The notes under the pieces were generated by a model. The model saw nothing but the letters and a program-made list of their open reading frames with translations, ran no database searches and was not told the origin of the DNA. Made by a program: the position numbers and the translations under genes. A stretch of DNA of 64,000 nucleotides. Origin: Candidatus Krumholzibacteriota bacterium. Its GTDB lineage: Bacteria; Krumholzibacteriota; Krumholzibacteriia; JAJRXK01. Positions within the stretch are counted from its first letter, which is position 1. The number at the start of each line of letters is the position of its first letter. Location of the stretch: positions 1 to 64,000 of the forward strand of contig JAJDAC010000045.1 of NCBI GenBank assembly GCA_029262065.1. Direction: 5' to 3'. This document shows, one piece after another, positions 1-64,000 of the stretch.

Positions 1-1081
1 CGAAATGGTCCAGCGCGTCGTCGTGCCGATCGGCGATCCAGGTTTCCATGCGCGGATGTCGGATGAGCGCGGCCAGGGCATCAAACGATCGCGCGCGAAG
101 AAGGCCGGCAATTGCCTGCAACAACAGAGGCAGCGACCCCGCCGTGCCCGGTCGCCCCGCCGCGGACTGTGCCGGTAGTCCCGCCGCGGTCAGGCGGGGG
201 GCAATGGTGTCAGCGAGTGTGGGATCCACCACGCCCACTGATACTGCGGCGCCCGAGGGAAGTTCGGCCAGGCCCTGGAGCAATGCGTTGGTCTGCCCCG
301 CGGCGTCTTCGGCCACAACCAGCTGATCGGCAGCCAGCGGCAATGGTCTACCGCTCCAGGCCTTGCGGTCGGGACGCCCGTGTTCGTCGAACGCATCGCG
401 GAGTTCTTCGGGGGCAAAGATCAATGTCGTGCAGGCCGCGCCCGAGGCCACGGCGACTCGGGCCAGCTGGGCGTCCAGGTCGACCAGGGCCATGAACACG
501 ACACGCCGCACCCCGCGGCGCCTTTCGGCGGCGCCAACCTCGCTCCATGGATTGTTCGGGCTTGGCCATCCGGCCCGCTCAAGAAGCTCGTGGGCGGCGG
601 CCTGTGCTTGCTCCAGCGCTTGCCACCGAGCGGCATCGTCGTCGGCCATTTGGGCCACGTCAGCCATGGAGTGCTCGGACAGTTGAAGCTCGGTGGCCAG
701 TTCGGCGAACAACTGACCCAGGGCGGTCCACCTCAGCAGTTGTCCCGGGGCCGGAGGCCACGGTAGGAGCTTGTCGCGCAGGCTTGGTGAAAGCGAGGCG
801 ACGGCGCGCGTCCACGCCAGGCTCTGAACCGCTTCGGGTGCGGGCTCAACCGTGTCGAAGATGGCGCTCAGCGCGCGACCAGGAGTGGTGATGATGGGCG
901 GGTGGAGCGCGTCCTCGCCCGCGTCGGCCATCAGGTTGCGCAGCAGATTCCTGCCGGCCCGTCGGCCGGGTAGCACCACCACGGTGTCGCTCAGGTCGTT
1001 CGGGTCGGACGACGTCGTGCGTAGCCAAGCGCTGGCCTGCGGCAGAAAAGGTTCATCCCACGATAGGAAGATGCGTTGCAC
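1..1081 (-). CDS. AddB-like PD-(D/E)XK nuclease/helicase family protein, 5' part
   Basis: This frame is open on the minus strand from a GTG at 1081 to the window edge, so about 360 N-terminal residues are present and the C-terminus is missing. The protein begins VQRIFLSWDEPFLPQASAWL and continues with a VVVLPGRRAGRNLL segment. That is the usual opening of the inactivated-helicase half of AddB-type exonucleases (double-strand break processing, RecB-like nuclease at the C-terminus). The nuclease domain itself would lie outside the window and is not seen. An in-frame TGA sits just upstream of the GTG, which fixes the start region. It lies 62 bp downstream of the Rieske gene and may be cotranscribed with it. 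Plus-strand frames in this stretch look like shadows. Confidence 0.62.
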   Translation of the reverse strand, partial: MQRIFLSWDEPFLPQASAWLRTTSSDPNDLSDTVVVLPGRRAGRNLLRNLMADAGEDALHPPIITTPGRALSAIFDTVEPAPEAVQSLAWTRAVASLSPSLRDKLLPWPPAPGQLLRWTALGQLFAELATELQLSEHSMADVAQMADDDAARWQALEQAQAAAHELLERAGWPSPNNPWSEVGAAERRRGVRRVVFMALVDLDAQLARVAVASGAACTTLIFAPEELRDAFDEHGRPDRKAWSGRPLPLAADQLVVAEDAAGQTNALLQGLAELPSGAAVSVGVVDPTLADTIAPRLTAAGLPAQSAAGRPGTAGSLPLLLQAIAGLLRARSFDALAALIRHPRMETWIADRHDDALDHF

Positions 1082-1143
1082 GACGTCACTTCAAGGCCAG
1101 GAGTCCGGATGCGAAACGACGCCGACCCTAGCACAAGTGAGCG

Positions 1144-2889
1144 TCAGGAACTCAATCGCTTGGGCAGCCGTCCATGGGCGACCAATCGAACCGCGTCGTG
1201 GCTCGCCCCGGCCAGCGGTCGCTCGTGGTATCGCTCCGCCAGGAAGCGGACTGTGGCCAATACCAGGACGCGTCGCATCGGGTGCTCGGCCAGCCGCGCG
1301 TACTCGTCCAGCCCCACCCGGGTGGTCTTGATGATGTGGGCGGCGAAGATCGGCCGCACCGCGAGGTCGGCGACCACCAGTTGGTCCAGCGCGGTGCGTG
1401 CGTCGCCGTCGAAACGATCGTCATTCAGCAGCGCCGCGGCGGCGCCAATGGCCGCGGCCGGGTTCTTGGTGGCGATGGCCTTGGCCATCGTCGCCACGGG
1501 CGGCTGCTCCGAAGCTCCACCAGAAGCCAGCGTGGCCAGGGGTCGACGTGGCGTGGTCTCAATGCGCCGACTACGGGCCAGAAAGTGTAGCCCGTAGAAC
1601 AGACTGCGCAGGGTCTGCTGGCCTGGATTCTTTTCCCAGGTCTGGCGAGCGGCGGCGGCGAACGTCATGGGGTGGGTCGCGAACAGCCAGTTGTCCTGTA
1701 GCCCCGCGTCGGCGTCCACCGCCTCGTCGAAGCTCCATAGGCGCCACGCCGTGGCGATGATCAAGGCGTCGAACAGTTCCGCCGGGTCAACTCCGTCGGA
1801 CAGGGCCCTTTCCAGCTCGACCACTGTTTCCTTTTCCTTCCGGTCGAGCATGGACTCCACCAGCGCCTCGCGTTGCGCCGCCGACAATGGTCGCCGGCCC
1901 ACCTTGGCGGTTGCGCGCGTGTTCAGGTGTTCGGCCACACCGCGCATGGGGGGCAACGTATCTTCGCGCGTGGCATTGATGATCCGGAACACGTGCGCGC
2001 ACAAGACGGTTTCATCGTCGGTGAGGCCAAGGGCCTCAAGCGTGTCAAAGATCTTGCGCTGGTAGATGAGCGAGTGGCCAAAGTCCAGGAAATGGGCGGT
2101 GCAGGCCACGTCCAGGGTGGGTTCCAGCCATGTGCGGCCGAATCCCGCTCTCAGTGCGCCGCGGACGATTCCCTGCGCGAGGTCGGCGTCTTCGTTTTCG
2201 ATGGCGCGCAGTAGATTCGACGCGGCGAGTTCCTGATCGCGGCCTACGTCGACGGCGGGTGGCAACGCGCGGGCTGGTCGTCGTTGGTTTGGTTCGCTGG
2301 TTACGTCCAATGCAATGAGTAGCGGCATGACCGCCTCGTACCCGGGGTAGGTGGGCAGTAGTTCCAGTACGTCGCATGACACCGCCATCGCGTGCGACAG
2401 ACCCCACTCGGCGTGCTTCGCGTCGAAGTGCACACCCGCCGCCAGAATCTCCTGTGGTGGTACTCCCAGCTTCAGTAGCCGCGTGGTTTCGCGCGCCATG
2501 CGCCCCACGGCGTGCTCGTGCAAGGCGTCCTTCAGCGCCGCGAACCCATGGGTGCGGGCATGTTCGGTGGGAGCCGGGCTTACGTCGATCTCGATGTCCC
2601 CGGCGTTTTCGCGCACCGCGTACGACCGAACGTCTTCGTCGCCCTTCACGCAGCTTCCATCGCGAAGGTCGAATTTGAAGTTGTGCCAGGCGCAGGTCAG
2701 TACGCAGTCTTTCACGTCGCCACCGACCAGCGGATACCCCTCGTGCGGACACACGTTGCTTACCGCGTGGAGCGAGCCGTCTTCCAACCGGAATACGGCC
2801 ACGGTGTCGTCCTTGACGCTGAACGCCTGTTGGTCGCCGGGAGCCAGTTCATCGACGGCGCAAACGGGTTGCCATACGGGAGTGGACAT
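1144..2889 (-). CDS. Rieske [2Fe-2S] protein with large helical C-terminal domain
   Basis: The product is 581 residues. The N-terminal ~105 residues form a Rieske domain with both ligand pairs visible: C47-P-H49 and C66-AW-H69 bind a [2Fe-2S] cluster. The remaining ~470 residues are alpha-helical and contain recurring histidines (for example AHFLDFGHSL). I cannot assign them to a family with certainty, so the redox partner and substrate are unknown. There is no signal peptide, so it is probably cytoplasmic. The start is the ATG at 2889 because AGGAGG lies 8-9 bases upstream; the frame runs further upstream but without support. It is divergent from a regulator with a cysteine cluster, which may control it in response to Fe-S or redox state (inference). 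Confidence 0.8.
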   Translation of the reverse strand: MSTPVWQPVCAVDELAPGDQQAFSVKDDTVAVFRLEDGSLHAVSNVCPHEGYPLVGGDVKDCVLTCAWHNFKFDLRDGSCVKGDEDVRSYAVRENAGDIEIDVSPAPTEHARTHGFAALKDALHEHAVGRMARETTRLLKLGVPPQEILAAGVHFDAKHAEWGLSHAMAVSCDVLELLPTYPGYEAVMPLLIALDVTSEPNQRRPARALPPAVDVGRDQELAASNLLRAIENEDADLAQGIVRGALRAGFGRTWLEPTLDVACTAHFLDFGHSLIYQRKIFDTLEALGLTDDETVLCAHVFRIINATREDTLPPMRGVAEHLNTRATAKVGRRPLSAAQREALVESMLDRKEKETVVELERALSDGVDPAELFDALIIATAWRLWSFDEAVDADAGLQDNWLFATHPMTFAAAARQTWEKNPGQQTLRSLFYGLHFLARSRRIETTPRRPLATLASGGASEQPPVATMAKAIATKNPAAAIGAAAALLNDDRFDGDARTALDQLVVADLAVRPIFAAHIIKTTRVGLDEYARLAEHPMRRVLVLATVRFLAERYHERPLAGASHDAVRLVAHGRLPKRLSS

Positions 2890-2935
2890 GGGCGGTGCCT
2901 CCTGGTTTCGCTGTTCGTGGTCAATGACAATAAAA

Positions 2936-2963
2936 AAAGTAATTGCTTTGTAATTTAAGTCAA
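2936..2963 (-). promoter_or_regulatory. Candidate sigma70 promoter for the Rieske gene
   Basis: On the minus strand, TTGACT (2958-2963) is followed after 16 bases by TACTTT (2936-2941), about 47 bases upstream of the ATG at 2889. The stretch is strikingly AT-rich for this genome and overlaps an inverted repeat. Confidence 0.4.
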
Positions 2964-2970
2964 GTAGCAA
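2943..2970. promoter_or_regulatory. Possible operator in the Rieske/regulator divergent region
   Basis: TTGCT (2943-2947) and AGCAA (2966-2970) form an inverted repeat with an 18-base gap. It spans the candidate promoter between the Rieske gene and the divergent winged-helix regulator. It could be the regulator's binding site; the arms are short, so this is weak. Confidence 0.25.
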
Positions 2971-3006
2971 CTTGCGAAAATAGCGAACCGTGTGTTTCCT
3001 GGCCCC

Positions 3007-3666
3007 ATGAGCCGCAAGCCAACCAAAAGCAGTGCTGATGCCGGTGCCTCGCGCCGGGCCATTCTGGATCGACTCAAGCTCGAGGGGCCCCAAACCGCGG
3101 CGCAATTGGCTGAGATTCTGGGGATGACACCCATGGGTGCGCGCCAGCACCTGGCCATTCTGGCCGAAAACGGCCTGGTCGTGCACGAGGATCGTCGCGG
3201 CCACGTGGGACGGCCGTCTCGAACCTGGGCGCTGTCGGCCGCGGGACACGCGCAGTTCACCGATCGCCACGCCGACCTCACGGTGGAATTGCTGGACGCC
3301 ATGCAGGATTCGTTGGGCGAAGCCGGCCTCGATCGCCTGTTGGAGTCACGGCTGAGGCTTCAGACCGAACGCTATCGGTCGAGGCTACCGGGGACCGCCA
3401 CTCCACTGGCAGAACGCGTCGCCGCGCTGGCGCGCTTGCGCGAAGACGAAGGCTACATGGCCCGCTGGTGGGAAGAAGCACCCGGACGATTCTTCCTGGT
3501 GGAGAACCACTGCCCCGTATGCGAAGCGGCGAAGGCATGTCGGGGACTCTGCGCCTCCGAATGGACGCTGTTCCAGGATGTACTGGGTCCCGACGCCAAG
3601 GTGGAACGTACCGAGCACATTCTAAACGGCTCGCGACGCTGCGTTTACAGCATTGATCAGGCCTGA
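3007..3666 (+). CDS. Winged-helix transcriptional regulator with C-terminal cysteine cluster (SufR-like)
   Basis: The product is 219 residues. Residues ~15-75 are a winged-helix DNA-binding domain (AAQLAEILGMTPMGARQHLA as the helix-turn-helix, then a wing with GRPSRTW). The C-terminal half carries Cys169, Cys172, Cys178 and Cys182, plus Cys212, in the layout seen in COG2345/SufR-type regulators that bind an Fe-S cluster. The likely role is an Fe-S- or redox-responsive repressor. The neighbouring divergent Rieske gene is the obvious candidate target. I chose the ATG at 3007; the GTG at 2992 adds five residues. Neither has a clear Shine-Dalgarno, so the mRNA may be leaderless. Confidence 0.75.
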   Translation: MSRKPTKSSADAGASRRAILDRLKLEGPQTAAQLAEILGMTPMGARQHLAILAENGLVVHEDRRGHVGRPSRTWALSAAGHAQFTDRHADLTVELLDAMQDSLGEAGLDRLLESRLRLQTERYRSRLPGTATPLAERVAALARLREDEGYMARWWEEAPGRFFLVENHCPVCEAAKACRGLCASEWTLFQDVLGPDAKVERTEHILNGSRRCVYSIDQA

Positions 3667-3755
3667 GCCCACGACTTCCCGGCCGGGTCCAATCCTTGCA
3701 GGCAGGAAATTGAATCCCTACGTGCTCACCTGTTCTGGCAAAAGGATGCATTCCA

Positions 3756-5267
3756 ATGGCGCGTCTCGGGCAAACATTCGGTGCCGATCTGGCTCCCCAC
3801 TTATGGGCATCGTTGCACCCTACGACCGTAATCGTCGGTGCCGCCGTGGGTGGTCTGGCGTTTGGCGCCGCTCGCCTGGCGGACTTGGCCGGCGCCTTTC
3901 CGTTGGCCCCCGTGCTGGCGAGCATCATCATCCTGTTCGTGGCTTCGCGGGTGGCGTTGAACACTGCCTTTGGCGACGGACCCGGAGCGGTGCACACCAA
4001 CGAGAGCACCTGGCCTGAGGCCCTTGCGGCTCTGGTTCGTACCTACCCATTGAATCTCATCTGGGTGCTTCCCATGGCGCTGGCCGGCTCCAGCCTAAAA
4101 GCGGTGGGAGCCCAACTGCTCGATGGCTCGGGCCCCTCTTTTTTCGCGGTTCTGGGAATTCTTGGCGCCATGGTCCTGCCGCCGGTTCTGCTCGTTGTGG
4201 GCACCATGGCTCAGGGCGTCAGCGCGACGATCGATCCCGGGCATTGGCGCCACACGCTGGGCGGAAAGACCGCCGGCGTGGCGATTCTGGCCCTGGTGCC
4301 AACTTCAGTGGCGCTGCTGTTGGTTTCCCTGGGTTTCCTGGTTTCCACGACCATCGGCGCGGGGAATCCCACCGTGGCCATCTTCGGCATGCTGCTTTCC
4401 GGATCCTATGCCCTTGGTGTCGCCGTGTTGATGATGGGTCGCATGGCGGGCAGCTTCCTGCGCGCCATTGGATTCGTGGACGAATTGGTGGCCGACGAAG
4501 AGTTCGTCGACGCGGCCGCATTCGCCGACACCCACGTCGAGGCGCAGTCCGCGGACTCGTACGACGAGAGCGACGCCGATTTTCCCGACGAGCTACCGCA
4601 CGAGACCGAAGAACACCACCAGGCCGACACCACGCCTTCGAAGAGCGTCCTGCTGGATCCCAAGCCCATCCACGAGGTGGTGGAGCAGGCTCAGGCTTCG
4701 GCGGCCGAATCCGATAGCCTGATCGACCTGCTGCGCGCCAACCAACGCCGCGCCGAGACCGACCCCGAGGGCGCGCTCGAAGAGTTGGAAGAATTGCTGG
4801 AGCACCGTGGCCAGCATCCGCTGCTCCTGGTGCGCAAGGCATTGCTGGCGCAGGAGCTGGGCCACGACGACGCCATCGACGTGGCGCGCCTGGCCACCGA
4901 GCACGCCGCCCGCGTGGGAAACCTGAGCGCGCTCACCGAGATCTACGAGGCATTCCACGCCCAGCGGGACCAGCTCGATCTCACGCCCGATCACCGCCTG
5001 CAGCTGGCCACCCATCAACAGTCAGCCGGCCGCTTGGCTTCGGCCACCGAGATGTATCTGGAACTGTTGGCCGAGATGCCCACCAACATGGGTGTCATCA
5101 AGGGCCTCATCCAGATTGCCGACCTGCACATGAAAGAGCCGGGCGGCGCCGAACGTGCGCTGGACATCTACGAGCACCTCGAGCGGGAGTGTCCGGAGCA
5201 CCCGTTCGTGGAGTTCGTGGACCGTGGCCGTGAACAGGCCGAGCGCAAGCTGGTGAAGGTGCGCTGA
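3756..5267 (+). CDS. Polytopic membrane protein with C-terminal TPR-like domain
   Basis: The product is 503 residues and is not a recognised family. Residues ~20-240 contain about five or six hydrophobic segments. An acidic, low-complexity linker follows (~250-300, rich in D, E and H). Residues ~310-500 are helical repeats of TPR type (for example LLEHRGQHPLLLVRKALLAQ), probably on the cytoplasmic side. This layout suggests a membrane-anchored assembly or adaptor protein, but no function can be named. It is monocistronic or leads into the nitroreductase gene 57 bp downstream. Confidence 0.65.
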   Translation: MARLGQTFGADLAPHLWASLHPTTVIVGAAVGGLAFGAARLADLAGAFPLAPVLASIIILFVASRVALNTAFGDGPGAVHTNESTWPEALAALVRTYPLNLIWVLPMALAGSSLKAVGAQLLDGSGPSFFAVLGILGAMVLPPVLLVVGTMAQGVSATIDPGHWRHTLGGKTAGVAILALVPTSVALLLVSLGFLVSTTIGAGNPTVAIFGMLLSGSYALGVAVLMMGRMAGSFLRAIGFVDELVADEEFVDAAAFADTHVEAQSADSYDESDADFPDELPHETEEHHQADTTPSKSVLLDPKPIHEVVEQAQASAAESDSLIDLLRANQRRAETDPEGALEELEELLEHRGQHPLLLVRKALLAQELGHDDAIDVARLATEHAARVGNLSALTEIYEAFHAQRDQLDLTPDHRLQLATHQQSAGRLASATEMYLELLAEMPTNMGVIKGLIQIADLHMKEPGGAERALDIYEHLERECPEHPFVEFVDRGREQAERKLVKVR

Positions 5268-5324
5268 TCCCGCTCCCGGCTGGCGAAGTCGACCAACCTC
5301 GCGGATATTGGAGCGGTCCCCCCA

Positions 5325-6047
5325 ATGCCGCCCCGATGTCCGGAGTCCTCCTTGAGCGACAAACGCTTCGTGCCGTACACGTTCGATCGCCTTTCCGACG
5401 AGGAAATGAAGCGACGGGCCCTGGATCACTACCGTGAAATGGACCAGCGGCGCAGCGTTCGCGACTTCGCGCCCGATCCCGTGCCGCGCGAACTCATCGA
5501 AACCGCTATTCTGACCGCCAGCACCGCACCCTCGGGGGCGCATCGGCAACCGTGGAAGTTCGTGGCCGTCGACAACGCCGATCTCAAACATCGCATTCGT
5601 GAGGGCGCCGAGCGCGAGGAGTTCGAATTCTACGAAGGTGGTCGCGCCACCGAAGATTGGCTGCGCACGCTCGACCCGCTGGGTACCGACTGGCACAAGC
5701 CGTTTCTGGAAACCGCGCCCTGGTTGGTGGTGGTATTCGAGGAACTGTTCGCCGAGGAAGACGGCGGACGCAAGATCAACTACTACACCAAAGAGAGCGT
5801 GGGAATTGCCTGCGGTCTGTTCATTGCCAGCATCCATCGCATGGGCCTGGCTACGCTGACGCACACGCCCAGTCCCATGAAGTTTCTCAACGAGATCCTC
5901 GGACGCCCGCGGAACGAGCGGCCGTACATCTTGTTTCCTGTCGGCTACCCCGCGCCCGGGGCGGAAGTGCCAGATCTGCGTCGCAAGTCCCTGGGCGAAA
6001 TATCGGTCTGGAACCCGGGCAGCGAAATAACCAGCAACGACGATTAG
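5325..6047 (+). CDS. Nitroreductase-fold flavoprotein, iodotyrosine deiodinase-like
   Basis: The product is 240 residues of the nitroreductase superfamily (FMN-binding RRSVRDF near residue 42 and APSGAHRQPW near 68-77). The middle and end match iodotyrosine deiodinase: the halotyrosine zwitterion-binding Glu, Tyr and Lys appear as E99, Y103 and K125 (the last in TDWHK). The tail VGYPAPGAEVPDLRRKSL matches the family signature. The expected reaction is reductive dehalogenation of halotyrosines with FMN. A TTG at 5352 preceded by GGAG may be the real start and would give 231 residues. The 3' end overlaps the convergent DJ-1 lipoprotein gene by four bases. Confidence 0.8.
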   Translation: MPPRCPESSLSDKRFVPYTFDRLSDEEMKRRALDHYREMDQRRSVRDFAPDPVPRELIETAILTASTAPSGAHRQPWKFVAVDNADLKHRIREGAEREEFEFYEGGRATEDWLRTLDPLGTDWHKPFLETAPWLVVVFEELFAEEDGGRKINYYTKESVGIACGLFIASIHRMGLATLTHTPSPMKFLNEILGRPRNERPYILFPVGYPAPGAEVPDLRRKSLGEISVWNPGSEITSNDD

Positions 6048-6817
6048 TCGTCCACGATCAGGACCGACAAACCCTCCTGCTTCCAATCGTCGATCACCAG
6101 ACCGCCGGCCACCCGCTTGGCCATCTCGTTGCCTTCGACCACGCGCAGCAGGTAGAGCGGCGACTCGAAGCTGGCCGTTCCGCCCACCGAAGTCAGGAAC
6201 TTGCCGTCGTGTACGAACCGCACGCCCTTCTCGGCGTGGACGTTCGGAAACGTCTTCTGTAGTTCGTCGATTTCCGTGGGAAAGGTGGTGGCGTGGCGAC
6301 CGTCGAGCAGGCCGGCCGCAGCCAGGTAGAACGCTCCCCAACAGTGGCTCAAGACGTGGTCGGCGGCGTCCGCCTGCTCTTTGATCCAAGCCAGTAGCTG
6401 CGGATTCTTCAGATGCTCGCGGAAGTCTTCGAAGCTGGGAATCACCAGTACGTCGATATCCGGGTGTTCGCCGAACTCGAAGTCGGGCTCGAATCGCAGT
6501 CCTTCGGCTGACACCAGGGTTTTTCGTTCTGGCGCAACGGTGAACACCTCCCAGCCGGGAGCGTGGTCGAAAATATCGTAAGGGCCCACCAATTCGGTGT
6601 TGAAGATTCCGTCCATTGCCAAAATGCCCACGCGCACGGCGATTTCGGTCGGAGCCGTCGACTCGGCCGCCGCCTGCGGCTCGTCCTGCGGTTGGGCCTC
6701 GGCCTTGGATGGCGGCGAGCCGCATGCCGCCAGGCTCAGAATGACCAACGGCAGCAAAGCGGCCAGAAAGCCTTCGCAAGCGCGACGGCCGACGTTAAGA
6801 TGTTCGGACGATTTCAA
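6044..6817 (-). CDS. DJ-1/PfpI-family lipoprotein
   Basis: The product is 257 residues. The N-terminus is a lipoprotein signal with a lipobox LAAC (Cys32), so the protein is predicted to be anchored in the envelope. Residues ~58-225 form a class I glutamine-amidotransferase-like DJ-1/PfpI fold, with the nucleophile-elbow cysteine in SHCWGAF (Cys159). Members may be chaperones, deglycases or hydratases; the role here is unknown. Export of a DJ-1 domain as a lipoprotein is less usual than a cytoplasmic form. The start is a TTG at 6817 with AAGGA just upstream. It diverges from pepQ with only 27 bp between the two start codons. Confidence 0.78.
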   Translation of the reverse strand: MKSSEHLNVGRRACEGFLAALLPLVILSLAACGSPPSKAEAQPQDEPQAAAESTAPTEIAVRVGILAMDGIFNTELVGPYDIFDHAPGWEVFTVAPERKTLVSAEGLRFEPDFEFGEHPDIDVLVIPSFEDFREHLKNPQLLAWIKEQADAADHVLSHCWGAFYLAAAGLLDGRHATTFPTEIDELQKTFPNVHAEKGVRFVHDGKFLTSVGGTASFESPLYLLRVVEGNEMAKRVAGGLVIDDWKQEGLSVLIVDD

Positions 6818-6844
6818 GATTCATCCTTCACGGGGAAGACAGCA

Positions 6845-8182
6845 ATGGACTGGAAAGCACTGTACGAGCAGCACGTGACCAGCGTGATGGCCGACGTAGA
6901 GAAGGCACTGAACGGCGAACCATTCGAGGGTATCGTTTTCCACTCCGGGAGTCAGCATCACTATCACGCCGACGATCGTGAGATTCCGTTCGTCACCGTA
7001 CCCCACTTCGCGCGCATCGTGCCCGCGGGGGGCGCCGATCACCTGCTGGTGGTGCGTCCGGGCCATAAGCCCCGACTGGTGCGCAACGTGCCGCGCGACT
7101 ACTGGTACGAGCCTCCCGTGCAACCCGATCACCCCTACCCGCAGATCCTCGATTGCGTCGAAGTGGATGGACGCGAGGCGGCCACGGCCGCCGCGGGCGA
7201 CGTGTCGAAACTGGCCTACGTGGGCGACGATCCCAAGTTCGCCAAGGCGCTGGGTATTGCCGCGGCGGCGCAGCAACCGGCACGATTGCTTGCGCGTCTC
7301 GATTGGCAACGGGCGTACAAGACGCCCTACGAAATCGAGTGTCTGCGCGAAGCCGGGCGCCGGGCCTCGGTGGGCCACGCCGCGGTTCGCGCCGGCATGC
7401 AACAGGGGTGGAGCGAGCGCAAGCTTCACGCGGCCTACCTCGAAGCCGTGGGCACCATGGAAAACCACGCGCCATACACCAATATCATTGGTTGGGACGA
7501 GCATGCCGCCGTACTTCATTACCAAAGCAAGGACCTGGACGATCCGAAGGGTAAGCGCTGTTTTCTGATCGACGCGGGAGCGACCCACCTGGGCTACGCC
7601 AGCGACGTCACGCGCACCTACGCCACGGCCAAGGCGCATCCGGTATTCGTGGACATGCTCGACAAGATGGATTCGTTGCAGCGACAGTTGGTGGCAAAGG
7701 TAAAACCAAACCAGGGTTTCGTGGATCTGCACGACCAGGCGCACCGAGGCGTGGCGGCCATTCTGTCCGAAACCGGCGTGTCACGCGGTAGCGCCGAACA
7801 GACCTACGAAGAAGGTTTGACGCATCCGTTCCTGCCGCACGGGCTCGGGCATCATCTGGGAATCCAGGTGCACGACGTGGGTGGCCACCAGCAGGGTTTC
7901 GAGGGTGGCAAGGTTACGCCGCCCGATCAGTACCCATTCCTGCGCACCACGCGCGTCCTGGAATCCAACAACGTGGTAACCATCGAACCCGGGCTCTACT
8001 TCATTCCCATGTTGCTGCAGAAGCACCGCGAAGGCCCCAAGGCGGCTCGTATCGATTGGGATCTGGTGGACGCGCTGACGCCGTGCGGTGGTATTCGCAT
8101 CGAAGACAACATCGTGGTAACGGAAACGGGTCAGGAAGACCTGACCCGTCCGTTCATCCCGGGGCACAACGGCGGCGCGTAG
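6845..8182 (+). CDS. pepQ: Xaa-Pro dipeptidase (prolidase), M24 family
   Basis: The product is 445 residues, the size of E. coli PepQ (443). It hydrolyses dipeptides with C-terminal proline, using two metal ions bound in a pita-bread fold. All five metal ligands are in place: D243 and D254 (DAGATHLGYASDVTRTY), H336 (HGLGHHLG), E381 (EPGLYF) and E420 (GIRIEDN), each three residues before the E. coli position. The N-terminal creatinase-like domain also matches. I chose the ATG at 6845 because the family begins here and GGGGAAG precedes it; the frame continues upstream without similarity. Cytoplasmic. Confidence 0.93.
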   Translation: MDWKALYEQHVTSVMADVEKALNGEPFEGIVFHSGSQHHYHADDREIPFVTVPHFARIVPAGGADHLLVVRPGHKPRLVRNVPRDYWYEPPVQPDHPYPQILDCVEVDGREAATAAAGDVSKLAYVGDDPKFAKALGIAAAAQQPARLLARLDWQRAYKTPYEIECLREAGRRASVGHAAVRAGMQQGWSERKLHAAYLEAVGTMENHAPYTNIIGWDEHAAVLHYQSKDLDDPKGKRCFLIDAGATHLGYASDVTRTYATAKAHPVFVDMLDKMDSLQRQLVAKVKPNQGFVDLHDQAHRGVAAILSETGVSRGSAEQTYEEGLTHPFLPHGLGHHLGIQVHDVGGHQQGFEGGKVTPPDQYPFLRTTRVLESNNVVTIEPGLYFIPMLLQKHREGPKAARIDWDLVDALTPCGGIRIEDNIVVTETGQEDLTRPFIPGHNGGA

Positions 8183-8215
8183 CGCGGCACGATGCCGGTT
8201 GGAAGTGCCAGCTGG

Positions 8216-9637
8216 CTACTTCTTGAAGTGCAGGTAGTGGTCCTTCATGACCTGCGACACGCACGCCGTCAGGCGCTTGCCCGTGTTGATCTCCAGGAAC
8301 TCATTGGGTCCGTGCGCATTTGACGCGGGACCCAGTACCCCGGTAACCAGGAACTGGGCTTTGGGAAACTTCTCGCCCAGCATGCCCATGAAGGGAATCG
8401 ATCCGCCTTCACCCATGTAGCAGGCCGGCTTTCCGAAATGGGCCTGAGAGGCTTCGTTGACCGCGCTTTCCAGCCACGGGGCCAGTTCGGGCGCGTTCCA
8501 ACCGCCACCGGGGTGTTCGGGCTCGAAACTTACCTTGGCGCCGTACGGCGGATCCTTCTCCAGTAGTTTCTTCAGCTGCACGATGGCTTTCTCGGCGTCG
8601 GCGCTCGGCGGCAGACGCAACGACAACTTCACCGCGGTCATGGGCCGCATGACGTTGCCGGCACTTTCCAGCGAAGGCAACCCGGCTACGCCGGTAACCG
8701 CCAGCGCTGGTCGCCACGTACGGTTGAGCACCAGTTCGGTCAGGTCCTTGCTGACCGGCTGTACACCCGGGTGGAACGGGAACTGCTCGTACACCTTGGC
8801 ACCCAGAACCTCGCCCGCGGCCTTGGCCTGCGCCAGACGTTGCTTGGGAGCTTCGTCGTGGAATTCGCGCGGAATGATCTCGCCCGTCTTGGGATCTTCA
8901 AGTCGGTCGATCAGTTGACGCAGCACGCGAAAGCTCGACGGCACCACGCCGCTGCTGTCGCCGGAGTGCACGCCTTCGCGAATGAGCTCCACCTTCAGGT
9001 TGCCGGCGATCATGCCGCGCAATGACGTGGTGCTCCATAGTTGGTCGTAGTTGCCGCAGCCCGAGTCCAGGCAAACCACCAGGCTGGGGGTACCGATACG
9101 GTCGGCCAGGGCTTCGATGTAATGCACCAGGTCGGGGCTACCGCTCTCTTCGCAAGCCTCGATGATGATCACGCAGCGGCCGTGGGGAATGTTCTGCTCT
9201 TGCAGACCACGAATGGCGGTGAGCGACGCGAACGCCGAGTAGCCGTCGTCGGCGCCGCCGCGTCCGTACAGCTTGCCATCGCGCAGGACGGGTTTCCAGG
9301 GGCCCAGATCGTCATCCCAACCGGTCATTTCCGGCTGCTTGTCGAGGTGACCGTACAGCAGTACGGTTTCATCGCTCTGGCCCGGCACTTCCATGTAGAT
9401 AAGAGGCGTGCGGCCGGCCAGGCGCACCACCTCGACCGTCAGGCCCTTGATGGGCTGATCCTGACACCAGCCACGGATCAGATCCACGGCACGGTCCATA
9501 TGACCGTTCTTCTCCCATTCCGGATCGAACGCAGGCGACTCATTGGGGATCTTGATGTACTCGACGAGAGTGGGAATGATGCTCTTGTCCCACGTCTCAT
9601 TCACGAAATCAGATAGTGCTCTCGTGTCCATGTGCAT
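8216..9637 (-). CDS. M20 family metallopeptidase, carnosinase/dipeptidase-like
   Basis: The product is 473 residues. It shows the M20 di-zinc signatures: GHLDKQPE (His97 ligand), a bridging Asp130 in RGGADDGYS, and the catalytic/ligand pair in EACEESGSPD (Glu163-Glu164). A dimerisation (lid) domain lies between, and a late MGEGGSIPF segment matches the CNDP-like dipeptidase subfamily. The likely role is cytoplasmic dipeptide or N-acyl amino acid hydrolysis. Two in-frame ATGs (9637 and 9631) compete as the start. It is convergent with pepQ, another dipeptidase. Confidence 0.88.
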   Translation of the reverse strand: MHMDTRALSDFVNETWDKSIIPTLVEYIKIPNESPAFDPEWEKNGHMDRAVDLIRGWCQDQPIKGLTVEVVRLAGRTPLIYMEVPGQSDETVLLYGHLDKQPEMTGWDDDLGPWKPVLRDGKLYGRGGADDGYSAFASLTAIRGLQEQNIPHGRCVIIIEACEESGSPDLVHYIEALADRIGTPSLVVCLDSGCGNYDQLWSTTSLRGMIAGNLKVELIREGVHSGDSSGVVPSSFRVLRQLIDRLEDPKTGEIIPREFHDEAPKQRLAQAKAAGEVLGAKVYEQFPFHPGVQPVSKDLTELVLNRTWRPALAVTGVAGLPSLESAGNVMRPMTAVKLSLRLPPSADAEKAIVQLKKLLEKDPPYGAKVSFEPEHPGGGWNAPELAPWLESAVNEASQAHFGKPACYMGEGGSIPFMGMLGEKFPKAQFLVTGVLGPASNAHGPNEFLEINTGKRLTACVSQVMKDHYLHFKK

Positions 9638-9705
9638 TTACCGCCAAATCGCCTTGAGAGGTTTGGGAGACTGCTGTGCGACCGCCGGTGTTTCGACGCG
9701 GCGTC

Positions 9706-9719
9706 TGTATATTTATACA
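9706..9719. promoter_or_regulatory. Perfect palindrome TGTATA-TT-TATACA
   Basis: A 6-base inverted repeat with a 2-base spacer lies in the divergent region between the M20 peptidase and the atuA operon. It is an AT-rich island in GC-rich sequence, as expected of a regulator site or overlapping -10 elements. Confidence 0.35.
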
Positions 9720-9791
9720 CGAATTCCGGCGCTCAGCGAACCGGCAGTGGGTCGGGACGATGTTGACCATGGGTGGCCGTGGTCGCGCGTG

Positions 9792-9820
9792 TGGACGCCC
9801 CGAGCCGCCGCGCCTATACT
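9792..9820 (+). promoter_or_regulatory. Candidate sigma70 promoter of the atuA operon
   Basis: TGGACG (9792-9797), 17 bases, then TATACT (9815-9820, five of six consensus bases). It lies 90 bases upstream of the atuA GTG and downstream of the palindrome. Confidence 0.45.
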
Positions 9821-9909
9821 TTTGGGTTCTGCGGCCCATTTCAGGGCCGTACGCCAGCAGAATACCCATCTCGATAACCCTCAGATACGATCCGGGGCGG
9901 AGGAATTCG

Positions 9910-11697
9910 GTGACCAACGTTCTACGAATAGGCAACGCCGGTGGCTACTGGGGTGATGATCTGGCGGTCCTGCGCCGCCAGGTGGAGGGCGGGCCGATTG
10001 ATGTGGTCACGGCCGACTTCCTGGCCGAGATCACCATGTCGATCCTGCAGAAGCAGTTTCAGCGTGACCCCCAAATGGGATACGCGCGCGATTTCGTGAC
10101 CCAGATGAAAGAAGTGATGCCGATCGCCATGAAGCGCGGCGTGACCATCATCACCAACGCGGGCGGCGTGCGCCCGGACAACTGCGTGCGTGCGTTGCAG
10201 GCCTTGGCCGACGAGATGAAGCTCACTCCGCGGCTGGGGCTGGTGGGGGGAGACGGGCTGCTCAGCGACCTGGATCAGTGGCATCGCGATGGCGTCGACA
10301 TGTCCAACATGGACGATGGCCGGGGTTTCGCCGAAGTGGTCTCGAGGGTCACCAGCGCCAATGCGTATTTCGGCGCATCACCGGTGGTGCGTGCACTGGA
10401 AATGAACGCGCAGTTCATCGTCACCGGTCGCGTGACCGACACCGGTATTACCCTGGCGCCCATGATGCATCACTTCGGCTGGTCACCGACCGACTACGAT
10501 CTGCTCGCCGCCGGCATTGTGGCGGGACACATTCTCGAGTGCGGCGCCCAGAGCACCGGTGGCAACTTCACCGACTGGCGCACGGTGCCCACGTTCGACA
10601 ACATTGGCTATCCCATCGTCGAGATGAACGCCGACGGTTCGTTCGTGATTACCAAGCACGAAGGAACCGGCGGCATGGTCACCGTATCCACGGTGAAGGA
10701 GCAGCTCGTCTACGAAATGGGCGACCCGCTGAGCTACATTACGCCCGATGTGGTCGTCGACTTCAGCAGTATACGCGTGGAAGCGGACGGTCCCGATCGC
10801 GTGCGCGTCTGGGGTGTTCGCGGCGCGCAGCCTACGCCGTATATCAAGGTCTCCATGAGTTACCAGGAGGGCTACAAGGCCAGCGGAGCCGTGGTCGTAT
10901 CGGGGCCCGACGCGCGCGCGAAGTGCGAAGCGTTCGGCGACATCCTGTGGGGTCGCCTGCCCAAGTTCGATGAGACGCTCACCGAGTACGTCGGTGCCGA
11001 TTCCACCTGGGGTCCATTGTCGCCCACGCGTGAATCGAGCGAAGTGCTCCTGCGATTCGGTGTGCGCGACGCTGACCGCGACAAGGTGGCCGCGTTCAGC
11101 AAGATGCTCCCCGCGCTGATATTGTCGGGCCCGCCCGGGGTGGCCGTGACCGGCGGGCGTCCGCCCGTGCAAGACGTGGTGGCCTACTGGCCGTGCCTGG
11201 TGCCGCGGGAATTGTGCAAGGCGCACGTTGAAGTGCACGAGGGCGATAAGGTCGAAACCGATGACCTCACATTCAGTACGGGCAAGGGCACTGGTAGTCT
11301 GGAAGAACTGGCTCCAACCGAAATCGCCGCGGGTCCCAAGTTGATCGGGCGCACCCGCAAGGTTCGGCTGTCCGATCTGGCCCACGGACGGTCGGGCGAC
11401 AAGGGTGACACGTGCAATATCGGGGTGGTGGCGCGGCACGCTTCGCTGTACCCCTGGCTGCGTGACAACGTGACCGCGGCCATGGTGAAGAAGCGGTTCG
11501 AGGGAATCGCCCACGGCAAGGTCGAGCGATTCGAAGTGCCGAACATCGACGCCTTGAATTTTCTGCTGCACGAGTCGTTGGGTGGGGGCGGAACTCTTTC
11601 GCTGCACATCGACGCGCAGGGAAAGACGCTGAGCCACGCTCTGTTGGCCGCCGAGTTCGAAGTAGATGAAGCCTGGTTGCAGATCGCCGGGCTATGA
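9910..11697 (+). CDS. atuA: Acyclic terpene utilisation AtuA family protein (DUF1446)
   Basis: The product is 595 residues. Residues ~1-450 are the AtuA/DUF1446 domain (opening LRIGNAGGYWGDD, then IITNAGGVRPDNC and FIVTGRVTDTGITLAPM). Residues ~480-595 are the AtuA-like ferredoxin-fold domain (RKVRLSDLAHGRSGDKGDTC). The family is genetically tied to citronellol/geraniol and branched acyl-CoA breakdown, but its reaction is not firmly known. I chose the GTG at 9910 because GGAGG precedes it and the family starts here; the frame is open for 78 more codons upstream without similarity. It is the first gene of a run with an enoyl-CoA hydratase, a biotin carboxylase and a BCCP, which supports the acyl-CoA role. 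Confidence 0.85.
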   Translation: MTNVLRIGNAGGYWGDDLAVLRRQVEGGPIDVVTADFLAEITMSILQKQFQRDPQMGYARDFVTQMKEVMPIAMKRGVTIITNAGGVRPDNCVRALQALADEMKLTPRLGLVGGDGLLSDLDQWHRDGVDMSNMDDGRGFAEVVSRVTSANAYFGASPVVRALEMNAQFIVTGRVTDTGITLAPMMHHFGWSPTDYDLLAAGIVAGHILECGAQSTGGNFTDWRTVPTFDNIGYPIVEMNADGSFVITKHEGTGGMVTVSTVKEQLVYEMGDPLSYITPDVVVDFSSIRVEADGPDRVRVWGVRGAQPTPYIKVSMSYQEGYKASGAVVVSGPDARAKCEAFGDILWGRLPKFDETLTEYVGADSTWGPLSPTRESSEVLLRFGVRDADRDKVAAFSKMLPALILSGPPGVAVTGGRPPVQDVVAYWPCLVPRELCKAHVEVHEGDKVETDDLTFSTGKGTGSLEELAPTEIAAGPKLIGRTRKVRLSDLAHGRSGDKGDTCNIGVVARHASLYPWLRDNVTAAMVKKRFEGIAHGKVERFEVPNIDALNFLLHESLGGGGTLSLHIDAQGKTLSHALLAAEFEVDEAWLQIAGL

Positions 11698-11740
11698 AAA
11701 ACGTTCCGCCTTCAACCAATCTCATGACAAGGAACATCGC

Positions 11741-12523
11741 GTGAGCTTTCTGCGCATCGAACCCAAGCCGAACGTACTGGAGCTGGTGTTGAACCGGCCC
11801 GAAGTACGCAATGCCCTCGACGAAAACCTCATTGCCGAGTTGGGCCAGGCGTTGGCCGAGGCCGAAACCAGCGACGTTCGCGCGGTGGTACTGCGCGGCG
11901 AGGGTAAGAGTTTCTGCGCCGGCGCCGACATTGGATACATGCAGCGACTGGGCGCATTTGATCACGACCAGAACATGGAAGATGCTCGCCGGTTGAGCGA
12001 CCTGTTCCTGGCCATCTCGAGTTGCACCAAGCCGGTCATCGCGCAAGTACACGGAGCCGCGATCGGTGGTGGCGTGGGGCTCGTATCGGCGGCCGATATC
12101 GTCATCGCGGCCGAGGGAACCAAGTTCGCGTTGACCGAGGTGCGGCTGGGAATCCTGCCCGCCGTGATCTCGCCGTTCGTGTTGCGACGGCTGGGGCCGG
12201 CGGCTTGTCGGCGTCTGTTTCTGACCGGTGAACGATTCGAAGCGCGCGCCGCGCAGGCGCTGGGCCTCGTGGACCAGGTCGTGGCGCCGGAAGATCTTGA
12301 GTCAGCCGTGGGCAATACGGTCGAAAACATCCGTCGCGGTGGCCCCAGCGCCCAGGCGGCGAGCAAACGGTTGCTCGATGAGATCGCGAATCTTTCCATC
12401 CAAGAGGCCGTGGTCCGCACGCCCGAATACATTGCCCGCCAGCGCGCCACCGACGAAGCGAAGGAGGGTTTCGCCTCGTTCTTCGACAAGCGCCCGCCGT
12501 CGTGGGTCGGCGAGACCGACTGA
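11741..12523 (+). CDS. Enoyl-CoA hydratase, methylglutaconyl-CoA hydratase-like
   Basis: The product is 260 residues of the crotonase fold. The oxyanion-hole segments CAGADIGYMQ and HGAAIGGGVGLVSAADI are present, followed by EVRLGILPAVISPFVLRR, which is typical of the LiuC/methylglutaconyl-CoA hydratase branch of leucine and isoprenoid catabolism. It would hydrate the product of a geranyl- or methylcrotonyl-CoA carboxylase. The GTG start at 11741 has AAGGA upstream. It sits 43 bp after atuA and 28 bp before the biotin carboxylase, so it is operonic. The substrate is inferred from context. Confidence 0.85.
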   Translation: MSFLRIEPKPNVLELVLNRPEVRNALDENLIAELGQALAEAETSDVRAVVLRGEGKSFCAGADIGYMQRLGAFDHDQNMEDARRLSDLFLAISSCTKPVIAQVHGAAIGGGVGLVSAADIVIAAEGTKFALTEVRLGILPAVISPFVLRRLGPAACRRLFLTGERFEARAAQALGLVDQVVAPEDLESAVGNTVENIRRGGPSAQAASKRLLDEIANLSIQEAVVRTPEYIARQRATDEAKEGFASFFDKRPPSWVGETD

Positions 12524-12551
12524 TCGACACCCTTGGCCATGGAGAACCTCG

Positions 12552-14075
12552 GTGGTGAATGAGTTTCAGCCCATAGGCCGCATCCTGGTGGCCAACCGTG
12601 GCGAGATCGCGGTGCGCATCATCCGTGCGTGCCGCGCCATGGGAATCGAGTCGGTGATCGTCGCATCCGATGCCGATCTCGACGCGCTGCCATCGCTCAT
12701 GGCCGACCAGGTCGTGCCCATCGGTGGCACCGCGCCGGGCGAGAGCTATCTGATGATGGACAAGGTCATCGCCGCCGGTGTTGGTACTGGCTGCGATGCG
12801 GTGCATCCGGGGTACGGATTCCTGGCCGAGAACGCGGGTTTCGCGCGCGCGGTGGCCGCGGCGGGCCTGCGGTTCTTGGGCCCCTCGCCCGAGGTCATGG
12901 AGGCCATGGGGCTGAAGACCCGGGCGCGCGATCGCATGGCCAAGGCAAACGTGCCCGTGGTTCCCGGGTGCATGTTGGGTGACGACAGTGATCACTGGGT
13001 GAAGGCGGGCAAGGAGGTCGGCTTTCCGTTGCTGGTGAAAGCGTCGGCCGGCGGTGGTGGCAAAGGCATGCGCGCGGTCCACCAACCAACCCAACTCGTG
13101 GCCGCGATCGAGGCCGCGCAGCGCGAGGCCTCGGCCGCGTTCGGTGACGCCACGGTGTATCTGGAGCGCCTGCTCGTGCAGCCGCGCCATGTGGAAGTTC
13201 AGATTCTGGGCGACACGCACGGCAACGTCGTGCACCTGGGCGAGCGCGATTGTTCGGTGCAGCGGCGCCATCAGAAGATCATCGAAGAGTCGCCCGCGCC
13301 CCGATTGTCCGATGAACTTCGTCAGCGTATCTGCGAAACCGCGCGTCAGGCGGCCCTGGCCGTCGGTTATGTCGGCGCGGGCACCGTGGAGATGCTGCTC
13401 GACGCCAACGGCGAGTTCTTCTTCCTGGAAATGAACACGCGGTTGCAGGTGGAGCATCCGGTCTCCGAACTGGTCAGTGGTACGGATCTGGTGGTGGCGC
13501 AGATACGCGTGGCCCAGGGTGAGTCGATTTCCGACATGGGCCTGGACCAGATCGAAGCTCGCGGCCACGCCATCGAAGCCCGGCTGTACGCGGAAGATCC
13601 CGCGCACGGGTTTCTGCCGCAGGCTGGTGATCTATTGTTGTTCGAGGTACCGGTTGGCCCGGGAGTGCGCGTGGATAGCGGTGTGCGCAGCGGCGACGCG
13701 GTTACGTTGCACTACGATCCCATGATCGCCAAGATCACCGCGCACGGTGAAGATCGCGACCAGGCCCGTCGGCGGCTCGTGCAGGCACTGCGCGAGACCG
13801 TGGTTCTGGGGGTTCAGACCAATCTGGCGTACCTGATCGACGTGCTCGAACACGACGCCTTCGCGGACGGCCTCGTGCACACGGGTTTCGTTGAATCCCA
13901 CATGACGCCCTGGCCGGCCGAGGGCGTCAACGGCGACGCCACGATCTGGCTGGCCGCCGCCGCGGTGGGCTTCATGGGTTCGTCCACGACCGTCCGTTCC
14001 AACGCCGGTGACCTGCGTCCGACGTCGCTCTGGGAAAGCCTGGGTCCCCATCGCATGGGCGGGGCAGCACAATGA
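12552..14075 (+). CDS. Biotin carboxylase subunit of an acyl-CoA carboxylase
   Basis: The product is about 507 residues: an N-terminal pre-ATP-grasp domain (RILVANRGEIAVRI), an ATP-grasp domain with the glycine loop KASAGGGGKGMRA (~162), the MNTRLQVEHP motif (~293-302) and a biotin carboxylase C-terminal domain. It carboxylates biotin with ATP and bicarbonate. Given atuA and the hydratase, it is probably the alpha half of a methylcrotonyl- or geranyl-CoA carboxylase. Such alpha chains usually also carry the biotin domain; here that is a separate gene starting inside this stop codon (ATGA overlap). Tandem GTGs at 12552 and 12555 compete as the start; GGAG spacing favours 12552. Confidence 0.9.
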   Translation: MVNEFQPIGRILVANRGEIAVRIIRACRAMGIESVIVASDADLDALPSLMADQVVPIGGTAPGESYLMMDKVIAAGVGTGCDAVHPGYGFLAENAGFARAVAAAGLRFLGPSPEVMEAMGLKTRARDRMAKANVPVVPGCMLGDDSDHWVKAGKEVGFPLLVKASAGGGGKGMRAVHQPTQLVAAIEAAQREASAAFGDATVYLERLLVQPRHVEVQILGDTHGNVVHLGERDCSVQRRHQKIIEESPAPRLSDELRQRICETARQAALAVGYVGAGTVEMLLDANGEFFFLEMNTRLQVEHPVSELVSGTDLVVAQIRVAQGESISDMGLDQIEARGHAIEARLYAEDPAHGFLPQAGDLLLFEVPVGPGVRVDSGVRSGDAVTLHYDPMIAKITAHGEDRDQARRRLVQALRETVVLGVQTNLAYLIDVLEHDAFADGLVHTGFVESHMTPWPAEGVNGDATIWLAAAAVGFMGSSTTVRSNAGDLRPTSLWESLGPHRMGGAAQ

Positions 14076-14638
14076 AACGCACGCTCTTCCGCTTGCAGTG
14101 CGGCAAGTTGATCGAGTCCCTCGAGGCGGTCCCGGTGGCTGACGGGAACGGCGGCGCCAGGAACAAGACGGGCGACAACACGGGCAACAACACGCTTCAA
14201 TTGCATCGTGCCGATGGCTCCAGGTTCGACCTGCAGATCGTCGGGCGGGACCACGACACCCTGGTGCTGATGCTGAACGGCGTGCGGCGCCGGGTGCGCT
14301 ACGTACGTCGCGGCCGACACATGTATATGTCGCTCGACGGTCGTCAGGCCGTCGTGGAGTGGCTGGAAGACCACGATCAGGATTCACGGGGTCAAGGCTC
14401 GTCCGATCCCGTGGTTAGGGCACCGATGCCGGGCAAAGTACTGGAAGTGCTGGTTGCAACCGGTGATTCCGTGGCCGAGGGTGACCCGTTGGTGCGCGTG
14501 GAGGCCATGAAGATGGAGGTGGATCTGACCGCCGAGTTCGCCGGTACCGTGGACTCGGTACACGTGAGCGCGGGCGACCTGGTCGATCCCGACGCTGCGC
14601 TGGTGACGCTTGCCCCCCTCGAGAAAGCGCCGGGGTGA
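14072..14638 (+). CDS. Biotin carboxyl carrier subunit of an acyl-CoA carboxylase
   Basis: The product is 188 residues. Residues ~115-182 form a biotinyl/lipoyl domain with the target lysine in EAMKM (Lys147). The first ~100 residues correspond to part of the BT connector that links biotin carboxylase and BCCP in single-chain 3-methylcrotonyl-CoA carboxylase alpha subunits. The gene overlaps the biotin carboxylase gene by ATGA and the next gene by GTGA, so translation is probably coupled. It looks like a natural split of a normally fused alpha subunit. No carboxyltransferase gene is found nearby. Confidence 0.88.
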   Translation: MKRTLFRLQCGKLIESLEAVPVADGNGGARNKTGDNTGNNTLQLHRADGSRFDLQIVGRDHDTLVLMLNGVRRRVRYVRRGRHMYMSLDGRQAVVEWLEDHDQDSRGQGSSDPVVRAPMPGKVLEVLVATGDSVAEGDPLVRVEAMKMEVDLTAEFAGTVDSVHVSAGDLVDPDAALVTLAPLEKAPG

Positions 14639-16503
14639 CCCGCACCGCGCGCGCGGTGTTGCTGGCGACCTGCGTGGGTGTGGCCGCGGGCTTTGCCGAC
14701 GTGGCCGTTCGCTTCGCTCATCCCGACATCGCCTACAGCGCGTCCTCGTTCCTGGCCGTCGTGGTTCTGTACGCCGTGCTCTGGATGGTGGGCGGGCTCG
14801 TGCTTGCGTTGGCCCTGGCCAAACGCACGCGCCTCGAACGCATGACGCTGGCCGCCGCTTGGGCCACGGCGGCCCTGGTGGTGGCGGGGGGCTACGCCAA
14901 CATCTATTGGCTGCCCTCACTGTTCGACCTGCGCTCGCTCGCGTTCGACCTCGTATGGTTCCTGGTGTGCGCGGGCCTGGCCGTGGCGTGGTTGCGCCGT
15001 GGCGACGCGGTATCTTCGCGCGTGATGCTGGCACATGTGGGCTTGGCCCTGTTGGCATTAAGCACGGCGCAGATCGCGGTCATGGGTTCGGGTCGAAGTA
15101 TCGCTACCATCGCGTCACGGCCGACGGTCAACGGGCCCGATATCCTGGTCGTGCTGTTCGACGCGTTGCGCGCGGACCACACCACCATGTATGGCTACGA
15201 GCGCGCGACCACGCCAACCATGCAGGCCATCGCCGACCGCGGTACGGTGTTCGAGAGAGCCTACTCGGCCAGCTCGTGGACCAAACCTTCGGTTGCGACG
15301 CTCATGACGGGGCTTTCGCCCGAGAGTCACGGCAACCATTCCATTTCTTCACGCCTGCCACTCAACGCAGTGACCCTGGCCGAGGTACTACGAGACGGTG
15401 GTTACCGCACCGGGGTGTTCGCCGAGAACAGCTTCGTGTCGCCGCTGTTTGGGTACGATCGCGGCGCCGACCGCGTGGTGTGCAACGAGGCGGATGTGCT
15501 GGCGCAGACGGTAGTGGGCCAGCTTTGGCGCCAGCTCAGTGTACGTTGGCGTCCCCTGCAGGAAGTGGAGCGATTGGCGTTGGCCGTGAATGTTCTCGAT
15601 CCCGCACAGCGCGCCAAGGCGGGCATGGATCTTCCGCGGGCATTCCTGGAGTGGGTAGATGAAATAGGCGACGAGCGGTTCTTCGGCTACGTCCACCTCA
15701 TGAAGCCACACGCTCCCTACATAGCACCCGAGCCCTTCGACGGTGCCTTCGGCGCGGCCGGGAACGAAGTCGTTGATCCGCCGCTGGTGCAGGGTCTGGC
15801 TCCGTTCGCCACGGCGGCCGACATGTCAACCCAGGCGCGACGCGAATTGATCGACAACTACGACGAGCGCATTCTGTACGGCGACTCCATGCTCGCCCGC
15901 ATCGTCGACGGACTCGGCGAGCGCGACCGATGGCGTGATACGGTCGTCGTGCTTCTGGCCGATCACGGCGAGGAGTTCGGTGAAAATGGACTCTGGGACC
16001 ACGGACATTCCCTGCAGGAAGGTGTGGTGCGTATTCCCCTGGTCCTGCGGGTGCCTAAGCGCGAGTCGTCGCGACGCGATGACCTGGTGCGTCTGCTGGA
16101 TCTTCCGCCCACGCTGGTGGATCTGGCGGGTTTGCCACCGGTCGATCAGTTCGATGGCCGCAGTTTGCTGCCGCTGATCGATGGCGTGGACCTCACGCCG
16201 CGGCCGGTGCTGCTACAGGTTCGGCACGGGACTGGCTTCTGGTCCAATGCGCTACGCGTGGCCGACGCCAAATTCGTGCGTACCGAAGACTCCGGTCGCA
16301 GCGCCGCGTTGTTGTTCGATCTGGCCGCGGACCCGGGGGAAACCGTGGATCTTGCGTCGGCCCAGCAAGCGCAACGGATGCGGCTACAGCAAGAGCTGGA
16401 CGACGCCGTGTTGGCCGCGGGTCTGAAGAAACAAGTGTCATCGGACGCCGTGGTCGACGCCGACACCCTCGAAAAACTGCGGGCCCTGGGGTACATCGAA
16501 TGA
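14635..16503 (+). CDS. Membrane-anchored alkaline-phosphatase-superfamily (sulfatase-like) enzyme
   Basis: The product is 622 residues. Four to five hydrophobic segments occupy residues ~5-150. A periplasmic sulfatase-like catalytic domain follows, with the metal-binding DALRADHTTMYGY (~172) and DHGEEFGENGLWDHG (~442). The nucleophile region reads SSWTKPSVATLMTG: it lacks the Cys/Ser-x-Pro-x-Arg of true sulfatases and presents Thr in the manner of phosphoethanolamine or phosphoglycerol transferases. I therefore favour a phospho-group transferase or phosphodiesterase over a sulfatase. It is coupled on both sides by four-base overlaps (with the BCCP gene and eboE). Confidence 0.82.
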   Translation: MTRTARAVLLATCVGVAAGFADVAVRFAHPDIAYSASSFLAVVVLYAVLWMVGGLVLALALAKRTRLERMTLAAAWATAALVVAGGYANIYWLPSLFDLRSLAFDLVWFLVCAGLAVAWLRRGDAVSSRVMLAHVGLALLALSTAQIAVMGSGRSIATIASRPTVNGPDILVVLFDALRADHTTMYGYERATTPTMQAIADRGTVFERAYSASSWTKPSVATLMTGLSPESHGNHSISSRLPLNAVTLAEVLRDGGYRTGVFAENSFVSPLFGYDRGADRVVCNEADVLAQTVVGQLWRQLSVRWRPLQEVERLALAVNVLDPAQRAKAGMDLPRAFLEWVDEIGDERFFGYVHLMKPHAPYIAPEPFDGAFGAAGNEVVDPPLVQGLAPFATAADMSTQARRELIDNYDERILYGDSMLARIVDGLGERDRWRDTVVVLLADHGEEFGENGLWDHGHSLQEGVVRIPLVLRVPKRESSRRDDLVRLLDLPPTLVDLAGLPPVDQFDGRSLLPLIDGVDLTPRPVLLQVRHGTGFWSNALRVADAKFVRTEDSGRSAALLFDLAADPGETVDLASAQQAQRMRLQQELDDAVLAAGLKKQVSSDAVVDADTLEKLRALGYIE

Positions 16504-17705
16504 AGTTGGATCTGCTCGACCGCGAGTTCCGTCTGACGTTCTGCACCAACGTGCTGCCGGATACCGAGCCCGATGCCATCGTTCGTCGATTGCAGGAAGT
16601 GGCGCCGGCATCGGCCAGCGCGTCGCTTGGCTTCGGCCTTTGGTTGTCCGCATCCACCGCGCATGCATTGCAGCAGGGGACCGCGGCCGCGGACTTTCAT
16701 GCCCGCCTGGCCGCGGCGGGGTACCATGTGTTTACGTTGAATGGGTTTCCGTACGGCGACTTCCATCAAGACGTGGTGAAGGAGGCCGTGTTTCGTCCCA
16801 CCTGGGCCGAGCCCGAGCGCCTGGCCTACACGTTGGCGTTGGGCGAACTGTTGGCGGGTTGGATGCCCGCCGGCGAGACGGGTTCCATCAGTACCCTGGC
16901 CGGGGGCTACAAGCGCCTGGACACGAAAGCTTCGTTCTCTCCGCGCTGCGGCGGCGCGCTGGTCAAGCTGGCCCTGGCTTGGCGCGAGGTTGAGGATCGA
17001 ACCGGAGTGCGGCTGGTTCTGGGGCTCGAACCGGAACCGCGGTGCACCCTGGAGACGACGTCGGAAGTCGTGGATTTCTTCGAGACCCACGTGCTGGGCC
17101 CGGCGGGTCGAATGGTTGGTCAGGCGTCGGGCGTGAGCGGAACGCAACTGGAAGAACTGGTTCGCCGCCACGTGGGCGTCTGCTACGACGCCTGTCATCA
17201 GGCCGTGGAATTCGAAGAGCCGGTGGCGGCCCTGGATCGGCTGAAACGTCATGGGATTTGTCTGGCCAAGTTGCAGATCACGAACGCACTCGAGGTGCGT
17301 CAACCGTATCTGTCCGATACCCGCGAGCGACTGCAGGCATTTGCCGAGCCGCGCTATCTGCACCAGGTCTCGCGCCAGACCGAACACGGGGTGGACCTGT
17401 GCGACGATCTGTCGGTGGTGCTCGCGCACGATGACCCGGACTGGTGGGACGCCGACCTGTGGCGGATTCACTTCCACGTGCCTGTACACCGCGACGAAGT
17501 CTCGCAATTCCACACCACCCGCGATGATCTGGTGGCGTGCATGCGCAAGGTGCTCCACGACGACCTCACGCGGCATCTGGAAGTGGAAACCTACACCTGG
17601 GGCGTGTTGCCCGGCGAAGCCGAAGATCTGGCCGCGGGCTTGGCGGCCGAAATGGAGTGGACCGAACGCACCCTGACCGACCTCGCCAACGAGCCATCCG
17701 ATTGA
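16500..17705 (+). CDS. eboE: EboE-like metabolite traffic protein (TIM-barrel)
   Basis: The product is 401 residues with a xylose-isomerase-like TIM barrel and no signal peptide. The opening LTFCTNVLPDTEPDAI, then FTLNGFPYGDFHQDVVKEAV and GSISTLAGGYKR, match EboE. In the ebo clusters of cyanobacteria and Bacteroidota this protein helps move metabolite precursors to the periplasm. The catalytic role is unknown. Its ATG overlaps the stop of the alkaline-phosphatase-like gene (ATGA). The remaining ebo genes (UbiA-like, dehydroquinate synthase-like, TatD-like) are not here, but pairing with an envelope phospho-transfer enzyme echoes the full cluster. Confidence 0.8.
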   Translation: MKLDLLDREFRLTFCTNVLPDTEPDAIVRRLQEVAPASASASLGFGLWLSASTAHALQQGTAAADFHARLAAAGYHVFTLNGFPYGDFHQDVVKEAVFRPTWAEPERLAYTLALGELLAGWMPAGETGSISTLAGGYKRLDTKASFSPRCGGALVKLALAWREVEDRTGVRLVLGLEPEPRCTLETTSEVVDFFETHVLGPAGRMVGQASGVSGTQLEELVRRHVGVCYDACHQAVEFEEPVAALDRLKRHGICLAKLQITNALEVRQPYLSDTRERLQAFAEPRYLHQVSRQTEHGVDLCDDLSVVLAHDDPDWWDADLWRIHFHVPVHRDEVSQFHTTRDDLVACMRKVLHDDLTRHLEVETYTWGVLPGEAEDLAAGLAAEMEWTERTLTDLANEPSD

Positions 17706-17713
17706 GTATTGGC

Positions 17714-19228
17714 ATGAACGCTGACGCTGCAACCGACAGGGGTTCGGGTGTGAGCATACCCATGAAACTGTGGCCGGTAGTGGTCGGTGCCGCGTTGTTG
17801 CGCCTGTTCGCGGTGCGTGCGTCGGCGCCCACCGACGATGCGTTCATCACCTTTCGCTACGCCCACAATCTCGCGCACGGTCTGGGGTTCGTGTTCAACG
17901 AAGGCGAACGGGTGTTGGGTACGACCACACCGCTGTTTACGTTGTTGCTTACGCCGTTGGCCGCGGTAGGACTGCCGTTGCCCGAGGTCAGCGGGTTTCT
18001 GGCCATCGTGTTCGATTGTCTGACCGTGACCACCATCTACTATCTACTCGAACGCGACGCTGGCGCACCCGCGGCCTGGATTGCGGCCACCGCGTACGCC
18101 ACGTCGTACGCATCGATCGTGGCCTGCGGTTTCGGAATGGAGACGCAGTTCTTCATGATGTGGGTGGTGCTGGCGTTCGCCCTGTGGCGGCGTGACCGGA
18201 CCCACGCCGCTGCCTTCGCTGCGGGCATGGCTATTCTCACGCGACCTGAAGGCTTGTTCGTGGCCGGAATTCTTGGCGTGGCCGCACTTGCCGCGGGGCG
18301 ACCGTGGCGCCGGCATCTGGGCGCGCTGATGGTAGTGGTGGCGGTCGTACTACCGTGGGTGGCGTTTGCCACGGTGTACTTCGGCTCGCCCCTTCCCAAC
18401 TCGGCCGTGGCCAAGTCGGTGCAGGGAAGCATCGACGCCGCCCGCTGGTGGGAGTTTTTCGTGGCGCGCAATCCGCTCGTCATGCTGGTGTGGCTGGGCG
18501 CGCTGGGTGCGTTGGTGTGGTCCGCCACGTCGCGCCGCCCGGCGGTCTGGTTGTTGGGCGGCTGGTTGCTGATCTATCCGGCTTTTTTCCTGGTGGGCCG
18601 TCCCTCGTTCCTGGGCGCTTGGTATTTCGCGCCGCTTACCCTGGCGCTATGGCCGTTGGCCGGGCTGTTCGTCCACGGGTTGCTCGAGCGATGGTTCAAG
18701 ACCCCGCGCATGGCGTTGAGCGTGGGTCTCACGCTGTGGTTGCTGATGGTGGGGGCGAGCTTGCCGCGCGCGTTGGGTACCACGCGCTGGTTCGCGCAGG
18801 TGGTGGATGAGGTCTACGAGCCCCTGGCTGCGTTCGTCGACGAACAGGCGGCCATCGGCGACGTCATACACGCTTCGGATATCGGATACCTGGGCTACCG
18901 CACGCAGCGACGGTTGCTCGACGCGGCCGCGTTGGTGTCGCCCATGGTGTGGCAGTACTACCTCGACCACGCCGACGACCCCAACCGGGACGTCTTGTTG
19001 GTGTTGCGGGAAAACCCTGACTGGGTCGTCCTGCCCGTGAAGAACGGAATCCATTCCCGCTTCGAAGCCAGTCCGTTCTCGCAGCGCTACCAGGCGCTCC
19101 GACGTTTCCAGGTCGAGGGAGAAACCGCGCTTCCCCCGTTCGACGATCCGTCGGAACGGTACGCCCAAGACGGCCGGTACATGGCCGACTTCATCGTCTA
19201 CCGACGGGTGGCTACTGAGCCTCGGTGA
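17714..19228 (+). CDS. GT-C type polytopic glycosyltransferase
   Basis: The product is 504 residues with about ten hydrophobic segments. Near the N-terminus, PTDDAFITFRYAHNLAHGLG is the acidic first-loop motif of GT-C enzymes (GT39/GT87/AftB-like) that use lipid-linked sugars and work on the periplasmic face. A soluble C-terminal domain follows (~380-504). The acceptor cannot be told from sequence. I chose the ATG at 17714; a TTG at 17703 that overlaps the eboE stop and an ATG at 17762 are alternatives. It is probably cotranscribed with eboE, and its 3' end overlaps the convergent lipoprotein gene by 17 bases. Confidence 0.75.
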   Translation: MNADAATDRGSGVSIPMKLWPVVVGAALLRLFAVRASAPTDDAFITFRYAHNLAHGLGFVFNEGERVLGTTTPLFTLLLTPLAAVGLPLPEVSGFLAIVFDCLTVTTIYYLLERDAGAPAAWIAATAYATSYASIVACGFGMETQFFMMWVVLAFALWRRDRTHAAAFAAGMAILTRPEGLFVAGILGVAALAAGRPWRRHLGALMVVVAVVLPWVAFATVYFGSPLPNSAVAKSVQGSIDAARWWEFFVARNPLVMLVWLGALGALVWSATSRRPAVWLLGGWLLIYPAFFLVGRPSFLGAWYFAPLTLALWPLAGLFVHGLLERWFKTPRMALSVGLTLWLLMVGASLPRALGTTRWFAQVVDEVYEPLAAFVDEQAAIGDVIHASDIGYLGYRTQRRLLDAAALVSPMVWQYYLDHADDPNRDVLLVLRENPDWVVLPVKNGIHSRFEASPFSQRYQALRRFQVEGETALPPFDDPSERYAQDGRYMADFIVYRRVATEPR

Positions 19229-20453
19229 ACTCCGCTCGAACGGTCATACCGTTCGATGAGGTTTCGATACGCGCGGTACCCTCGACGAACTCACGCGAAA
19301 AGATCTTGCCCCCGGTGGGTTTGTCTTCCACCAGCATGGGCCCGATGGGGGTGGACGCGGGCGGCGCCAGTACGTCGCGCCCGACGAACCCATTCAGGTC
19401 GGTAAGCACGTAGGGTTGACCCAACAGCATCGAAGCGATGCGGCAGAAGGTGCTGCGACGCCCGTTCCGGTCCCACAGCAAGCTGAACGTGTTGCCGCGC
19501 GCGGGTCCGAGCCACCCTGGTTCCAGGTGCTCCTGCAGAAGCGCCATCGCCTCTTCGTCGCTGTAGCCCCATACCGTGGTGGGAAACGACTCGTAGGCGA
19601 TGCCGGTGGTGAAGCCGGCGATATCCGCATCGAAATGTGGCAGGCGCCCGTTCACGATCTGGATCAGCCCGGGCCCGAAGCGCAGTTTCCATTGAGCGAG
19701 CAGTTGGTGTTGCCACTGTACCCACGCCACGTTTTCATCGGGGTCGTCGCGCGTTCCGATACCGTCGCCATCCATGTCTACTTCACCCACGTTGGGTTCG
19801 TCTTCCTGGCCCGGGTAGAGGTGGGGAAATGCGGACATGTAGTCGTGGAATACGCCGTCGAGGATGTCGGGGTACAACAGGGCCTGGGCGGCGATGACGT
19901 CCATCATGCGATTCAGCAGGCTCTCTTTGAAACCGCCGCGGGTCCACGGATTCACCATGGGCGCCCCGTCCCACATGAGGGGTTCGGCGCCGGTGGTCGT
20001 GGTCATGCGGTGCGGCTGCATGAGGTCGAAGATGGGTCCGATGATGGGAAACCGTTCGCGTTGGTTCGCGGTGTTCCACGATTGGTCCACACTGAGCACC
20101 GAGAACATGCCAATGACCAACAGGTCCGGGTTCAGTTGTCGTAGCCGCCGAATGGCCGTGGCGCCTTCTTCGGACAGACTCAAACGCAACGGCAATATGA
20201 CCATGGGCGAGCTGGCCATCTCGGCCAGTTGGGTCTCATCGTAGGTTGCCAGGAGCAGACTGCGGTCCATCCAAGCCTGGGCCGGAAGCGGTAACGTGGC
20301 CGCGGCGTTGGTGGGAATCTGGGGTCCCATGACCGGTTCGTAGACAGCGGGTTCGTCGTCGCTGCCGAGCGGTATTTCGCAGGCGGCGAGACTCATGCAG
20401 ACTGCGACGGCGCACAGCGTGACGAGACGCAAGGAGCGCGGTTGGCGAAGCAT
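19212..20453 (-). CDS. Putative glycoside-hydrolase-like lipoprotein
   Basis: The product is 413 residues. A lipoprotein signal ends at LAAC (Cys25). The rest resembles the putative-glycoside-hydrolase TIM barrels that read surface polysaccharides: strand-end motifs such as VIGMFSVLS, DGVFHDYMSA and TGIAYESFPTT with acidic residues, and a calcium-type loop DMDGDGIGTRDD. I cannot identify a substrate or catalytic pair with certainty. The ATG at 20453 is preferred over the longer frame because it begins the signal peptide and AGAGG precedes it. Confidence 0.6.
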   Translation of the reverse strand: MLRQPRSLRLVTLCAVAVCMSLAACEIPLGSDDEPAVYEPVMGPQIPTNAAATLPLPAQAWMDRSLLLATYDETQLAEMASSPMVILPLRLSLSEEGATAIRRLRQLNPDLLVIGMFSVLSVDQSWNTANQRERFPIIGPIFDLMQPHRMTTTTGAEPLMWDGAPMVNPWTRGGFKESLLNRMMDVIAAQALLYPDILDGVFHDYMSAFPHLYPGQEDEPNVGEVDMDGDGIGTRDDPDENVAWVQWQHQLLAQWKLRFGPGLIQIVNGRLPHFDADIAGFTTGIAYESFPTTVWGYSDEEAMALLQEHLEPGWLGPARGNTFSLLWDRNGRRSTFCRIASMLLGQPYVLTDLNGFVGRDVLAPPASTPIGPMLVEDKPTGGKIFSREFVEGTARIETSSNGMTVRAEFTEAQ

Positions 20454-20602
20454 TTCGCACCTCTGGGGGTCGTGTATGTCTGGACCCAATTACCGTCGCG
20501 AGGTATCCCGGGGAATCACGGGACGCGGCGAGGCACAAGGCTTCGCCGGCTGCCCACAGGCAGTGCACGTGGCGCACCACCCGGCCCGTTTGGTTCAATG
20601 CG

Positions 20603-21001
20603 TCAGCGCGGAAACGGCTTGCGCCCGCGGTACCCAGCGTCCACCGCGTGGTACCACTCCAGGCGATCACCGTCGCCCAGCTCCCAGCACAGGAAAACCT
20701 CAGCCCCGTCGTACATGGTGGGAAAGTCGACGAGTCCCCGCCCGATATCCTGAATGACGATACCGGCGTTCTGGATGCGCCCCAGCGCACCATCGAGTTC
20801 GCGGTCGCGCGAAAAATACGTGGTGGTGTCGATGCCGCCACCGTTGCCGCGGTGTTCCACGCTTGCACCCAACGCGTGCACGCTTCCCTGCACTCCTTCG
20901 AGGATATCGTGAATGGTGCCGAACAGCTCGCGTAGCTGCGGAATCCATCCGTCGGCCTCGTCCGGCGTGAAGTGCTTGGAAAACAGGTTCTCTTTGCCCA
21001 T
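20603..21001 (-). CDS. DUF2203 family protein
   Basis: The product is 132 residues. The opening FSKHFTPDEADGWIPQLREL, the helical middle, and the C-terminal GLVDFPTMYDGAEVFLCWEL with EWYHAVDAGYRGRKP are the DUF2203 signature. The family is small, cytoplasmic and of unknown function. Compared with typical members it carries an extra HRGNGGGIDTTTYFS loop in the middle. It lies upstream of the lipoprotein gene on the same strand, 149 bp apart, and divergent from the EamA transporter. Confidence 0.8.
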   Translation of the reverse strand: MGKENLFSKHFTPDEADGWIPQLRELFGTIHDILEGVQGSVHALGASVEHRGNGGGIDTTTYFSRDRELDGALGRIQNAGIVIQDIGRGLVDFPTMYDGAEVFLCWELGDGDRLEWYHAVDAGYRGRKPFPR

Positions 21002-21081
21002 GATGACGTGCTCGGTGGGAATTGCGGGCCCGGCCTCGAACTCTCATGTGAACATACACCGACCGGGGGAGCAGTCCCAGC

Positions 21082-21975
21082 GTGAACGATCGGCTTCAGC
21101 CCCGACACCGGGCCGACCTGGCGATGGTGGGCGTGTCGCTGTTGTGGGGGATTACCTTCCCTCTCATTCGTACCGCGGTCGAGGAACTGAGTCCCTACTC
21201 GTTCGTGGCCTACCGGTTCGGGTTGGCGACGCTGGCCTTTCTGCCCCTGGTCGTCCTTAGCCAGGGGGCTCGACGCGGTATTCGGGCCGCACTTTGGCCA
21301 GGGTTGTACCTGGGCGCGTTGGCGTGGGCCAGCTACCTCGCGCAAACCATCGGACTGCAGACAGTACCGGCGGGCCGGGCCGCGTTCATCACTGGTACCA
21401 GCGTAATCATGGTTCCCCTGCTCTCGCCGTTGTTCGCGGCCGGTCGCCCGGCTCGCGTTGACCTGGTGGCGGCACTGATCGCCCTGTCGGGCCTGTACCT
21501 CCTTACATCGGCTCCCGGCACGTTCTCCATATCTCCGGGCGACCTGTGGGTCCTGGCCTGCGCCGCGTTGTACGCGGTGTATATCCACGCTCTGCAAAAG
21601 GTGTTGCGTCGACCGCTGCACGGAACGTCGCTGGCATTCGTGCAGGTCGCGGCCATCGCGGCCTGCGGTTGGGTGGTTGTGCCCTGGAAGGGATTACAAG
21701 GCCTGGGGACCATCAGTAGTGACACCTGGACGGCACTGGTGGTATGCGCACTGTTGGCCACCGTGGGTACGTTCTGGCTGCAGACGCGTTTCCAGCGTCA
21801 GACCACGCCCGAGCGCGTGGCCCTGATCTTTTCGCTCGAACCGGTGTTCGCCACCTTGTTCTCGTACTGGTTGCTGGGCGAGACGCTCACCAAGTTGGGA
21901 GCGTTGGGGGCGGCGTTGATTCTTCTGGCCGTGATCGGTGTGGAGTGGTGGGCCCGTCGAGGCGACACAGACTAG
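21082..21975 (+). CDS. EamA/DMT-superfamily transporter
   Basis: The product is 297 residues with ten predicted membrane segments in two repeats, each starting with an EamA signature (LLWGITFPLIRTAVEEL and, in the second half, LFSYWLLGETLTKLGALGAA). It probably exports or takes up small metabolites such as amino acids or nucleobases; the substrate is not predictable. The start is GTG at 21082 after a GGGGGAG. The last codons and the stop lie inside a 19-base tandem repeat. Confidence 0.87.
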   Translation: MNDRLQPRHRADLAMVGVSLLWGITFPLIRTAVEELSPYSFVAYRFGLATLAFLPLVVLSQGARRGIRAALWPGLYLGALAWASYLAQTIGLQTVPAGRAAFITGTSVIMVPLLSPLFAAGRPARVDLVAALIALSGLYLLTSAPGTFSISPGDLWVLACAALYAVYIHALQKVLRRPLHGTSLAFVQVAAIAACGWVVVPWKGLQGLGTISSDTWTALVVCALLATVGTFWLQTRFQRQTTPERVALIFSLEPVFATLFSYWLLGETLTKLGALGAALILLAVIGVEWWARRGDTD

Positions 21976-22010
21976 TCGAGACGACACAGGCTAGTCGACA
22001 CGACTCAGGC
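21959..22010. repeat. 19-bp tandem repeat across two convergent gene ends
   Basis: About 2.7 copies of a 19-base unit (GAGRCGACACAGRCTAGTC) run from 21959. Copies 1 and 2 differ at two positions; the third is partial and diverged. The array contains the stop codons of both eamA (21973-21975) and the fakAB fusion (22005-22007). Confidence 0.7.
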
Positions 22011-23831
22011 CAGGAGCGGATCGTCGTCTTCCACCAGCTGATAGAACACACCCCACACGCCTGGCCCCAGATGCGCGCCTACCGTGCCGGTAATGGAAGA
22101 GTGCACCAGATCGACCACGTCGCAACGTTGACGCAGGTTGGACTCGATGTCTTCGAGCTGTCCGTCCGACGCGTATTCCACCAGGCCCAATCGCACGCGG
22201 CTTCCGTCGGGGATTCTACTCTTGAGCAATTGGTTGATCTTGCGGGCCGCGCCGTCGTTGCCACGGGCGCGCGCCAGCGATCGGACCTGGCCGTCCTCGA
22301 AGGTGAGAATCGGTCGTTGGCCGGTGACCGATCCGAAGAGTTCCTTGGCGCGACCGATGCGGCCGCCGCGGCGGAGATACTTCAAGGTGGCCGGAGTGAA
22401 TACGCAACCGGTGGCCCGGCGCCACCGATCGAGCCATTCCAGGATATGGTTGGTGGAAGCTCCACGCTGAGCCAGGCGGGCGGCGCAGATGGCCATGAGT
22501 CCTTCGCCCAGACTCGCGGTCTCACAGTCGAATACCTCGACGCGCGGTTGACGGGCCAGCCCCATCGCGCTGAGCGCCGATCGATAGGTACCCGAGAGGG
22601 CGCCGCTGACCGTGCATACCACGACCTCGCGGTCGTTCCGGAGTCGTTCGAGGGCCTCCACGAACGCTCGCGGGGCGGGTTGGCTCGTGCTGGGAAATTT
22701 GTCGTCGCGCTGTAGTCGTTCGTAGAACTCCGGCGTGGAGAGGTCGACCTGATCGCGAAACACGCGGTCACCGAACAACACCTGCAGCGGCACCAGTTCA
22801 ATGCCCAGCTCCTGCCGTAGGTCGGTGGGAATATCGCCAACCGAGTCGCATACGATGGCGACCGACGTGTCCTGCTCGGCCAACGGAACAAGGGGCAGTT
22901 GAGCGTTGTCGCGGTCGTCGCGTTGCTGCTGCATGTCATCGACTTTGCGTTCTTCGATCGTGCCCAGGGTGCTCGCCAGTTTGAGGATCTCATCGGGATG
23001 ATCGGTATGGACGTGTAGCTTGAACACGCTTCCGGTGGTGGCCACCATCAGACAACTGCCGCGTCCGTGAAATCGCGCGCGTAGCACTTCCGATTCGAAC
23101 CCCGATCCCCGCACCACCAACTCGGTACAGAAACGGTCGGTCAGTTCGCCGACTTCCATGGGCGGGTGGGCGACGGCGGCGTGGATATCCTCTTCATCGA
23201 ACTCGGGTGGCGGCTGCCCCGTGATATCGCGATGGATTCCCTTCAGGAAGTTCACGTATCCCTGGGCGCCGGCATCGACGACCTGCGCATCGCGTAGTGC
23301 GCGCAACATCTCGGGTGTGCGTGCCAGCGCGCGTTCTGCCTCCTGCAGAATTGTCTCGATGAAGCTCGCCAGGTCCATGCGCCGGGTGGCTGCGCGCTTG
23401 GCCGCTTCGCTGGTGGCGCGCATGACCGTCAGGATGGTGCCTTCCACTGGCTTCTCGATGGCGTTGTAGACGGCGTCGGTCGCATTGGAAAGGGCCTGCG
23501 CCAGGTCGCTGGTGGAGGCATGGGCGTGACGGTCCAGAGCGTTCGAGAGACCAAGGAACCAATGCGCCAGGATGATGCCGCTGTTTCCCTTCGCACCCAG
23601 AATGCTGGCTTCGGCGACCTGGGCCAGGACGCGAGAGAGATTGCGGTCATCGGTGTGACGAATGGCCGCGGCTGTGGCCGATAGCGACAGGGCCATGTTG
23701 GTGCCGGTGTCGCCATCGGGCACGGGGAACACGTTGATCATGTTCAGGTGCGCACGGGTGTGCCGCACCCAGTCGGCGCCTGCGATCACCGCTCGGCGGA
23801 AGATCGCGCCGTCAATGTCTTGGATGGCCAT
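22005..23831 (-). CDS. Fused fatty acid kinase: DAK2 (FakA-like) plus DegV (FakB-like)
   Basis: The product is 608 residues. Residues 1-~210 are a DAK2 kinase domain with the Mg-ATP motif NVFPVPDGDTGTNM (Asp39, Asp41) and GAKGNSGIILA. A FakA-type middle domain follows (~215-310, with His in FKLHVHTD). Residues ~325-608 are a DegV domain (VCDSVGDIPTDL; FPSTSQPAP; CTVSGALSGTYRSAL; LKYLRRGGRIGR) that binds a fatty acid. In Firmicutes, FakA and FakB are separate; together they phosphorylate free fatty acids for phospholipid synthesis. Here kinase and carrier are one chain. The start ATG lies six bases after a candidate -10, so the message may be leaderless. Confidence 0.9.
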   Translation of the reverse strand: MAIQDIDGAIFRRAVIAGADWVRHTRAHLNMINVFPVPDGDTGTNMALSLSATAAAIRHTDDRNLSRVLAQVAEASILGAKGNSGIILAHWFLGLSNALDRHAHASTSDLAQALSNATDAVYNAIEKPVEGTILTVMRATSEAAKRAATRRMDLASFIETILQEAERALARTPEMLRALRDAQVVDAGAQGYVNFLKGIHRDITGQPPPEFDEEDIHAAVAHPPMEVGELTDRFCTELVVRGSGFESEVLRARFHGRGSCLMVATTGSVFKLHVHTDHPDEILKLASTLGTIEERKVDDMQQQRDDRDNAQLPLVPLAEQDTSVAIVCDSVGDIPTDLRQELGIELVPLQVLFGDRVFRDQVDLSTPEFYERLQRDDKFPSTSQPAPRAFVEALERLRNDREVVVCTVSGALSGTYRSALSAMGLARQPRVEVFDCETASLGEGLMAICAARLAQRGASTNHILEWLDRWRRATGCVFTPATLKYLRRGGRIGRAKELFGSVTGQRPILTFEDGQVRSLARARGNDGAARKINQLLKSRIPDGSRVRLGLVEYASDGQLEDIESNLRQRCDVVDLVHSSITGTVGAHLGPGVWGVFYQLVEDDDPLLA

Positions 23832-23837
23832 GTCTTG

Positions 23838-23866
23838 ACTGTAAAGGGTTGCCAGTATTGTGACAA
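23838..23866 (-). promoter_or_regulatory. Candidate promoter for the fakAB fusion, possibly leaderless
   Basis: On the minus strand TTGTCA (23861-23866), 17 bases, then TACAGT (23838-23843). The ATG at 23831 follows the -10 by six bases, so transcription would start at or next to the start codon. Confidence 0.45.
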
Positions 23867-23954
23867 GCAGGGTGGTCCGGGGGGTTGGCGGGCGCCAGAG
23901 GGCGCGCTATCATCATGGTCGGCGCTCGTTGTCTTCCGAAAGGCTGGGTATCAC

Positions 23955-24791
23955 ATGTTCGCCGATGCCACCCGGGAACGCTTTACCTCCATGGTGTCGC
24001 TCAACGACGACGACATCGATCTGTTGGCCGCCACGTTTCTGGTGGCCAAAGAGGAGTATCCGCGGCTCTCGGTGGCCGAGGAAGTGGCCCGCGTAGAGGA
24101 GTTCGCCGATCGCCTCATAGCAGAGGTGGCGGGCAGCTCCGATTTCTTCCACGGCATCTACGCCATCAACAAGGTGCTGTTCGAGGAACTGCACTTCCGC
24201 GGCAACGTGGAGGACTACGAGGACCCCGCCAACAGCATGCTCAATCGCGTGCTCGACCGACGCACGGGGATCCCCATCACGCTTTCCATCTTGTACTTCG
24301 AGGTGGCTCAGCGCCTGGGGTTTCGGGCGAGCGGTGTGAATTTCCCGGGCCATTTCATCGTGCGCTTCGATGACGACTGGGGGACCACGTTCGTGGATCC
24401 TTTCTACCAGGGGCGGGTTCTGCTGAAGCAGGACCTGCAACGACGATTGGTTCGCGCCCTGGGCAAGGGCGCGCCGTGGAAGTCCGAATACCTCGAACCG
24501 GCCGCCAATCGTCAGATTCTCACGCGTTTGCTGTATAACCTGAAGCGCGTGTATCTGCGCACATCGGACCTCGAGCGGGCGTTGATGGCGGCCGAACGTC
24601 TGGTCATCCTCAACCCCAACGTGCCGCGGGAACGCCGCGACCGGGGCCTGCTCTACGGTCAGACCGGCCATCGGGAAGTGGCCATCGCCGACCTCCAGGA
24701 GTATCTCGATCTGGTACCCGACGCGCGCGATGCCCCCCGCATTCGGCGCGTATTGAAGGGGCTGCTCCGCAGCCGCGCCAACGAGGCCTGA
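23955..24791 (+). CDS. SirB1/transglutaminase-like family protein with TPR tail
   Basis: The product is 278 residues. The N-terminal ~180 residues match the SirB1-type transglutaminase-like domain (INKVLFEELHFRGNVEDYEDPANSMLN; RTGIPITLSILYFEVAQRLG; GVNFPGHFIVRF). The C-terminal ~90 residues are TPR-like (QILTRLLYNLKRVYLRTSDL; LILNPNVPRERRDRGLL). No catalytic cysteine is obvious, as usual for this subgroup. Function unknown; cytoplasmic. I chose the ATG at 23955, where similarity begins. It is followed 24 bp later by the phosphatase gene, probably in one transcript. Confidence 0.8.
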   Translation: MFADATRERFTSMVSLNDDDIDLLAATFLVAKEEYPRLSVAEEVARVEEFADRLIAEVAGSSDFFHGIYAINKVLFEELHFRGNVEDYEDPANSMLNRVLDRRTGIPITLSILYFEVAQRLGFRASGVNFPGHFIVRFDDDWGTTFVDPFYQGRVLLKQDLQRRLVRALGKGAPWKSEYLEPAANRQILTRLLYNLKRVYLRTSDLERALMAAERLVILNPNVPRERRDRGLLYGQTGHREVAIADLQEYLDLVPDARDAPRIRRVLKGLLRSRANEA

Positions 24792-24815
24792 CGGCCGGGA
24801 CCCGGAGATACTTCC

Positions 24816-25289
24816 TTGAAGATCCTCTTCGTCTGCTACGCCAATGCCTGCCGCAGTCAGATCGCCGAGGCCTACGGGCGTTGGCGTGCGCCCGAGGGCG
24901 TGGAAATCCAGAGCGCGGGCCTGATCGCCGCCGGGGTCTGGCCGCTGGCCCGCCGGGCGGCCGAAGACCGTGGGCTGACCATGGACGGCCAGTGGAGCAA
25001 GACACTGGACGAGGTCTCGGACCAGGACTTCGACCTGATCGTGAGCCTGAGCGGCAAGGCCCGGCCGCACTGCGACAACCTGGCCACGAAAATAGCCGAT
25101 AGGACGGCGAAAAGACCGCGAAGAGAGCACTGGCCGATCCTGGATCCGGCGGGAGTCACCGGTACTGACGAGCAGCTTCGCGAAGTTTTCGCCCTGTGCG
25201 TGGAGGACATCGCCGAAGAGGTGGATGTGCTTTATTCCCAACTGTTTCCAGATACGCCGGTACCATCGGCCCCGGCCCGCGGCTCCTGA
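24816..25289 (+). CDS. Low-molecular-weight protein tyrosine phosphatase / ArsC-type protein
   Basis: The product is 157 residues. The P-loop CX5R is Cys7-YANAC-Arg13 followed by Ser, at the N-terminus as in the LMW-PTP fold, and a later DPAG supplies the general acid Asp. The family dephosphorylates tyrosines or, in its ArsC branch, reduces arsenate with additional cysteines. Cys12 within the P-loop is seen in both, and no arsenic genes are adjacent, so the substrate stays open. The start is TTG at 24816, preceded by GGAG. Confidence 0.82.
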   Translation: MKILFVCYANACRSQIAEAYGRWRAPEGVEIQSAGLIAAGVWPLARRAAEDRGLTMDGQWSKTLDEVSDQDFDLIVSLSGKARPHCDNLATKIADRTAKRPRREHWPILDPAGVTGTDEQLREVFALCVEDIAEEVDVLYSQLFPDTPVPSAPARGS

Positions 25290-25690
25290 CCCGGGCCGCG
25301 ATCGCCTCGAAACCCTACGAATTTCGCCCAGTTCAGCCCGCCCTTCACTTTGTGTGGGATTTTCCGTTGACGCCCCAATCCCTTGTGGTAGTTTGCGTCT
25401 CACGCCCCACATGTAGTGGGTGTGCGACCTAAGCGCTGTGATTTCAGGCAATTAGACGGCTCTGTGTAGTTGTCATCACGCCTAGACAACCAGCGCGAAT
25501 CGTAAATCCAGACGACCCCGATACGTCTCTCGCCACGGGCCCCGAAGTGCTCAATGGGCCTGTGTCTTCGTGTCTGTCGTCGCCTGGAGTTCGCGCGCGG
25601 AACGGCCAGGTCGCCGCCGGATATTCAAACCTTCGGCCCGGGGTTTCGACCTCGCGTGGCCGGCTCGGTCACTTTTGGGAAAGGATTCAC
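25290..25690 (+). other. Intergenic leader region upstream of nrdJ
   Basis: This 401-base stretch has no supported gene. It holds the candidate promoter at 25367-25394, an inverted repeat CCCAC-ATGTA-GTGGG soon after it, and then a leader of nearly 300 bases. I looked for a cobalamin riboswitch because NrdJ needs B12 but could not recognise its conserved boxes. Confidence 0.5.
25367..25394 (+). promoter_or_regulatory. Candidate promoter of nrdJ
   Basis: TTGACG (25367-25372), 16 bases, then TAGTTT (25389-25394). It would give a 5' leader of nearly 300 bases. Confidence 0.35.
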
Positions 25691-28459
25691 ATGGCTGCCC
25701 GAGACACCAGCACCGCGTCCAAGACCACTACCCGTTCCAAGGCTCCCAGTCAGGGACGGATCGAGGTCGCACGTCGGTTCACCCAGCCGGGCCGCCCGGT
25801 CTTCGAGACGTTGGAATGGGAGCTCCGCACCGCTACCATCACCGACGACCAGGGTCAGGTGCTGTTCGAACAGCATGACGTGGAAGTTCCGCGCGCCTGG
25901 AGCCAGCTCGCCACCAACGTGGTGGTATCGAAGTATTTCCGCGGCGCGGTCGGTACCCCGGGTCGCGAGAGCAGCGTGCGTCAGCTCATCGGTCGGGTCG
26001 TCGATACCATCAGCGGTTGGGGCGACAAGGGTGGTTACTTCGCCAGCCCCGATGATCGCGATTCCTTCCGCGAAGAACTCACACACCTCCTGGTGCACCA
26101 GAAGCTGTGCTTCAACAGCCCGGTCTGGTTCAACGTCGGCGTCGAAGAGAAGCCGCAGTGCTCAGCGTGCTTCATCAACTCGGTCGAGGACTCCATGGGT
26201 TCCATCATGGATCTCGCCAAGACCGAAGGCATGCTCTTCAAATGGGGTTCGGGCACCGGCACCAACCTCTCGCCGCTGCGCAGCAGCAAGGAGACCCTGA
26301 CCACCGGTGGCGTGGCTAGTGGGCCGGTCAGTTTCATGAAGGGCTTCGATGCCTTCGCCGGCGTCATCAAGAGCGGTGGCAAGACGCGTCGCGCCGCCAA
26401 GATGGTCATCCTGGACATCGACCATCCCGACATTGCTGACTTCATCACCTGCAAGGTCAGCGAAGAGAAGAAGGCCTGGGCCCTGATCGAGGCCGGCTAC
26501 GACGGAAGTTTCCAGGGCGAGGCCTACAGCTCGGTGTTTTTCCAGAACAGCAACAATTCGGTGCGGGTGACCGACGACTTCATGCGCGCGGTGCAGGAAG
26601 ACGGCGACTGGTCGCTGCTGGCCCGCCGCGACGGCCGTTCGGTCGAGACGGTGAAAGCGCGCGACATGATGCGTCTCATCTCAGATTGCACCTACGCCTG
26701 CGGTGATCCGGGCATGCAGTACGACACCACGGTCAACGATTGGCACACCTGCAAGACCACCGATCGCATCTACGCGAGCAACCCCTGCAGCGAGTACATG
26801 TTCCTCAACGACACTGCGTGCAATCTGGCGTCGTTGAACCTCATGAAATACCGCGACGACAAGGGTGAGTTCGAAGTCGAGGACTTCGCGCACGCCGTGG
26901 ATCTGTCGATCCTGGCGCAGGAGATCATCGTCGACTTCGCAAGCTATCCGCGTGATCTCATTGCCACCAACAGCCACGACTACCGCCCGTTGGGGCTGGG
27001 TTATGCCAACCTGGGCGCGTTGCTCATGAGCCGTGGTCTGGCCTACGACAGCGACGAAGGGCGCGACTACGCGGCGGCCATCACGTCGCTCATGTGCGGT
27101 CAGGCGTACCGTCAGAGTGCTGAAATCGCCAAGTCCATGGGAGCCTTCGAGGGCTACGGCAAGAACCGTGAGTCCATGTTGGGCGTCATCCAGAAGCACC
27201 GGGCCGCGGCCCATACCATCAATGCCCACCGTGTACCCGAAGCCCTGCTGGACGCCGCACGCACCAGCTGGGACGACGCGTACGCCATGGGTGTGGACTA
27301 CGGCTACAAGAACAGCCAGGTCACGGTGATCGCTCCGACCGGAACCATCGCTTTCATGATGGATTGCGACACCACGGGTATCGAGCCCGATATCGCGCTG
27401 GTGAAATACAAGAAGCTGGTGGGCGGTGGCTTCCTCAAGATCGTCAACAAGACCGTACCGGAAGCCCTGACGCGGCTGGGGTACGAAGCCGACCAGGTAG
27501 CGGACATCATTGCCCATGTCGATGCCAAAGAGACGATCGAGGGTGCTCCGCACCTGAAGGACGAGCACCTGTCGGTGTTCGACTGCGCGCTCAAGCCGCA
27601 GAACGGCCAGCGTTCGATTGGCTACATGGGTCACGTGCGCATGATGGCCGCGGCCCAACCGTTCTTGTCGGGTGCCATCAGCAAGACGGTGAACATGCCC
27701 GAGGACTGCACCGTCGAAGATATCGAGACCACCTACCTGGAAGCGTGGAAGCTGGGGCTCAAGGCCATCGCGATCTACCGCGACGGAAGCAAGAAGCTGC
27801 AGCCCATGAACACCAACCGCAGCAAGAGCGACGACCATCTCAAGGGCGGAAAGGCCGAAACGCGAGGCCCCGTGCGTCGACGGTTGCCGGACGAGCGTGC
27901 GGCCATCACGCACAAGTTCTCGATCGCCGGCCACGAAGGTTACTTCACGGTGGGTCAGTTCGAGGACGGTTCGCCCGGCGAGTTGTTCGTGCGCATGGCC
28001 AAGGAGGGTTCGGTCATAAGCGGTCTCATGGACAGCTTTGCCACCGCGGTCTCGATCATGTTGCAGTACCAGGTACCGCTGGAGGTGCTGTGCAACAAGT
28101 TTACCAACAGCCGCTTCGAGCCCAGTGGTTTCACCACCAACAAACAGATCCCGATCGCCAAGAGCATCATGGATTACATCTTCCGCTGGTTGGAGATCAA
28201 ATTCATTGATCCCGCTCCCAAGGGGGATGTCGCCGTGGCCAGGGTCGCGGCGACGGAAGCAACCGAGCCGGAAGTAAACGGCAAGGCCAACGGTTCTACC
28301 GCGACCGACCCTGGAGCCAACGGTGGTCGCGTCATCTCGGCCGACGAGCTTCGCGTCCAAAGCGATGCGCCGCCCTGTGCGGAGTGCGGTTCGGTGATGG
28401 TGCCCAACGGTAGCTGCTACCGTTGCATCAACTGCGGCGGCACCAGCGGCTGTAGCTGA
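25691..28459 (+). CDS. nrdJ: Adenosylcobalamin-dependent (class II) ribonucleoside-diphosphate reductase
   Basis: The product is 922 residues. It converts ribonucleotides to deoxyribonucleotides without oxygen, using adenosylcobalamin. The catalytic loop NPCSEYMFLNDTACNLASLN (~363-382) carries Asn, Cys and Glu; the first redox cysteine lies in QCSACFINS (~155). The C-terminus has the class II zinc-ribbon/redox tail, CAECG ... CYRCINCGGTSGCS (~895-922). The ATG at 25691 has AAAGGA seven bases upstream and begins the usual N-terminus; the frame runs 48 codons further upstream without support. A strong terminator follows. No nrdA/B or nrdD is seen in the window. Confidence 0.95.
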   Translation: MAARDTSTASKTTTRSKAPSQGRIEVARRFTQPGRPVFETLEWELRTATITDDQGQVLFEQHDVEVPRAWSQLATNVVVSKYFRGAVGTPGRESSVRQLIGRVVDTISGWGDKGGYFASPDDRDSFREELTHLLVHQKLCFNSPVWFNVGVEEKPQCSACFINSVEDSMGSIMDLAKTEGMLFKWGSGTGTNLSPLRSSKETLTTGGVASGPVSFMKGFDAFAGVIKSGGKTRRAAKMVILDIDHPDIADFITCKVSEEKKAWALIEAGYDGSFQGEAYSSVFFQNSNNSVRVTDDFMRAVQEDGDWSLLARRDGRSVETVKARDMMRLISDCTYACGDPGMQYDTTVNDWHTCKTTDRIYASNPCSEYMFLNDTACNLASLNLMKYRDDKGEFEVEDFAHAVDLSILAQEIIVDFASYPRDLIATNSHDYRPLGLGYANLGALLMSRGLAYDSDEGRDYAAAITSLMCGQAYRQSAEIAKSMGAFEGYGKNRESMLGVIQKHRAAAHTINAHRVPEALLDAARTSWDDAYAMGVDYGYKNSQVTVIAPTGTIAFMMDCDTTGIEPDIALVKYKKLVGGGFLKIVNKTVPEALTRLGYEADQVADIIAHVDAKETIEGAPHLKDEHLSVFDCALKPQNGQRSIGYMGHVRMMAAAQPFLSGAISKTVNMPEDCTVEDIETTYLEAWKLGLKAIAIYRDGSKKLQPMNTNRSKSDDHLKGGKAETRGPVRRRLPDERAAITHKFSIAGHEGYFTVGQFEDGSPGELFVRMAKEGSVISGLMDSFATAVSIMLQYQVPLEVLCNKFTNSRFEPSGFTTNKQIPIAKSIMDYIFRWLEIKFIDPAPKGDVAVARVAATEATEPEVNGKANGSTATDPGANGGRVISADELRVQSDAPPCAECGSVMVPNGSCYRCINCGGTSGCS

Positions 28460-28494
28460 TGCGCGCGGCGGAAACCTGGAACTGAGGCAGGCGC

Positions 28495-28532
28495 GGGCGG
28501 GCTTCTCGAAAGAGGGCCCGCCCTTGTTTTTT
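28495..28532 (+). terminator. Rho-independent terminator after nrdJ
   Basis: GGGCGGGC (28495-28502) pairs with GCCCGCCC (28516-28523); an inner CTC-GAAA-GAG makes a GNRA-type loop. The T-rich run TTGTTTTTT follows at once. Confidence 0.88.
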
Positions 28533-28551
28533 GGTGCTTCTTCTCACGGTA

Positions 28552-28580
28552 GGGGCGGCGGGAAGATGGCCGCCCCTTGT
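28552..28580 (+). terminator. Second hairpin after nrdJ
   Basis: GGGGCGGC (28552-28559) pairs with GCCGCCCC (28569-28576), followed by TTGTT. It lies between two converging genes and may back up the first terminator. Its left arm, within GGTAGGGGCGGC, recurs at 28604-28615. Confidence 0.45.
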
Positions 28581-28599
28581 TGCCTCGTGGTACGACTTC

Positions 28600-29103
28600 T
28601 TAAGGTAGGGGCGGCCACACCTCGTCGAGTGTGTTGTCGAAATCCAGATCCAGGCCCAGACCTATGTCAAAGCCCACGCTGGGGTTTGTATTGTGGGCTT
28701 CCAGCGTCGCCCGGATGAAGGCGACTACCGGCGCGTTTGGCGAGGCCGGGGGCGGGTTGGGGTCGACCCACAGGTCGAGCGGAATGAACACTGCAACCAG
28801 GCGGCCACGGTCGCCGTCGGGGATCAATTCGAAGACGTGGCCTTCCACTTCCTGGCGCCCGTTGGCGTCCAGGCCGTGGAGCTGGGTTCCGTCCCAGTAG
28901 CGCAGAGTGACAGTGGGGGTCTCGTAGGGAAGCTCATTGGCGGGCCACTGGCCGCGGTCGGGATCGCGTAGCAGGGCCTGGATGTTGGTCGGTGGATCTG
29001 GTCGCGTGATCTTGACGTTGCTGCAGCTGGCCACGGCAAGGATCGTGGCCGCGCACGTGAGTGCGCGGGCGTGTCGTAGGATGAACAAGATCGACCTGAG
29101 CAT
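28600..29103 (-). CDS. Small lipoprotein of unknown function
   Basis: The product is 167 residues. A lipoprotein signal (ILRHARALTCAATILAVASC) ends in the lipobox VASC. The mature part is hydrophilic, with a repeated LGLDLDF-like acidic tail and no recognisable domain; envelope location is likely. The ATG at 29103 begins the signal peptide, so the longer frame upstream is not needed. It is divergent from the MoeB-like gene. Confidence 0.55.
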   Translation of the reverse strand: MLRSILFILRHARALTCAATILAVASCSNVKITRPDPPTNIQALLRDPDRGQWPANELPYETPTVTLRYWDGTQLHGLDANGRQEVEGHVFELIPDGDRGRLVAVFIPLDLWVDPNPPPASPNAPVVAFIRATLEAHNTNPSVGFDIGLGLDLDFDNTLDEVWPPLP

Positions 29104-29243
29104 GGGGCTGGTGCACTCCCGGGGGATGGTTGCTGAATGCTCCCCCACGAAAATACAAACGGAGACCCGGGAACCACAAGGGTCTGGGCGCCTCGCTGGC
29201 CGTGGTGTTACCCTGAGCCCCACCATCGTCGGAAAGGATCAAT

Positions 29244-30479
29244 ATGGCCTCGTCGTTGCCACCGTTGGGTGCCCCCGGGCACGTGGCGCTCGAAAAACTC
29301 CAGCCCGAAGAGACCCGTCGCTACGGGCGTCACCTGATCCTGTCCGAGATCGGAGTGGAGGGGCAGGAGCGGTTGAAGTCTTCCCGGGTCCTCCTGGTGG
29401 GGGCGGGTGGTCTGGGTTCGCCCATGGCCCTCTACCTGGCCGCGGCTGGAGTGGGCACGCTGGGCCTGGTCGACTTCGACACCGTGGACGAAACCAATCT
29501 GCATCGCCAGCTTCTGCATGGTACCGCCGACGTTGGCCGTCCCAAGCTCGACAGCGCACGCGACCGGCTGCGAGAGGTGAACCCTCACGTGACCCTCGAG
29601 TGTCACGAGATGCGCCTGGACGCCAGCAACGCGGCCCAACTGGTGGCGGGCTACGATCTGGTGGCCGATGGCAGCGATAATTTCGGTACCCGGTACCTGG
29701 TGAACGACGCCTGCGTGATGGCGGGCAAAACCAACGTGTGGGGCGCGGTGTTCCAGTTCGAGGGTCAGGTCTCGGTGTTTGGCGCGCCAGATGGCCCATG
29801 CTATCGCTGTCTGTATCCCGACCCGCCGCCGCCGGGCTCGGTGCCCAATTGCGCCGAGGGCGGCGTGCTGGGCGTGCTGCCTGGCATCATCGGACTTCTG
29901 CAGGCCAATGAGGTCATCAAGTTGTTGTTGGGAATCGGCGAACCGCTGGTGGGCCGGCTGTCGCTGTTCGACGCGCTGAACGGTGGCTTTCGTGAGGTGC
30001 GCCTGGCCAAGGATCCGCAGTGTCCGGTTTGCGGCGAACGACCCAGCGTGACCGAACTGGTCGAGTACGAGGGGTACTGTGAAGTGGTGCCCCTCTCCGA
30101 CGCCGCGACCTCCGAGCCGGCTATTTCCGAAGCCACCCCGGTTGGGTCGGCCGAGCTCCTACCGTTCGACATTCCGGTACAGGAACTGGCGTCACGCCGT
30201 GACGCCCCCGACGCTCCCGTGATCCTCGATGTGCGGACGCAACAGGAACGCGCCATCGCCAGCGTCGATGGGTCGATCTGGATCCCGATGCACGAGCTGC
30301 CCCAGCGCCTGCAGGAAATCGAGTCCCAACGCGAGGTGGCCGTTCTGTGCCACAGCGGAATTCGTAGCACGCAGGTCGTGCATTTTCTTCGTCAACAGGG
30401 TTTCGATCGTTCGCGTAATATCGCGGGCGGTATCGACCGGTGGTCGGTCGAAGTCGATTCCTCAGTTCCTCGTTATTGA
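29244..30479 (+). CDS. ThiF/MoeB adenylyltransferase fused to a rhodanese domain (MoeZ/MOCS3-like)
   Basis: The product is 411 residues. Residues 1-~270 form an E1-like adenylyltransferase: RYGRHLILSEIGVEGQ, the nucleotide loop LLVGAGGLGSP (~50), DADN-type DGSDNFGTRYL, zinc cysteines CYRC and CPVC, and the conserved cysteine in NCAEGGVLG. Residues ~295-411 are a rhodanese with the active cysteine in VLCHSGIRS (~368). Such fusions adenylate and then sulfurate small ubiquitin-like sulfur carriers (MoaD, ThiS, CysO types). No carrier gene is nearby. The start ATG has GGAAAGGA upstream. It ends 11 bp before pyk. Confidence 0.9.
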   Translation: MASSLPPLGAPGHVALEKLQPEETRRYGRHLILSEIGVEGQERLKSSRVLLVGAGGLGSPMALYLAAAGVGTLGLVDFDTVDETNLHRQLLHGTADVGRPKLDSARDRLREVNPHVTLECHEMRLDASNAAQLVAGYDLVADGSDNFGTRYLVNDACVMAGKTNVWGAVFQFEGQVSVFGAPDGPCYRCLYPDPPPPGSVPNCAEGGVLGVLPGIIGLLQANEVIKLLLGIGEPLVGRLSLFDALNGGFREVRLAKDPQCPVCGERPSVTELVEYEGYCEVVPLSDAATSEPAISEATPVGSAELLPFDIPVQELASRRDAPDAPVILDVRTQQERAIASVDGSIWIPMHELPQRLQEIESQREVAVLCHSGIRSTQVVHFLRQQGFDRSRNIAGGIDRWSVEVDSSVPRY

Positions 30480-30490
30480 AGCAAGGCCAA

Positions 30491-31951
30491 GTGAACGCTC
30501 TCTCTCAGTTTCGTCATACCAAGATCGTCGCCACGCTGGGCCCGGCCAGCTGCAAGCCCGAAACCATCGGTGACCTGATTGCCGCGGGCGTGGACATGTT
30601 TCGACTGAATGCGAGTCACGGTGACCACGAATTCTTCGCCGAGATGGTCAATCACATTCGCGCGGCCAGTCGTGACCAGGGTCGCGAGGTGGCGGTTCTC
30701 ATGGATCTGCGTGGACCAAAAATCCGTGTGGGCGCGTTGACCAACGACGAGCCGGTCGAACTGAAGGTCGGAGCCGAGCTGCGCATTACCACGCGGTCCG
30801 TCGAAGGCACGCCGGAGTGCATTCCCTGTACCTACGCAGGTCTGCCCCACGACGTGGAAGCTGGGGATCAGATTCTGTTGGACGACGGCCTCATGGAGCT
30901 CGAAGTACTGAGGGTCGAGCAGCTGGCGGAGGTGGTGTGCCGAGTCGTGGTGGGGGGGATGCTCAAACCCAACAAGGGCATCAACGTGCCTGGTCGCGCG
31001 CTTTCGGCCCGGGCCTTCGACGAAAAGGATCTGCGCGATCTGGACAGCGCTATTTCGCTCGACGTGGATTGGGTGGCGCTCTCGTTCGTGCGTCGTCCCG
31101 AAGACGTGCGTCAACTGCGCGACGAAATGCAGAACCGCGGGGGGCGGATTCCCATCATCGCCAAGATCGAAAAACCCCAGGCGATCGATGCCATCGATCA
31201 GATTCTGGCGGCCAGCGACGGAATCATGGTGGCGCGAGGTGACCTGGGAGTGGAGGTAGAGCCCGAGCGGGTTCCCACCCTGCAGAAGATGCTCATCCAC
31301 AAGGCCAACGAATGGGGCGTGCCGGTGATCACGGCCACCCAGATGCTCGAGTCCATGATCGAGAACAACCGGCCCACGCGGGCCGAAGCCAGCGATGTCG
31401 CCAACGCCATCCTGGACGGTACGGATGCCGTCATGCTGTCGGGCGAGACGGCGGCGGGAAAGCACCCCTTGGCCGCCGTACGAATAATGGGCCGCATTGC
31501 CCAGCAGGTGGAAGAATCGTCGTTCTATCGCAAGCGGCGCGAGGAAACGCCCGAGCTGGCCCGCTTCAGTCCCGAGACGCGCGCGGTGGCGCGGGCCGCG
31601 CGCGAGGTCGCTCGTTCCACGGTGCACGAGACCATCGTCATCTACACGATGAGCGGTACCACCGCATTGGTGCAGAGCAAGTTGTTGGCGTCGGGGCGAC
31701 TGGTCGTGCTGTGTCCCGACCCGCGGGTCTGCCGGCGCATGTCACTGTACCGTGGGGCATTGCCCCTGTTCAGCGAGTTCTACTCCAGCACCGACGAGTT
31801 GCTACGCGCCGGCGACATCCAGCTGCTGAATCACCGCGTCGCCCAGCCGGGCGAAACCGTGGTGGTCATTGGCGGTACCATGCAGTTCGCGGGCGCCACC
31901 AACATGTTGCAGTTGAGGGTGGTGGGGCTGGCTGATGTGGCCGAGGAGTAG
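30491..31951 (+). CDS. pyk: Pyruvate kinase
   Basis: The product is 486 residues, a normal length. Motifs include KIVATLGPAS at the start, MFRLNASHGDHE, LMDLRGPKIRVG, the signature IIAKIEKPQAID with the catalytic Lys, and MVARGDLGVE, ATQMLESM and DGTDAVMLSGETAAGK. The C-terminal allosteric domain is complete. It makes pyruvate and ATP from phosphoenolpyruvate and ADP in glycolysis. The GTG at 30491 fits family starts. The 3' end overlaps the cytochrome gene by 17 bases. Confidence 0.96.
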   Translation: MNALSQFRHTKIVATLGPASCKPETIGDLIAAGVDMFRLNASHGDHEFFAEMVNHIRAASRDQGREVAVLMDLRGPKIRVGALTNDEPVELKVGAELRITTRSVEGTPECIPCTYAGLPHDVEAGDQILLDDGLMELEVLRVEQLAEVVCRVVVGGMLKPNKGINVPGRALSARAFDEKDLRDLDSAISLDVDWVALSFVRRPEDVRQLRDEMQNRGGRIPIIAKIEKPQAIDAIDQILAASDGIMVARGDLGVEVEPERVPTLQKMLIHKANEWGVPVITATQMLESMIENNRPTRAEASDVANAILDGTDAVMLSGETAAGKHPLAAVRIMGRIAQQVEESSFYRKRREETPELARFSPETRAVARAAREVARSTVHETIVIYTMSGTTALVQSKLLASGRLVVLCPDPRVCRRMSLYRGALPLFSEFYSSTDELLRAGDIQLLNHRVAQPGETVVVIGGTMQFAGATNMLQLRVVGLADVAEE

Positions 31952-32312
31952 GCGCTCGTTCACCGCCAAGGCCGTGGCTCTGGCTGCGCTAGGGGTGGCG
32001 GCGTTCGCGGCCTGCCAGAGCGAGCCGCAATACCCACCGACGGCCGAAGGCCTGTATCTCGCTCATTGTGCGCGTTGTCACGAAGTGGACGGAAGCTCGG
32101 CCACGTCGTCGGATCTGGCCGGCTACCTCGTCGATCTGCGCGAGCCGGTGTTCCAGAACAACGTCCCCGACGCGGAGATCGCCCACATCATCGAATTCGG
32201 CCAGGGCAAGATGCAGGGGATTGCCGGGTTGCACCCGGCCGAGGTAGAGTCCCTGGTGCTTCACGTGCGGCACCTGGGCCGGGCCGCGGTCGAAGCAGGG
32301 GCCCAACCGTGA
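31935..32312 (+). CDS. Small c-type cytochrome lipoprotein
   Basis: The product is 125 residues. The signal ends in a lipobox (FAAC), and the mature part carries one heme site CARCH, followed by a distal methionine candidate in GQGKMQG. It is a monoheme class I cytochrome c that would be lipid-anchored and periplasm-facing, shuttling electrons. Heme attachment would depend on the Ccm operon at 35-41 kb. It begins inside the end of pyk. Confidence 0.8.
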   Translation: MWPRSRRSFTAKAVALAALGVAAFAACQSEPQYPPTAEGLYLAHCARCHEVDGSSATSSDLAGYLVDLREPVFQNNVPDAEIAHIIEFGQGKMQGIAGLHPAEVESLVLHVRHLGRAAVEAGAQP

Positions 32313-32386
32313 CATCTACGATCTTGTCAGATTTAGCCACACCCGGTCTCGACATGTCCGGGGCGTCCGCCTAGTCTATCCGCACC

Positions 32387-32914
32387 ATGGCACTAGCTCT
32401 AATCGTATGGAATTTCCTGGCGGCCCTCGCGCTCACCGCGGCGGCCGTCGCTGGTATTGGCTCCGCGCGCGATATACTGCCCGTGGACGTATACCCGCGA
32501 ACCCACGTGACGCTCGCGCTCTTCGGCGCCGTCATGATGCTCTTCGGTCACTCCATGACCATCTTCTACTTCGTGGGCACGGGCGTGCGCATGAAGGAGC
32601 TGGTGGCCGAGCACGGCATCACGGAAGATCTCGTCACGCCCACCAAGCGTTTCAAAATGAAGGTTTTTCCTTTCGCGACCATGGCCATGTTGATCACCAT
32701 GATTACCTTCATCATCGGCGGCGGCGTCGACACGGGCACGGTCCCCAGTTGGGTCCACCTGGCGTTGGCCACCGTGGCGCTGATCCTGAACTTCATGGCG
32801 ATGAACAAGGAACTCTGGGCCATCAACGCGAACGTTCGCCTGTTTGACCATCTGGAGCTGCTGGTCGAGGCCAAGGAATCGCCAGCACTCGTTTCGGAGG
32901 AAACAACTTCGTGA
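32387..32914 (+). CDS. Four-helix membrane protein of unknown function
   Basis: The product is 175 residues with about four hydrophobic segments (~1-24, 40-65, 98-120, 124-145). Histidines lie near membrane segments (RTHVTLALFG, MMLFGHSMTI, WVHLALAT), which could bind heme or metal, but no family is recognised. Genes on both sides (the cytochrome c lipoprotein upstream and a barrel overlapped by GTGA downstream) suggest an envelope or electron-transfer unit. Confidence 0.6.
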   Translation: MALALIVWNFLAALALTAAAVAGIGSARDILPVDVYPRTHVTLALFGAVMMLFGHSMTIFYFVGTGVRMKELVAEHGITEDLVTPTKRFKMKVFPFATMAMLITMITFIIGGGVDTGTVPSWVHLALATVALILNFMAMNKELWAINANVRLFDHLELLVEAKESPALVSEETTS

Positions 32915-33420
32915 GCCGATACGGGCAGAACACAATGGCTTTGGTCCTGGGCGTGGCGCTGGCGTCGGTGACCTTTTCGTCGGCGGCCGCGCAGACGTCG
33001 CCGCGCTGGAACGAACCGGAGGACCCCTACGTGGCCGCCATCGGCCTGGCGGGTGGCGCCAGCAGCGGGGCTGGGTTGGCGGTCCGGTGGCCGGGCCTTT
33101 CCCAGACCATGCTGGGTGTCGCCGGGGGCGTGTGGAGCCAAGACGGCGATGTGGACTGGAATGTGGGTCTCGAAGTGAACTGGATCCTGCGTCAGGCGAA
33201 TCGGCTACGCATTTTCGTGGGCCCGTCGGCGGCGTTCTTCTCCGATGACAACGGCGACAACACCGAAGAGGACGTCGACCTGAACATCGCGGTTGGCGTG
33301 GGTATCGAATACCTGATGCGCCCACGCTTCTCGGTGAAGTTCGACGTGGGCTTCACGTACCTGGGCGACGATGGCGATGTATTTCCGCTACCGCAACTCG
33401 GCGTGTTCTTCTACTTCTAG
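32911..33420 (+). CDS. Small outer-membrane beta-barrel-like protein
   Basis: The product is 169 residues. A signal peptide ends near SAAAQ, followed by alternating strands with aromatic ends and a C-terminal VFFYF, as in outer-membrane barrels. An acidic loop DDNGDNTEEDVD sits between strands. Function unknown. It is translationally coupled to the membrane protein upstream. Confidence 0.65.
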   Translation: MSRYGQNTMALVLGVALASVTFSSAAAQTSPRWNEPEDPYVAAIGLAGGASSGAGLAVRWPGLSQTMLGVAGGVWSQDGDVDWNVGLEVNWILRQANRLRIFVGPSAAFFSDDNGDNTEEDVDLNIAVGVGIEYLMRPRFSVKFDVGFTYLGDDGDVFPLPQLGVFFYF

Positions 33421-33452
33421 AAGTCTGATCCAGACCCTGGATGGACGGGCGG

Positions 33453-34292
33453 CTACGAAGCGGCCACGAACTCGAGCTGCTTGACCCGCGGCAGGATTCC
33501 CTGATCGGCGCCTCGCTTCAGCAACTCGCGCACGGCCTTGTCTCCGCTGTCTCCGTAGTCCAGCGTGAAGTTGTTCACGTACATACCCACGAACTTGTCG
33601 GCGCGTGCGGCCGGCATGTTGCGCGCCCACTGCAGCGCGTACTCCAACGCTTCTTCGCGGTTGTCCAGCCCGGCCTGGATAGAAGCCTTCAACACGCGGT
33701 TGATGGTCGGCAGGCGACTCTCGCCCAGGTCCTTGCGAATGGCGTTGCCGCCCAGCGGCAACGGCAGCCCGGTCTCTTCCTTCCACCACACGCCCATGTC
33801 CTGCACCAATTCCAGACCATCATCTTCGTAGGTCAGCTGACCCTCGTGGATGATCAGGCCGGCATCGAACTCGCCCGAGGCCACCTTGCCGGGAATCTGG
33901 TCGAACTCCACTACTTCGGTGTCGACTTCGCCCAGGCATAGTCGCAGCGCCAGGTACGCGGTGGTCATGTGTCCAGGGACCGCCACCGTGAGTCCTTTGA
34001 TGTCGCCGGTGCTGAAGCCGCTGCCCTTGCGGGCCACGATCATGGGACCGTAGCCGTCGCCCATGCTGCTGCCCGTGGGCAGCAAGGCGTATTTGTCGAG
34101 TACGTAGGCGTAGGCGTGGATGGAGATGGCGGTGATGTCCAGCTCGCCGCGCGTGGCCCGTTCGTTGAGCGTCTGGATGTCCTGCAGGATGTGCTCGAAC
34201 GTGTATCCCTCGGTGTCGATCTTGTCCTTGGCCAGGGCCCAGAACATGAATGCGTCGTCGGGGTCGGGGCTATGGCCCAGGGTTAGATGCAT
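33453..34292 (-). CDS. mqnD: 1,4-dihydroxy-6-naphthoate synthase (MqnD) family
   Basis: The product is 279 residues of the MqnA/MqnD periplasmic-binding-protein-like fold. The opening LTLGHSPDPDDAFMFWAL, then DITAISIHAYAY, and EGQLTYEDDGLELVQDMG with GLPLPLGGNAIRK match MqnD. It converts cyclic de-hypoxanthine futalosine to dihydroxynaphthoate in the futalosine route to menaquinone. This implies menaquinone respiration. The ATG at 34292 has GGAG upstream and starts the homology. It is divergent from the ferredoxin gene. Confidence 0.85.
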   Translation of the reverse strand: MHLTLGHSPDPDDAFMFWALAKDKIDTEGYTFEHILQDIQTLNERATRGELDITAISIHAYAYVLDKYALLPTGSSMGDGYGPMIVARKGSGFSTGDIKGLTVAVPGHMTTAYLALRLCLGEVDTEVVEFDQIPGKVASGEFDAGLIIHEGQLTYEDDGLELVQDMGVWWKEETGLPLPLGGNAIRKDLGESRLPTINRVLKASIQAGLDNREEALEYALQWARNMPAARADKFVGMYVNNFTLDYGDSGDKAVRELLKRGADQGILPRVKQLEFVAAS

Positions 34293-34474
34293 CGGCGTCT
34301 CCACGGCTTTCAAAGGAAGTTTGACGAACCCGAAGCTAGCCAAGACCCTGCACCATTGCAACCACTTGCGATCGGCACGGTGTCTGCATACACTCGCGCG
34401 CGTCCCCGCCCGGTTCTTGGGGTGGTTCCTCCCCCCGGCGCACACCCACGGTTCTTCCCTTCGGAGCCCCTCCC

Positions 34475-34762
34475 ATGCCCCGTATCCGCTTCGCGAACGA
34501 TGATCTCACCGTCCAGGTGGCGGCCGGCATCAGCCTGCCCCAGGCGGCCAACGAAGCGGGAGCGGGTCTACCCTTCGGCTGCCGGGCCGGAACCTGTGGC
34601 ACTTGCGTCGTCACGGTGCTCAGCGGCGAGGAAAACCTCGACGAACTGGGCTTCGTGGAAAGCGATACCCTGGCGGTGCTGGGCGCACAGGGCCCAGGGC
34701 GCCGGCTGGGCTGCCAGATCGTCCTGGGAGAGGGCGACATCGAAATCGCCTGGGACGAGTAG
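34475..34762 (+). CDS. Plant-type [2Fe-2S] ferredoxin
   Basis: The product is 95 residues. The cluster ligands are CRAGTCGTC and a last Cys in RLGCQI, giving the C-x4-C-x2-C...C pattern of plant-type ferredoxins. It carries single electrons in the cytoplasm. Its partner is unknown; it is not obviously tied to mqnD, which is divergent. The ATG at 34475 has GGAG upstream. Confidence 0.9.
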   Translation: MPRIRFANDDLTVQVAAGISLPQAANEAGAGLPFGCRAGTCGTCVVTVLSGEENLDELGFVESDTLAVLGAQGPGRRLGCQIVLGEGDIEIAWDE

Positions 34763-34807
34763 ACCTTTTTGGCCTCCCGTCACCCTTTCGTGCAATCGGA
34801 GGGCACT

Positions 34808-34998
34808 GTGAGCGGGCTACATTCCAACATCCTGGAACGGATCGGCCGCACGTCGACGGTGGCGTTACGCAACGTGGTGCCCGCCAACGGCGCCTGTCAG
34901 GCGGCCCTTCGGGCTCGCACAAGATCGATGGTGTGTGGGCCGGTTTCGTGGTGCCGCTCTGGCGAAATGACATTGCCGATCGCACCGCCAAGGCGATT
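34808..34998 (+). pseudogene. Remnant of a cysteine synthase / CBS-like PLP enzyme gene
   Basis: A GTG at 34808 with GGAGG upstream opens a reading frame beginning SGLHSNILERIGRTSTVALR NVVPANGA, which is the N-terminus of cysteine synthase-family enzymes. Shortly after, in another frame, comes PSGSHKIDGVWAGFVVPLWR, which matches the mid-to-C-terminal segment of the same family (GxHKIxGIGAGFVP). The catalytic lysine region between them and the C-terminal end are both missing. The simplest reading is a large internal deletion plus a frameshift and 3' loss against ccmD. The two matches are by eye. Confidence 0.62.
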
Positions 34999-35133
34999 TC
35001 AGCGCTCGTCCTTCAGCCGCTGTACTTCCTTTTCCAGGTCGCGCTGGCGGCCGAACAACTTCGCCACGTACAAGAACACTCCGAGCCACACGATGCTGTA
35101 GGCGCTGAATACCCACCAGAAATTCTGAGCCAT
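34999..35133 (-). CDS. ccmD: CcmD-like small membrane protein
   Basis: The product is 44 residues: MAQNFWWVFSAYSIVWLGVF begins one membrane helix, followed by a charged helix (GRQRDLEKEVQRLKDER). Size, topology and place directly after ccmC (one base between stop and ATG) identify CcmD. It releases holo-CcmE from the CcmABC complex. Confidence 0.82.
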   Translation of the reverse strand: MAQNFWWVFSAYSIVWLGVFLYVAKLFGRQRDLEKEVQRLKDER

Positions 35134-35134
35134 A

Positions 35135-35821
35135 TCAGGTCGTCTCCAAAGAGCGTTCGAGGAAGAGTTCTTCGACCGAGTCTTCCAGTTGGGCGATGGC
35201 GGCGCGGGCCCGCAGCAGAACCACGAACTGGAGCATGAACACCACGAAGGCGAGGATCAGGGTAAACAGGAAGATGCCGTCGATGCCGCTGCCTTCGCCG
35301 CCCGCGAGTACGGGCGAAGGATGTTGCGAGGCCTTGACGCGATTGGCCATGTACACCACCGGTACATCGATGAAGGCGATCAGGCCCACCACGGCCGACA
35401 TCGATGCGCGTCGTTCGCGGTCATCGATGCTGCGGCGCAGGATCATGTAGGCCAGGAACATGAGCCAAAGGATGAACGTGGTGGTCAGGCGTAGATCCCA
35501 CGTCCAATAGATTCCCCACACCGGGCGAGCCCACAGCGGTCCGGTGATGAGCACCAGGGTCACGTACATCAGGCCCACTTCCGCCGCCGCGGCCGCGGTG
35601 CGGTCGTGGTGCAGTTCGCGTGTCCTGAGATACCGGAAGCCTTTCCAGGCGGTAACGCCAAAGGCGCAGAAGCTGGCCCAGGCGCACGGTACGTGGAAGT
35701 AGAAGATCTTCTGTACCAGGCCCATGGTGCGTTCGTTGGGCACCTTCAGGAACACGAGGTACAGCAGCAGCACCATGCCCGCGGCCGACAGGAAAAGCAG
35801 AATGCGATTGGTCAGGCTCAT
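35135..35821 (-). CDS. ccmC: Heme exporter/handling protein CcmC
   Basis: The product is 228 residues with six membrane segments and the heme-binding WWD-type motif GIYWTWDLRLTTT. Conserved histidines appear before and after it (FYFHVPCAW; ASQHPSP). CcmC loads heme onto CcmE at the periplasmic face. The ATG at 35821 lies just after the ccmB stop (TGA 35823-35825), so translation is probably coupled. Confidence 0.93.
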   Translation of the reverse strand: MSLTNRILLFLSAAGMVLLLYLVFLKVPNERTMGLVQKIFYFHVPCAWASFCAFGVTAWKGFRYLRTRELHHDRTAAAAAEVGLMYVTLVLITGPLWARPVWGIYWTWDLRLTTTFILWLMFLAYMILRRSIDDRERRASMSAVVGLIAFIDVPVVYMANRVKASQHPSPVLAGGEGSGIDGIFLFTLILAFVVFMLQFVVLLRARAAIAQLEDSVEELFLERSLETT

Positions 35822-35822
35822 G

Positions 35823-36500
35823 TCAGTCCTCGAGTACGAAACCGTAGAGCAGGAACGCCGCCGCCACGAAGAGCACGTCGAACCCAATGGCCAGTTGCAT
35901 CCAGGCCTGGAGTCCGCGGTCACCTCCTGGCGTCAGCACGATAGCCGTGCCCTCGACCACGGCCAGAATGAGCGGGGTCAGCACGGGAATCAAGAGTACG
36001 GGCAGCATCACCTCGCGCAGCCGGCTCTTCTGTCCGACCACGGCGAAGATGGTGCCCACGGCCAGAAAGCCCGCCGTGCCCAGTAGCAGCAACGCGAACA
36101 GTGGCCACCGCAAGTGCCGCCCGTCCAGGTCGAACCAGGCAATGACGAACACCAGGATGACCGCTTCACCAACCAGCATGAACAGCGCGTGCGAGGCCAG
36201 CTTGCCCAGGTACAGGGCGCCCCGGTCGGCCGGACTGCTGATGAGCGCGTCCAGGCCACCATCGCTGGCATCCTTGGATGCGCTGCGGTTCAGGCCCAGC
36301 ATGCCGGCGAAGAAGATGGCCGTCCACAGACTGCCGGGCAGGATCTCTTCGCGTGCGTGCCGCGCCGGATCGAATGCGAAGACGAACGTCACGACGGTCA
36401 GCAGCCCGAACATGGCGATGGTGATGAAGATCTCCTTGCGGCGCCACTCCGCCAGAATGTCGCGCCGCAATACCGCGCGCGTCACGCGCCAGAACTTCAC
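35823..36500 (-). CDS. ccmB: Heme exporter ABC permease CcmB
   Basis: The product is 225 residues with six membrane segments; opening RAVLRRDILAEWRRKEIF, then LGLNRSASKDASDGGLDALI and VMLPVLLIPVLTPLIL are CcmB signatures. It forms the ABC transporter with CcmA that powers release of holo-CcmE. It overlaps ccmA by four bases. Confidence 0.93.
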   Translation of the reverse strand: MKFWRVTRAVLRRDILAEWRRKEIFITIAMFGLLTVVTFVFAFDPARHAREEILPGSLWTAIFFAGMLGLNRSASKDASDGGLDALISSPADRGALYLGKLASHALFMLVGEAVILVFVIAWFDLDGRHLRWPLFALLLLGTAGFLAVGTIFAVVGQKSRLREVMLPVLLIPVLTPLILAVVEGTAIVLTPGGDRGLQAWMQLAIGFDVLFVAAAFLLYGFVLED

Positions 36501-37237
36501 GGGCGCACCTCGGCGCGGGCCGATGACGGTGGGGACTGCGCCAGCTGGGCCAGGTGACTCGCCCAGCCCGCTGCATCACGACCGCCGGGTGAGGACTCTT
36601 CCACCACGCGACCACGGTTCAGAATGACCACGCGATCGCACCAGTCCAGCACGTCGTCCAGCTGGTGCGTGGCCAGGACCATGGCGCGCCCATCGTTGCG
36701 TTGCTGCGCCAGGATCTCGCCCAGTTGATGACAGCCCGCCGCGTCCAGGCCGGTAAACGGCTCGTCGAGCACCAGCAGCTTGGGATCGTGCAGCAGCGCG
36801 CGCGCCAGGCTCAGGCGCTGGCGCATACCGCGGCTGAAGCCTCCCACGCGATCGTCGCCCCGTTCGCCCAGTCCCATCGTGTTCAGACCGTTGTTCACGG
36901 CCTGGGTGGCTTCATCCACGCCGTACAACTCGGCGTAGAATTCCAGGTTCTCGCGGGCGGTCAATGCGTCGTCCAGCATCGTGGCGTGTGGTAGGTACGC
37001 CATCTGGGCGCGGATTTCTTCGATGCGCTCGCGGATGGGCCGACCGAACAGGTGCAACTCGCCCGATGTAGGTCGCAGGACGGTCGCCAGCATTGAGAGC
37101 AGGGTCGACTTGCCGGCGCCGTTCGCGCCCAGTAGCAGGACGGCTTCGCCCGCGTCGACGGTCAGGTCAACGTCGCGCAACGCCCAGTGGCGTCCGTATC
37201 GGCGCGAGAGCGCCCGCACGCGAACGACGGACGCCAA
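36497..37237 (-). CDS. ccmA: Cytochrome c biogenesis ABC ATPase CcmA
   Basis: The product is 246 residues. Walker A is LGANGAGKST, the signature loop is GGFSRGMRQRLSLARAL, Walker B is LLVLDEPF, and the switch His is in LATHQLDDV. The position with ccmB, ccmC and ccmD fixes the assignment. ATP hydrolysis drives release of heme-loaded CcmE. The stop of the upstream secreted protein gene lies three bases before the start. Confidence 0.92.
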   Translation of the reverse strand: MASVVRVRALSRRYGRHWALRDVDLTVDAGEAVLLLGANGAGKSTLLSMLATVLRPTSGELHLFGRPIRERIEEIRAQMAYLPHATMLDDALTARENLEFYAELYGVDEATQAVNNGLNTMGLGERGDDRVGGFSRGMRQRLSLARALLHDPKLLVLDEPFTGLDAAGCHQLGEILAQQRNDGRAMVLATHQLDDVLDWCDRVVILNRGRVVEESSPGGRDAAGWASHLAQLAQSPPSSARAEVRP

Positions 37238-37240
37238 GCG

Positions 37241-38407
37241 CTAGGCCTTCGAAGATTCGGATGTTCGGGTCCGGGGGCCAAGGCCTTTGCGTTGGCGCTC
37301 GAACGCGGCGCGGTCGATGCGGCCGGCGACGTAGTTGTCTTCCAGGTCGGAGAGGTTGGATTTGTCCTGTGCGTCGGACATCGAGGGTCGTCCGGCCACC
37401 AATACCGCGCCCACCAACACGCCTCCCAGCGCCAGCATCAGGAAAAGCCGTTTGTCGTTCAACCGGTTCGCGCGAATTTCGACGCGGCTTTGCGCCTCGC
37501 TCATATCGAGGCCGGCGTGCGGGTCGGCGGCTCCCGCCGAACCACCCATGAGGTTCACGGCGAAGGCATCGCCCGGTAGGAGTGCTCCGCCCAGGTAGAC
37601 CGCGTAGCCGGCTGGTGCGTTCTCGTCTTCATGCGCGATCAGGTCGGCCCCGCTCACCACGATGTCTTCGGGCGAAACGAGGGCGCTGCGGCGCGCGACC
37701 GGAAAGAACATGCGGGGGGCCCAGGCCAGGGGTTGTCCGTCGTACTCCAGTTCGTATCGCAGGACCACTCGGGTGTTACCGGGTTTGAATGGGTAGGGAA
37801 TGGTGAACACGCCCTCCTCGTCGGTTTCCAGCAGTTCCTGTTGCAAGGGCATGGTCGAAGACGCCGCACGCACCGTCACTTCCACGTCGCCGTGGATGTC
37901 GCCGGGTACTTCAACCCGAATAGGACCCTGATCCTGCCATATCGAGCGTGGCGGATCGCTCTGGTTCTCGAATTCCATGAGCTGCATCACACTGAGATGC
38001 TCGGCGTTGCGGGTGAAGATAGCGTGGGCCATGCTGATTACGACCGGCGCAAGGTCTTCCGTTGCGTCGTACACCGTCACCTCGACCTGCTCGGTCTCCT
38101 GTGTCATGAGCACCGAGTGGTTGTAGAGCACGCCCGCGCTTTGGATCTGCAGGATGTAGGGAGGGCCCTGACGGAATGGCACGTCGGGAAACGTGAACTG
38201 TCCGTCCACGCCTTCGAGCACCCCCAGTGTGTCCATGCCGCCGGCCATGTCCATCAGGCGAACGATTTCGGCCTGACCGGTTTCGTTGGTGGTTCCATTG
38301 AGCAACGTGCCGCTGATTTCGCCACCCTGCGCGACGGCCGCCAGCGAGGTCACCCCGAGCACAGTCAGCGTCGACACGATGCCAAGGGTATGGCCCAAGC
38401 GTCTCAT
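37241..38407 (-). CDS. Secreted/anchored protein in the ccm operon
   Basis: The product is 388 residues. A signal peptide ends near VAQGG. A carboxypeptidase-regulatory-like or transthyretin-like beta domain follows (~25-110: EISGTLLNGTTNETGQAEIV; DGQFTFPDVPFRQGPPYIL), then a second beta-rich region and one membrane helix near residues 325-345 (LFLMLALGGVLVGAVLVAG), leaving a short cytoplasmic tail. It is not a classical Ccm protein. It overlaps the zinc-ribbon gene upstream by four bases and abuts ccmA, which implies a role in cytochrome maturation or heme delivery (inference). Confidence 0.7.
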   Translation of the reverse strand: MRRLGHTLGIVSTLTVLGVTSLAAVAQGGEISGTLLNGTTNETGQAEIVRLMDMAGGMDTLGVLEGVDGQFTFPDVPFRQGPPYILQIQSAGVLYNHSVLMTQETEQVEVTVYDATEDLAPVVISMAHAIFTRNAEHLSVMQLMEFENQSDPPRSIWQDQGPIRVEVPGDIHGDVEVTVRAASSTMPLQQELLETDEEGVFTIPYPFKPGNTRVVLRYELEYDGQPLAWAPRMFFPVARRSALVSPEDIVVSGADLIAHEDENAPAGYAVYLGGALLPGDAFAVNLMGGSAGAADPHAGLDMSEAQSRVEIRANRLNDKRLFLMLALGGVLVGAVLVAGRPSMSDAQDKSNLSDLEDNYVAGRIDRAAFERQRKGLGPRTRTSESSKA

Positions 38408-38838
38408 GAAACGACCTTCTCTCCGCAGCCGGAACAGAAGCGCGCGACGGTGGGAAGCTTCTGACCGCAGTGAACGCAGAACGCAGCCGACGGGCCGGTC
38501 GTCGCATCGTTGGAAGCGTGCGCGGGGCGGTTGGCAGGTCTGGCCGTGGCGACGGCGTCGCCCTGCTTCAGGACCTCCAATTGCTCCAGAATGCTTCCGG
38601 CCTGCCGTTTGAGTGCGTCGCGCATGCTGGTGTGGTCGCCCTCGGCCATCTTGCCCATGGCGAATTCAAAGTCGAGGTCGGTGATGTTGCGTAGCACGAT
38701 GTTCTTACGTTGCTCGAGTCGACCGGTGGGGGTGTCCATGTGACTGGTTTCGAACCGCCGGGTGGTACCGGTCAGGACGGGCCATAGAGTGAACACCACG
38801 GTCACCACGGCGACGACGATGAGCGCGAGTGGCAGCAT
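38404..38838 (-). CDS. CcmI-like membrane protein with C-terminal zinc ribbon
   Basis: The product is 144 residues. One N-terminal helix (LPLALIVVAVVTVVFTLWPV) is followed by a cytoplasmic helix typical of the CcmI N-terminus (NIVLRNITDLDFEFAMGKMAEGD). The C-terminus is a zinc ribbon with Cys121, Cys124, Cys135 and Cys138. The TPR part of CcmI is missing. Placement directly after ccmF supports a CcmI-like role, perhaps holding apocytochrome or CcmF; the zinc ribbon is the unusual part. Confidence 0.72.
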   Translation of the reverse strand: MLPLALIVVAVVTVVFTLWPVLTGTTRRFETSHMDTPTGRLEQRKNIVLRNITDLDFEFAMGKMAEGDHTSMRDALKRQAGSILEQLEVLKQGDAVATARPANRPAHASNDATTGPSAAFCVHCGQKLPTVARFCSGCGEKVVS

Positions 38839-38839
38839 G

Positions 38840-40822
38840 CTAGTGTACTTTCTTGGCTCTGATGTCTGGCAGCAGACAAACCAGGGTGCCCATGATGATG
38901 ACGAGGCCGCCCACCCAGAGCCACATGACCAATGGGTTCACGTAGGCCTGAAGCACGGCTTTCGTCTGGTCCTCGTTGAACCCCTGGAACACGAGATACA
39001 GATCGCGCTGGGGACTCTGCAGAATGTCGACTTCGGTGGTGGGCTGTTGGCTCGCGTGATAAACGCGACGCTCGGGGTGCAACGTGTCCACCCGCTTGTC
39101 ACCTTGGTACACGGCCACCGTGACCGCGCCCGAGTAGTAGTTGGCGCTGTCGCGCTCGGTGATGTCCTCGATCTGCAGCCGATACGGCCCCACTGAAATC
39201 TCATCGCCCGTGCCTACGACGCCGCGCCCTTCGCGTACGAACGCCGACCCGGTCACGCCCAGGAACACCAGCACGATTCCGAAGTGGACGATGTAACCAC
39301 CGTAGCGGCGGTTGTTGCGTCGCGTGAGATTCAACATGGCCAGGGCGTAGTTCTCGGCCTGTTGGTGCATGCGGGCCCGGGTGCCCTTGTGGAACTCCTG
39401 CACGATAGTCAGCGTCACGAACACACACAGCGTCAGCGAAATGAGCGGCCACACATCCCGTACGCCCAGTATGAAGAAGATGGGGGCCGCGACCAGTCCC
39501 AACGAAACCGGCATCATGAAGTTCTTGCGCAGGCTGGCCGTGGACGTCTTACGGTAGCTGAGCAACGGTCCCACGCCTACCAGGGCCAGCAGCAGCAGGC
39601 CCAGAGGAACTTCTACCTTGTTGAAGTAGGCCTGCCCCACGCTCACCTTCGAGCCCGCGATGGCTTCGCTGAAAATGGGGAACAGTACTCCGAACAACAC
39701 GCTGAAGGTGGCCGCCAGAAGCAACAGGTTGTTGAAAAGGAATCCGCTCTCACGGCTGAGCAAGCTGTCGAGTTTGTTCTCGCTGCGCAGGTAGGGCAGG
39801 CGGCGCACGATCAGCAGGGCGCAGCCCACGAAGATGCCGACGACCGCTACCGTGAACGGCGTACCGATGTCACTGGCCGCGAACGAATGGACCGAAGTGA
39901 CCGCACCAGTACGCGTGAGCGCGGTGCCCAGGATGCACAACCAGTACGTAAGGCAGATCAGGACGATGTTCCAGACCTTCAACATGCCACGCTTTTCCTG
40001 CACGATGACCGAGTGCAGATACGCGGTGCCGGCCAACCAGGGCATGAGCGACGCGTTCTCGACCGGATCCCATCCCCAGTAACCACCCCAACCCAGCTCC
40101 ACGTACGCCCATTTCGCGCCCAGAATGATTCCCGTGCCCAGCAGGGCCCACGAGATCAATGTGAATCGGCGCACGGTAACCACCCAGGCACTGCCCAGTT
40201 GGCGGGTCCACAACGCGGCAATGGCGAACGCGAAGGGAACCACGAAACCGATGTAGCCCATGTACAGAATGGGTGGGTGGATCACCATGGCCCAGTGCTG
40301 AAGCAGCGGGTTCAGGCCGCGACCGTCGGCGGGACCCCAGAGAGCCTCGTTGCCAGTGGGCGAAATGCGCACCAGGTGTTCGAAAGGATTGGCCGAGAAA
40401 TTGTTCAGATAAAGGAAGAACGTGGCGGTACCCAGCATGACCGCGGTGGCGACCGGTAGCAGTCGATTGTGACGCGTACGTTGCGTGGCCACGGCGATGG
40501 TCGAGACGACCGTGAGCATCCACGTCCACAGGAGCAGCGAGCCCTGCTGGCCCGACCACAGTGACCCGATCTTGAGCGCCAGCGGCAGATCCACGTTGCT
40601 GTGGCTGGCGATGTACTCGTATCGGAAGTCGTCATTGAGAATCAGGTACCAGAGTGAACCCATGGCCAGCGATACCAGAAAGAACACCGCACCAACGCTG
40701 CGGTAGCCGGCGGACATCAGTCGGCTGTCGTCACGGTAGGATCCGTACAGAGCCGAGAAGATGCCGAACAGCGAGAAGACGAGCGCAGCCATTAGGGCGA
40801 AGTTGCCCAGATCAGCGATCAT
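38840..40822 (-). CDS. ccmF: Cytochrome c heme lyase CcmF
   Basis: The product is 660 residues with about fifteen membrane segments. The WWD domain GWGGYWGWDPVENASLMPWL and flanking histidines (LLQHWAMVIHPPILY; YLHSVIV; VHSFAASD) are present, and a periplasmic domain sits near the C-terminus. CcmF attaches heme to the CxxCH thiols of apocytochromes. The gene is the second of the operon, 40 bp after ccmE. Confidence 0.95.
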   Translation of the reverse strand: MIADLGNFALMAALVFSLFGIFSALYGSYRDDSRLMSAGYRSVGAVFFLVSLAMGSLWYLILNDDFRYEYIASHSNVDLPLALKIGSLWSGQQGSLLLWTWMLTVVSTIAVATQRTRHNRLLPVATAVMLGTATFFLYLNNFSANPFEHLVRISPTGNEALWGPADGRGLNPLLQHWAMVIHPPILYMGYIGFVVPFAFAIAALWTRQLGSAWVVTVRRFTLISWALLGTGIILGAKWAYVELGWGGYWGWDPVENASLMPWLAGTAYLHSVIVQEKRGMLKVWNIVLICLTYWLCILGTALTRTGAVTSVHSFAASDIGTPFTVAVVGIFVGCALLIVRRLPYLRSENKLDSLLSRESGFLFNNLLLLAATFSVLFGVLFPIFSEAIAGSKVSVGQAYFNKVEVPLGLLLLALVGVGPLLSYRKTSTASLRKNFMMPVSLGLVAAPIFFILGVRDVWPLISLTLCVFVTLTIVQEFHKGTRARMHQQAENYALAMLNLTRRNNRRYGGYIVHFGIVLVFLGVTGSAFVREGRGVVGTGDEISVGPYRLQIEDITERDSANYYSGAVTVAVYQGDKRVDTLHPERRVYHASQQPTTEVDILQSPQRDLYLVFQGFNEDQTKAVLQAYVNPLVMWLWVGGLVIIMGTLVCLLPDIRAKKVH

Positions 40823-40862
40823 GCGCGAGTGAACCTCCGTTGCTCATCACGTGCGAGGACGG

Positions 40863-41285
40863 TCAAGCCGTAGGATCAGTCGCTCCAGCCTCACCGGGTT
40901 TATCGTATTCTGCTTCGTATTTGGAGGCACACTTGGCCTGGATTTTCTCGCCTTCGAACACGCCGGCCCGGGACAGTTGCCCGTCGACCACGGCTTCGAC
41001 GCCGTCCTTGAACGTGTCCGGTATGGGCTCGGTGCTGGCGTAGCGCACGGCGTAGCGGGCGCCCTCGTATTCGAGGTCGAAATGCATGATATCGCCGTCG
41101 TAGCGAATGGACCCGTCGACGACCTTGCCGGCCAGTCGGATTGGACTGTCGTAGATCTCGTCGCCCATGGCGGCGACTTCGGAGCAGGTGTGGTAGTAGG
41201 TCTTGCCTTCTTCGATACCCACGAACGCCAGGTACGCGAGGGCGCCTACGATGGCTACGATGGGGACTGCGAAACGGATGTTCAT
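40863..41285 (-). CDS. ccmE: Heme chaperone CcmE, CxxxY variant
   Basis: The product is 140 residues. An N-terminal anchor helix is followed by an OB-fold domain with RLAGKVVDGSI, YEGARYAVRYASTEPIPDTF and GVEAVVDGQL. The heme-binding site, normally HxxxY, reads Cys119-ASK-Tyr123. This cysteine type is known from Desulfovibrio and archaea, where it goes with loss of CcmG and CcmH. No ccmG or ccmH lies in this operon. The ATG at 41285 has GGAG upstream and a good promoter 40 bases before it. Confidence 0.88.
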   Translation of the reverse strand: MNIRFAVPIVAIVGALAYLAFVGIEEGKTYYHTCSEVAAMGDEIYDSPIRLAGKVVDGSIRYDGDIMHFDLEYEGARYAVRYASTEPIPDTFKDGVEAVVDGQLSRAGVFEGEKIQAKCASKYEAEYDKPGEAGATDPTA

Positions 41286-41326
41286 CTGACGTCTCCTTCG
41301 GCGGTACACCGTCCTCTGCGCCCGTC

Positions 41327-41355
41327 AATATAGTGACGCGGAGCAGATCTTCCAA
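41327..41355 (-). promoter_or_regulatory. Candidate sigma70 promoter of the ccm operon
   Basis: On the minus strand TTGGAA (41350-41355), exactly 17 bases, then TATATT (41327-41332). The predicted start leaves a leader of about 35 bases before ccmE. Confidence 0.6.
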
Positions 41356-41398
41356 CCGAAAGCGCAACAACGCCCTGGGGCCAACGCCGGCGGTTGGG

Positions 41399-41428
41399 TT
41401 GCCAGGTGCCGCGTGCGGCCGATACAAT
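41399..41428 (+). promoter_or_regulatory. Candidate sigma70 promoter of the large secreted protein
   Basis: TTGCCA (41399-41404), 18 bases, then TACAAT (41423-41428). It lies 54 bases upstream of the ATG at 41482. A perfect 12-base palindrome ATACAATTGTAT (41422-41433) covers the -10. Confidence 0.6.
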
Positions 41429-41433
41429 TGTAT
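41422..41433. promoter_or_regulatory. 12-base palindrome over the -10 element
   Basis: ATACAATTGTAT is a perfect palindrome that overlaps the -10 of the plus-strand promoter. A repressor bound here would block transcription of the secreted protein gene. It may also be partly chance, since -10 elements are AT-rich. Confidence 0.35.
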
Positions 41434-41481
41434 GGCCCTTGCCAAGCATCACGCCCTTTGTGGCCCAACCCAGCGAAGTCC

Positions 41482-44400
41482 ATGCCCCGCCCAAGCTTCT
41501 GTGCCCTCTGGGGCCTCGTTCTATTCTCGATGACGTTCGCTTCCTTCGCTGATGCGGCCGGCGGCCCACGACTCCGAATCGAGGAAAACGCGTCCGGGCG
41601 GTTGAGGGTCGATCTTCTGGGCGCGCGGGAAGGTCCTGTCGCTTCTGAAGCAGGCGTCTGGCGGTGGCGGGCGTTGCGCGAGGGCGGTTGGTCTTCGTGG
41701 CAGACCTCCAGGATTGCCCCCGTGACGACATCCACCGCGGAGCTTGCGGCGTTCGAGGTTCAGTGGAACGCCAGCGGCGAAGACCACTACGAGAAAGCTG
41801 TCGCGGTTTGGACGCCTGCCGGGCAATTGCCGCGTTCCTGGTCGTTTCCCGCCGTTTCGAACAAGGCCGGGGGCGGCGTTCCCACCACGGTCAGCGGCAC
41901 GCTGCTGTACGCCGATCGTCGCTATGACGCCAGCGGCTACCTTCCGTCGATCAGGCGACTGCCGGCGCGGCGGGTGAGGATCGATATGGTGGTGGACGGC
42001 GCCAGCGTGCCGTCGGCCACGGCATTCACCGACGATACTGGTCGCTATGAATTTGTGATCAACTTGTCGACAGTCGAGAGTTGGTCGGTCCGGGCGGTCA
42101 GTGAGCTCGATCCGGCGGTTGTCGGAGCCACCCGGGTGGTCGATCAGGTGGGTCCAGGTGGCGACCTTACCAACTCGTCTTCGCTCGCCTTCGATGTCGC
42201 CTCGGTCAGCGCGTTGGTGCCGGGAGCCGTGTTGGACCTGGGGGAAGCCCTGGCCACGTCCAACAGCGGTGCGGGCGAGGTGCAGGCCCTGAATCTGCTG
42301 GACTGCGCGCTCGACGTGGCCGATCTGTTGGCCGACAGCGCGTACCTGGGGGCCGGGTTTTCCGGCACGCCGCCGATCGTGTGGTGGCCCACTGGCGTGA
42401 CCGTCGAAACGCGGTTCCTCGACGGCGCGATCCATGTGGCCGCACCGGGCTCGGGAGACAGCGACGGTTGGTCCGATGGGCTGGTCCTGGCCGCGATTGG
42501 CCAATGGGCGCTGTCCACGTTCAGCCGGCTGGACACCTTCGACGGACAACTCCTGCAATCGGCGCGGGTGGAGCCCAAGCTCGCGCATGGCAATGGCGCC
42601 GCGCTGGCCTTCGCCGCGCTGGTGCGGTCGAACCGTTCGCAACGGCTCGACGCCGACGGACAACCGGCCGACGACGATGTGGCCCAGATCGTCGACCTTC
42701 CGGCCGCGCCTCCCGTGGGGTTCCCCGCGTCGTCCGAGCGTGCACTGGATCTGGAAAGAAGAGTGTGGGACGACGGAACCGGCGTGCGTGCACGCGGGCA
42801 ACAAGGCGTGGACAACGTGGCCTGCATGCATTGGGACCTGATCGATGGCACTGCCACGCCGGCGCCTCCGGCCGGCGACGATGACGGCATCGATGGCGAC
42901 GGGCAGGCGTGGTTCGACGCGACACTTCAGTCCATGAGCCTTCCCGGAAACGAAGCGATCACGTACGAAGATGTTCACCTGGCGTGGATTGCCGACAACG
43001 GTGACTCGCCCGCGTTGGCCGACGTGGCGGTGACCATGGGCGGCACCGCGCTCTACGACGACGCGGCCGAGCCCGACGACGTGCCGGCCCAGGCGGTAGC
43101 GTTGCCCGTATGGGTTCAGCCGGCACCGGGGGGGACCCAGGTGGTACTGAACGAAGTCATGGTGGGCGATACCGATGCCGTTGAGCTTTCCAACGCGTCG
43201 CTGCTGACCGTGGACGTTGGCGGTTGGCGGGTCGTCACCGCGCGCAACGGTTTCGGTGCCGGGGTAGAACGCACGACTACCTTGCCCGTGGGGACGACGA
43301 TTGACCCGGGACGTTTTCTGTTGGTGCAGGAAGGGATAGGTACTTCAACCGGTTCCAACGTGTTCGATGCGAACTGGCAGGTCCCCTGGACATTCGGCGC
43401 CGATGGTGCGTGCACGCTGTTGAACGCGGCAGGCTCCGCGGTCGACTTCGTGCGATGGGGCGGTTCTGGCGGTCCCTCGACCGAACCCGTGCCGGGCGGC
43501 CAGTCCTTCTCGGGTAATGTAGACGGACCGGGTGAAGGGTTCTCCCTCGCACGTGACAGCGTTTCGACCGACAGCGACTCTGCGGCGGACTTCCAGGTTT
43601 CGCCGCCCACCGCGCGCGTGCCCAACGTGGCCGGGTTGGATTTGCGCACGCTGTTTCCCCGCGACGGACTCGATCACATCGCGGTGGATCTGCCCGCGGC
43701 CACGTTGGTGGAAGTGGGGGCGTTGCTGACGGTGGACGCGGCGCAAGCGCGGCTGACCGACCAGGGCGGCGCCTCGGGCGTGGTGAATTCCGACGGCTCG
43801 GCGGAACTTCAGTTGTACGCCGCCGTGGCGACCACCGCCATCGTGCAGCTCGACCAGTTGGATGGCGGGGTGGTCGCAGCCGCGGTCGATCTGATCGCTT
43901 GGGATCCCTACTTCGAGTCCAGCCAGTTGCCGGTAACCAATTTGCTTGCCCAGGCGCAGCTGGTACAGGTTGGCAGCGACGACGTCATGGTCACCTGGAC
44001 CAACACGGGTGTGTACGATTCATTGCGCGTCGATGTCGACGGACAGCTTCGCGCCACGTTGCCAGGTTCATCGCAGAACCACATTGAGATCGTGGCCAGC
44101 GGCCACGCCACGGTTTCCGTGACGCCGGTGCGCAACGGACAGGCGGGGGCGACCAACACCACGGGCGTCTACGTGGGTGTACCCCCCTGTGATTTCGACA
44201 CCGGGTTCGAGGGACTCGACATCCTCCAGTTCGACCTGATCGGTTGGGATACGTTCGCGCCGGGGCTGGGGAGTGCAATGGCGGCGCGGGACGCCGCCTC
44301 CGCGCAGACCAACTACTCCGGCAATGAAGAAGCTACAATTACCCTGCGAGACCCGGTGGGCCTATACGCCGATGCCTTCTTGCGTTTCGATCACGCTTGC

Positions 44401-45825
44401 CATCTGGTGCCAGATGGCGACGCGGCGTTCGTCGAGGTGTCGGTGGACGACGGTTTCTCCTGGGATACCCTGCTGCAGTTCGATGGCAGCGACCACGATG
44501 GTTCCGGCGCGGCCAATTGGCTCGACACCACTCTGGAGTCGGCCGATTGGGTCAGCGAAACGATCAGCCTGGCCGCCTACGCGGGCCGGCATGTCCTGCT
44601 ACGATTCCGTCGTGTCAGCAATGGTTCGGGTGAGAACATCGGCTGGACGATCGACAACCTGGAATTGGCTGGTTTCACCGTCGACGGCGAACATTGGATA
44701 ACCACCGATGGTCGCGACGACCTGGGTTGCGGTCATCCCCAACGTGGTTGGGCCTCGTTCGGCCAGGCGTTGGCGGCGGCGGGGCCCAATGACACCATTC
44801 GCTACGGGGCCGGCACGTTCACCACGCCGACCCTGATAAATGTGGTGGGCAACCAAGAACCGGTCATGCTGCCGGTGCCGCCGGGGCGCACGGTGTTGGG
44901 CACCGGCAGTGAAACCACGATCATCGACGCGGGGCTTGCCACCTGGGGAATGCTGGTCACGTCGGACGTTCCCGATGCAACTCCTACGACGGTGCAGGGC
45001 TTGCAGATCACGAGCGTGAACGATCCCGTGGTTGTTACGTTGGCGAACCTTACCCTGGAAGATGTGGTCCTGCGTGGATTCCAGACCGGGGTACTGTCAT
45101 TTCTGACCGATTTGTCTCTGGTGGACTGTTTGGTTGCGCAGGGCTCGCTGGGTATCCACACGATCGGCGGCAACCTGAAAGTGGAAAATTCAACTCTCGT
45201 GGACATCGTGGATGTCGTGAGAGTTGGTCCCTCGACGGCGTCGGCCACGATCACCCGATCGATCCTGGCCCATGGCTTCAGTACGCTGCTGGAGGTGCAG
45301 GAGCCCGCCGCCGTGCTGGATCTGGAGTGTAACAACTTCTACAACAGCCCCACCCCGTTCGTGGGTCTGCCTTCACCTATCGGCAGCAACGACAATTTTC
45401 AGGCGATACCGCAGTTCTGCAATCGCGGCCAGGGCAACTACAAGCTGGCGTCCACCTCGCCGCTGCTGAATTGGCCAGGTTGCGGCGCGGTTGGATACTG
45501 GGGACAGGGTTGTGCGGGAGTTACATCGGCGCCGGTGGTCTTGCCCTCGTCGACGGGTCTCACCGGCTTGGTTCCCAACCCCTTCAATCCGTCGACGGAG
45601 ATTCGCTACGCCGTGGATCAGCCCGGTGAGGTGCGTCTGGACATCTACGATGTGCGTGGCCGACGGGTGCGGGAGCTGGTGGCCTACCACACCGACGCCG
45701 GCCGGTTCTCGTTGAACTGGAACGGTCGCGACGATCGCGGTCGGTCGGTAGCCAGCGGCGTGTACCTGGTCCGGTGGCAGTCGGCGGGCAAGAGTGATAC
45801 GCGTCGCGCGGTTCTGATTCGCTAG
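41482..45825 (+). CDS. Giant secreted protein: lamin-tail, jelly-roll, beta-helix and FlgD-like sorting domain
   Basis: The product is 1447 residues. A signal peptide (LWGLVLFSMTFASFADAAGG) leads into a ~500-residue beta-rich N-terminal region. A lamin-tail domain follows at ~553-666 (VVLNEVMVGDTDAVELSNAS). A MAM-like/immune-inhibitor-type jelly-roll lies at ~900-1070, then a DUF1565-like right-handed beta-helix at ~1073-1333 (ASFGQALAAAGPNDTIRYGA). The C-terminal ~90 residues are a FlgD-Ig/T9SS-type domain with LVPNPFNPSTEIRYAV and ASGVYLVRW. The protein is exported and probably cell-surface or shed. No enzymatic site is evident. The ATG at 41482 begins the signal peptide. Confidence 0.85.
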   Translation: MPRPSFCALWGLVLFSMTFASFADAAGGPRLRIEENASGRLRVDLLGAREGPVASEAGVWRWRALREGGWSSWQTSRIAPVTTSTAELAAFEVQWNASGEDHYEKAVAVWTPAGQLPRSWSFPAVSNKAGGGVPTTVSGTLLYADRRYDASGYLPSIRRLPARRVRIDMVVDGASVPSATAFTDDTGRYEFVINLSTVESWSVRAVSELDPAVVGATRVVDQVGPGGDLTNSSSLAFDVASVSALVPGAVLDLGEALATSNSGAGEVQALNLLDCALDVADLLADSAYLGAGFSGTPPIVWWPTGVTVETRFLDGAIHVAAPGSGDSDGWSDGLVLAAIGQWALSTFSRLDTFDGQLLQSARVEPKLAHGNGAALAFAALVRSNRSQRLDADGQPADDDVAQIVDLPAAPPVGFPASSERALDLERRVWDDGTGVRARGQQGVDNVACMHWDLIDGTATPAPPAGDDDGIDGDGQAWFDATLQSMSLPGNEAITYEDVHLAWIADNGDSPALADVAVTMGGTALYDDAAEPDDVPAQAVALPVWVQPAPGGTQVVLNEVMVGDTDAVELSNASLLTVDVGGWRVVTARNGFGAGVERTTTLPVGTTIDPGRFLLVQEGIGTSTGSNVFDANWQVPWTFGADGACTLLNAAGSAVDFVRWGGSGGPSTEPVPGGQSFSGNVDGPGEGFSLARDSVSTDSDSAADFQVSPPTARVPNVAGLDLRTLFPRDGLDHIAVDLPAATLVEVGALLTVDAAQARLTDQGGASGVVNSDGSAELQLYAAVATTAIVQLDQLDGGVVAAAVDLIAWDPYFESSQLPVTNLLAQAQLVQVGSDDVMVTWTNTGVYDSLRVDVDGQLRATLPGSSQNHIEIVASGHATVSVTPVRNGQAGATNTTGVYVGVPPCDFDTGFEGLDILQFDLIGWDTFAPGLGSAMAARDAASAQTNYSGNEEATITLRDPVGLYADAFLRFDHACHLVPDGDAAFVEVSVDDGFSWDTLLQFDGSDHDGSGAANWLDTTLESADWVSETISLAAYAGRHVLLRFRRVSNGSGENIGWTIDNLELAGFTVDGEHWITTDGRDDLGCGHPQRGWASFGQALAAAGPNDTIRYGAGTFTTPTLINVVGNQEPVMLPVPPGRTVLGTGSETTIIDAGLATWGMLVTSDVPDATPTTVQGLQITSVNDPVVVTLANLTLEDVVLRGFQTGVLSFLTDLSLVDCLVAQGSLGIHTIGGNLKVENSTLVDIVDVVRVGPSTASATITRSILAHGFSTLLEVQEPAAVLDLECNNFYNSPTPFVGLPSPIGSNDNFQAIPQFCNRGQGNYKLASTSPLLNWPGCGAVGYWGQGCAGVTSAPVVLPSSTGLTGLVPNPFNPSTEIRYAVDQPGEVRLDIYDVRGRRVRELVAYHTDAGRFSLNWNGRDDRGRSVASGVYLVRWQSAGKSDTRRAVLIR

Positions 45826-45840
45826 TCCTGTAGACGAAAC

Positions 45841-45867
45841 ACGCCCGCCCCTTGCGAGGGCGGGCGT
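45841..45867. terminator. Bidirectional terminator hairpin between two convergent genes
   Basis: ACGCCCGCCC (45841-45850) pairs perfectly with GGGCGGGCGT (45858-45867) around a 7-base loop. It lies between the stop codons of the two giant secreted protein genes. There is no strong T run on either side. Confidence 0.7.
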
Positions 45868-45890
45868 CGATTCAGTAGGCGTGAATGCTC

Positions 45891-48800
45891 CTACTTCAGG
45901 AGGGTTACCCGCTTCGAGTGCCCGCGCGCGCCGTCGTCGACCCGCACCAGATACACGCCCGAAGCAACGGTCTGACCTCGATCATTCGTCCCGTTCCAAT
46001 TCAAGCGATGCGTTCCCGCCGTGAGTTCGCGCCCGCTCTCGAGCGTACGTACCAGGCGTCCCGCCAGATCATAGACCCTCAGCGAGACCTGGGCCGTGGC
46101 GCCAAGCTCGAACTGGATCGTGGTCTGCGGGTTGAACGGGTTGGGGTAGTTCGACAGCTCGCTCACCAGGCTGACGTTGACGGGAACCGGATTGTTGTCT
46201 TCGACACCGGTCGACGTGTTCGTGGCGTTACGTATCTGGATGTGCACGGTGTTGCCGTCGGCCGGGTTGCATCCCAGGACGAACATCCGGACTTCATCTT
46301 GATGGAACACGCCGTCGCGGGTGAGGATGGTCTTCCACGCCAGGGGCGAGTTGGGGTCGGTGCCCAGTGAAATGTCGTAGCCGTAACACTCTTCGAGTTC
46401 GAGGAAGTCACTGCCGTCACCGTTGTTCACGATCAAGAGGTCACTGCCATCTTGACCCGGAATGCCGGCAGGAACGGGAATCCGGTACGAATCGTTGGGG
46501 TTGATGACGACGTCGGCCGCAAAGCCGATGATCGGCAACTCCAGATGCAGTCGGGTGGGGTCGGGGCCAAAGTTGCGCAGGGTAAGGTTGAGCTTCTGCA
46601 GACCGTTGCGCGAGCTGGCGAAGTGACGGCTCTCGCCGTTGGCCAGATCAAAGCGCGAGGTGCGCTCCACCCGCGCCAACGCGCAAGCCGTGGGCGTGGC
46701 CCGGTTTGCCCACAGAACCTCCACACACAGGTCATCGGTGTCCTCAGGATCCAGTTGGGCCGAGGTTGAAGATCCGCGTCCGTCGTCCAACGGTTCGTCC
46801 ATGGACTGGCCGTTTACGTAGGGCGGCAGCGTGGGGAACGCCGGTGTGACCTGCGCGGGCTCGCAAGCGCTATCAACCAGGCTCATGAGTTCGAATCCCA
46901 GGTCACGCAGCCAGCCGTAGGGCGGCACACCAAAGATCGTGCACTTGATGTAGCCGTTCAGGACCTCGGCCGAGTACAGGCCGGTCGCCGCCGACTCCGG
47001 GTTCCAGCCGCCCTTGACGCCAGTGGCGCGAGGGTCGCTGGCAACGATGTTCTGGTAGTAACCGTTACCTACCACGTCCCACACCGGGATCCAGGCCGGA
47101 GGCAGCATCGCCCAGGGCAGCAACTGCTGTTGATTGATGAGACGGAAGATGGCTGGCCAGCTCGGGGTGCCTACGATGTCGCGAAACGTTTCGTTCTCCA
47201 TCGCTTCGCCCACGAAGATGGCCATGTCCTGCGCCGTGGTCCAATGGTCGCCGTAGGGACGTCCCGCCGGGTTGTTGAACGTGTGCGCGGGCGACATGCC
47301 CATCTGCTGTGCGCGCGTGTTCATCATGTCGGCGAAGTCACTCAGCACCACGGGTAGGTTCCACTCGGTGGATTCCGTATCGTCCCAGACGGCGGTCTCA
47401 CCCTGGAGGATGTTGCCCACCGTGTAGGCCGCGTCGTTGCCCGATACGGCGATCATCACGCGGACGAGATCGTGGAAACGCATCTGCTCACCGGCGAACA
47501 ATCCGTACTGCGATCCGGTGACCTTGTTGGCGCACCAGGCGGGCACGGTATAGAGCTGATTGGGATCCACCGTGCCAGCGTCGATGGCCTCGGCCGCCAG
47601 CAGGGCCGTCATGGCCTTGGTGGTCGACGCCGGTGTGAGACGTTGACCCATACGCTGCGCGTACAGAATGCGGTCGGCGCAGTCCTTGACTATGGAGCTA
47701 CGGTGCGGCTTGTTGCCGGGCTGGCGCCACGGAGCCATCACGTAGACCTGGCCGGCCTCGATGATGTCGGTGTCGGGATCGATGAACGCCGGGTACATCT
47801 TGTTGGGGACGCCGATGACCAGGTTGTCCCAGCCGCTTTCGTCGAATTTTCCAAAGGCCAACGACCAGCCCAGTTGCTCGTCAAAGCCGAACCACAGATC
47901 GTTGCGTTCCATGGCGTCGATGACCTTGGTTTGCGCCACCGCGAAGTTGCTGTGCGAACCCGGCACGATGTAGGCCGACCCCACGTTGTCGAAGTAGATG
48001 GCTTCGCTGGCATCGGGCACCAGTACGTCGTCGCCCGGCGCGCCGATGGCAAGATCTTCCAGGCCGTCGGGTCCGGCCAGACCCGCGTTGTCCATGATGT
48101 TGCCCGCCGCGAGCGCCCAACCAAAGGCGGCCCCCGGATTGATCTGCTCGCCAAGCACGCCCTGGTCGAGAATGCGAGGGCTCACGCCGACGACGTCGCC
48201 GGGACCGTCGTAGTCGACCACGACCACGCGTCCGGAGGTGGTGACGCCTTCGCTGTAATAATGCGGTTCACCGATCGCCAGGTCGGGACGCGCGCCGTTT
48301 TCGTCCAGAAACGATCCGGCGGCGAGCGACCATCCAAACAGGCGATCGAGCTGCATGGGAATGTTCAGGGTCAGTGGGGTGTGGATTTCAACGCCCGCGA
48401 CGATCGGACCATTCGCGGTGCCGCGAATGACATACACCTTGCCCATGTCGAGCAGGGAACCGTCGTCGGCCTTGGGCGCACCCACGGCGAGTTCGAGATA
48501 GTCGTCGTCGAGAAAGTTTCCCAGCGTCAGTGAGTAACCGAACAGCGAGCCCGGTTCGTCCTGGCCACCCAGGTGTGACTGCTTGGCAAAGCCTGAACCG
48601 GTCGTCGAGACGCCGGCGGCGGATCCGGGGAAGAAACCCACGAGGCCCGCGTCATTGTCTTCACCGATCGAACCCACGAACAGATCGTCGAACCCGTCCA
48701 GGGTCATGTCGCCGGCGGTCAGGGTGTAGCCGAACTGGTCGCCGTCTTCGTTGCTGGCGCCGCAGTCGTCCTGGTAGAGCTGGACGTAGGGGGCCAGGCT

Positions 48801-49268
48801 AATGCCGACGCCCGGTAGCCCTTCGTAGATCCAGACCGAGCCGACGTTGTCGTCGCCGATGGTGTCCAGACCGGGGATGCCCACGGCCAGATCGGTGGTT
48901 CCGTCGCCATTGAAGTCACCGGCGGCCAGGCCCTTGCCAAACCAGACCTGGAAGTCGGTGGGCGCGCCCACGCTCAGTACGTCGGCGCCGATGTGCGTGA
49001 TGCCGGCCTCGGAGCCGTAGCTCACGATGACGACACCGTGCTGGCCGCCCACGCCGATATCGTTGTTTTCGTCGGGCGCGGCCACGGCGACGTCTTCGAA
49101 TCCGTCACCGTTGAAGTCGCCCGTGGCGACCCGGTCGCCGTAGTGATCCTGGGCGTTGGGGACCTCAGCGGACTCGGCGCCCTGGCGGATGAGGCCTAGG
49201 TACGCCGAAGCGGTTGGGGCCTGAATCAGTAGATAGAGTGCGATCGCGAGGGCAAAACGGAAAAACAT
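45891..49268 (-). CDS. Secreted FG-GAP/integrin-like propeller fused to D-alanyl-D-alanine carboxypeptidase, with FlgD-like tail
   Basis: The product is 1125 residues. After a signal peptide (LALAIALYLLIQAPTASA-like), residues ~25-540 hold FG-GAP repeats with calcium loops (TGDFNGDGFEDVAVAAPDE; AAGDFNGDGTTDLAVGIPG). Residues ~545-790 form an S11 serine D,D-peptidase with all three motifs: STTK (Ser ~547), SGN (~607) and KGG in place of KTG (~749). A beta-rich region follows, and residues ~1037-1125 are a FlgD-like sorting domain (NYPNPFNPQTTIQFEL; ASGVYLVRV). Ordinary carboxypeptidases lack both flanking modules. It may act on peptidoglycan at the surface. The ATG at 49268 has AGGAGA upstream. 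Confidence 0.85.
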   Translation of the reverse strand: MFFRFALAIALYLLIQAPTASAYLGLIRQGAESAEVPNAQDHYGDRVATGDFNGDGFEDVAVAAPDENNDIGVGGQHGVVIVSYGSEAGITHIGADVLSVGAPTDFQVWFGKGLAAGDFNGDGTTDLAVGIPGLDTIGDDNVGSVWIYEGLPGVGISLAPYVQLYQDDCGASNEDGDQFGYTLTAGDMTLDGFDDLFVGSIGEDNDAGLVGFFPGSAAGVSTTGSGFAKQSHLGGQDEPGSLFGYSLTLGNFLDDDYLELAVGAPKADDGSLLDMGKVYVIRGTANGPIVAGVEIHTPLTLNIPMQLDRLFGWSLAAGSFLDENGARPDLAIGEPHYYSEGVTTSGRVVVVDYDGPGDVVGVSPRILDQGVLGEQINPGAAFGWALAAGNIMDNAGLAGPDGLEDLAIGAPGDDVLVPDASEAIYFDNVGSAYIVPGSHSNFAVAQTKVIDAMERNDLWFGFDEQLGWSLAFGKFDESGWDNLVIGVPNKMYPAFIDPDTDIIEAGQVYVMAPWRQPGNKPHRSSIVKDCADRILYAQRMGQRLTPASTTKAMTALLAAEAIDAGTVDPNQLYTVPAWCANKVTGSQYGLFAGEQMRFHDLVRVMIAVSGNDAAYTVGNILQGETAVWDDTESTEWNLPVVLSDFADMMNTRAQQMGMSPAHTFNNPAGRPYGDHWTTAQDMAIFVGEAMENETFRDIVGTPSWPAIFRLINQQQLLPWAMLPPAWIPVWDVVGNGYYQNIVASDPRATGVKGGWNPESAATGLYSAEVLNGYIKCTIFGVPPYGWLRDLGFELMSLVDSACEPAQVTPAFPTLPPYVNGQSMDEPLDDGRGSSTSAQLDPEDTDDLCVEVLWANRATPTACALARVERTSRFDLANGESRHFASSRNGLQKLNLTLRNFGPDPTRLHLELPIIGFAADVVINPNDSYRIPVPAGIPGQDGSDLLIVNNGDGSDFLELEECYGYDISLGTDPNSPLAWKTILTRDGVFHQDEVRMFVLGCNPADGNTVHIQIRNATNTSTGVEDNNPVPVNVSLVSELSNYPNPFNPQTTIQFELGATAQVSLRVYDLAGRLVRTLESGRELTAGTHRLNWNGTNDRGQTVASGVYLVRVDDGARGHSKRVTLLK

Positions 49269-49379
49269 GGGATCTCCTGGGGTTTTGACGTCAGTGCGTC
49301 GTTCACCGGGGGAGATGCCACCCAATCGGGAATCGCTGCCAAGAAAATCGGTGCTTTTTTCCCGGCGCCTCGGCGCCGG

Positions 49380-49826
49380 CTATTCGACCAGTTCGAAGGC
49401 CGCGACCACGTCCAGCGCGGTCTGCGCCTCGTCCATCTCGCGTGGTACCGCGCGGTCATCGTCGGTGGCGCGGGCAAACACGTAGCGACCGGGGCTCAAG
49501 CCAGCCAGGGGCACGGCCAGGTTCGCAGAATCGGCACCGGCCGGTTCCAGCCAACGCAGGATGGTTCGCTCGGGAAACGCCTGGTGAAGGGCCACGCGGC
49601 CCGTGTTGCTTGGCCGGCGCAGAATCACGTACGAACCGTGGCTACGATGTACCACGCGTTCATCGTGTTCGGACAGGGTCGCCGCAATCGGCTGGGGTAC
49701 CAGCAGTGCCTGTCGGCTGGCGGACTGCGCAAAGCCGCGTACCACCATGAGCGCGAAGGCGATGGCCAGCACCAGCCACACGTAGCGCGGGGCGGCCAGG
49801 GGCTGGTTCAATCCGAAAGCGTTCAA
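49380..49826 (-). CDS. Small membrane-anchored protein coupled to clpV
   Basis: The product is 148 residues. One N-terminal helix (YVWLVLAIAFALMVVRGFA) is followed by a ~110-residue, beta-rich soluble domain. No family is recognised. The start is a TTG at 49826 that overlaps the clpV stop (TTGA), so translation is coupled. Location suggests it is part of the contractile injection locus. The one-helix, ~150-residue layout is like that of TssO of the Bacteroidota type VI system, but I cannot show homology. Confidence 0.6.
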   Translation of the reverse strand: MNAFGLNQPLAAPRYVWLVLAIAFALMVVRGFAQSASRQALLVPQPIAATLSEHDERVVHRSHGSYVILRRPSNTGRVALHQAFPERTILRWLEPAGADSANLAVPLAGLSPGRYVFARATDDDRAVPREMDEAQTALDVVAAFELVE

Positions 49827-52312
49827 TCCAACTCGATCTTCAGTTCGTCGCCGTTCATGTCCAGGCGTGCCGCGCGTCCCGCCGTGCCTTCGCTTTCGGA
49901 CATCATGATCTGCGCCAGCGGATTGATGATGCGCTGGTCGATGGTGCGTCGCACCGGGCGCGCGCCCATGGCGGGGTCGTAGCTCCATTCGGCCAGGCGA
50001 TCCATCGCCGCGTCGCTGATTTCCAGGGTCATGTCCTGAGCGGCCAGCATCTTGTGCAGCGACTTCAGCTGCAGCCCCAGAATCTGTCGCACCTCGTCCG
50101 AGTTCAGGCTGTGGAACACTACGAACTCGTCGAAACGGTTCACGAACTCGGGTCGCAGTCCGCGGCCGCCGTCGATCAACATGTCACGCAGCACCGTGTT
50201 GTCCACCGGTATACCCTTGGCGTTTTGCTCGGCGATCCACAGGCCCGCCATGTTGCTGGTCATGATGACCACGGTGTTGGAGAAGTCCACGGTGCGGCCC
50301 TGGCCGTCGGTAAGCCTCCCGTCGTCCAACACCTGCAGAAACACGTCGAACACGCGTTTGTCGGCCTTTTCTATTTCGTCGAACAGCAACACGCTGTAAG
50401 GCTTCAGACGTACCGCTTCGGTCAGCTGACCACCTTCTTCGTAACCCACGTAACCGGGAGGTGCGCCCACCAGCCGCTGCACCGTGTGTTCCTGTTGGAA
50501 CTCGCTCATGTCGAAGCGGATCATGGCCTTTTCGTCGGCAAACAGGAATTCGGCCAGGGTCTTGGCCAATTCGGTCTTGCCGGTGCCGGTGGGTCCCAAG
50601 AACAGGAAGCTGCCGATCGGCAGGTTGGGGCGTTTCAATCCCGCCCGGCCCTTGCGCACGGCGTTGGCCACGGCCACCACCGCCTCGTTCTGGCCGATCA
50701 GGCGTGCATGCAGGAACTGTTCGATGTGCGCGAGGCGTTCGCGCTCCTTGCCCATCATCTTGCTCACGGGAATGCCGGTGCGCAGCGACACCCGTGCGCC
50801 CACCTGGATCTCATCCACCCCGGGCGGCACCGTCGCCGCCAGTTCCAGAATCTTCTCGCGCGCGCTCGCGAGCGACACGGCGTCGCGTTCGGCGAGCGAA
50901 GGCAGATCCTCGAAGCCGCGCGCTTTCAGACCACGGGCGATCTCGTCGAGGATGTCGCCCCAGTGTTCGAGCGCGTCGCTGTCTTCCTGGGCGCTGCCCT
51001 CTTTCGAGGTGTCGGCTCCTTTCAGGCCCGCGATGGCGGCGCCGTCTTCCTGCAGGTACTTCAGTCGATCGCCGAAGATGCGGGTGTTCGAGGCGCAATC
51101 GTCCAACAGGTCGACGGCCTTGTCGGGAAGAAAGCGATCGGGAATGTAGCGCTTGGAAAGCGTCACCGCGGCCTGCAGGGCTTGATCATGGATCTCGACC
51201 TGATGGTGTTCCTGGTAGCGCGGTCGGATTCCCTCGAGGATGCGCACGCACACGGCTTCGTCGGGTTCGGCTACGTCGATGCGCACGAAGCGTCTGGCGA
51301 AGGCCGGGTCCTTCTCTATGTGGGTCTTGTATTCGCCCACCGTCGTGCAGCCGATCACGCGCAGCGCGCCTCGCGCCAACGCTGGCTTCAGCAGGTTGGC
51401 GGCGTCCATGCCACCTCCGCCGCCGCCGGCGCTGAGCAGCGTGTGGACCTCGTCCACGAACAGGATGGCCTGGCCGGCGGTGGCTTCCAGTTCGCGAATC
51501 AGTTTCTTCAGTCGTTCCTCGAATTCGCCTTTGTACTTTGCTCCGGCCACCAACGAAGCCAGGTCGAGGCTGAGGATGCGGCAGTCGGTCAGGACGGGCG
51601 GAACGTGTCCTTGCGCGATAGCCAGAGCCAAGCCTTCGACCACGGCGGTCTTGCCCACGCCGGGTTCGCCGACCAGCACCGCGTTGTTCTTGCGACGACG
51701 GGCCAGGGTTTCGATGAGCTGCGCCGTTTCGGCCTGGCGACCGATGACTGGATCCAGCTCGCCCGAACGCGCCTCGGCCGTCAGGTCGGTGCAGAACTGC
51801 AGAAGGTTGCCGGCCGACGACGCGCCAGCGGCGGACGCCGTCCCGGCGCCAGCCGGGACCGCCAACCCCTCAGCCTTCTGCAGATCCTTCAGCACCGACA
51901 GAATCCCGGCCCGCTTCAACCCCAGTTCCTTGCGCAACCCGCGGTCGATACCCCCGTCCACCGAGACCAGGGCAATAAGCAGGTGTACGCCGGTGAGTTC
52001 CTCGGCCTCCAACACCTTGCGCTCGGTTTCGGCCAGATCCAAGGCGCCCTGGAATTTGCCAGAGGGTTTGGGCTCGAATACGGGCCGCGAGGGCTTGTCT
52101 ACCTGATCGAGGGCGTCGTCCAGCCGGTCGCGCACCGGAGCGATCTCGCGGCTCATGGCCAGGAGCAGGTTGGCCACGTCACCATCGTCAGGAACCAGCA
52201 GGGCGTAGAACAGGTGGAGGGGCGTGGTTTCGGCGTGCCCACGTTCCTTGGCGATGTCGCTCGCTCGCGTCACGGCATCGGTGACTTCCATCTTCCAGCG
52301 GCGGGTATTCAT
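49823..52312 (-). CDS. clpV: ClpV/TssH-type AAA+ ATPase
   Basis: The product is 829 residues. A Clp N-domain (residues 1-~150; HAETTPLHLFYALL) precedes AAA1 with Walker A GEPGVGKT (~213) and AAA2 with Walker A GPTGTGKT (~571), plus the pore loop GAKYKGEFEERLKKL and GAPPGYVGYEEGGQLTEAVR. The middle coiled-coil is short for ClpB. In type VI systems ClpV recycles contracted TssBC sheath. Divergent placement beside tssB supports ClpV over the stress disaggregase ClpB. The ATG at 52312 has AGGAG upstream. Confidence 0.88.
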   Translation of the reverse strand: MNTRRWKMEVTDAVTRASDIAKERGHAETTPLHLFYALLVPDDGDVANLLLAMSREIAPVRDRLDDALDQVDKPSRPVFEPKPSGKFQGALDLAETERKVLEAEELTGVHLLIALVSVDGGIDRGLRKELGLKRAGILSVLKDLQKAEGLAVPAGAGTASAAGASSAGNLLQFCTDLTAEARSGELDPVIGRQAETAQLIETLARRRKNNAVLVGEPGVGKTAVVEGLALAIAQGHVPPVLTDCRILSLDLASLVAGAKYKGEFEERLKKLIRELEATAGQAILFVDEVHTLLSAGGGGGGMDAANLLKPALARGALRVIGCTTVGEYKTHIEKDPAFARRFVRIDVAEPDEAVCVRILEGIRPRYQEHHQVEIHDQALQAAVTLSKRYIPDRFLPDKAVDLLDDCASNTRIFGDRLKYLQEDGAAIAGLKGADTSKEGSAQEDSDALEHWGDILDEIARGLKARGFEDLPSLAERDAVSLASAREKILELAATVPPGVDEIQVGARVSLRTGIPVSKMMGKERERLAHIEQFLHARLIGQNEAVVAVANAVRKGRAGLKRPNLPIGSFLFLGPTGTGKTELAKTLAEFLFADEKAMIRFDMSEFQQEHTVQRLVGAPPGYVGYEEGGQLTEAVRLKPYSVLLFDEIEKADKRVFDVFLQVLDDGRLTDGQGRTVDFSNTVVIMTSNMAGLWIAEQNAKGIPVDNTVLRDMLIDGGRGLRPEFVNRFDEFVVFHSLNSDEVRQILGLQLKSLHKMLAAQDMTLEISDAAMDRLAEWSYDPAMGARPVRRTIDQRIINPLAQIMMSESEGTAGRAARLDMNGDELKIELD

Positions 52313-52384
52313 GTTGGAGCGCTCCTGGGGTTGGGCCCGGTCAGGCCGCGGCCCGCGGGAAGGGGTAGGAATTAGCGGACGACG

Positions 52385-52414
52385 ATCTTAGATCCCGCTC
52401 GCAATGGGTGTCAA
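52385..52414 (-). promoter_or_regulatory. Candidate sigma70 promoter of clpV
   Basis: On the minus strand a perfect TTGACA (52409-52414), 18 bases, then TAAGAT (52385-52390). The predicted leader is about 66 bases. Confidence 0.5.
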
Positions 52415-52571
52415 AGCCTGCCACCGGAGGATTCCCCGTCGAAGATTGGCGAGGTATATCGTCAGGATTGGCGAATGATCGCAAGTCCGTGTTTGTTGGC
52501 GTCACCCCAGTAGACCTCGTAACTCTATGCAGAAATTGGAGTTTTGGAACTATGCTGGAAATTGCGCCCAG

Positions 52572-52580
52572 TGGTATGAT
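52572..52580 (+). promoter_or_regulatory. Candidate extended -10 promoter of the tss operon
   Basis: TGGTATGAT is an extended -10 (TG, one base, TATGAT), with no good -35. It lies about 120 bases upstream of tssB. Confidence 0.4.
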
Positions 52581-52703
52581 CCATGATGTACACACGAGTC
52601 GACGGGGCAGACGAAGATGGCTTCGCCCTCCCGTGACTTGGGTGGCTTCAACCGCTCCTAAGGACACGGGCGACACTGAGCGAGACTGGAGGACCAAACA
52701 GTC

Positions 52704-53156
52704 ATGGCCAAGATGAAACACATGTTCGCGGAACACATCAAGGAACTCGACGACAGCATGGCGGTCGAGATCCTGGATAGCAACCGCACGATCTTCGTAG
52801 CTCCGCTGAATGAGTCAGCGGGAGAAGAACCCGAGCTGACAAATTGTCGAAACACCAAAGACGTATTCGAGAAGTTCAAGCCGATGGCCGAGGTCGAGGT
52901 GAAGAACGATCAGGGTGAGTCGGAGAGTGCGGACCTGCACTTCAACCAGGTAAAGGACTTCAGCGTGGACTCGGTGATTGCCCAGAGCAAGACCCTCGAG
53001 TCCATCCGCAACGAGAATCTGATTCTCAAGGAATTCCTGAAGTCGGTGGGTTCCAACGCAACCCTACGCAAGGCTCTGAGCGACGGTACTCAGCGCGATC
53101 AATTACTCAATGGATTCAAGGCCGCGCTGGCAGCCTTGGGCGGAGAGGAGGAGTGA
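52704..53156 (+). CDS. tssB: Contractile sheath small subunit TssB (VipA)
   Basis: The product is 150 residues. The core DVFEKFKPMAEVEVKNDQGE followed by FNQVKDFSVDSVIAQS is the TssB pattern in which a beta strand feeds into the TssC sheet; the tail LLNGFKAALAALG resembles the Bacteroidota-type TssB. With TssC it forms the sheath that contracts to drive the Hcp tube. The ATG at 52704 has GGAGG upstream. Its end overlaps the tssC ribosome site and a GTG start candidate. Confidence 0.87.
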   Translation: MAKMKHMFAEHIKELDDSMAVEILDSNRTIFVAPLNESAGEEPELTNCRNTKDVFEKFKPMAEVEVKNDQGESESADLHFNQVKDFSVDSVIAQSKTLESIRNENLILKEFLKSVGSNATLRKALSDGTQRDQLLNGFKAALAALGGEEE

Positions 53157-53158
53157 CG

Positions 53159-54607
53159 ATGTCGGACGAACAGAACGAACAACAATCTCCTGATTCTCAG
53201 CCCGAAACCGTTCACGCCGAAGCCGAAGCGGCTTCCCCATCGGCGGCTCCTCAGGACGCGGCCACCTACGCGGGCGCTCTGAAGGAAGTCGGCATCGGCG
53301 ACGCGAAGAAGACGATCACCTGGTTGGGCAAGATGATGCCGAAGGCCGTGAGCGACGGTATGAAGTTGCCCGCGCTCTCGCTGCTCGATCCGGGCAAGAA
53401 GTCGCAGTACAAGGACTTCCTCGAGAAGCCCACCTGGGATGAACCTCGCAAGCTCATGAAGCAGCGTCTGTCCGCCTGGATCACGGCGATCGAGGCTTCC
53501 GACGACCTCGACGAGGTCCAGGAGAAGGCCAGCGAGCGCGTCGATCAGCTGAGCGAGTTGCTCAGTGAAAACCTGAACAGCGTGTACGAGACCATTCGGC
53601 CGCTGGAGAAGACGTATCGCGCCCTGGACGGATTCTTCGCCAACGCGCAGACCGAGCCGGGCGCCAACGTGGACGCATGGTTCTACAACTGCAGCGGCGA
53701 GCAGCTCATGGATTCCGACGACCGCACCGTGTTCGAGGGTCTGGCCGAGACGATCCGCTCTGAGTACAAGTTCTTCAGCTTGAAGAACGTCTATTCGAAT
53801 CTGGTGCTCCCCAATTGGCCCGGCGGCATCCAGGAAGTGGATCGTCTGGGTTCGTTGGGTGAGATGTACAAGATCCAGGTGTTCGCCGACGTGGAAGACT
53901 ACGAGACCTTCGACGAACTGGTCGACGTGATGGAGGCCGGGTACGAGGGCATCAAGGGTAGCACCTCCGAGAAGCAGTACGTGTCGCTGGTGGGCAACCA
54001 CCTCATGGGACGCGAACGTCACGAGTTCGAAGATGATGATCTGTACGTGTCGCCGGCCGCGCATCTGGCCGGGCTCATCTACAACTGCGATGAGTCCATG
54101 GGCACGCACGAATCGTCGGCGGGTTACGTGAAGGGTGGCATCCAGGGTCCGGCCAAGGACCGTTTTCGCCTGGACCGGGACAAGGTCGCCAAGATGAAGC
54201 AGCTGGGCGTCATTCCCACGGCCTACTGGGATGGCAAGGTCCGCATGCTGGGCGACTGGAACCTCTCGGCCAAGGAAGGTCTGGATACCTACTCACGCAT
54301 CCGAACCGAAGACTGGGTGGTGAAGAACGTTTGTCATTACCTGAACAAGCAGGCGTTCAAGAACATCACCAATCAGACTCTGTCCGCGATCCAGAAGGAC
54401 CTTCGCAAATTCCTCGGGGAATGCGTGGGGGACACCAAGCCTTTGGATAGCGCGCAGGTGGAAGTACGGGCCACGCCCGAGCAACGAGCCAAGCACGAAG
54501 TCGATGTCAAGCTCACGCTCGGGTTCAAACAATCCGTACACGCCTTCAATGTGAAGGTCAAAGAAGACGACGCCGGAAACACCGATGTTTCCTTTGAGCA
54601 AGAATAA
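53159..54607 (+). CDS. tssC: Contractile sheath large subunit TssC (VipB)
   Basis: The product is 482 residues. The first ~100 residues are a charged helical tail; homology to TssC starts near RPLEKTYRALDGFF and continues through NVYSNLVLPNW, KIQVFADVEDYETFDELVDV, DLYVSPAAHLAGLIY, LGVIPTAYWDGKV, YSRIRTEDWVVKNVCHYLNK and IQKDLRKFLGE. This resembles Bacteroidota (T6SSiii) TssC more than the proteobacterial form. The ATG at 53159 is preferred over the GTG at 53153 because AGGAGG is seven bases before it. Confidence 0.87.
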   Translation: MSDEQNEQQSPDSQPETVHAEAEAASPSAAPQDAATYAGALKEVGIGDAKKTITWLGKMMPKAVSDGMKLPALSLLDPGKKSQYKDFLEKPTWDEPRKLMKQRLSAWITAIEASDDLDEVQEKASERVDQLSELLSENLNSVYETIRPLEKTYRALDGFFANAQTEPGANVDAWFYNCSGEQLMDSDDRTVFEGLAETIRSEYKFFSLKNVYSNLVLPNWPGGIQEVDRLGSLGEMYKIQVFADVEDYETFDELVDVMEAGYEGIKGSTSEKQYVSLVGNHLMGRERHEFEDDDLYVSPAAHLAGLIYNCDESMGTHESSAGYVKGGIQGPAKDRFRLDRDKVAKMKQLGVIPTAYWDGKVRMLGDWNLSAKEGLDTYSRIRTEDWVVKNVCHYLNKQAFKNITNQTLSAIQKDLRKFLGECVGDTKPLDSAQVEVRATPEQRAKHEVDVKLTLGFKQSVHAFNVKVKEDDAGNTDVSFEQE

Positions 54608-54641
54608 ACAGTCACATACCTACTAAAAGGAGAAACTAACA

Positions 54642-55037
54642 ATGGCACGGCAACCAATTTTCAAGGTCGATGGCAACGAAATGTCCAACGTCCTCGAGGT
54701 GAAGTACGGCATCAACGCAGCTCTGGATCGCGATGGCGCCCCCACCCGTGGTGTGGACTTCAGCGGTCTGTTCATCCGTCGCGTCATGGACGGCAAGGTC
54801 GACATCGCCGACTGGGCGTCCTCGGCCGACTCGCCGAATCGCAAGAGCGGTGAGATCGTATTCATGAACGCCGATGGTCAGGTCATGAAGACGGTCACGT
54901 TCGACGGCGCCTACGTACGATCGTACGCGGTGGACTTCGCGGCGGGTGGCGATCACCCCGAAGAGCTCATCGTGATCGAAGCCGAGCAGTTCGACGTCGA
55001 AGGTCACGCGGTGGACTTCGACTGGAAGAACAAGTAG
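54642..55037 (+). CDS. tssD: Hcp-like tube protein TssD, copy 1
   Basis: The product is 131 residues of the short TssD tube-protein type (FKVDGNEMSNVLEVKYGINA; RKSGEIVFMNADG; SYAVDFAAGGDHPEELIVIEAEQF). Hexamers stack into the tube that the sheath propels. It lies 34 bp after tssC and 66 bp before a paralogue that shares the start pattern and strand order. Ribosome site AAAGGAG precedes the ATG. Confidence 0.83.
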   Translation: MARQPIFKVDGNEMSNVLEVKYGINAALDRDGAPTRGVDFSGLFIRRVMDGKVDIADWASSADSPNRKSGEIVFMNADGQVMKTVTFDGAYVRSYAVDFAAGGDHPEELIVIEAEQFDVEGHAVDFDWKNK

Positions 55038-55103
55038 CCCGTTTCTTCACACACACTCAAATATTCACATTGAACCAAGTAGACAAGCAAGGAGACGAAA
55101 CAA

Positions 55104-55532
55104 ATGGCGCGCGCGAATCAATACCGAGTAGAGATCGACGGAAGCCCCGTGGGAAATATTCTCTCGGTGAAGTTTGGAGTCAACACGGCCCGCGATTCCA
55201 ACGGAGCCCCGGTGGACAAGGACGCGCAGGTGGACAACATCTGCATCGAGCGTCGCAGTGACGAGAACACCGACCTGTTTCTTTGGTCGCTGAAGCCCCA
55301 CCAGGAGTACTTCAAGAGCGGCAAGATCGAGTTCCTCGATCCCCGCCACGAGGACAAGGTCATCTGTACGATCGAGTTCGAGAATGCCTTCCTGGCCTCG
55401 TACCGCGAGATCGTTCCCCACGTCACCGAACTTCGCAACGAGCCGCAGACCGAGTACGTCGAGATCTCGTCGAACAAGGTCACGTTCAACGGCATCGAGT
55501 GGCAGGGCACGGGCGCCTGGTCGCTCGGGTAA
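55104..55532 (+). CDS. tssD: Hcp-like tube protein TssD, copy 2
   Basis: The product is 142 residues and a paralogue of the preceding tube protein (MARANQYRVEIDGSPVGNIL; LSVKFGVNTARDSNGAPVDK; FKSGKIEFLDP; SYREIVPHVTELRNEP; EYVEISSNKVTFNGIEW). It is diverged enough to have a distinct role, such as a capping ring or an effector-binding tube. Followed by a 10-bp perfect hairpin before vgrG. Confidence 0.82.
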   Translation: MARANQYRVEIDGSPVGNILSVKFGVNTARDSNGAPVDKDAQVDNICIERRSDENTDLFLWSLKPHQEYFKSGKIEFLDPRHEDKVICTIEFENAFLASYREIVPHVTELRNEPQTEYVEISSNKVTFNGIEWQGTGAWSLG

Positions 55533-55557
55533 CTCGCCGATGACTGCGCCGGACCCT

Positions 55558-55582
55558 GGACCCGGGCTGATCGCCCGGGTCC
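55558..55582 (+). terminator. Hairpin between tssD copy 2 and vgrG
   Basis: GGACCCGGGC (55558-55567) and GCCCGGGTCC (55573-55582) pair perfectly around a 5-base loop. There is no T run immediately after, so it is more likely a partial terminator or a 3' mRNA stabiliser that keeps Hcp levels above VgrG. Confidence 0.5.
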
Positions 55583-55624
55583 TGGCTGGCAACTCTTTCT
55601 CATTTCCATACTGAAGAGGACATC

Positions 55625-57463
55625 ATGGCTTTCTCCGATCTCACCGTGAAAGTGGCGGGCAGCGACCTGGCCGATCAGGAAATTCGCGTGGGGGGAATCC
55701 GACTGGAACAAACTCTCGTTGATCACCACCATTTCGAGGTCGAGTGTCTTGCGTTGACGCAGGAAGACTCGGACATCGATGGCGGAATCAGCGACGCGCT
55801 CGACAGCCTGCACGACGGACTGGGGCAGGAGCTCGAGCTGGTCGCCACCTGGGACGGCTCATCGTCCAACCAGACGCTCACCTTCAAGGGCGTGATCACC
55901 GAAGTGAGACACGAGCGCCAACTGCGGGGTGCCTATACGGTTATTCTGCAGGGCTATTCCCACTGCGTGCGGCTGGATTCGGCGATGCGCAATCGCATGT
56001 GGGAAGAGGTCAAGGCTTCCGACGTGATCGCCGAAGTTTGCTCGGCCTACGGCGCGGTCTGCGACGTGCAGGCCAGCACCGACAAGGTCTACGCGTTCCT
56101 CGTTCAGCATGGCCAGACCGACTACGATTTTCTCCGCGAGCTGTGCTCGCGCGAGTTGCTTCACATGTATTACGACGGTACCAAGCTCGTGGTGGCCAAC
56201 CAGCTCGACGGCGGCTCACAGACGCTGACCATGGGCCGCACCGAAGAGTCGGGATCTTTGCATAGCTTTGGCGTGAGCCTGGCGGCCAGCGGTGGCAAGG
56301 TTCGCGTACGTGAATGGGACCCCGTAACCGCCAAGTCCTTGAAAAAGGCCAATTCGGAGATTTCCGTATCGGGCGCCAAGCATCCGTTCACGGACCTGGC
56401 CATGACGCGCAGCGACGAGGTGTTCGGAGAGGTCGGCGATCATATGACCGCGGTGCCTCCGGCTTCGTTGGCCGATATCGACCACGAACTCAAGAATCGC
56501 AAGACCAGTTGGCTGTCGCATCTGGTGCGGGGCACCGGCGAGAGCGACAACCTGGCCCTGGTCCCTGGCGTCACGTTGGACGTGCAGGGCGTGAGTTCAG
56601 CTCACTCGGGCGAGTATTTCGTCGAGCGGGTGGAGCATCAGTTCGAGGTGGGCGGCTCGCGCTATCGCAACGAGTTCGAGTGTATTCCCGCGCAAACCAA
56701 ATTTCCGGCCCTGGCCGAGCCCACGCCGAAACAGTCGAGCATCTGGACGGGCATTGTCGTGGACAACTACGACCCCGAAAACGCGGGTCACGTGAAGGTG
56801 ACGTTGACCCACTCCGTGGATGGCGAAACCGCCGAGGGCGCCAGCCGGGACGGCGAGGTCATCACCAAATGGATTCCGGTAGCCAGCCCGCACGCGGGTG
56901 AAGGTTGGGGTTGGGTTTCGTTGCCCGAACCCGGCGACGAAGTACTCGTAGCGTTCATCCACGGCAACTTCCACCGGCCCGTGATCATCGGCAGTTTGCA
57001 CAACCCGGGCAAGCCCAGCGCGGCGTTCGATCAGATCACCGACGAAATGCCCGCCAATGAGGGCAAGGTGTTCCTGACCAGAAGCGGCAATCGCCTGTTG
57101 TTTCGGGACACTCCTGACAGCGAGACGATCGAGATCTCCACGCCCGATCAGAAGAACCGTATTACGCTGACCATGGATGGTGGCGAGAAAATCGAAATCC
57201 ACACCGAGGGTGACCTCAAGGTCAAGGCCATGAAGACCGTCACGGTGGAGGCCGAGGATTCCATTACTGTGACCAGCCAGAAGGACATCACGCTGGAAGC
57301 CCAGGGCGACATGAACCTGAAGGCCAAGGGCAAACTGAACATGGAAGCCAAGGGCAACTCCGAACTCGCCGGAATGGAAGTGAACGTGAAGAGCAAGGGT
57401 GGTACGGTAAAGGCCAGCCCGTCGGGAGTCGACGTGAAGGGCAGCATGATCAAGTTGAACTAG
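55625..57463 (+). CDS. vgrG: VgrG/TssI spike protein
   Basis: The product is 612 residues. Residues ~1-360 are the gp27-like base (LEQTLVDHHHFEVECLAL; FLVQHGQTDYDFLRELCSRE). A gp5 OB-fold follows at ~375-460 (GIVVDNYDPENAGHVKVTL; HAGEGWGWVSLPEPGDEVLV; HGNFHRPVIIGSLHNPGKP). The C-terminus is a repetitive beta-prism (VTVEAEDSITVTSQKDITLE; DMNLKAKGKLNMEAKGNSEL) ending without any added effector domain. It caps the Hcp tube. No PAAR tip gene follows. Confidence 0.92.
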   Translation: MAFSDLTVKVAGSDLADQEIRVGGIRLEQTLVDHHHFEVECLALTQEDSDIDGGISDALDSLHDGLGQELELVATWDGSSSNQTLTFKGVITEVRHERQLRGAYTVILQGYSHCVRLDSAMRNRMWEEVKASDVIAEVCSAYGAVCDVQASTDKVYAFLVQHGQTDYDFLRELCSRELLHMYYDGTKLVVANQLDGGSQTLTMGRTEESGSLHSFGVSLAASGGKVRVREWDPVTAKSLKKANSEISVSGAKHPFTDLAMTRSDEVFGEVGDHMTAVPPASLADIDHELKNRKTSWLSHLVRGTGESDNLALVPGVTLDVQGVSSAHSGEYFVERVEHQFEVGGSRYRNEFECIPAQTKFPALAEPTPKQSSIWTGIVVDNYDPENAGHVKVTLTHSVDGETAEGASRDGEVITKWIPVASPHAGEGWGWVSLPEPGDEVLVAFIHGNFHRPVIIGSLHNPGKPSAAFDQITDEMPANEGKVFLTRSGNRLLFRDTPDSETIEISTPDQKNRITLTMDGGEKIEIHTEGDLKVKAMKTVTVEAEDSITVTSQKDITLEAQGDMNLKAKGKLNMEAKGNSELAGMEVNVKSKGGTVKASPSGVDVKGSMIKLN

Positions 57464-57478
57464 ACCCTGGGGAATGAG

Positions 57479-57874
57479 ATGTCCGACGAAATTGCCCCCT
57501 ACCTGCGCCTGCCTCTCACGTTCGAGGGCGGGCGTTTGGCTTCCTGCTCCATGGATGCCTCGGTCGCGGCCAACATTCGCTTGATCCTTCACAACCAGGT
57601 GCAGGGTCAGGCCAAGCCCCCCGGCGTATCCGCCAACCCCGACTACGGGGCCGACCTGCCGCACCATGAGTTTCGTCACGGTCGCATCCAGGACGTGGTG
57701 CAGGAAGTCAGGCGCGCGCTTCGCGACCTCGAGCCCCGCATCGTGCACCCGGCCAAGGTCGACTTCGTCAAGAAGCGCCCGGGGCGCTTTCTTCCGTTCG
57801 CCGTGCTTCGCGTTTCCAGTACCGTGATCGCGACGGGTGAACCCATTACCCTGGAATTCGAGATCGAAAAATGA
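57479..57874 (+). CDS. tssE: Baseplate wedge protein TssE (gp25-like)
   Basis: The product is 131 residues. The gp25 features are present: an opening PLTFEGGRLASCSMDASVAANI, NPDYGADLP with the conserved acidic residue, VQEVRRALRDLEPRI, and a C-terminal beta pair. It nucleates the sheath at the baseplate. It follows vgrG by 15 bases and overlaps tssF by four (ATGA). Confidence 0.87.
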   Translation: MSDEIAPYLRLPLTFEGGRLASCSMDASVAANIRLILHNQVQGQAKPPGVSANPDYGADLPHHEFRHGRIQDVVQEVRRALRDLEPRIVHPAKVDFVKKRPGRFLPFAVLRVSSTVIATGEPITLEFEIEK

Positions 57875-59577
57875 AGAATGAGCCCGCGCGTAGCGGTTTT
57901 CGCTGGATCGACGCGCAGGAAGCCGACGCCGACGCCGTGCTGCGCCGTCTGTTGCGCGAAGCCGCCGAGGTGGTCCCCGGTCTTTCTTCCGATCCCAGTC
58001 TTTCGGATCCGCTGGTACGTTTGCTGCTGGCGGGCGTCAGCCGCGAGTACTCGCGTCTGTATGGCCGGTTGGATGGCGTGATCGATCAGACTTTCCATCG
58101 TCTGGTCGAGAATCTCCTTAGTTACCCGCGCGCCGCGCGCCCGTCTTCGGCCGTGTTCCACCTCCAGGTGAAGGACCCGGACATCGGTGTCGACGAGTTG
58201 CTCGAAGTGGTAGGTCGCAAGGCGGTGGGAGGCGCCGATGGTCACGAGGAACGCAGCATCCACTTCCTGCCGCTGCGCCAGGAGACAGTGTCGGGGGTGC
58301 CGTCACCGGTGGTGGTCCTCGACGGTGGCCAACGTCAGGCCTGGCTCGTGGCCCCGGGGGGAATGAACCCTCGCGATCCGGTTCCCGCCCCGCGCGAATG
58401 GGCCACCGAACGCGAAGGCACGCCTCTCGTACATCTGGGCTTCGATCTGCCTTCCGACATGATCGAGGGTGTTCTGCCGCTTTACCTGTTGGGCAACGAA
58501 CGGGCCGTGGCCGAATTGGTGTGGTCCACGTGGTGCGCGGGGGACGATGCCGCCCCGGTGGGCGAACCGTTCGTGCCGGGACGGCAGAGCCGCAAGAACC
58601 CGTGGCACCAGGAGGAAGAACCCTCGGTGTTTCGCTCGCGCACCGACAACCGGCGTCCCGCCAGCATCTACGATCGCAACTTCGTGGACCTGGATGTGGC
58701 CCGCGTGATCGCCGGCCGGGGCGCGGTGCCCGGAGCGGTGAACGATGCGGTAACCATGGGGGTGCTGCCCTCGGTGCCCGCGCGGTGTTGGCTTACGCTG
58801 CGAATGGGACACGAGGCCAATCTCGACCACGTGCGTTCCATGCGTCTGGTCACCAATTGCGTCGTGGCCTTCAACGTCAACCGAGTGTCGGCCGGGTACT
58901 CCCTGGGCGTCGAACCGGTGCAGGAGGTCGAATTGCCCGTGGGCTTCGCCGACCTGTTCAAGATCTACGAAGTATACGACTCCACCAACTCCGTACATTT
59001 CGTCGACGCCGAGCAGGCCGCCGGGGTGCAGGCCACCGAGAAATTCCATCTGGCCACCGCCCCCAATGGGCAGGCCCAGGTTCGACTGTGGTCGAAGAAA
59101 GCAGCCATGCGGCCACGCCGCGTGGAGATTGCGTTCGCTACCACCTACGGCCATGCCGCTGATGGGCTGGACCCCGGCAGCATCGACGTGATCTACGATG
59201 GTAGCCTGTGTCCGGGGGTGGCCGCGGCCGTCAACATCACACCCAGTGCGGGTGGCGCGTCCGCCGGTCATCAGGAGCATCACGCCGACGAGCTGCGGGC
59301 CCTCTTGGCCAGTCGTGGTCGCGCGGTAACCGCCCACGATTATCGCGAGCTGAGCCGTGCCTTCGACCCCGGTCGCATTGCGGGCGTTGAAGTGGGGCGG
59401 GGCGTGGCGCGGGTCGACCGCGGTGTGACAACCTGCGTCCAGGTGAATGTGGATTGTCACGACAATGCGTTCACCGGTCGTCTCGAGCGCGAGGAATTCC
59501 AACGCGCGCTGCTTGGGTACCTGCGCGATCGTGCTCCCGCCGGCCAGGCGATCGTCGTGAATCTGCGAGAGGCCTGA
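57871..59577 (+). CDS. tssF: Baseplate protein TssF (VasA)
   Basis: The product is 568 residues. TssF features include a helical N-terminus (DPLVRLLLAGVSREYSRLYG; DQTFHRLVENLLSYPRAARP), a mid-domain with LHFD-type strands, and a C-terminal region with SRGRAVTAHDYRELSRAFDP as in phage gp6-like wedge proteins. With TssE and TssG it forms the baseplate wedge. It is translationally coupled to tssE. Confidence 0.8.
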   Translation: MKNEPARSGFRWIDAQEADADAVLRRLLREAAEVVPGLSSDPSLSDPLVRLLLAGVSREYSRLYGRLDGVIDQTFHRLVENLLSYPRAARPSSAVFHLQVKDPDIGVDELLEVVGRKAVGGADGHEERSIHFLPLRQETVSGVPSPVVVLDGGQRQAWLVAPGGMNPRDPVPAPREWATEREGTPLVHLGFDLPSDMIEGVLPLYLLGNERAVAELVWSTWCAGDDAAPVGEPFVPGRQSRKNPWHQEEEPSVFRSRTDNRRPASIYDRNFVDLDVARVIAGRGAVPGAVNDAVTMGVLPSVPARCWLTLRMGHEANLDHVRSMRLVTNCVVAFNVNRVSAGYSLGVEPVQEVELPVGFADLFKIYEVYDSTNSVHFVDAEQAAGVQATEKFHLATAPNGQAQVRLWSKKAAMRPRRVEIAFATTYGHAADGLDPGSIDVIYDGSLCPGVAAAVNITPSAGGASAGHQEHHADELRALLASRGRAVTAHDYRELSRAFDPGRIAGVEVGRGVARVDRGVTTCVQVNVDCHDNAFTGRLEREEFQRALLGYLRDRAPAGQAIVVNLREA

Positions 59578-59578
59578 C

Positions 59579-60526
59579 ATGACCTTCCGCATGCCCGACT
59601 TCATGAAGAGCCGACCCACGCCGACGGTGGACCTGGCGTTGAGTGCTCTCGAGCGGCTGGGCGTGGCGTGGGAGCGCGTGGAATTGGTTCCCGTGAGCCC
59701 TTTGGAATCGTTCAAGGGTGAAGTGGTGGGGCAGGTGCCGCACCCCGGTGAAACCGTGGGCGACCGCGACATCGTGACATTCTTCGTGGCGCGCGACGGC
59801 TTGGCCGAACGACTTCCCCACGAGTACCTCGAACCACTCCCTACGACGCAGGACGAAGCCCACGTGGCCATCGAGCCCGGGCAGGTCATGGAGTTCTGGG
59901 AGCGCCAGGTCACGGCCTACGGGCCTGGCCGCCAATTCATCAGCGTACTGGACAAGGCGCTCAATCGACTCGACGCGGCCACCGGTCGCGTGGGGGTGGG
60001 GCTGGGCGCCACCTCGGACGATCCCGCGTACTTTCGTCGCGTGCTCGAGATCGTAGGCTACGACGACCTGCCGCTGTCGGACGCCGAGGCGTCGTACGTG
60101 GCCAGCCAGATGTACCGCCTGTACGAAGATTTCGGGCCACGTCCGGGCATGGAACGGCTCATGGGTGACCTGCTGGGACTACCGGTAACTGTGGAGGAAG
60201 CGCCCGGTCCCTGGGTCGAGGTGCCGGCGGACGATCTTCCCCGACTGGGACAGGCGTCGTCCCGCATCGGACACGGTGCGTTGGGTCGCCGGTTTCAGGA
60301 CCCTCAACCCACGTTGGTAGCGCACGTGGGGCCAGTGCCCTTGGCTCAGCACCGCGCGCTCGATTCCGATCCGCAGTGGCACGCGAGAGTGCGTGCGTTT
60401 CTGGATATCCTGGCCCCGGCGGGTTGCGCCACCGACTACCGGCTGCAGTTGCACCGCGCCGATCGCGGCGGTCGATTGGGCGATCGTCTCAGGGCCCGTC
60501 TGGGTCGCAGTACCTATTTGACCTGA
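59579..60526 (+). CDS. tssG: Baseplate protein TssG-like, with PASTA-like insert
   Basis: The product is 315 residues. The middle and end match TssG (LPLSDAEASYVASQMYRLYE; DLPRLGQASSRIGHGALGRR; LVAHVGPVPLAQHR; ending LGRSTYLT). Near residues ~38-75 lies a short beta segment, FKGEVVGQVPHPGETVGDRD, like a PASTA repeat. One base separates it from the tssF stop. It is the last tss gene here: its 3' end overlaps the convergent lipoprotein gene by 13 bases, and no tssK, tssA, tssJ, tssL or tssM follows. Confidence 0.7.
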   Translation: MTFRMPDFMKSRPTPTVDLALSALERLGVAWERVELVPVSPLESFKGEVVGQVPHPGETVGDRDIVTFFVARDGLAERLPHEYLEPLPTTQDEAHVAIEPGQVMEFWERQVTAYGPGRQFISVLDKALNRLDAATGRVGVGLGATSDDPAYFRRVLEIVGYDDLPLSDAEASYVASQMYRLYEDFGPRPGMERLMGDLLGLPVTVEEAPGPWVEVPADDLPRLGQASSRIGHGALGRRFQDPQPTLVAHVGPVPLAQHRALDSDPQWHARVRAFLDILAPAGCATDYRLQLHRADRGGRLGDRLRARLGRSTYLT

Positions 60527-61443
60527 GCGTCGGCAGTATCCTGGGCCGTGGGTGTGCTGCAGAATTCGTCGCTACGTATCAACCGCATGGTCCCCTTCTC
60601 CGACGGCGGGTCGGCGTCCAGAAAACCCACACTCACCGTTCCGCGCAGGACCTGAGCCACCGGAGTCGCGCCGCCCGTGATCACCGGGTCGAGATCTATC
60701 ACCGTCGTGCGCGTGGTGCCGGCGACCAAATCCAACAGGTCGACCTCGCCCTGGAAGATGATCGAGGGCGCGAACGAGGCTTCGATATCGAGCGTGATGG
60801 TGCGGATATCGTTGGGGTCGTCGTTCCATTCGATGTTGGGCACCTGGTAGCCAAATCGCATGGTGTTGGCCACTCCGTCGTACTCGATGCCCTGTAGAGC
60901 CACCACCGAAATGTTGTCGGGGTCGTCGGGAAAACTCAGCGTTGCACCACCCTCCAGGACACCGGGCGAGGATTCCCGCAGCAGCGCCAGATTGTCCAGA
61001 CTGAGAACGATGCCCGACTCCAGAACGATCGATCCGCGGTAGGTGCCCAGAATCTGACCCGCCTGTCGCCCCAGGGGTCCGTCGTAGGAAAGGCCAAGGC
61101 GTAGTGTGTGTTCAGAGGTCACCGGTCCGCGTGGAAAGCGCATCTGTCCTCGCAATTCGCGTACTCCGTTGAGCAGGTCGCCCACCGAGAGCTTCGACCG
61201 GCCAACGGTAGCGCCGCCGTCCAACGTACGCTCGATCACAGTGGCGGTGCCCCTGAGTTCGTCTTCCAACAAGAGGTCGTTCGCGTTCAGGCAAGCCTTG
61301 GCCAACGCCGACTCCGAAAGGCTGGCGCGGGCCACCAGTTCCACCCCGTGGGTGGGAGCTTCGTCGGGCGACAGCAGCAGGCAACCGGGAACGAGCGTCA
61401 GCAGGGCCAACGTGAGGTATGCGGTGGTGCGTGACTGGATCAT
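60514..61443 (-). CDS. Envelope lipoprotein of unknown function
   Basis: The product is 309 residues. A lipoprotein signal ends at VPGC (Cys21). The rest is a beta-rich, acidic protein with repeated hydrophobic strands (LRLGLSYDGPLG; GSIVLESGIVLSLDN), possibly a lipid-binding or barrel-associated protein; no family is named. The start overlaps the upstream barrel gene (ATGA). It is the last gene of a minus-strand envelope operon. Confidence 0.6.
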   Translation of the reverse strand: MIQSRTTAYLTLALLTLVPGCLLLSPDEAPTHGVELVARASLSESALAKACLNANDLLLEDELRGTATVIERTLDGGATVGRSKLSVGDLLNGVRELRGQMRFPRGPVTSEHTLRLGLSYDGPLGRQAGQILGTYRGSIVLESGIVLSLDNLALLRESSPGVLEGGATLSFPDDPDNISVVALQGIEYDGVANTMRFGYQVPNIEWNDDPNDIRTITLDIEASFAPSIIFQGEVDLLDLVAGTTRTTVIDLDPVITGGATPVAQVLRGTVSVGFLDADPPSEKGTMRLIRSDEFCSTPTAQDTADAQVK

Positions 61444-62396
61444 TTGGAGTACCCCGGAATGGGAAGAAACTTGAAGTAGAACGTGGCGTAGGGATCGCTC
61501 GACGAAGAGCCTACTTCGGCTACCACGCGCACGAACTGCGACCCCAGTTCAAGTCCGCCGAAGAAGAGGCCAGAGTTGTCGAAGAAGTCGAAGCCACGGG
61601 CTACCTGGGCAATGCCATCGTTGGCCGCGTCGTAGACCACGTCGGCTTCGAGTGAAGTATCCAGCGTGTGTCGCACGACCCCCGCGCCTACGAAGGGAAT
61701 CACCGGACCCCACTGTTTGGCCACTTCCAACAGGAAGAAGGCGCTGGTCTGCTCCAGCTGGAGGCCCACCTCGAAGTCTGTGCCGTCCACGTCGCCCAAC
61801 ACGTTGAGACTGCGGCGCAAGAAATGGTTAACGCCGCCCGAGAGCGAAATGGCGGGAAGGTCGCGCCCGCGCAAGATGCCCAGTCGAAAGCCCACGCCGT
61901 AGATGGGCTTCAGGCTGCCCAGGTCGATCTCGTCGGCGAGATTGTCCTGATCTCCAATGGTGGCACCCAGCCGTACCAGCAGGTCGAGCGAACCGATGTT
62001 CTTGGCGCGCGTGGTGCGTCCGTATCCCGAGAACAATCCGATTTCGATGTCGGCGAACACGGCGCCGGCGAATCCATCCAACGTACCTGGCTGTCCTTGT
62101 GCATCCAGGTTCGTGTAGTCGGGGTCGGTGATCTTGAATTCCAGCCCCGTGGCCCCCAGCGAGATGGCGGCGTAACCGAATCCGCGCGAAACGCTGGCGT
62201 AACTACTGGAGGGGCTGATCCGGCCCAACAGTCCACCTACCGGCTCTACGGCGTCAGACAGCGCTGCTTCCGCCAGATCGACGGCTTGCTTGCTGAGCAG
62301 CAGGATTTCCTCGGGGCCCTGAGCCGCGGCCGCGAGTGGATTCAGGAATGCAACGAAGAGGGAAGCAACCACGGTGAGCTTGGTGCAGGTATGCAT
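61440..62396 (-). CDS. Predicted outer-membrane beta-barrel protein
   Basis: The product is 318 residues. The signal peptide (VVASLFVAFLNPLAAAAQ) is followed by alternating amphipathic strands with turns rich in Asp, Gly and Asn, and it ends in YFKFLPIPGYSK. No enzymatic motif is visible. The ATG at 62396 begins the signal peptide. It is 10 bp downstream of another barrel gene and overlaps the lipoprotein gene. Confidence 0.62.
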   Translation of the reverse strand: MHTCTKLTVVASLFVAFLNPLAAAAQGPEEILLLSKQAVDLAEAALSDAVEPVGGLLGRISPSSSYASVSRGFGYAAISLGATGLEFKITDPDYTNLDAQGQPGTLDGFAGAVFADIEIGLFSGYGRTTRAKNIGSLDLLVRLGATIGDQDNLADEIDLGSLKPIYGVGFRLGILRGRDLPAISLSGGVNHFLRRSLNVLGDVDGTDFEVGLQLEQTSAFFLLEVAKQWGPVIPFVGAGVVRHTLDTSLEADVVYDAANDGIAQVARGFDFFDNSGLFFGGLELGSQFVRVVAEVGSSSSDPYATFYFKFLPIPGYSK

Positions 62397-62406
62397 GGGT
62401 CGCCTC

Positions 62407-63555
62407 CTAGTACTGCCAGCGCAACGAGATGACGCCGTCCCAACCGGAAATGTCGACGACATCGTTCTCGCTGCCTCCGGTCAGCTTGGCCACGCGGGCC
62501 TGGATGATGGCCACGGGCGTCAGTCGGCCCTCGAGCCCCAGGCCAAATCCCGCGGCCCAGGCGCTGGTGTTCTGTTGCTGCGACTGATTGACCGCGATCA
62601 GGTCGAACGGAAACAGTATGGCGAAGTCTTCGTTGGGCTGATACCGCGGCGTGGCTGAAAGCCAAAGGTTGTTGCCGTTGGAAACGCGATTGTCCTCGCC
62701 GGGCGAGGTCACGGTCAGCAGCTCGTTGTCGAGTTTCACGATGTCCTTTACACCCAGGTCGACACCCCAGGTCGCGCCCTGGAACGAGGTCACCAGGTTG
62801 AACTCGAACTGGGTTCCTTCTTCGAAGCTGTCGGTGCCGTCGATCTGGTCGGTCATGAACACTCGCACGACGGCGTCGAGCGTGGTGCGACTACGATCGG
62901 TGCGAACGTCGGCACCGGCGGTAAGGGCGATTTCGCTGCCCGGCTTGTACTGCGAGACCTGGTCCAGGTCATACTCGCCGCGTAGCAGGAAGCTGGCGCC
63001 GCCGCCCACCGTTACGTTCTCCTTGGCGTCAAAGCCCACGGCCGCGCCCAGGTCCAGATCGAATCCGCCGCCGTAGTTCTTCATGCGAAAGCCAAACACG
63101 TGCGGTGCGACGGCCGCGGCGGCCCGTATCTCGTTTTCCTCGAGCGCGGTCTGGCCCGTGGGCAGGTTCACCCCGGCGGAAAGGATGAGCCGGCGTTGCC
63201 AGGCGTGCACGAATCCCTTCAACTTGGCGTCGCCCAGCCCGTCCAGTTCCGCCACGCTGGCGGCACGGTCCTGACTGACCGCGGCCGAGCCGTAGAACAC
63301 CAGGTCGGCCGACGGGCCCAGCGTGAAGGAGCTGAGCAACCGGTTGGACGCCTGCCGCACGGTTCGTGCCTGGTTGGTGTCGTTGTCGGTTACCCGCCAG
63401 CTCCGGAACGACATCTGATTCTGGATGGTCAGGAGTTCGCGATCGTCGCCAAACAGCACGGCGGCCGGCGCGAACCCTGGTTTCACGAGGCCCGCGGTCA
63501 ACACCAGCATGGCCAGCACGCCCTGGGCGCGACCGGGTGAGCACAGATTCTTCAC
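62407..63555 (-). CDS. Predicted outer-membrane beta-barrel (porin-like) protein
   Basis: The product is 382 residues. A signal peptide ends near APAAV. The protein then runs through many amphipathic strands with strand-turn repeats (VSQYKPGSEIALTAGADVRT; GATWGVDLGVKDIVKLDN) to a terminal aromatic, ISLRWQY, as in barrel proteins. The start is GTG at 63555 after GGGGGAA, one base after the stop of the gene upstream. It may be a transporter or structural porin. Confidence 0.65.
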   Translation of the reverse strand: MKNLCSPGRAQGVLAMLVLTAGLVKPGFAPAAVLFGDDRELLTIQNQMSFRSWRVTDNDTNQARTVRQASNRLLSSFTLGPSADLVFYGSAAVSQDRAASVAELDGLGDAKLKGFVHAWQRRLILSAGVNLPTGQTALEENEIRAAAAVAPHVFGFRMKNYGGGFDLDLGAAVGFDAKENVTVGGGASFLLRGEYDLDQVSQYKPGSEIALTAGADVRTDRSRTTLDAVVRVFMTDQIDGTDSFEEGTQFEFNLVTSFQGATWGVDLGVKDIVKLDNELLTVTSPGEDNRVSNGNNLWLSATPRYQPNEDFAILFPFDLIAVNQSQQQNTSAWAAGFGLGLEGRLTPVAIIQARVAKLTGGSENDVVDISGWDGVISLRWQY

Positions 63556-63556
63556 T

Positions 63557-64000
63557 TCAGTTCCCCCGCGTTTCGCCACGGATGTCCAGCCGCACGTCGC
63601 CACGTGCCGTGATGATGTCAGTGGTCACGCCGGTCTGCGAATCACCCGTCCCCGCGTCGGGAATGAGCCCCAGCCCCAGCTGCATCGAACTGCGCATGGC
63701 CTGGCTCGAGGCGCCCGATACGGTAGCTGGCGGTCCTGGCACCACAACGCTGGCCGTTGCGCCCAGGGTTTCGGCGGTTGCCTGGGCGGCGGCTTCCTTG
63801 GCCATGGCAAAACCGGGGTCGATGCCATAGGCCTGCTGGAAGGCGTCGGCCGCTTCATCGAATCGGCCCAGGCCCTGCAGATAGGCACCGTCGGCAAAGG
63901 CCAGGAACGCCTGCATGTTTCGCGTGGGTTTCTTGCCGATGGCCAGGAGTTCTTCCTGCGTGGGCGAAACGTCGATCTTGCCCAGGATGTCGAGTACCAG
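63557..64000 (-). CDS. TPR-containing envelope-linked protein, C-terminal part
   Basis: This frame is open to the window edge and lacks the N-terminus. About 147 residues remain: VSPTQEELLAIGKKPTRNMQ leads into TPR-like helices (AFLAFADGAYLQGLGRFDEA; AFQQAYGIDPGFAMAKEAAA), then a low-complexity hydrophilic tail. The PTRNMQAFLAF opening is like that of proteins with a CsgG/TolB-like N-domain, but that domain lies outside. It heads the operon with the two barrels and the lipoprotein. Confidence 0.6.
   Translation of the reverse strand: MVLDILGKIDVSPTQEELLAIGKKPTRNMQAFLAFADGAYLQGLGRFDEAADAFQQAYGIDPGFAMAKEAAAQATAETLGATASVVVPGPPATVSGASSQAMRSSMQLGLGLIPDAGTGDSQTGVTTDIITARGDVRLDIRGETRGN

Follow-up and report, generated by a model that had tools for sequence, protein, structure and literature searches.

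An S11-fold domain placed between an integrin-like FG-GAP propeller and a T9SS sorting tail in a protein of Krumholzibacteriota

D,D-peptidases of the penicillin-binding type are regarded as periplasmic enzymes that maintain the cell wall, and in the enzymes of family S11 both the threonine of the K-T-G motif and an arginine of the R248 type help to hold the carboxylate of the substrate. The closest described proteins are the S11 low-molecular-mass penicillin-binding proteins (PBPs) of about 400 residues, such as E. coli PBP5/DacA and DacD and B. subtilis DacB, together with the Streptomyces K15 D,D-transpeptidase. The latter carries the K-T-G motif without any extra domains, has SGC in place of SGN, and is also deposited in the PDB as an R248L mutant. 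The T9SS-exported peptidases of Bacteroidota and their relatives share the TIGR04183 tail and the SprA/PorU/PorV machinery; peptidases are common cargo of this secretion system (PMC11205867). As for the FG-GAP repeats, which build the propeller of integrin alpha and of bacterial FG-GAP proteins, a trypsin-FG-GAP fusion has been reported in Streptomyces avermitilis, and the D,D-peptidases of S12/PF00144 covered by the same survey are mostly single-domain (PMC2605481). In the open-access literature covered, no paper was found on S11 or PBP-fold cargo of the T9SS, on FG-GAP repeats joined to a D,D-carboxypeptidase, or on KGG in place of KTG. The FG-GAP/S11/TIGR04183 fusion itself may already be listed in UniProt/InterPro without comment.

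The gene described here lies at 45891-49268 on the (-) strand of the window, by which the whole stretch of analysed DNA is meant (64,000 nucleotides from a Candidatus Krumholzibacteriota bacterium). Its ATG at 49268 is preceded by AGGAG at 49274-49278, 5 bases to the 5' side. The encoded protein of 1125 residues comprises, from its N-terminus, a putative signal peptide, an FG-GAP propeller, an S11/PBP-like domain, a stretch of about 230 residues and a T9SS type A tail. The individual features are the following:

45891-49268, (-) strand: whole gene, an open frame of 1125 codons (1125 residues) with its ATG at 49268
49203-49268, (-) strand: predicted signal peptide, residues 1-22 (MFFRFALAIALYLLIQAPTASA), recognised by eye from an Arg, a hydrophobic run and A-x-A before Y23
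47724-49199, (-) strand: seven-bladed FG-GAP beta-propeller, residues 24-515, from Pfam, the repeats and the model
46854-47723, (-) strand: Peptidase S11 (PBP-like) domain, residues about 516-805, from Pfam, a PDB profile match and the model
47616-47627, (-) strand: S-T-T-K, residues 548-551, with predicted nucleophile Ser548 and base Lys551; invariant in nine of ten family members
47436-47444, (-) strand: S-G-N, residues 609-611; S and N invariant in nine of ten family members
47007-47015, (-) strand: K-G-G, residues 752-754, at the site of the canonical K-T-G, from alignment with K15 itself and PBP5 homologues
46164-46853, (-) strand: uncharacterised region, residues about 806-1035, present but poorly conserved in relatives
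45894-46163, (-) strand: T9SS type A C-terminal sorting domain (FlgD Ig-like), residues 1036-1125, from TIGR04183, PF13860 and PF18962
45841-45867, (-) strand: terminator-like hairpin directly 3' of the stop, 11 pairs followed by GTTTCGT; consensus match only

The sequence-only reading had placed an FG-GAP propeller, an S11 domain and a FlgD/T9SS-like tail in a single frame, and all three are indeed recognised above curated cut-offs. In Pfam, the FG-GAP repeats score 78.6 bits (cut-off 22.1) and Peptidase_S11 (PF00768) scores 75.4 bits over residues 528-698 (gathering cut-off 27.6), while the tail is matched by FlgD_ig with 42.1 and by Por_Secre_tail with 29.5 bits (cut-off 27 for both). For the roughly 230 residues between the S11 domain and the tail, no Pfam or NCBIfam family was matched. 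The propeller is complete, with seven FG-GAP repeats starting at residues 43, 110, 179, 243, 311, 382 and 466; calcium loops of the DxDxDG type are clear in blades 1 and 2 only (DFNGDG at 51 and 118). The model of this region, built from 20 sequences (pLDDT 85.4, pTM 0.91), matches integrin alpha over its full length, with Z values of 36.5-38.0 and an rmsd of about 2.5-3.1 over 376-399 residues. As modelled, the propeller is of the integrin-alpha type, seven-bladed and closed. The likeness to integrin alpha and to the bacterial FG-GAP proteins thus resides in the seven FG-GAP blades (Z up to 38); in contrast to both, the propeller is here fused to a hydrolase domain.

The S11 domain was modelled from 11 sequences with moderate confidence (pLDDT 65.9, pTM 0.73), and model residues 203-249, just before KGG, are unreliable. 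The model matches DacD (Z 27.7, 3.6 Å over 256 residues), E. coli PBP5 (Z 27.4, 4.0 Å over 257) and the K15 D,D-transpeptidase (Z 26.5, 2.6 Å over 242); the best profile and fold matches of the domain are all D,D-peptidases. With PBP5/DacA, DacD and DacB it shares the fold (Z about 27) and the motif order S-x-x-K, S-x-N, K-x-G, and with K15 the S-T-T-K motif and a well-aligned K-x-G region. When the family profile is aligned to S11 enzymes of the PDB, K-x-G falls opposite K213-T-G in K15 and opposite KTG in PBP5, and K752 sits on the expected strand in the model. Consequently, the active-site geometry, on which the sequence-only reading had made its proposal depend, appears to be preserved, since the model retains the S11 fold and has K-x-G on the expected strand.

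The same reading had described the three serine-peptidase motifs as intact. The letters are as given (STTK at 548, SGN at 609 and KGG at 752), but KGG is not the canonical KTG. In the ordinary S11 proteins of the class, the third motif is KTG in all 30 that were read; among the nine motif-intact members of the present family, the middle residue varies: six have G, two have P and one, the relative in genome G053, has S. The arginine matching R248 of K15 is not conserved across the family, and in the 1125-residue protein an Arg is found one column away. Furthermore, no Pfam match to the PBP5 C-terminal domain was found in this protein up to an E value of 0.1, its C-terminus being the T9SS tail in place of a PBP5-type membrane anchor. 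The domain belongs to S11 by profile and fold, but because KGG replaces KTG, the Arg is not conserved and the PBP5 C-terminal domain is missing from the matches, it is not called a canonical D,D-carboxypeptidase. In addition to these three departures, the protein is distinguished from PBP5/DacA, DacD and DacB by its N-terminal propeller, its T9SS tail and its length of 1125 residues instead of about 400. The designation "complete D,D-carboxypeptidase" was therefore too strong, given the Gly at the position of the KTG Thr and the unconserved carboxylate-binding Arg; judging from these two positions, D,D-carboxypeptidase activity could be absent.

The explanation preferred here, to which about an even chance is assigned, is a surface-displayed or released serine hydrolase of the S11 fold, positioned by its propeller and acting on extracellular D-Ala-type peptides or on non-self peptidoglycan. 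The altered motif raises the question of whether the domain is instead an active serine hydrolase of other specificity (an esterase, a D-amino-acid amidase or a beta-lactamase-like enzyme) that does not act on peptidoglycan. Such an enzyme would account for K-G-G, K-P-G or K-S-G in place of K-T-G and for the unconserved Arg, and the Beta-lactamase2 profile also matches the 1125-residue protein with 35.8 bits (cut-off 22). The exclusive presence of D,D-peptidases among the best profile and fold matches and the K-S-G kept in the G053 relative argue against it, and this alternative is regarded as improbable, although deserving of real weight.

Nine further full-length or near-full-length proteins have the same domain order, at about 30-44% identity, an agreement well above what chance would give. 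One is a paralogue in the same genome, four occur in other Krumholzibacteriia and four in the MAG G089 ("bacterium isolate Co_bin.215"). The paralogue, located on contig C5, is full length (37% identity, E 5.7e-158), and the relative in G032 is 35% identical to the 1125-residue protein. A PF00768 survey of 80 genomes of the class revealed S11 in 52 of them; fragments aside, the proteins are ordinary enzymes of about 280-590 residues and six long ones with frames of 1056-1162 residues. Two of these six belong to this genome; G032, G053, G055 and G061 contribute one apiece, the G061 protein being truncated where its contig ends. G089 lies outside the 80 surveyed genomes, and its four relatives emerged when S11 was searched for in 36 genomes to which other loci had led. 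No relative was found in a single-protein scan of a set of genome contigs, and a profile scan of the same contigs gave mostly FG-GAP-only proteins, because the profile patterns fell in the propeller. Two scans of viral contigs yielded no S11 domain, a third was used only to collect sequences for the model, and tblastn against plasmids returned single-domain matches only. The ten S11 domains of the family are separated from nine ordinary S11 domains with support of 99/98, in a tree where some branches are long and internal placements unsure. Taken together, the 1125-residue protein belongs to a small but real family with one altered active-site motif.

Nine of the ten members have the same active-site residues throughout, Ser, Lys, Ser, Asn, Lys and Gly. 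Of the 275 ungapped alignment columns, 32 are invariant among these nine, and all six catalytic positions would fall in this set by chance with a probability of 1.6e-6, according to a hypergeometric test that takes account neither of relatedness nor of how conserved S11 sites are in general. In the tenth member, L200:2150-5449 on the (-) strand, N and I replace the Ser and Lys of SxxK, the Ser and Asn of SxN are exchanged for L and G, and the middle residue of K-x-G is R. This protein has lost four of the six catalytic positions and kept 18 of the 26 other invariant sites, and from this pattern it is likely a natural pseudoenzyme. Three motif-intact paralogues are present in its genome (G089). 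This loss indicates that the motifs can disappear, and elsewhere they are kept. It also bears on the possibility that the domain is generally non-catalytic and that the protein serves as an adhesin or as a binder of peptidoglycan or beta-lactams: one member retains the architecture although SxxK and SxN are gone, and most members depart from KTG. The invariance of the six catalytic residues in the other nine, at only about 30-44% identity, speaks against a purely binding role, which is considered slightly less probable again than a change of specificity.

The probable location of the protein is indicated by its tail, on which NCBIfam TIGR04183 scores 36.2 (cut-off 23); all seven relatives tested also pass this cut-off, with scores of 24.9-35.4. 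The same genome encodes the T9SS translocon SprA (429.7 bits, equivalog cut-off 200), the T9SS sortase PorU (489.7, equivalog cut-off 420) and, adjoining PorU, a protein of the PorV/PorQ family (172.5, cut-off 90). The surface sorting proposed earlier is well supported by the combination of the TIGR04183 tail with SprA, PorU and the PorV family protein, and since the genome carries this machinery, export of the 1125-residue protein to the outer surface is likely.

The host genome, a draft of 59 contigs, contains three transpeptidases and therefore makes a peptidoglycan cell wall, and it lacks both an ordinary S11 and an S13 enzyme. From this it might be supposed that the protein is a housekeeping D,D-carboxypeptidase of the organism's own wall, bearing an additional propeller and tail. 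The T9SS tag, however, directs it outside the outer membrane. Moreover, three genomes of the host's own taxonomic family contain no S11 whatever and hence need none, so that the long proteins hardly seem to stand in for a lost housekeeping enzyme, and the relatives in G032, G053, G055 and G061 coexist with ordinary S11 enzymes. The host also has one VanY/M15 candidate (G000:C2:199826-200200, L182), and the housekeeping role is consequently held to be very unlikely. The L182 frame, of 708 residues, is much longer than usual for a VanY/M15 D,D-peptidase, and this protein may also be a fusion. A self-remodelling role, which the sequence-only reading had entertained, is less likely, because the T9SS delivers its cargo outside the outer membrane; its other two proposals, action on the peptidoglycan of neighbours and predation, may apply. 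Finally, a chimeric frame produced by sequencing or assembly error, conceivable in a draft genome and previously named as a point on which the fusion might fail, has practically no probability left and is ruled out by the nine relatives with the same architecture, which are spread over five other genomes and a second locus in the host.

Upstream of the fusion gene, on the same strand, an ORF of 202 residues is followed by a Clp/TssH-like ATPase, beyond which a contractile cluster lies on the opposite strand:

49823-60526: T6SS-like contractile cluster, with the Clp/TssH-like ATPase on the (-) strand and TssB, TssC, a phage-tail-like protein, VgrG, a TssE-like protein, a TIGR02243-like baseplate protein and TssG on the (+) strand

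The cluster scores below the NCBIfam equivalog cut-offs and is therefore taken as a divergent contractile system. PASTA is a peptidoglycan-binding domain, and the TssG-like protein (59579-60526) shows a weak N-terminal match to it (20.3 bits, below the cut-off of 23.2). The 202-residue ORF (49380-49988) overlaps the ATPase frame in its first part, has one hydrophobic segment in the remainder and gave no Pfam match. The convergent neighbour at 41413-45825, of 1470 residues, carries a lamin-tail domain, a MAM-like domain and a T9SS-like tail. The T9SS and the T6SS are described in a review as cooperating in ixotrophic predation (PMC11205867). A functional link between the fusion gene and the cluster was weighed but is not adopted here. 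At four other family loci (C5, G055, G032 and G053), the neighbours looked at include no genes of this kind and are unrelated to the cluster, so that its proximity here is suggestive only.

Returning to the preferred explanation of a propeller-positioned hydrolase displayed on the surface or released from it, the signal peptide, as read from the sequence, would take the protein into the periplasm. The C-terminal domain would then guide it across the outer membrane via the T9SS, for which both machinery and tag are present, and the exported protein would be retained on the surface or released. The propeller, whose fold is modelled, may position the protein by binding a ligand. By analogy with S11 enzymes, Ser548 would be acylated, with Lys551 acting as the base and Ser609/Asn611 and Lys752 assisting. 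Because K-G-G takes the place of KTG and no conserved Arg binds the carboxylate, the domain should recognise its substrate differently from PBP5; the most likely substrates would be the D-Ala-containing peptides or the cross-links of peptidoglycan that is extracellular or non-self. A bolder proposal would regard the whole family as PBP-fold enzymes of the outer surface, targeted by their propellers and equipped with a redefined K-G-G site. Delivered by the T9SS, they would open or trim other bacteria's peptidoglycan, perhaps in concert with the adjacent contractile injection system, and so serve feeding or antagonism in Krumholzibacteriota. This proposal is put forward tentatively and is rather unlikely to hold.

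By combining the PBP fold with an integrin-like propeller and a tag for export to the outer surface, the family raises the question of what role such a fold plays outside the cell. It also alters the most conserved substrate-binding motif of PBP-type enzymes, and its nine motif-intact members, together with one pseudoenzyme, form a natural comparison set for the role of KTG in specificity. For the uncultured phylum Krumholzibacteriota, the family constitutes a concrete lead to its lifestyle.
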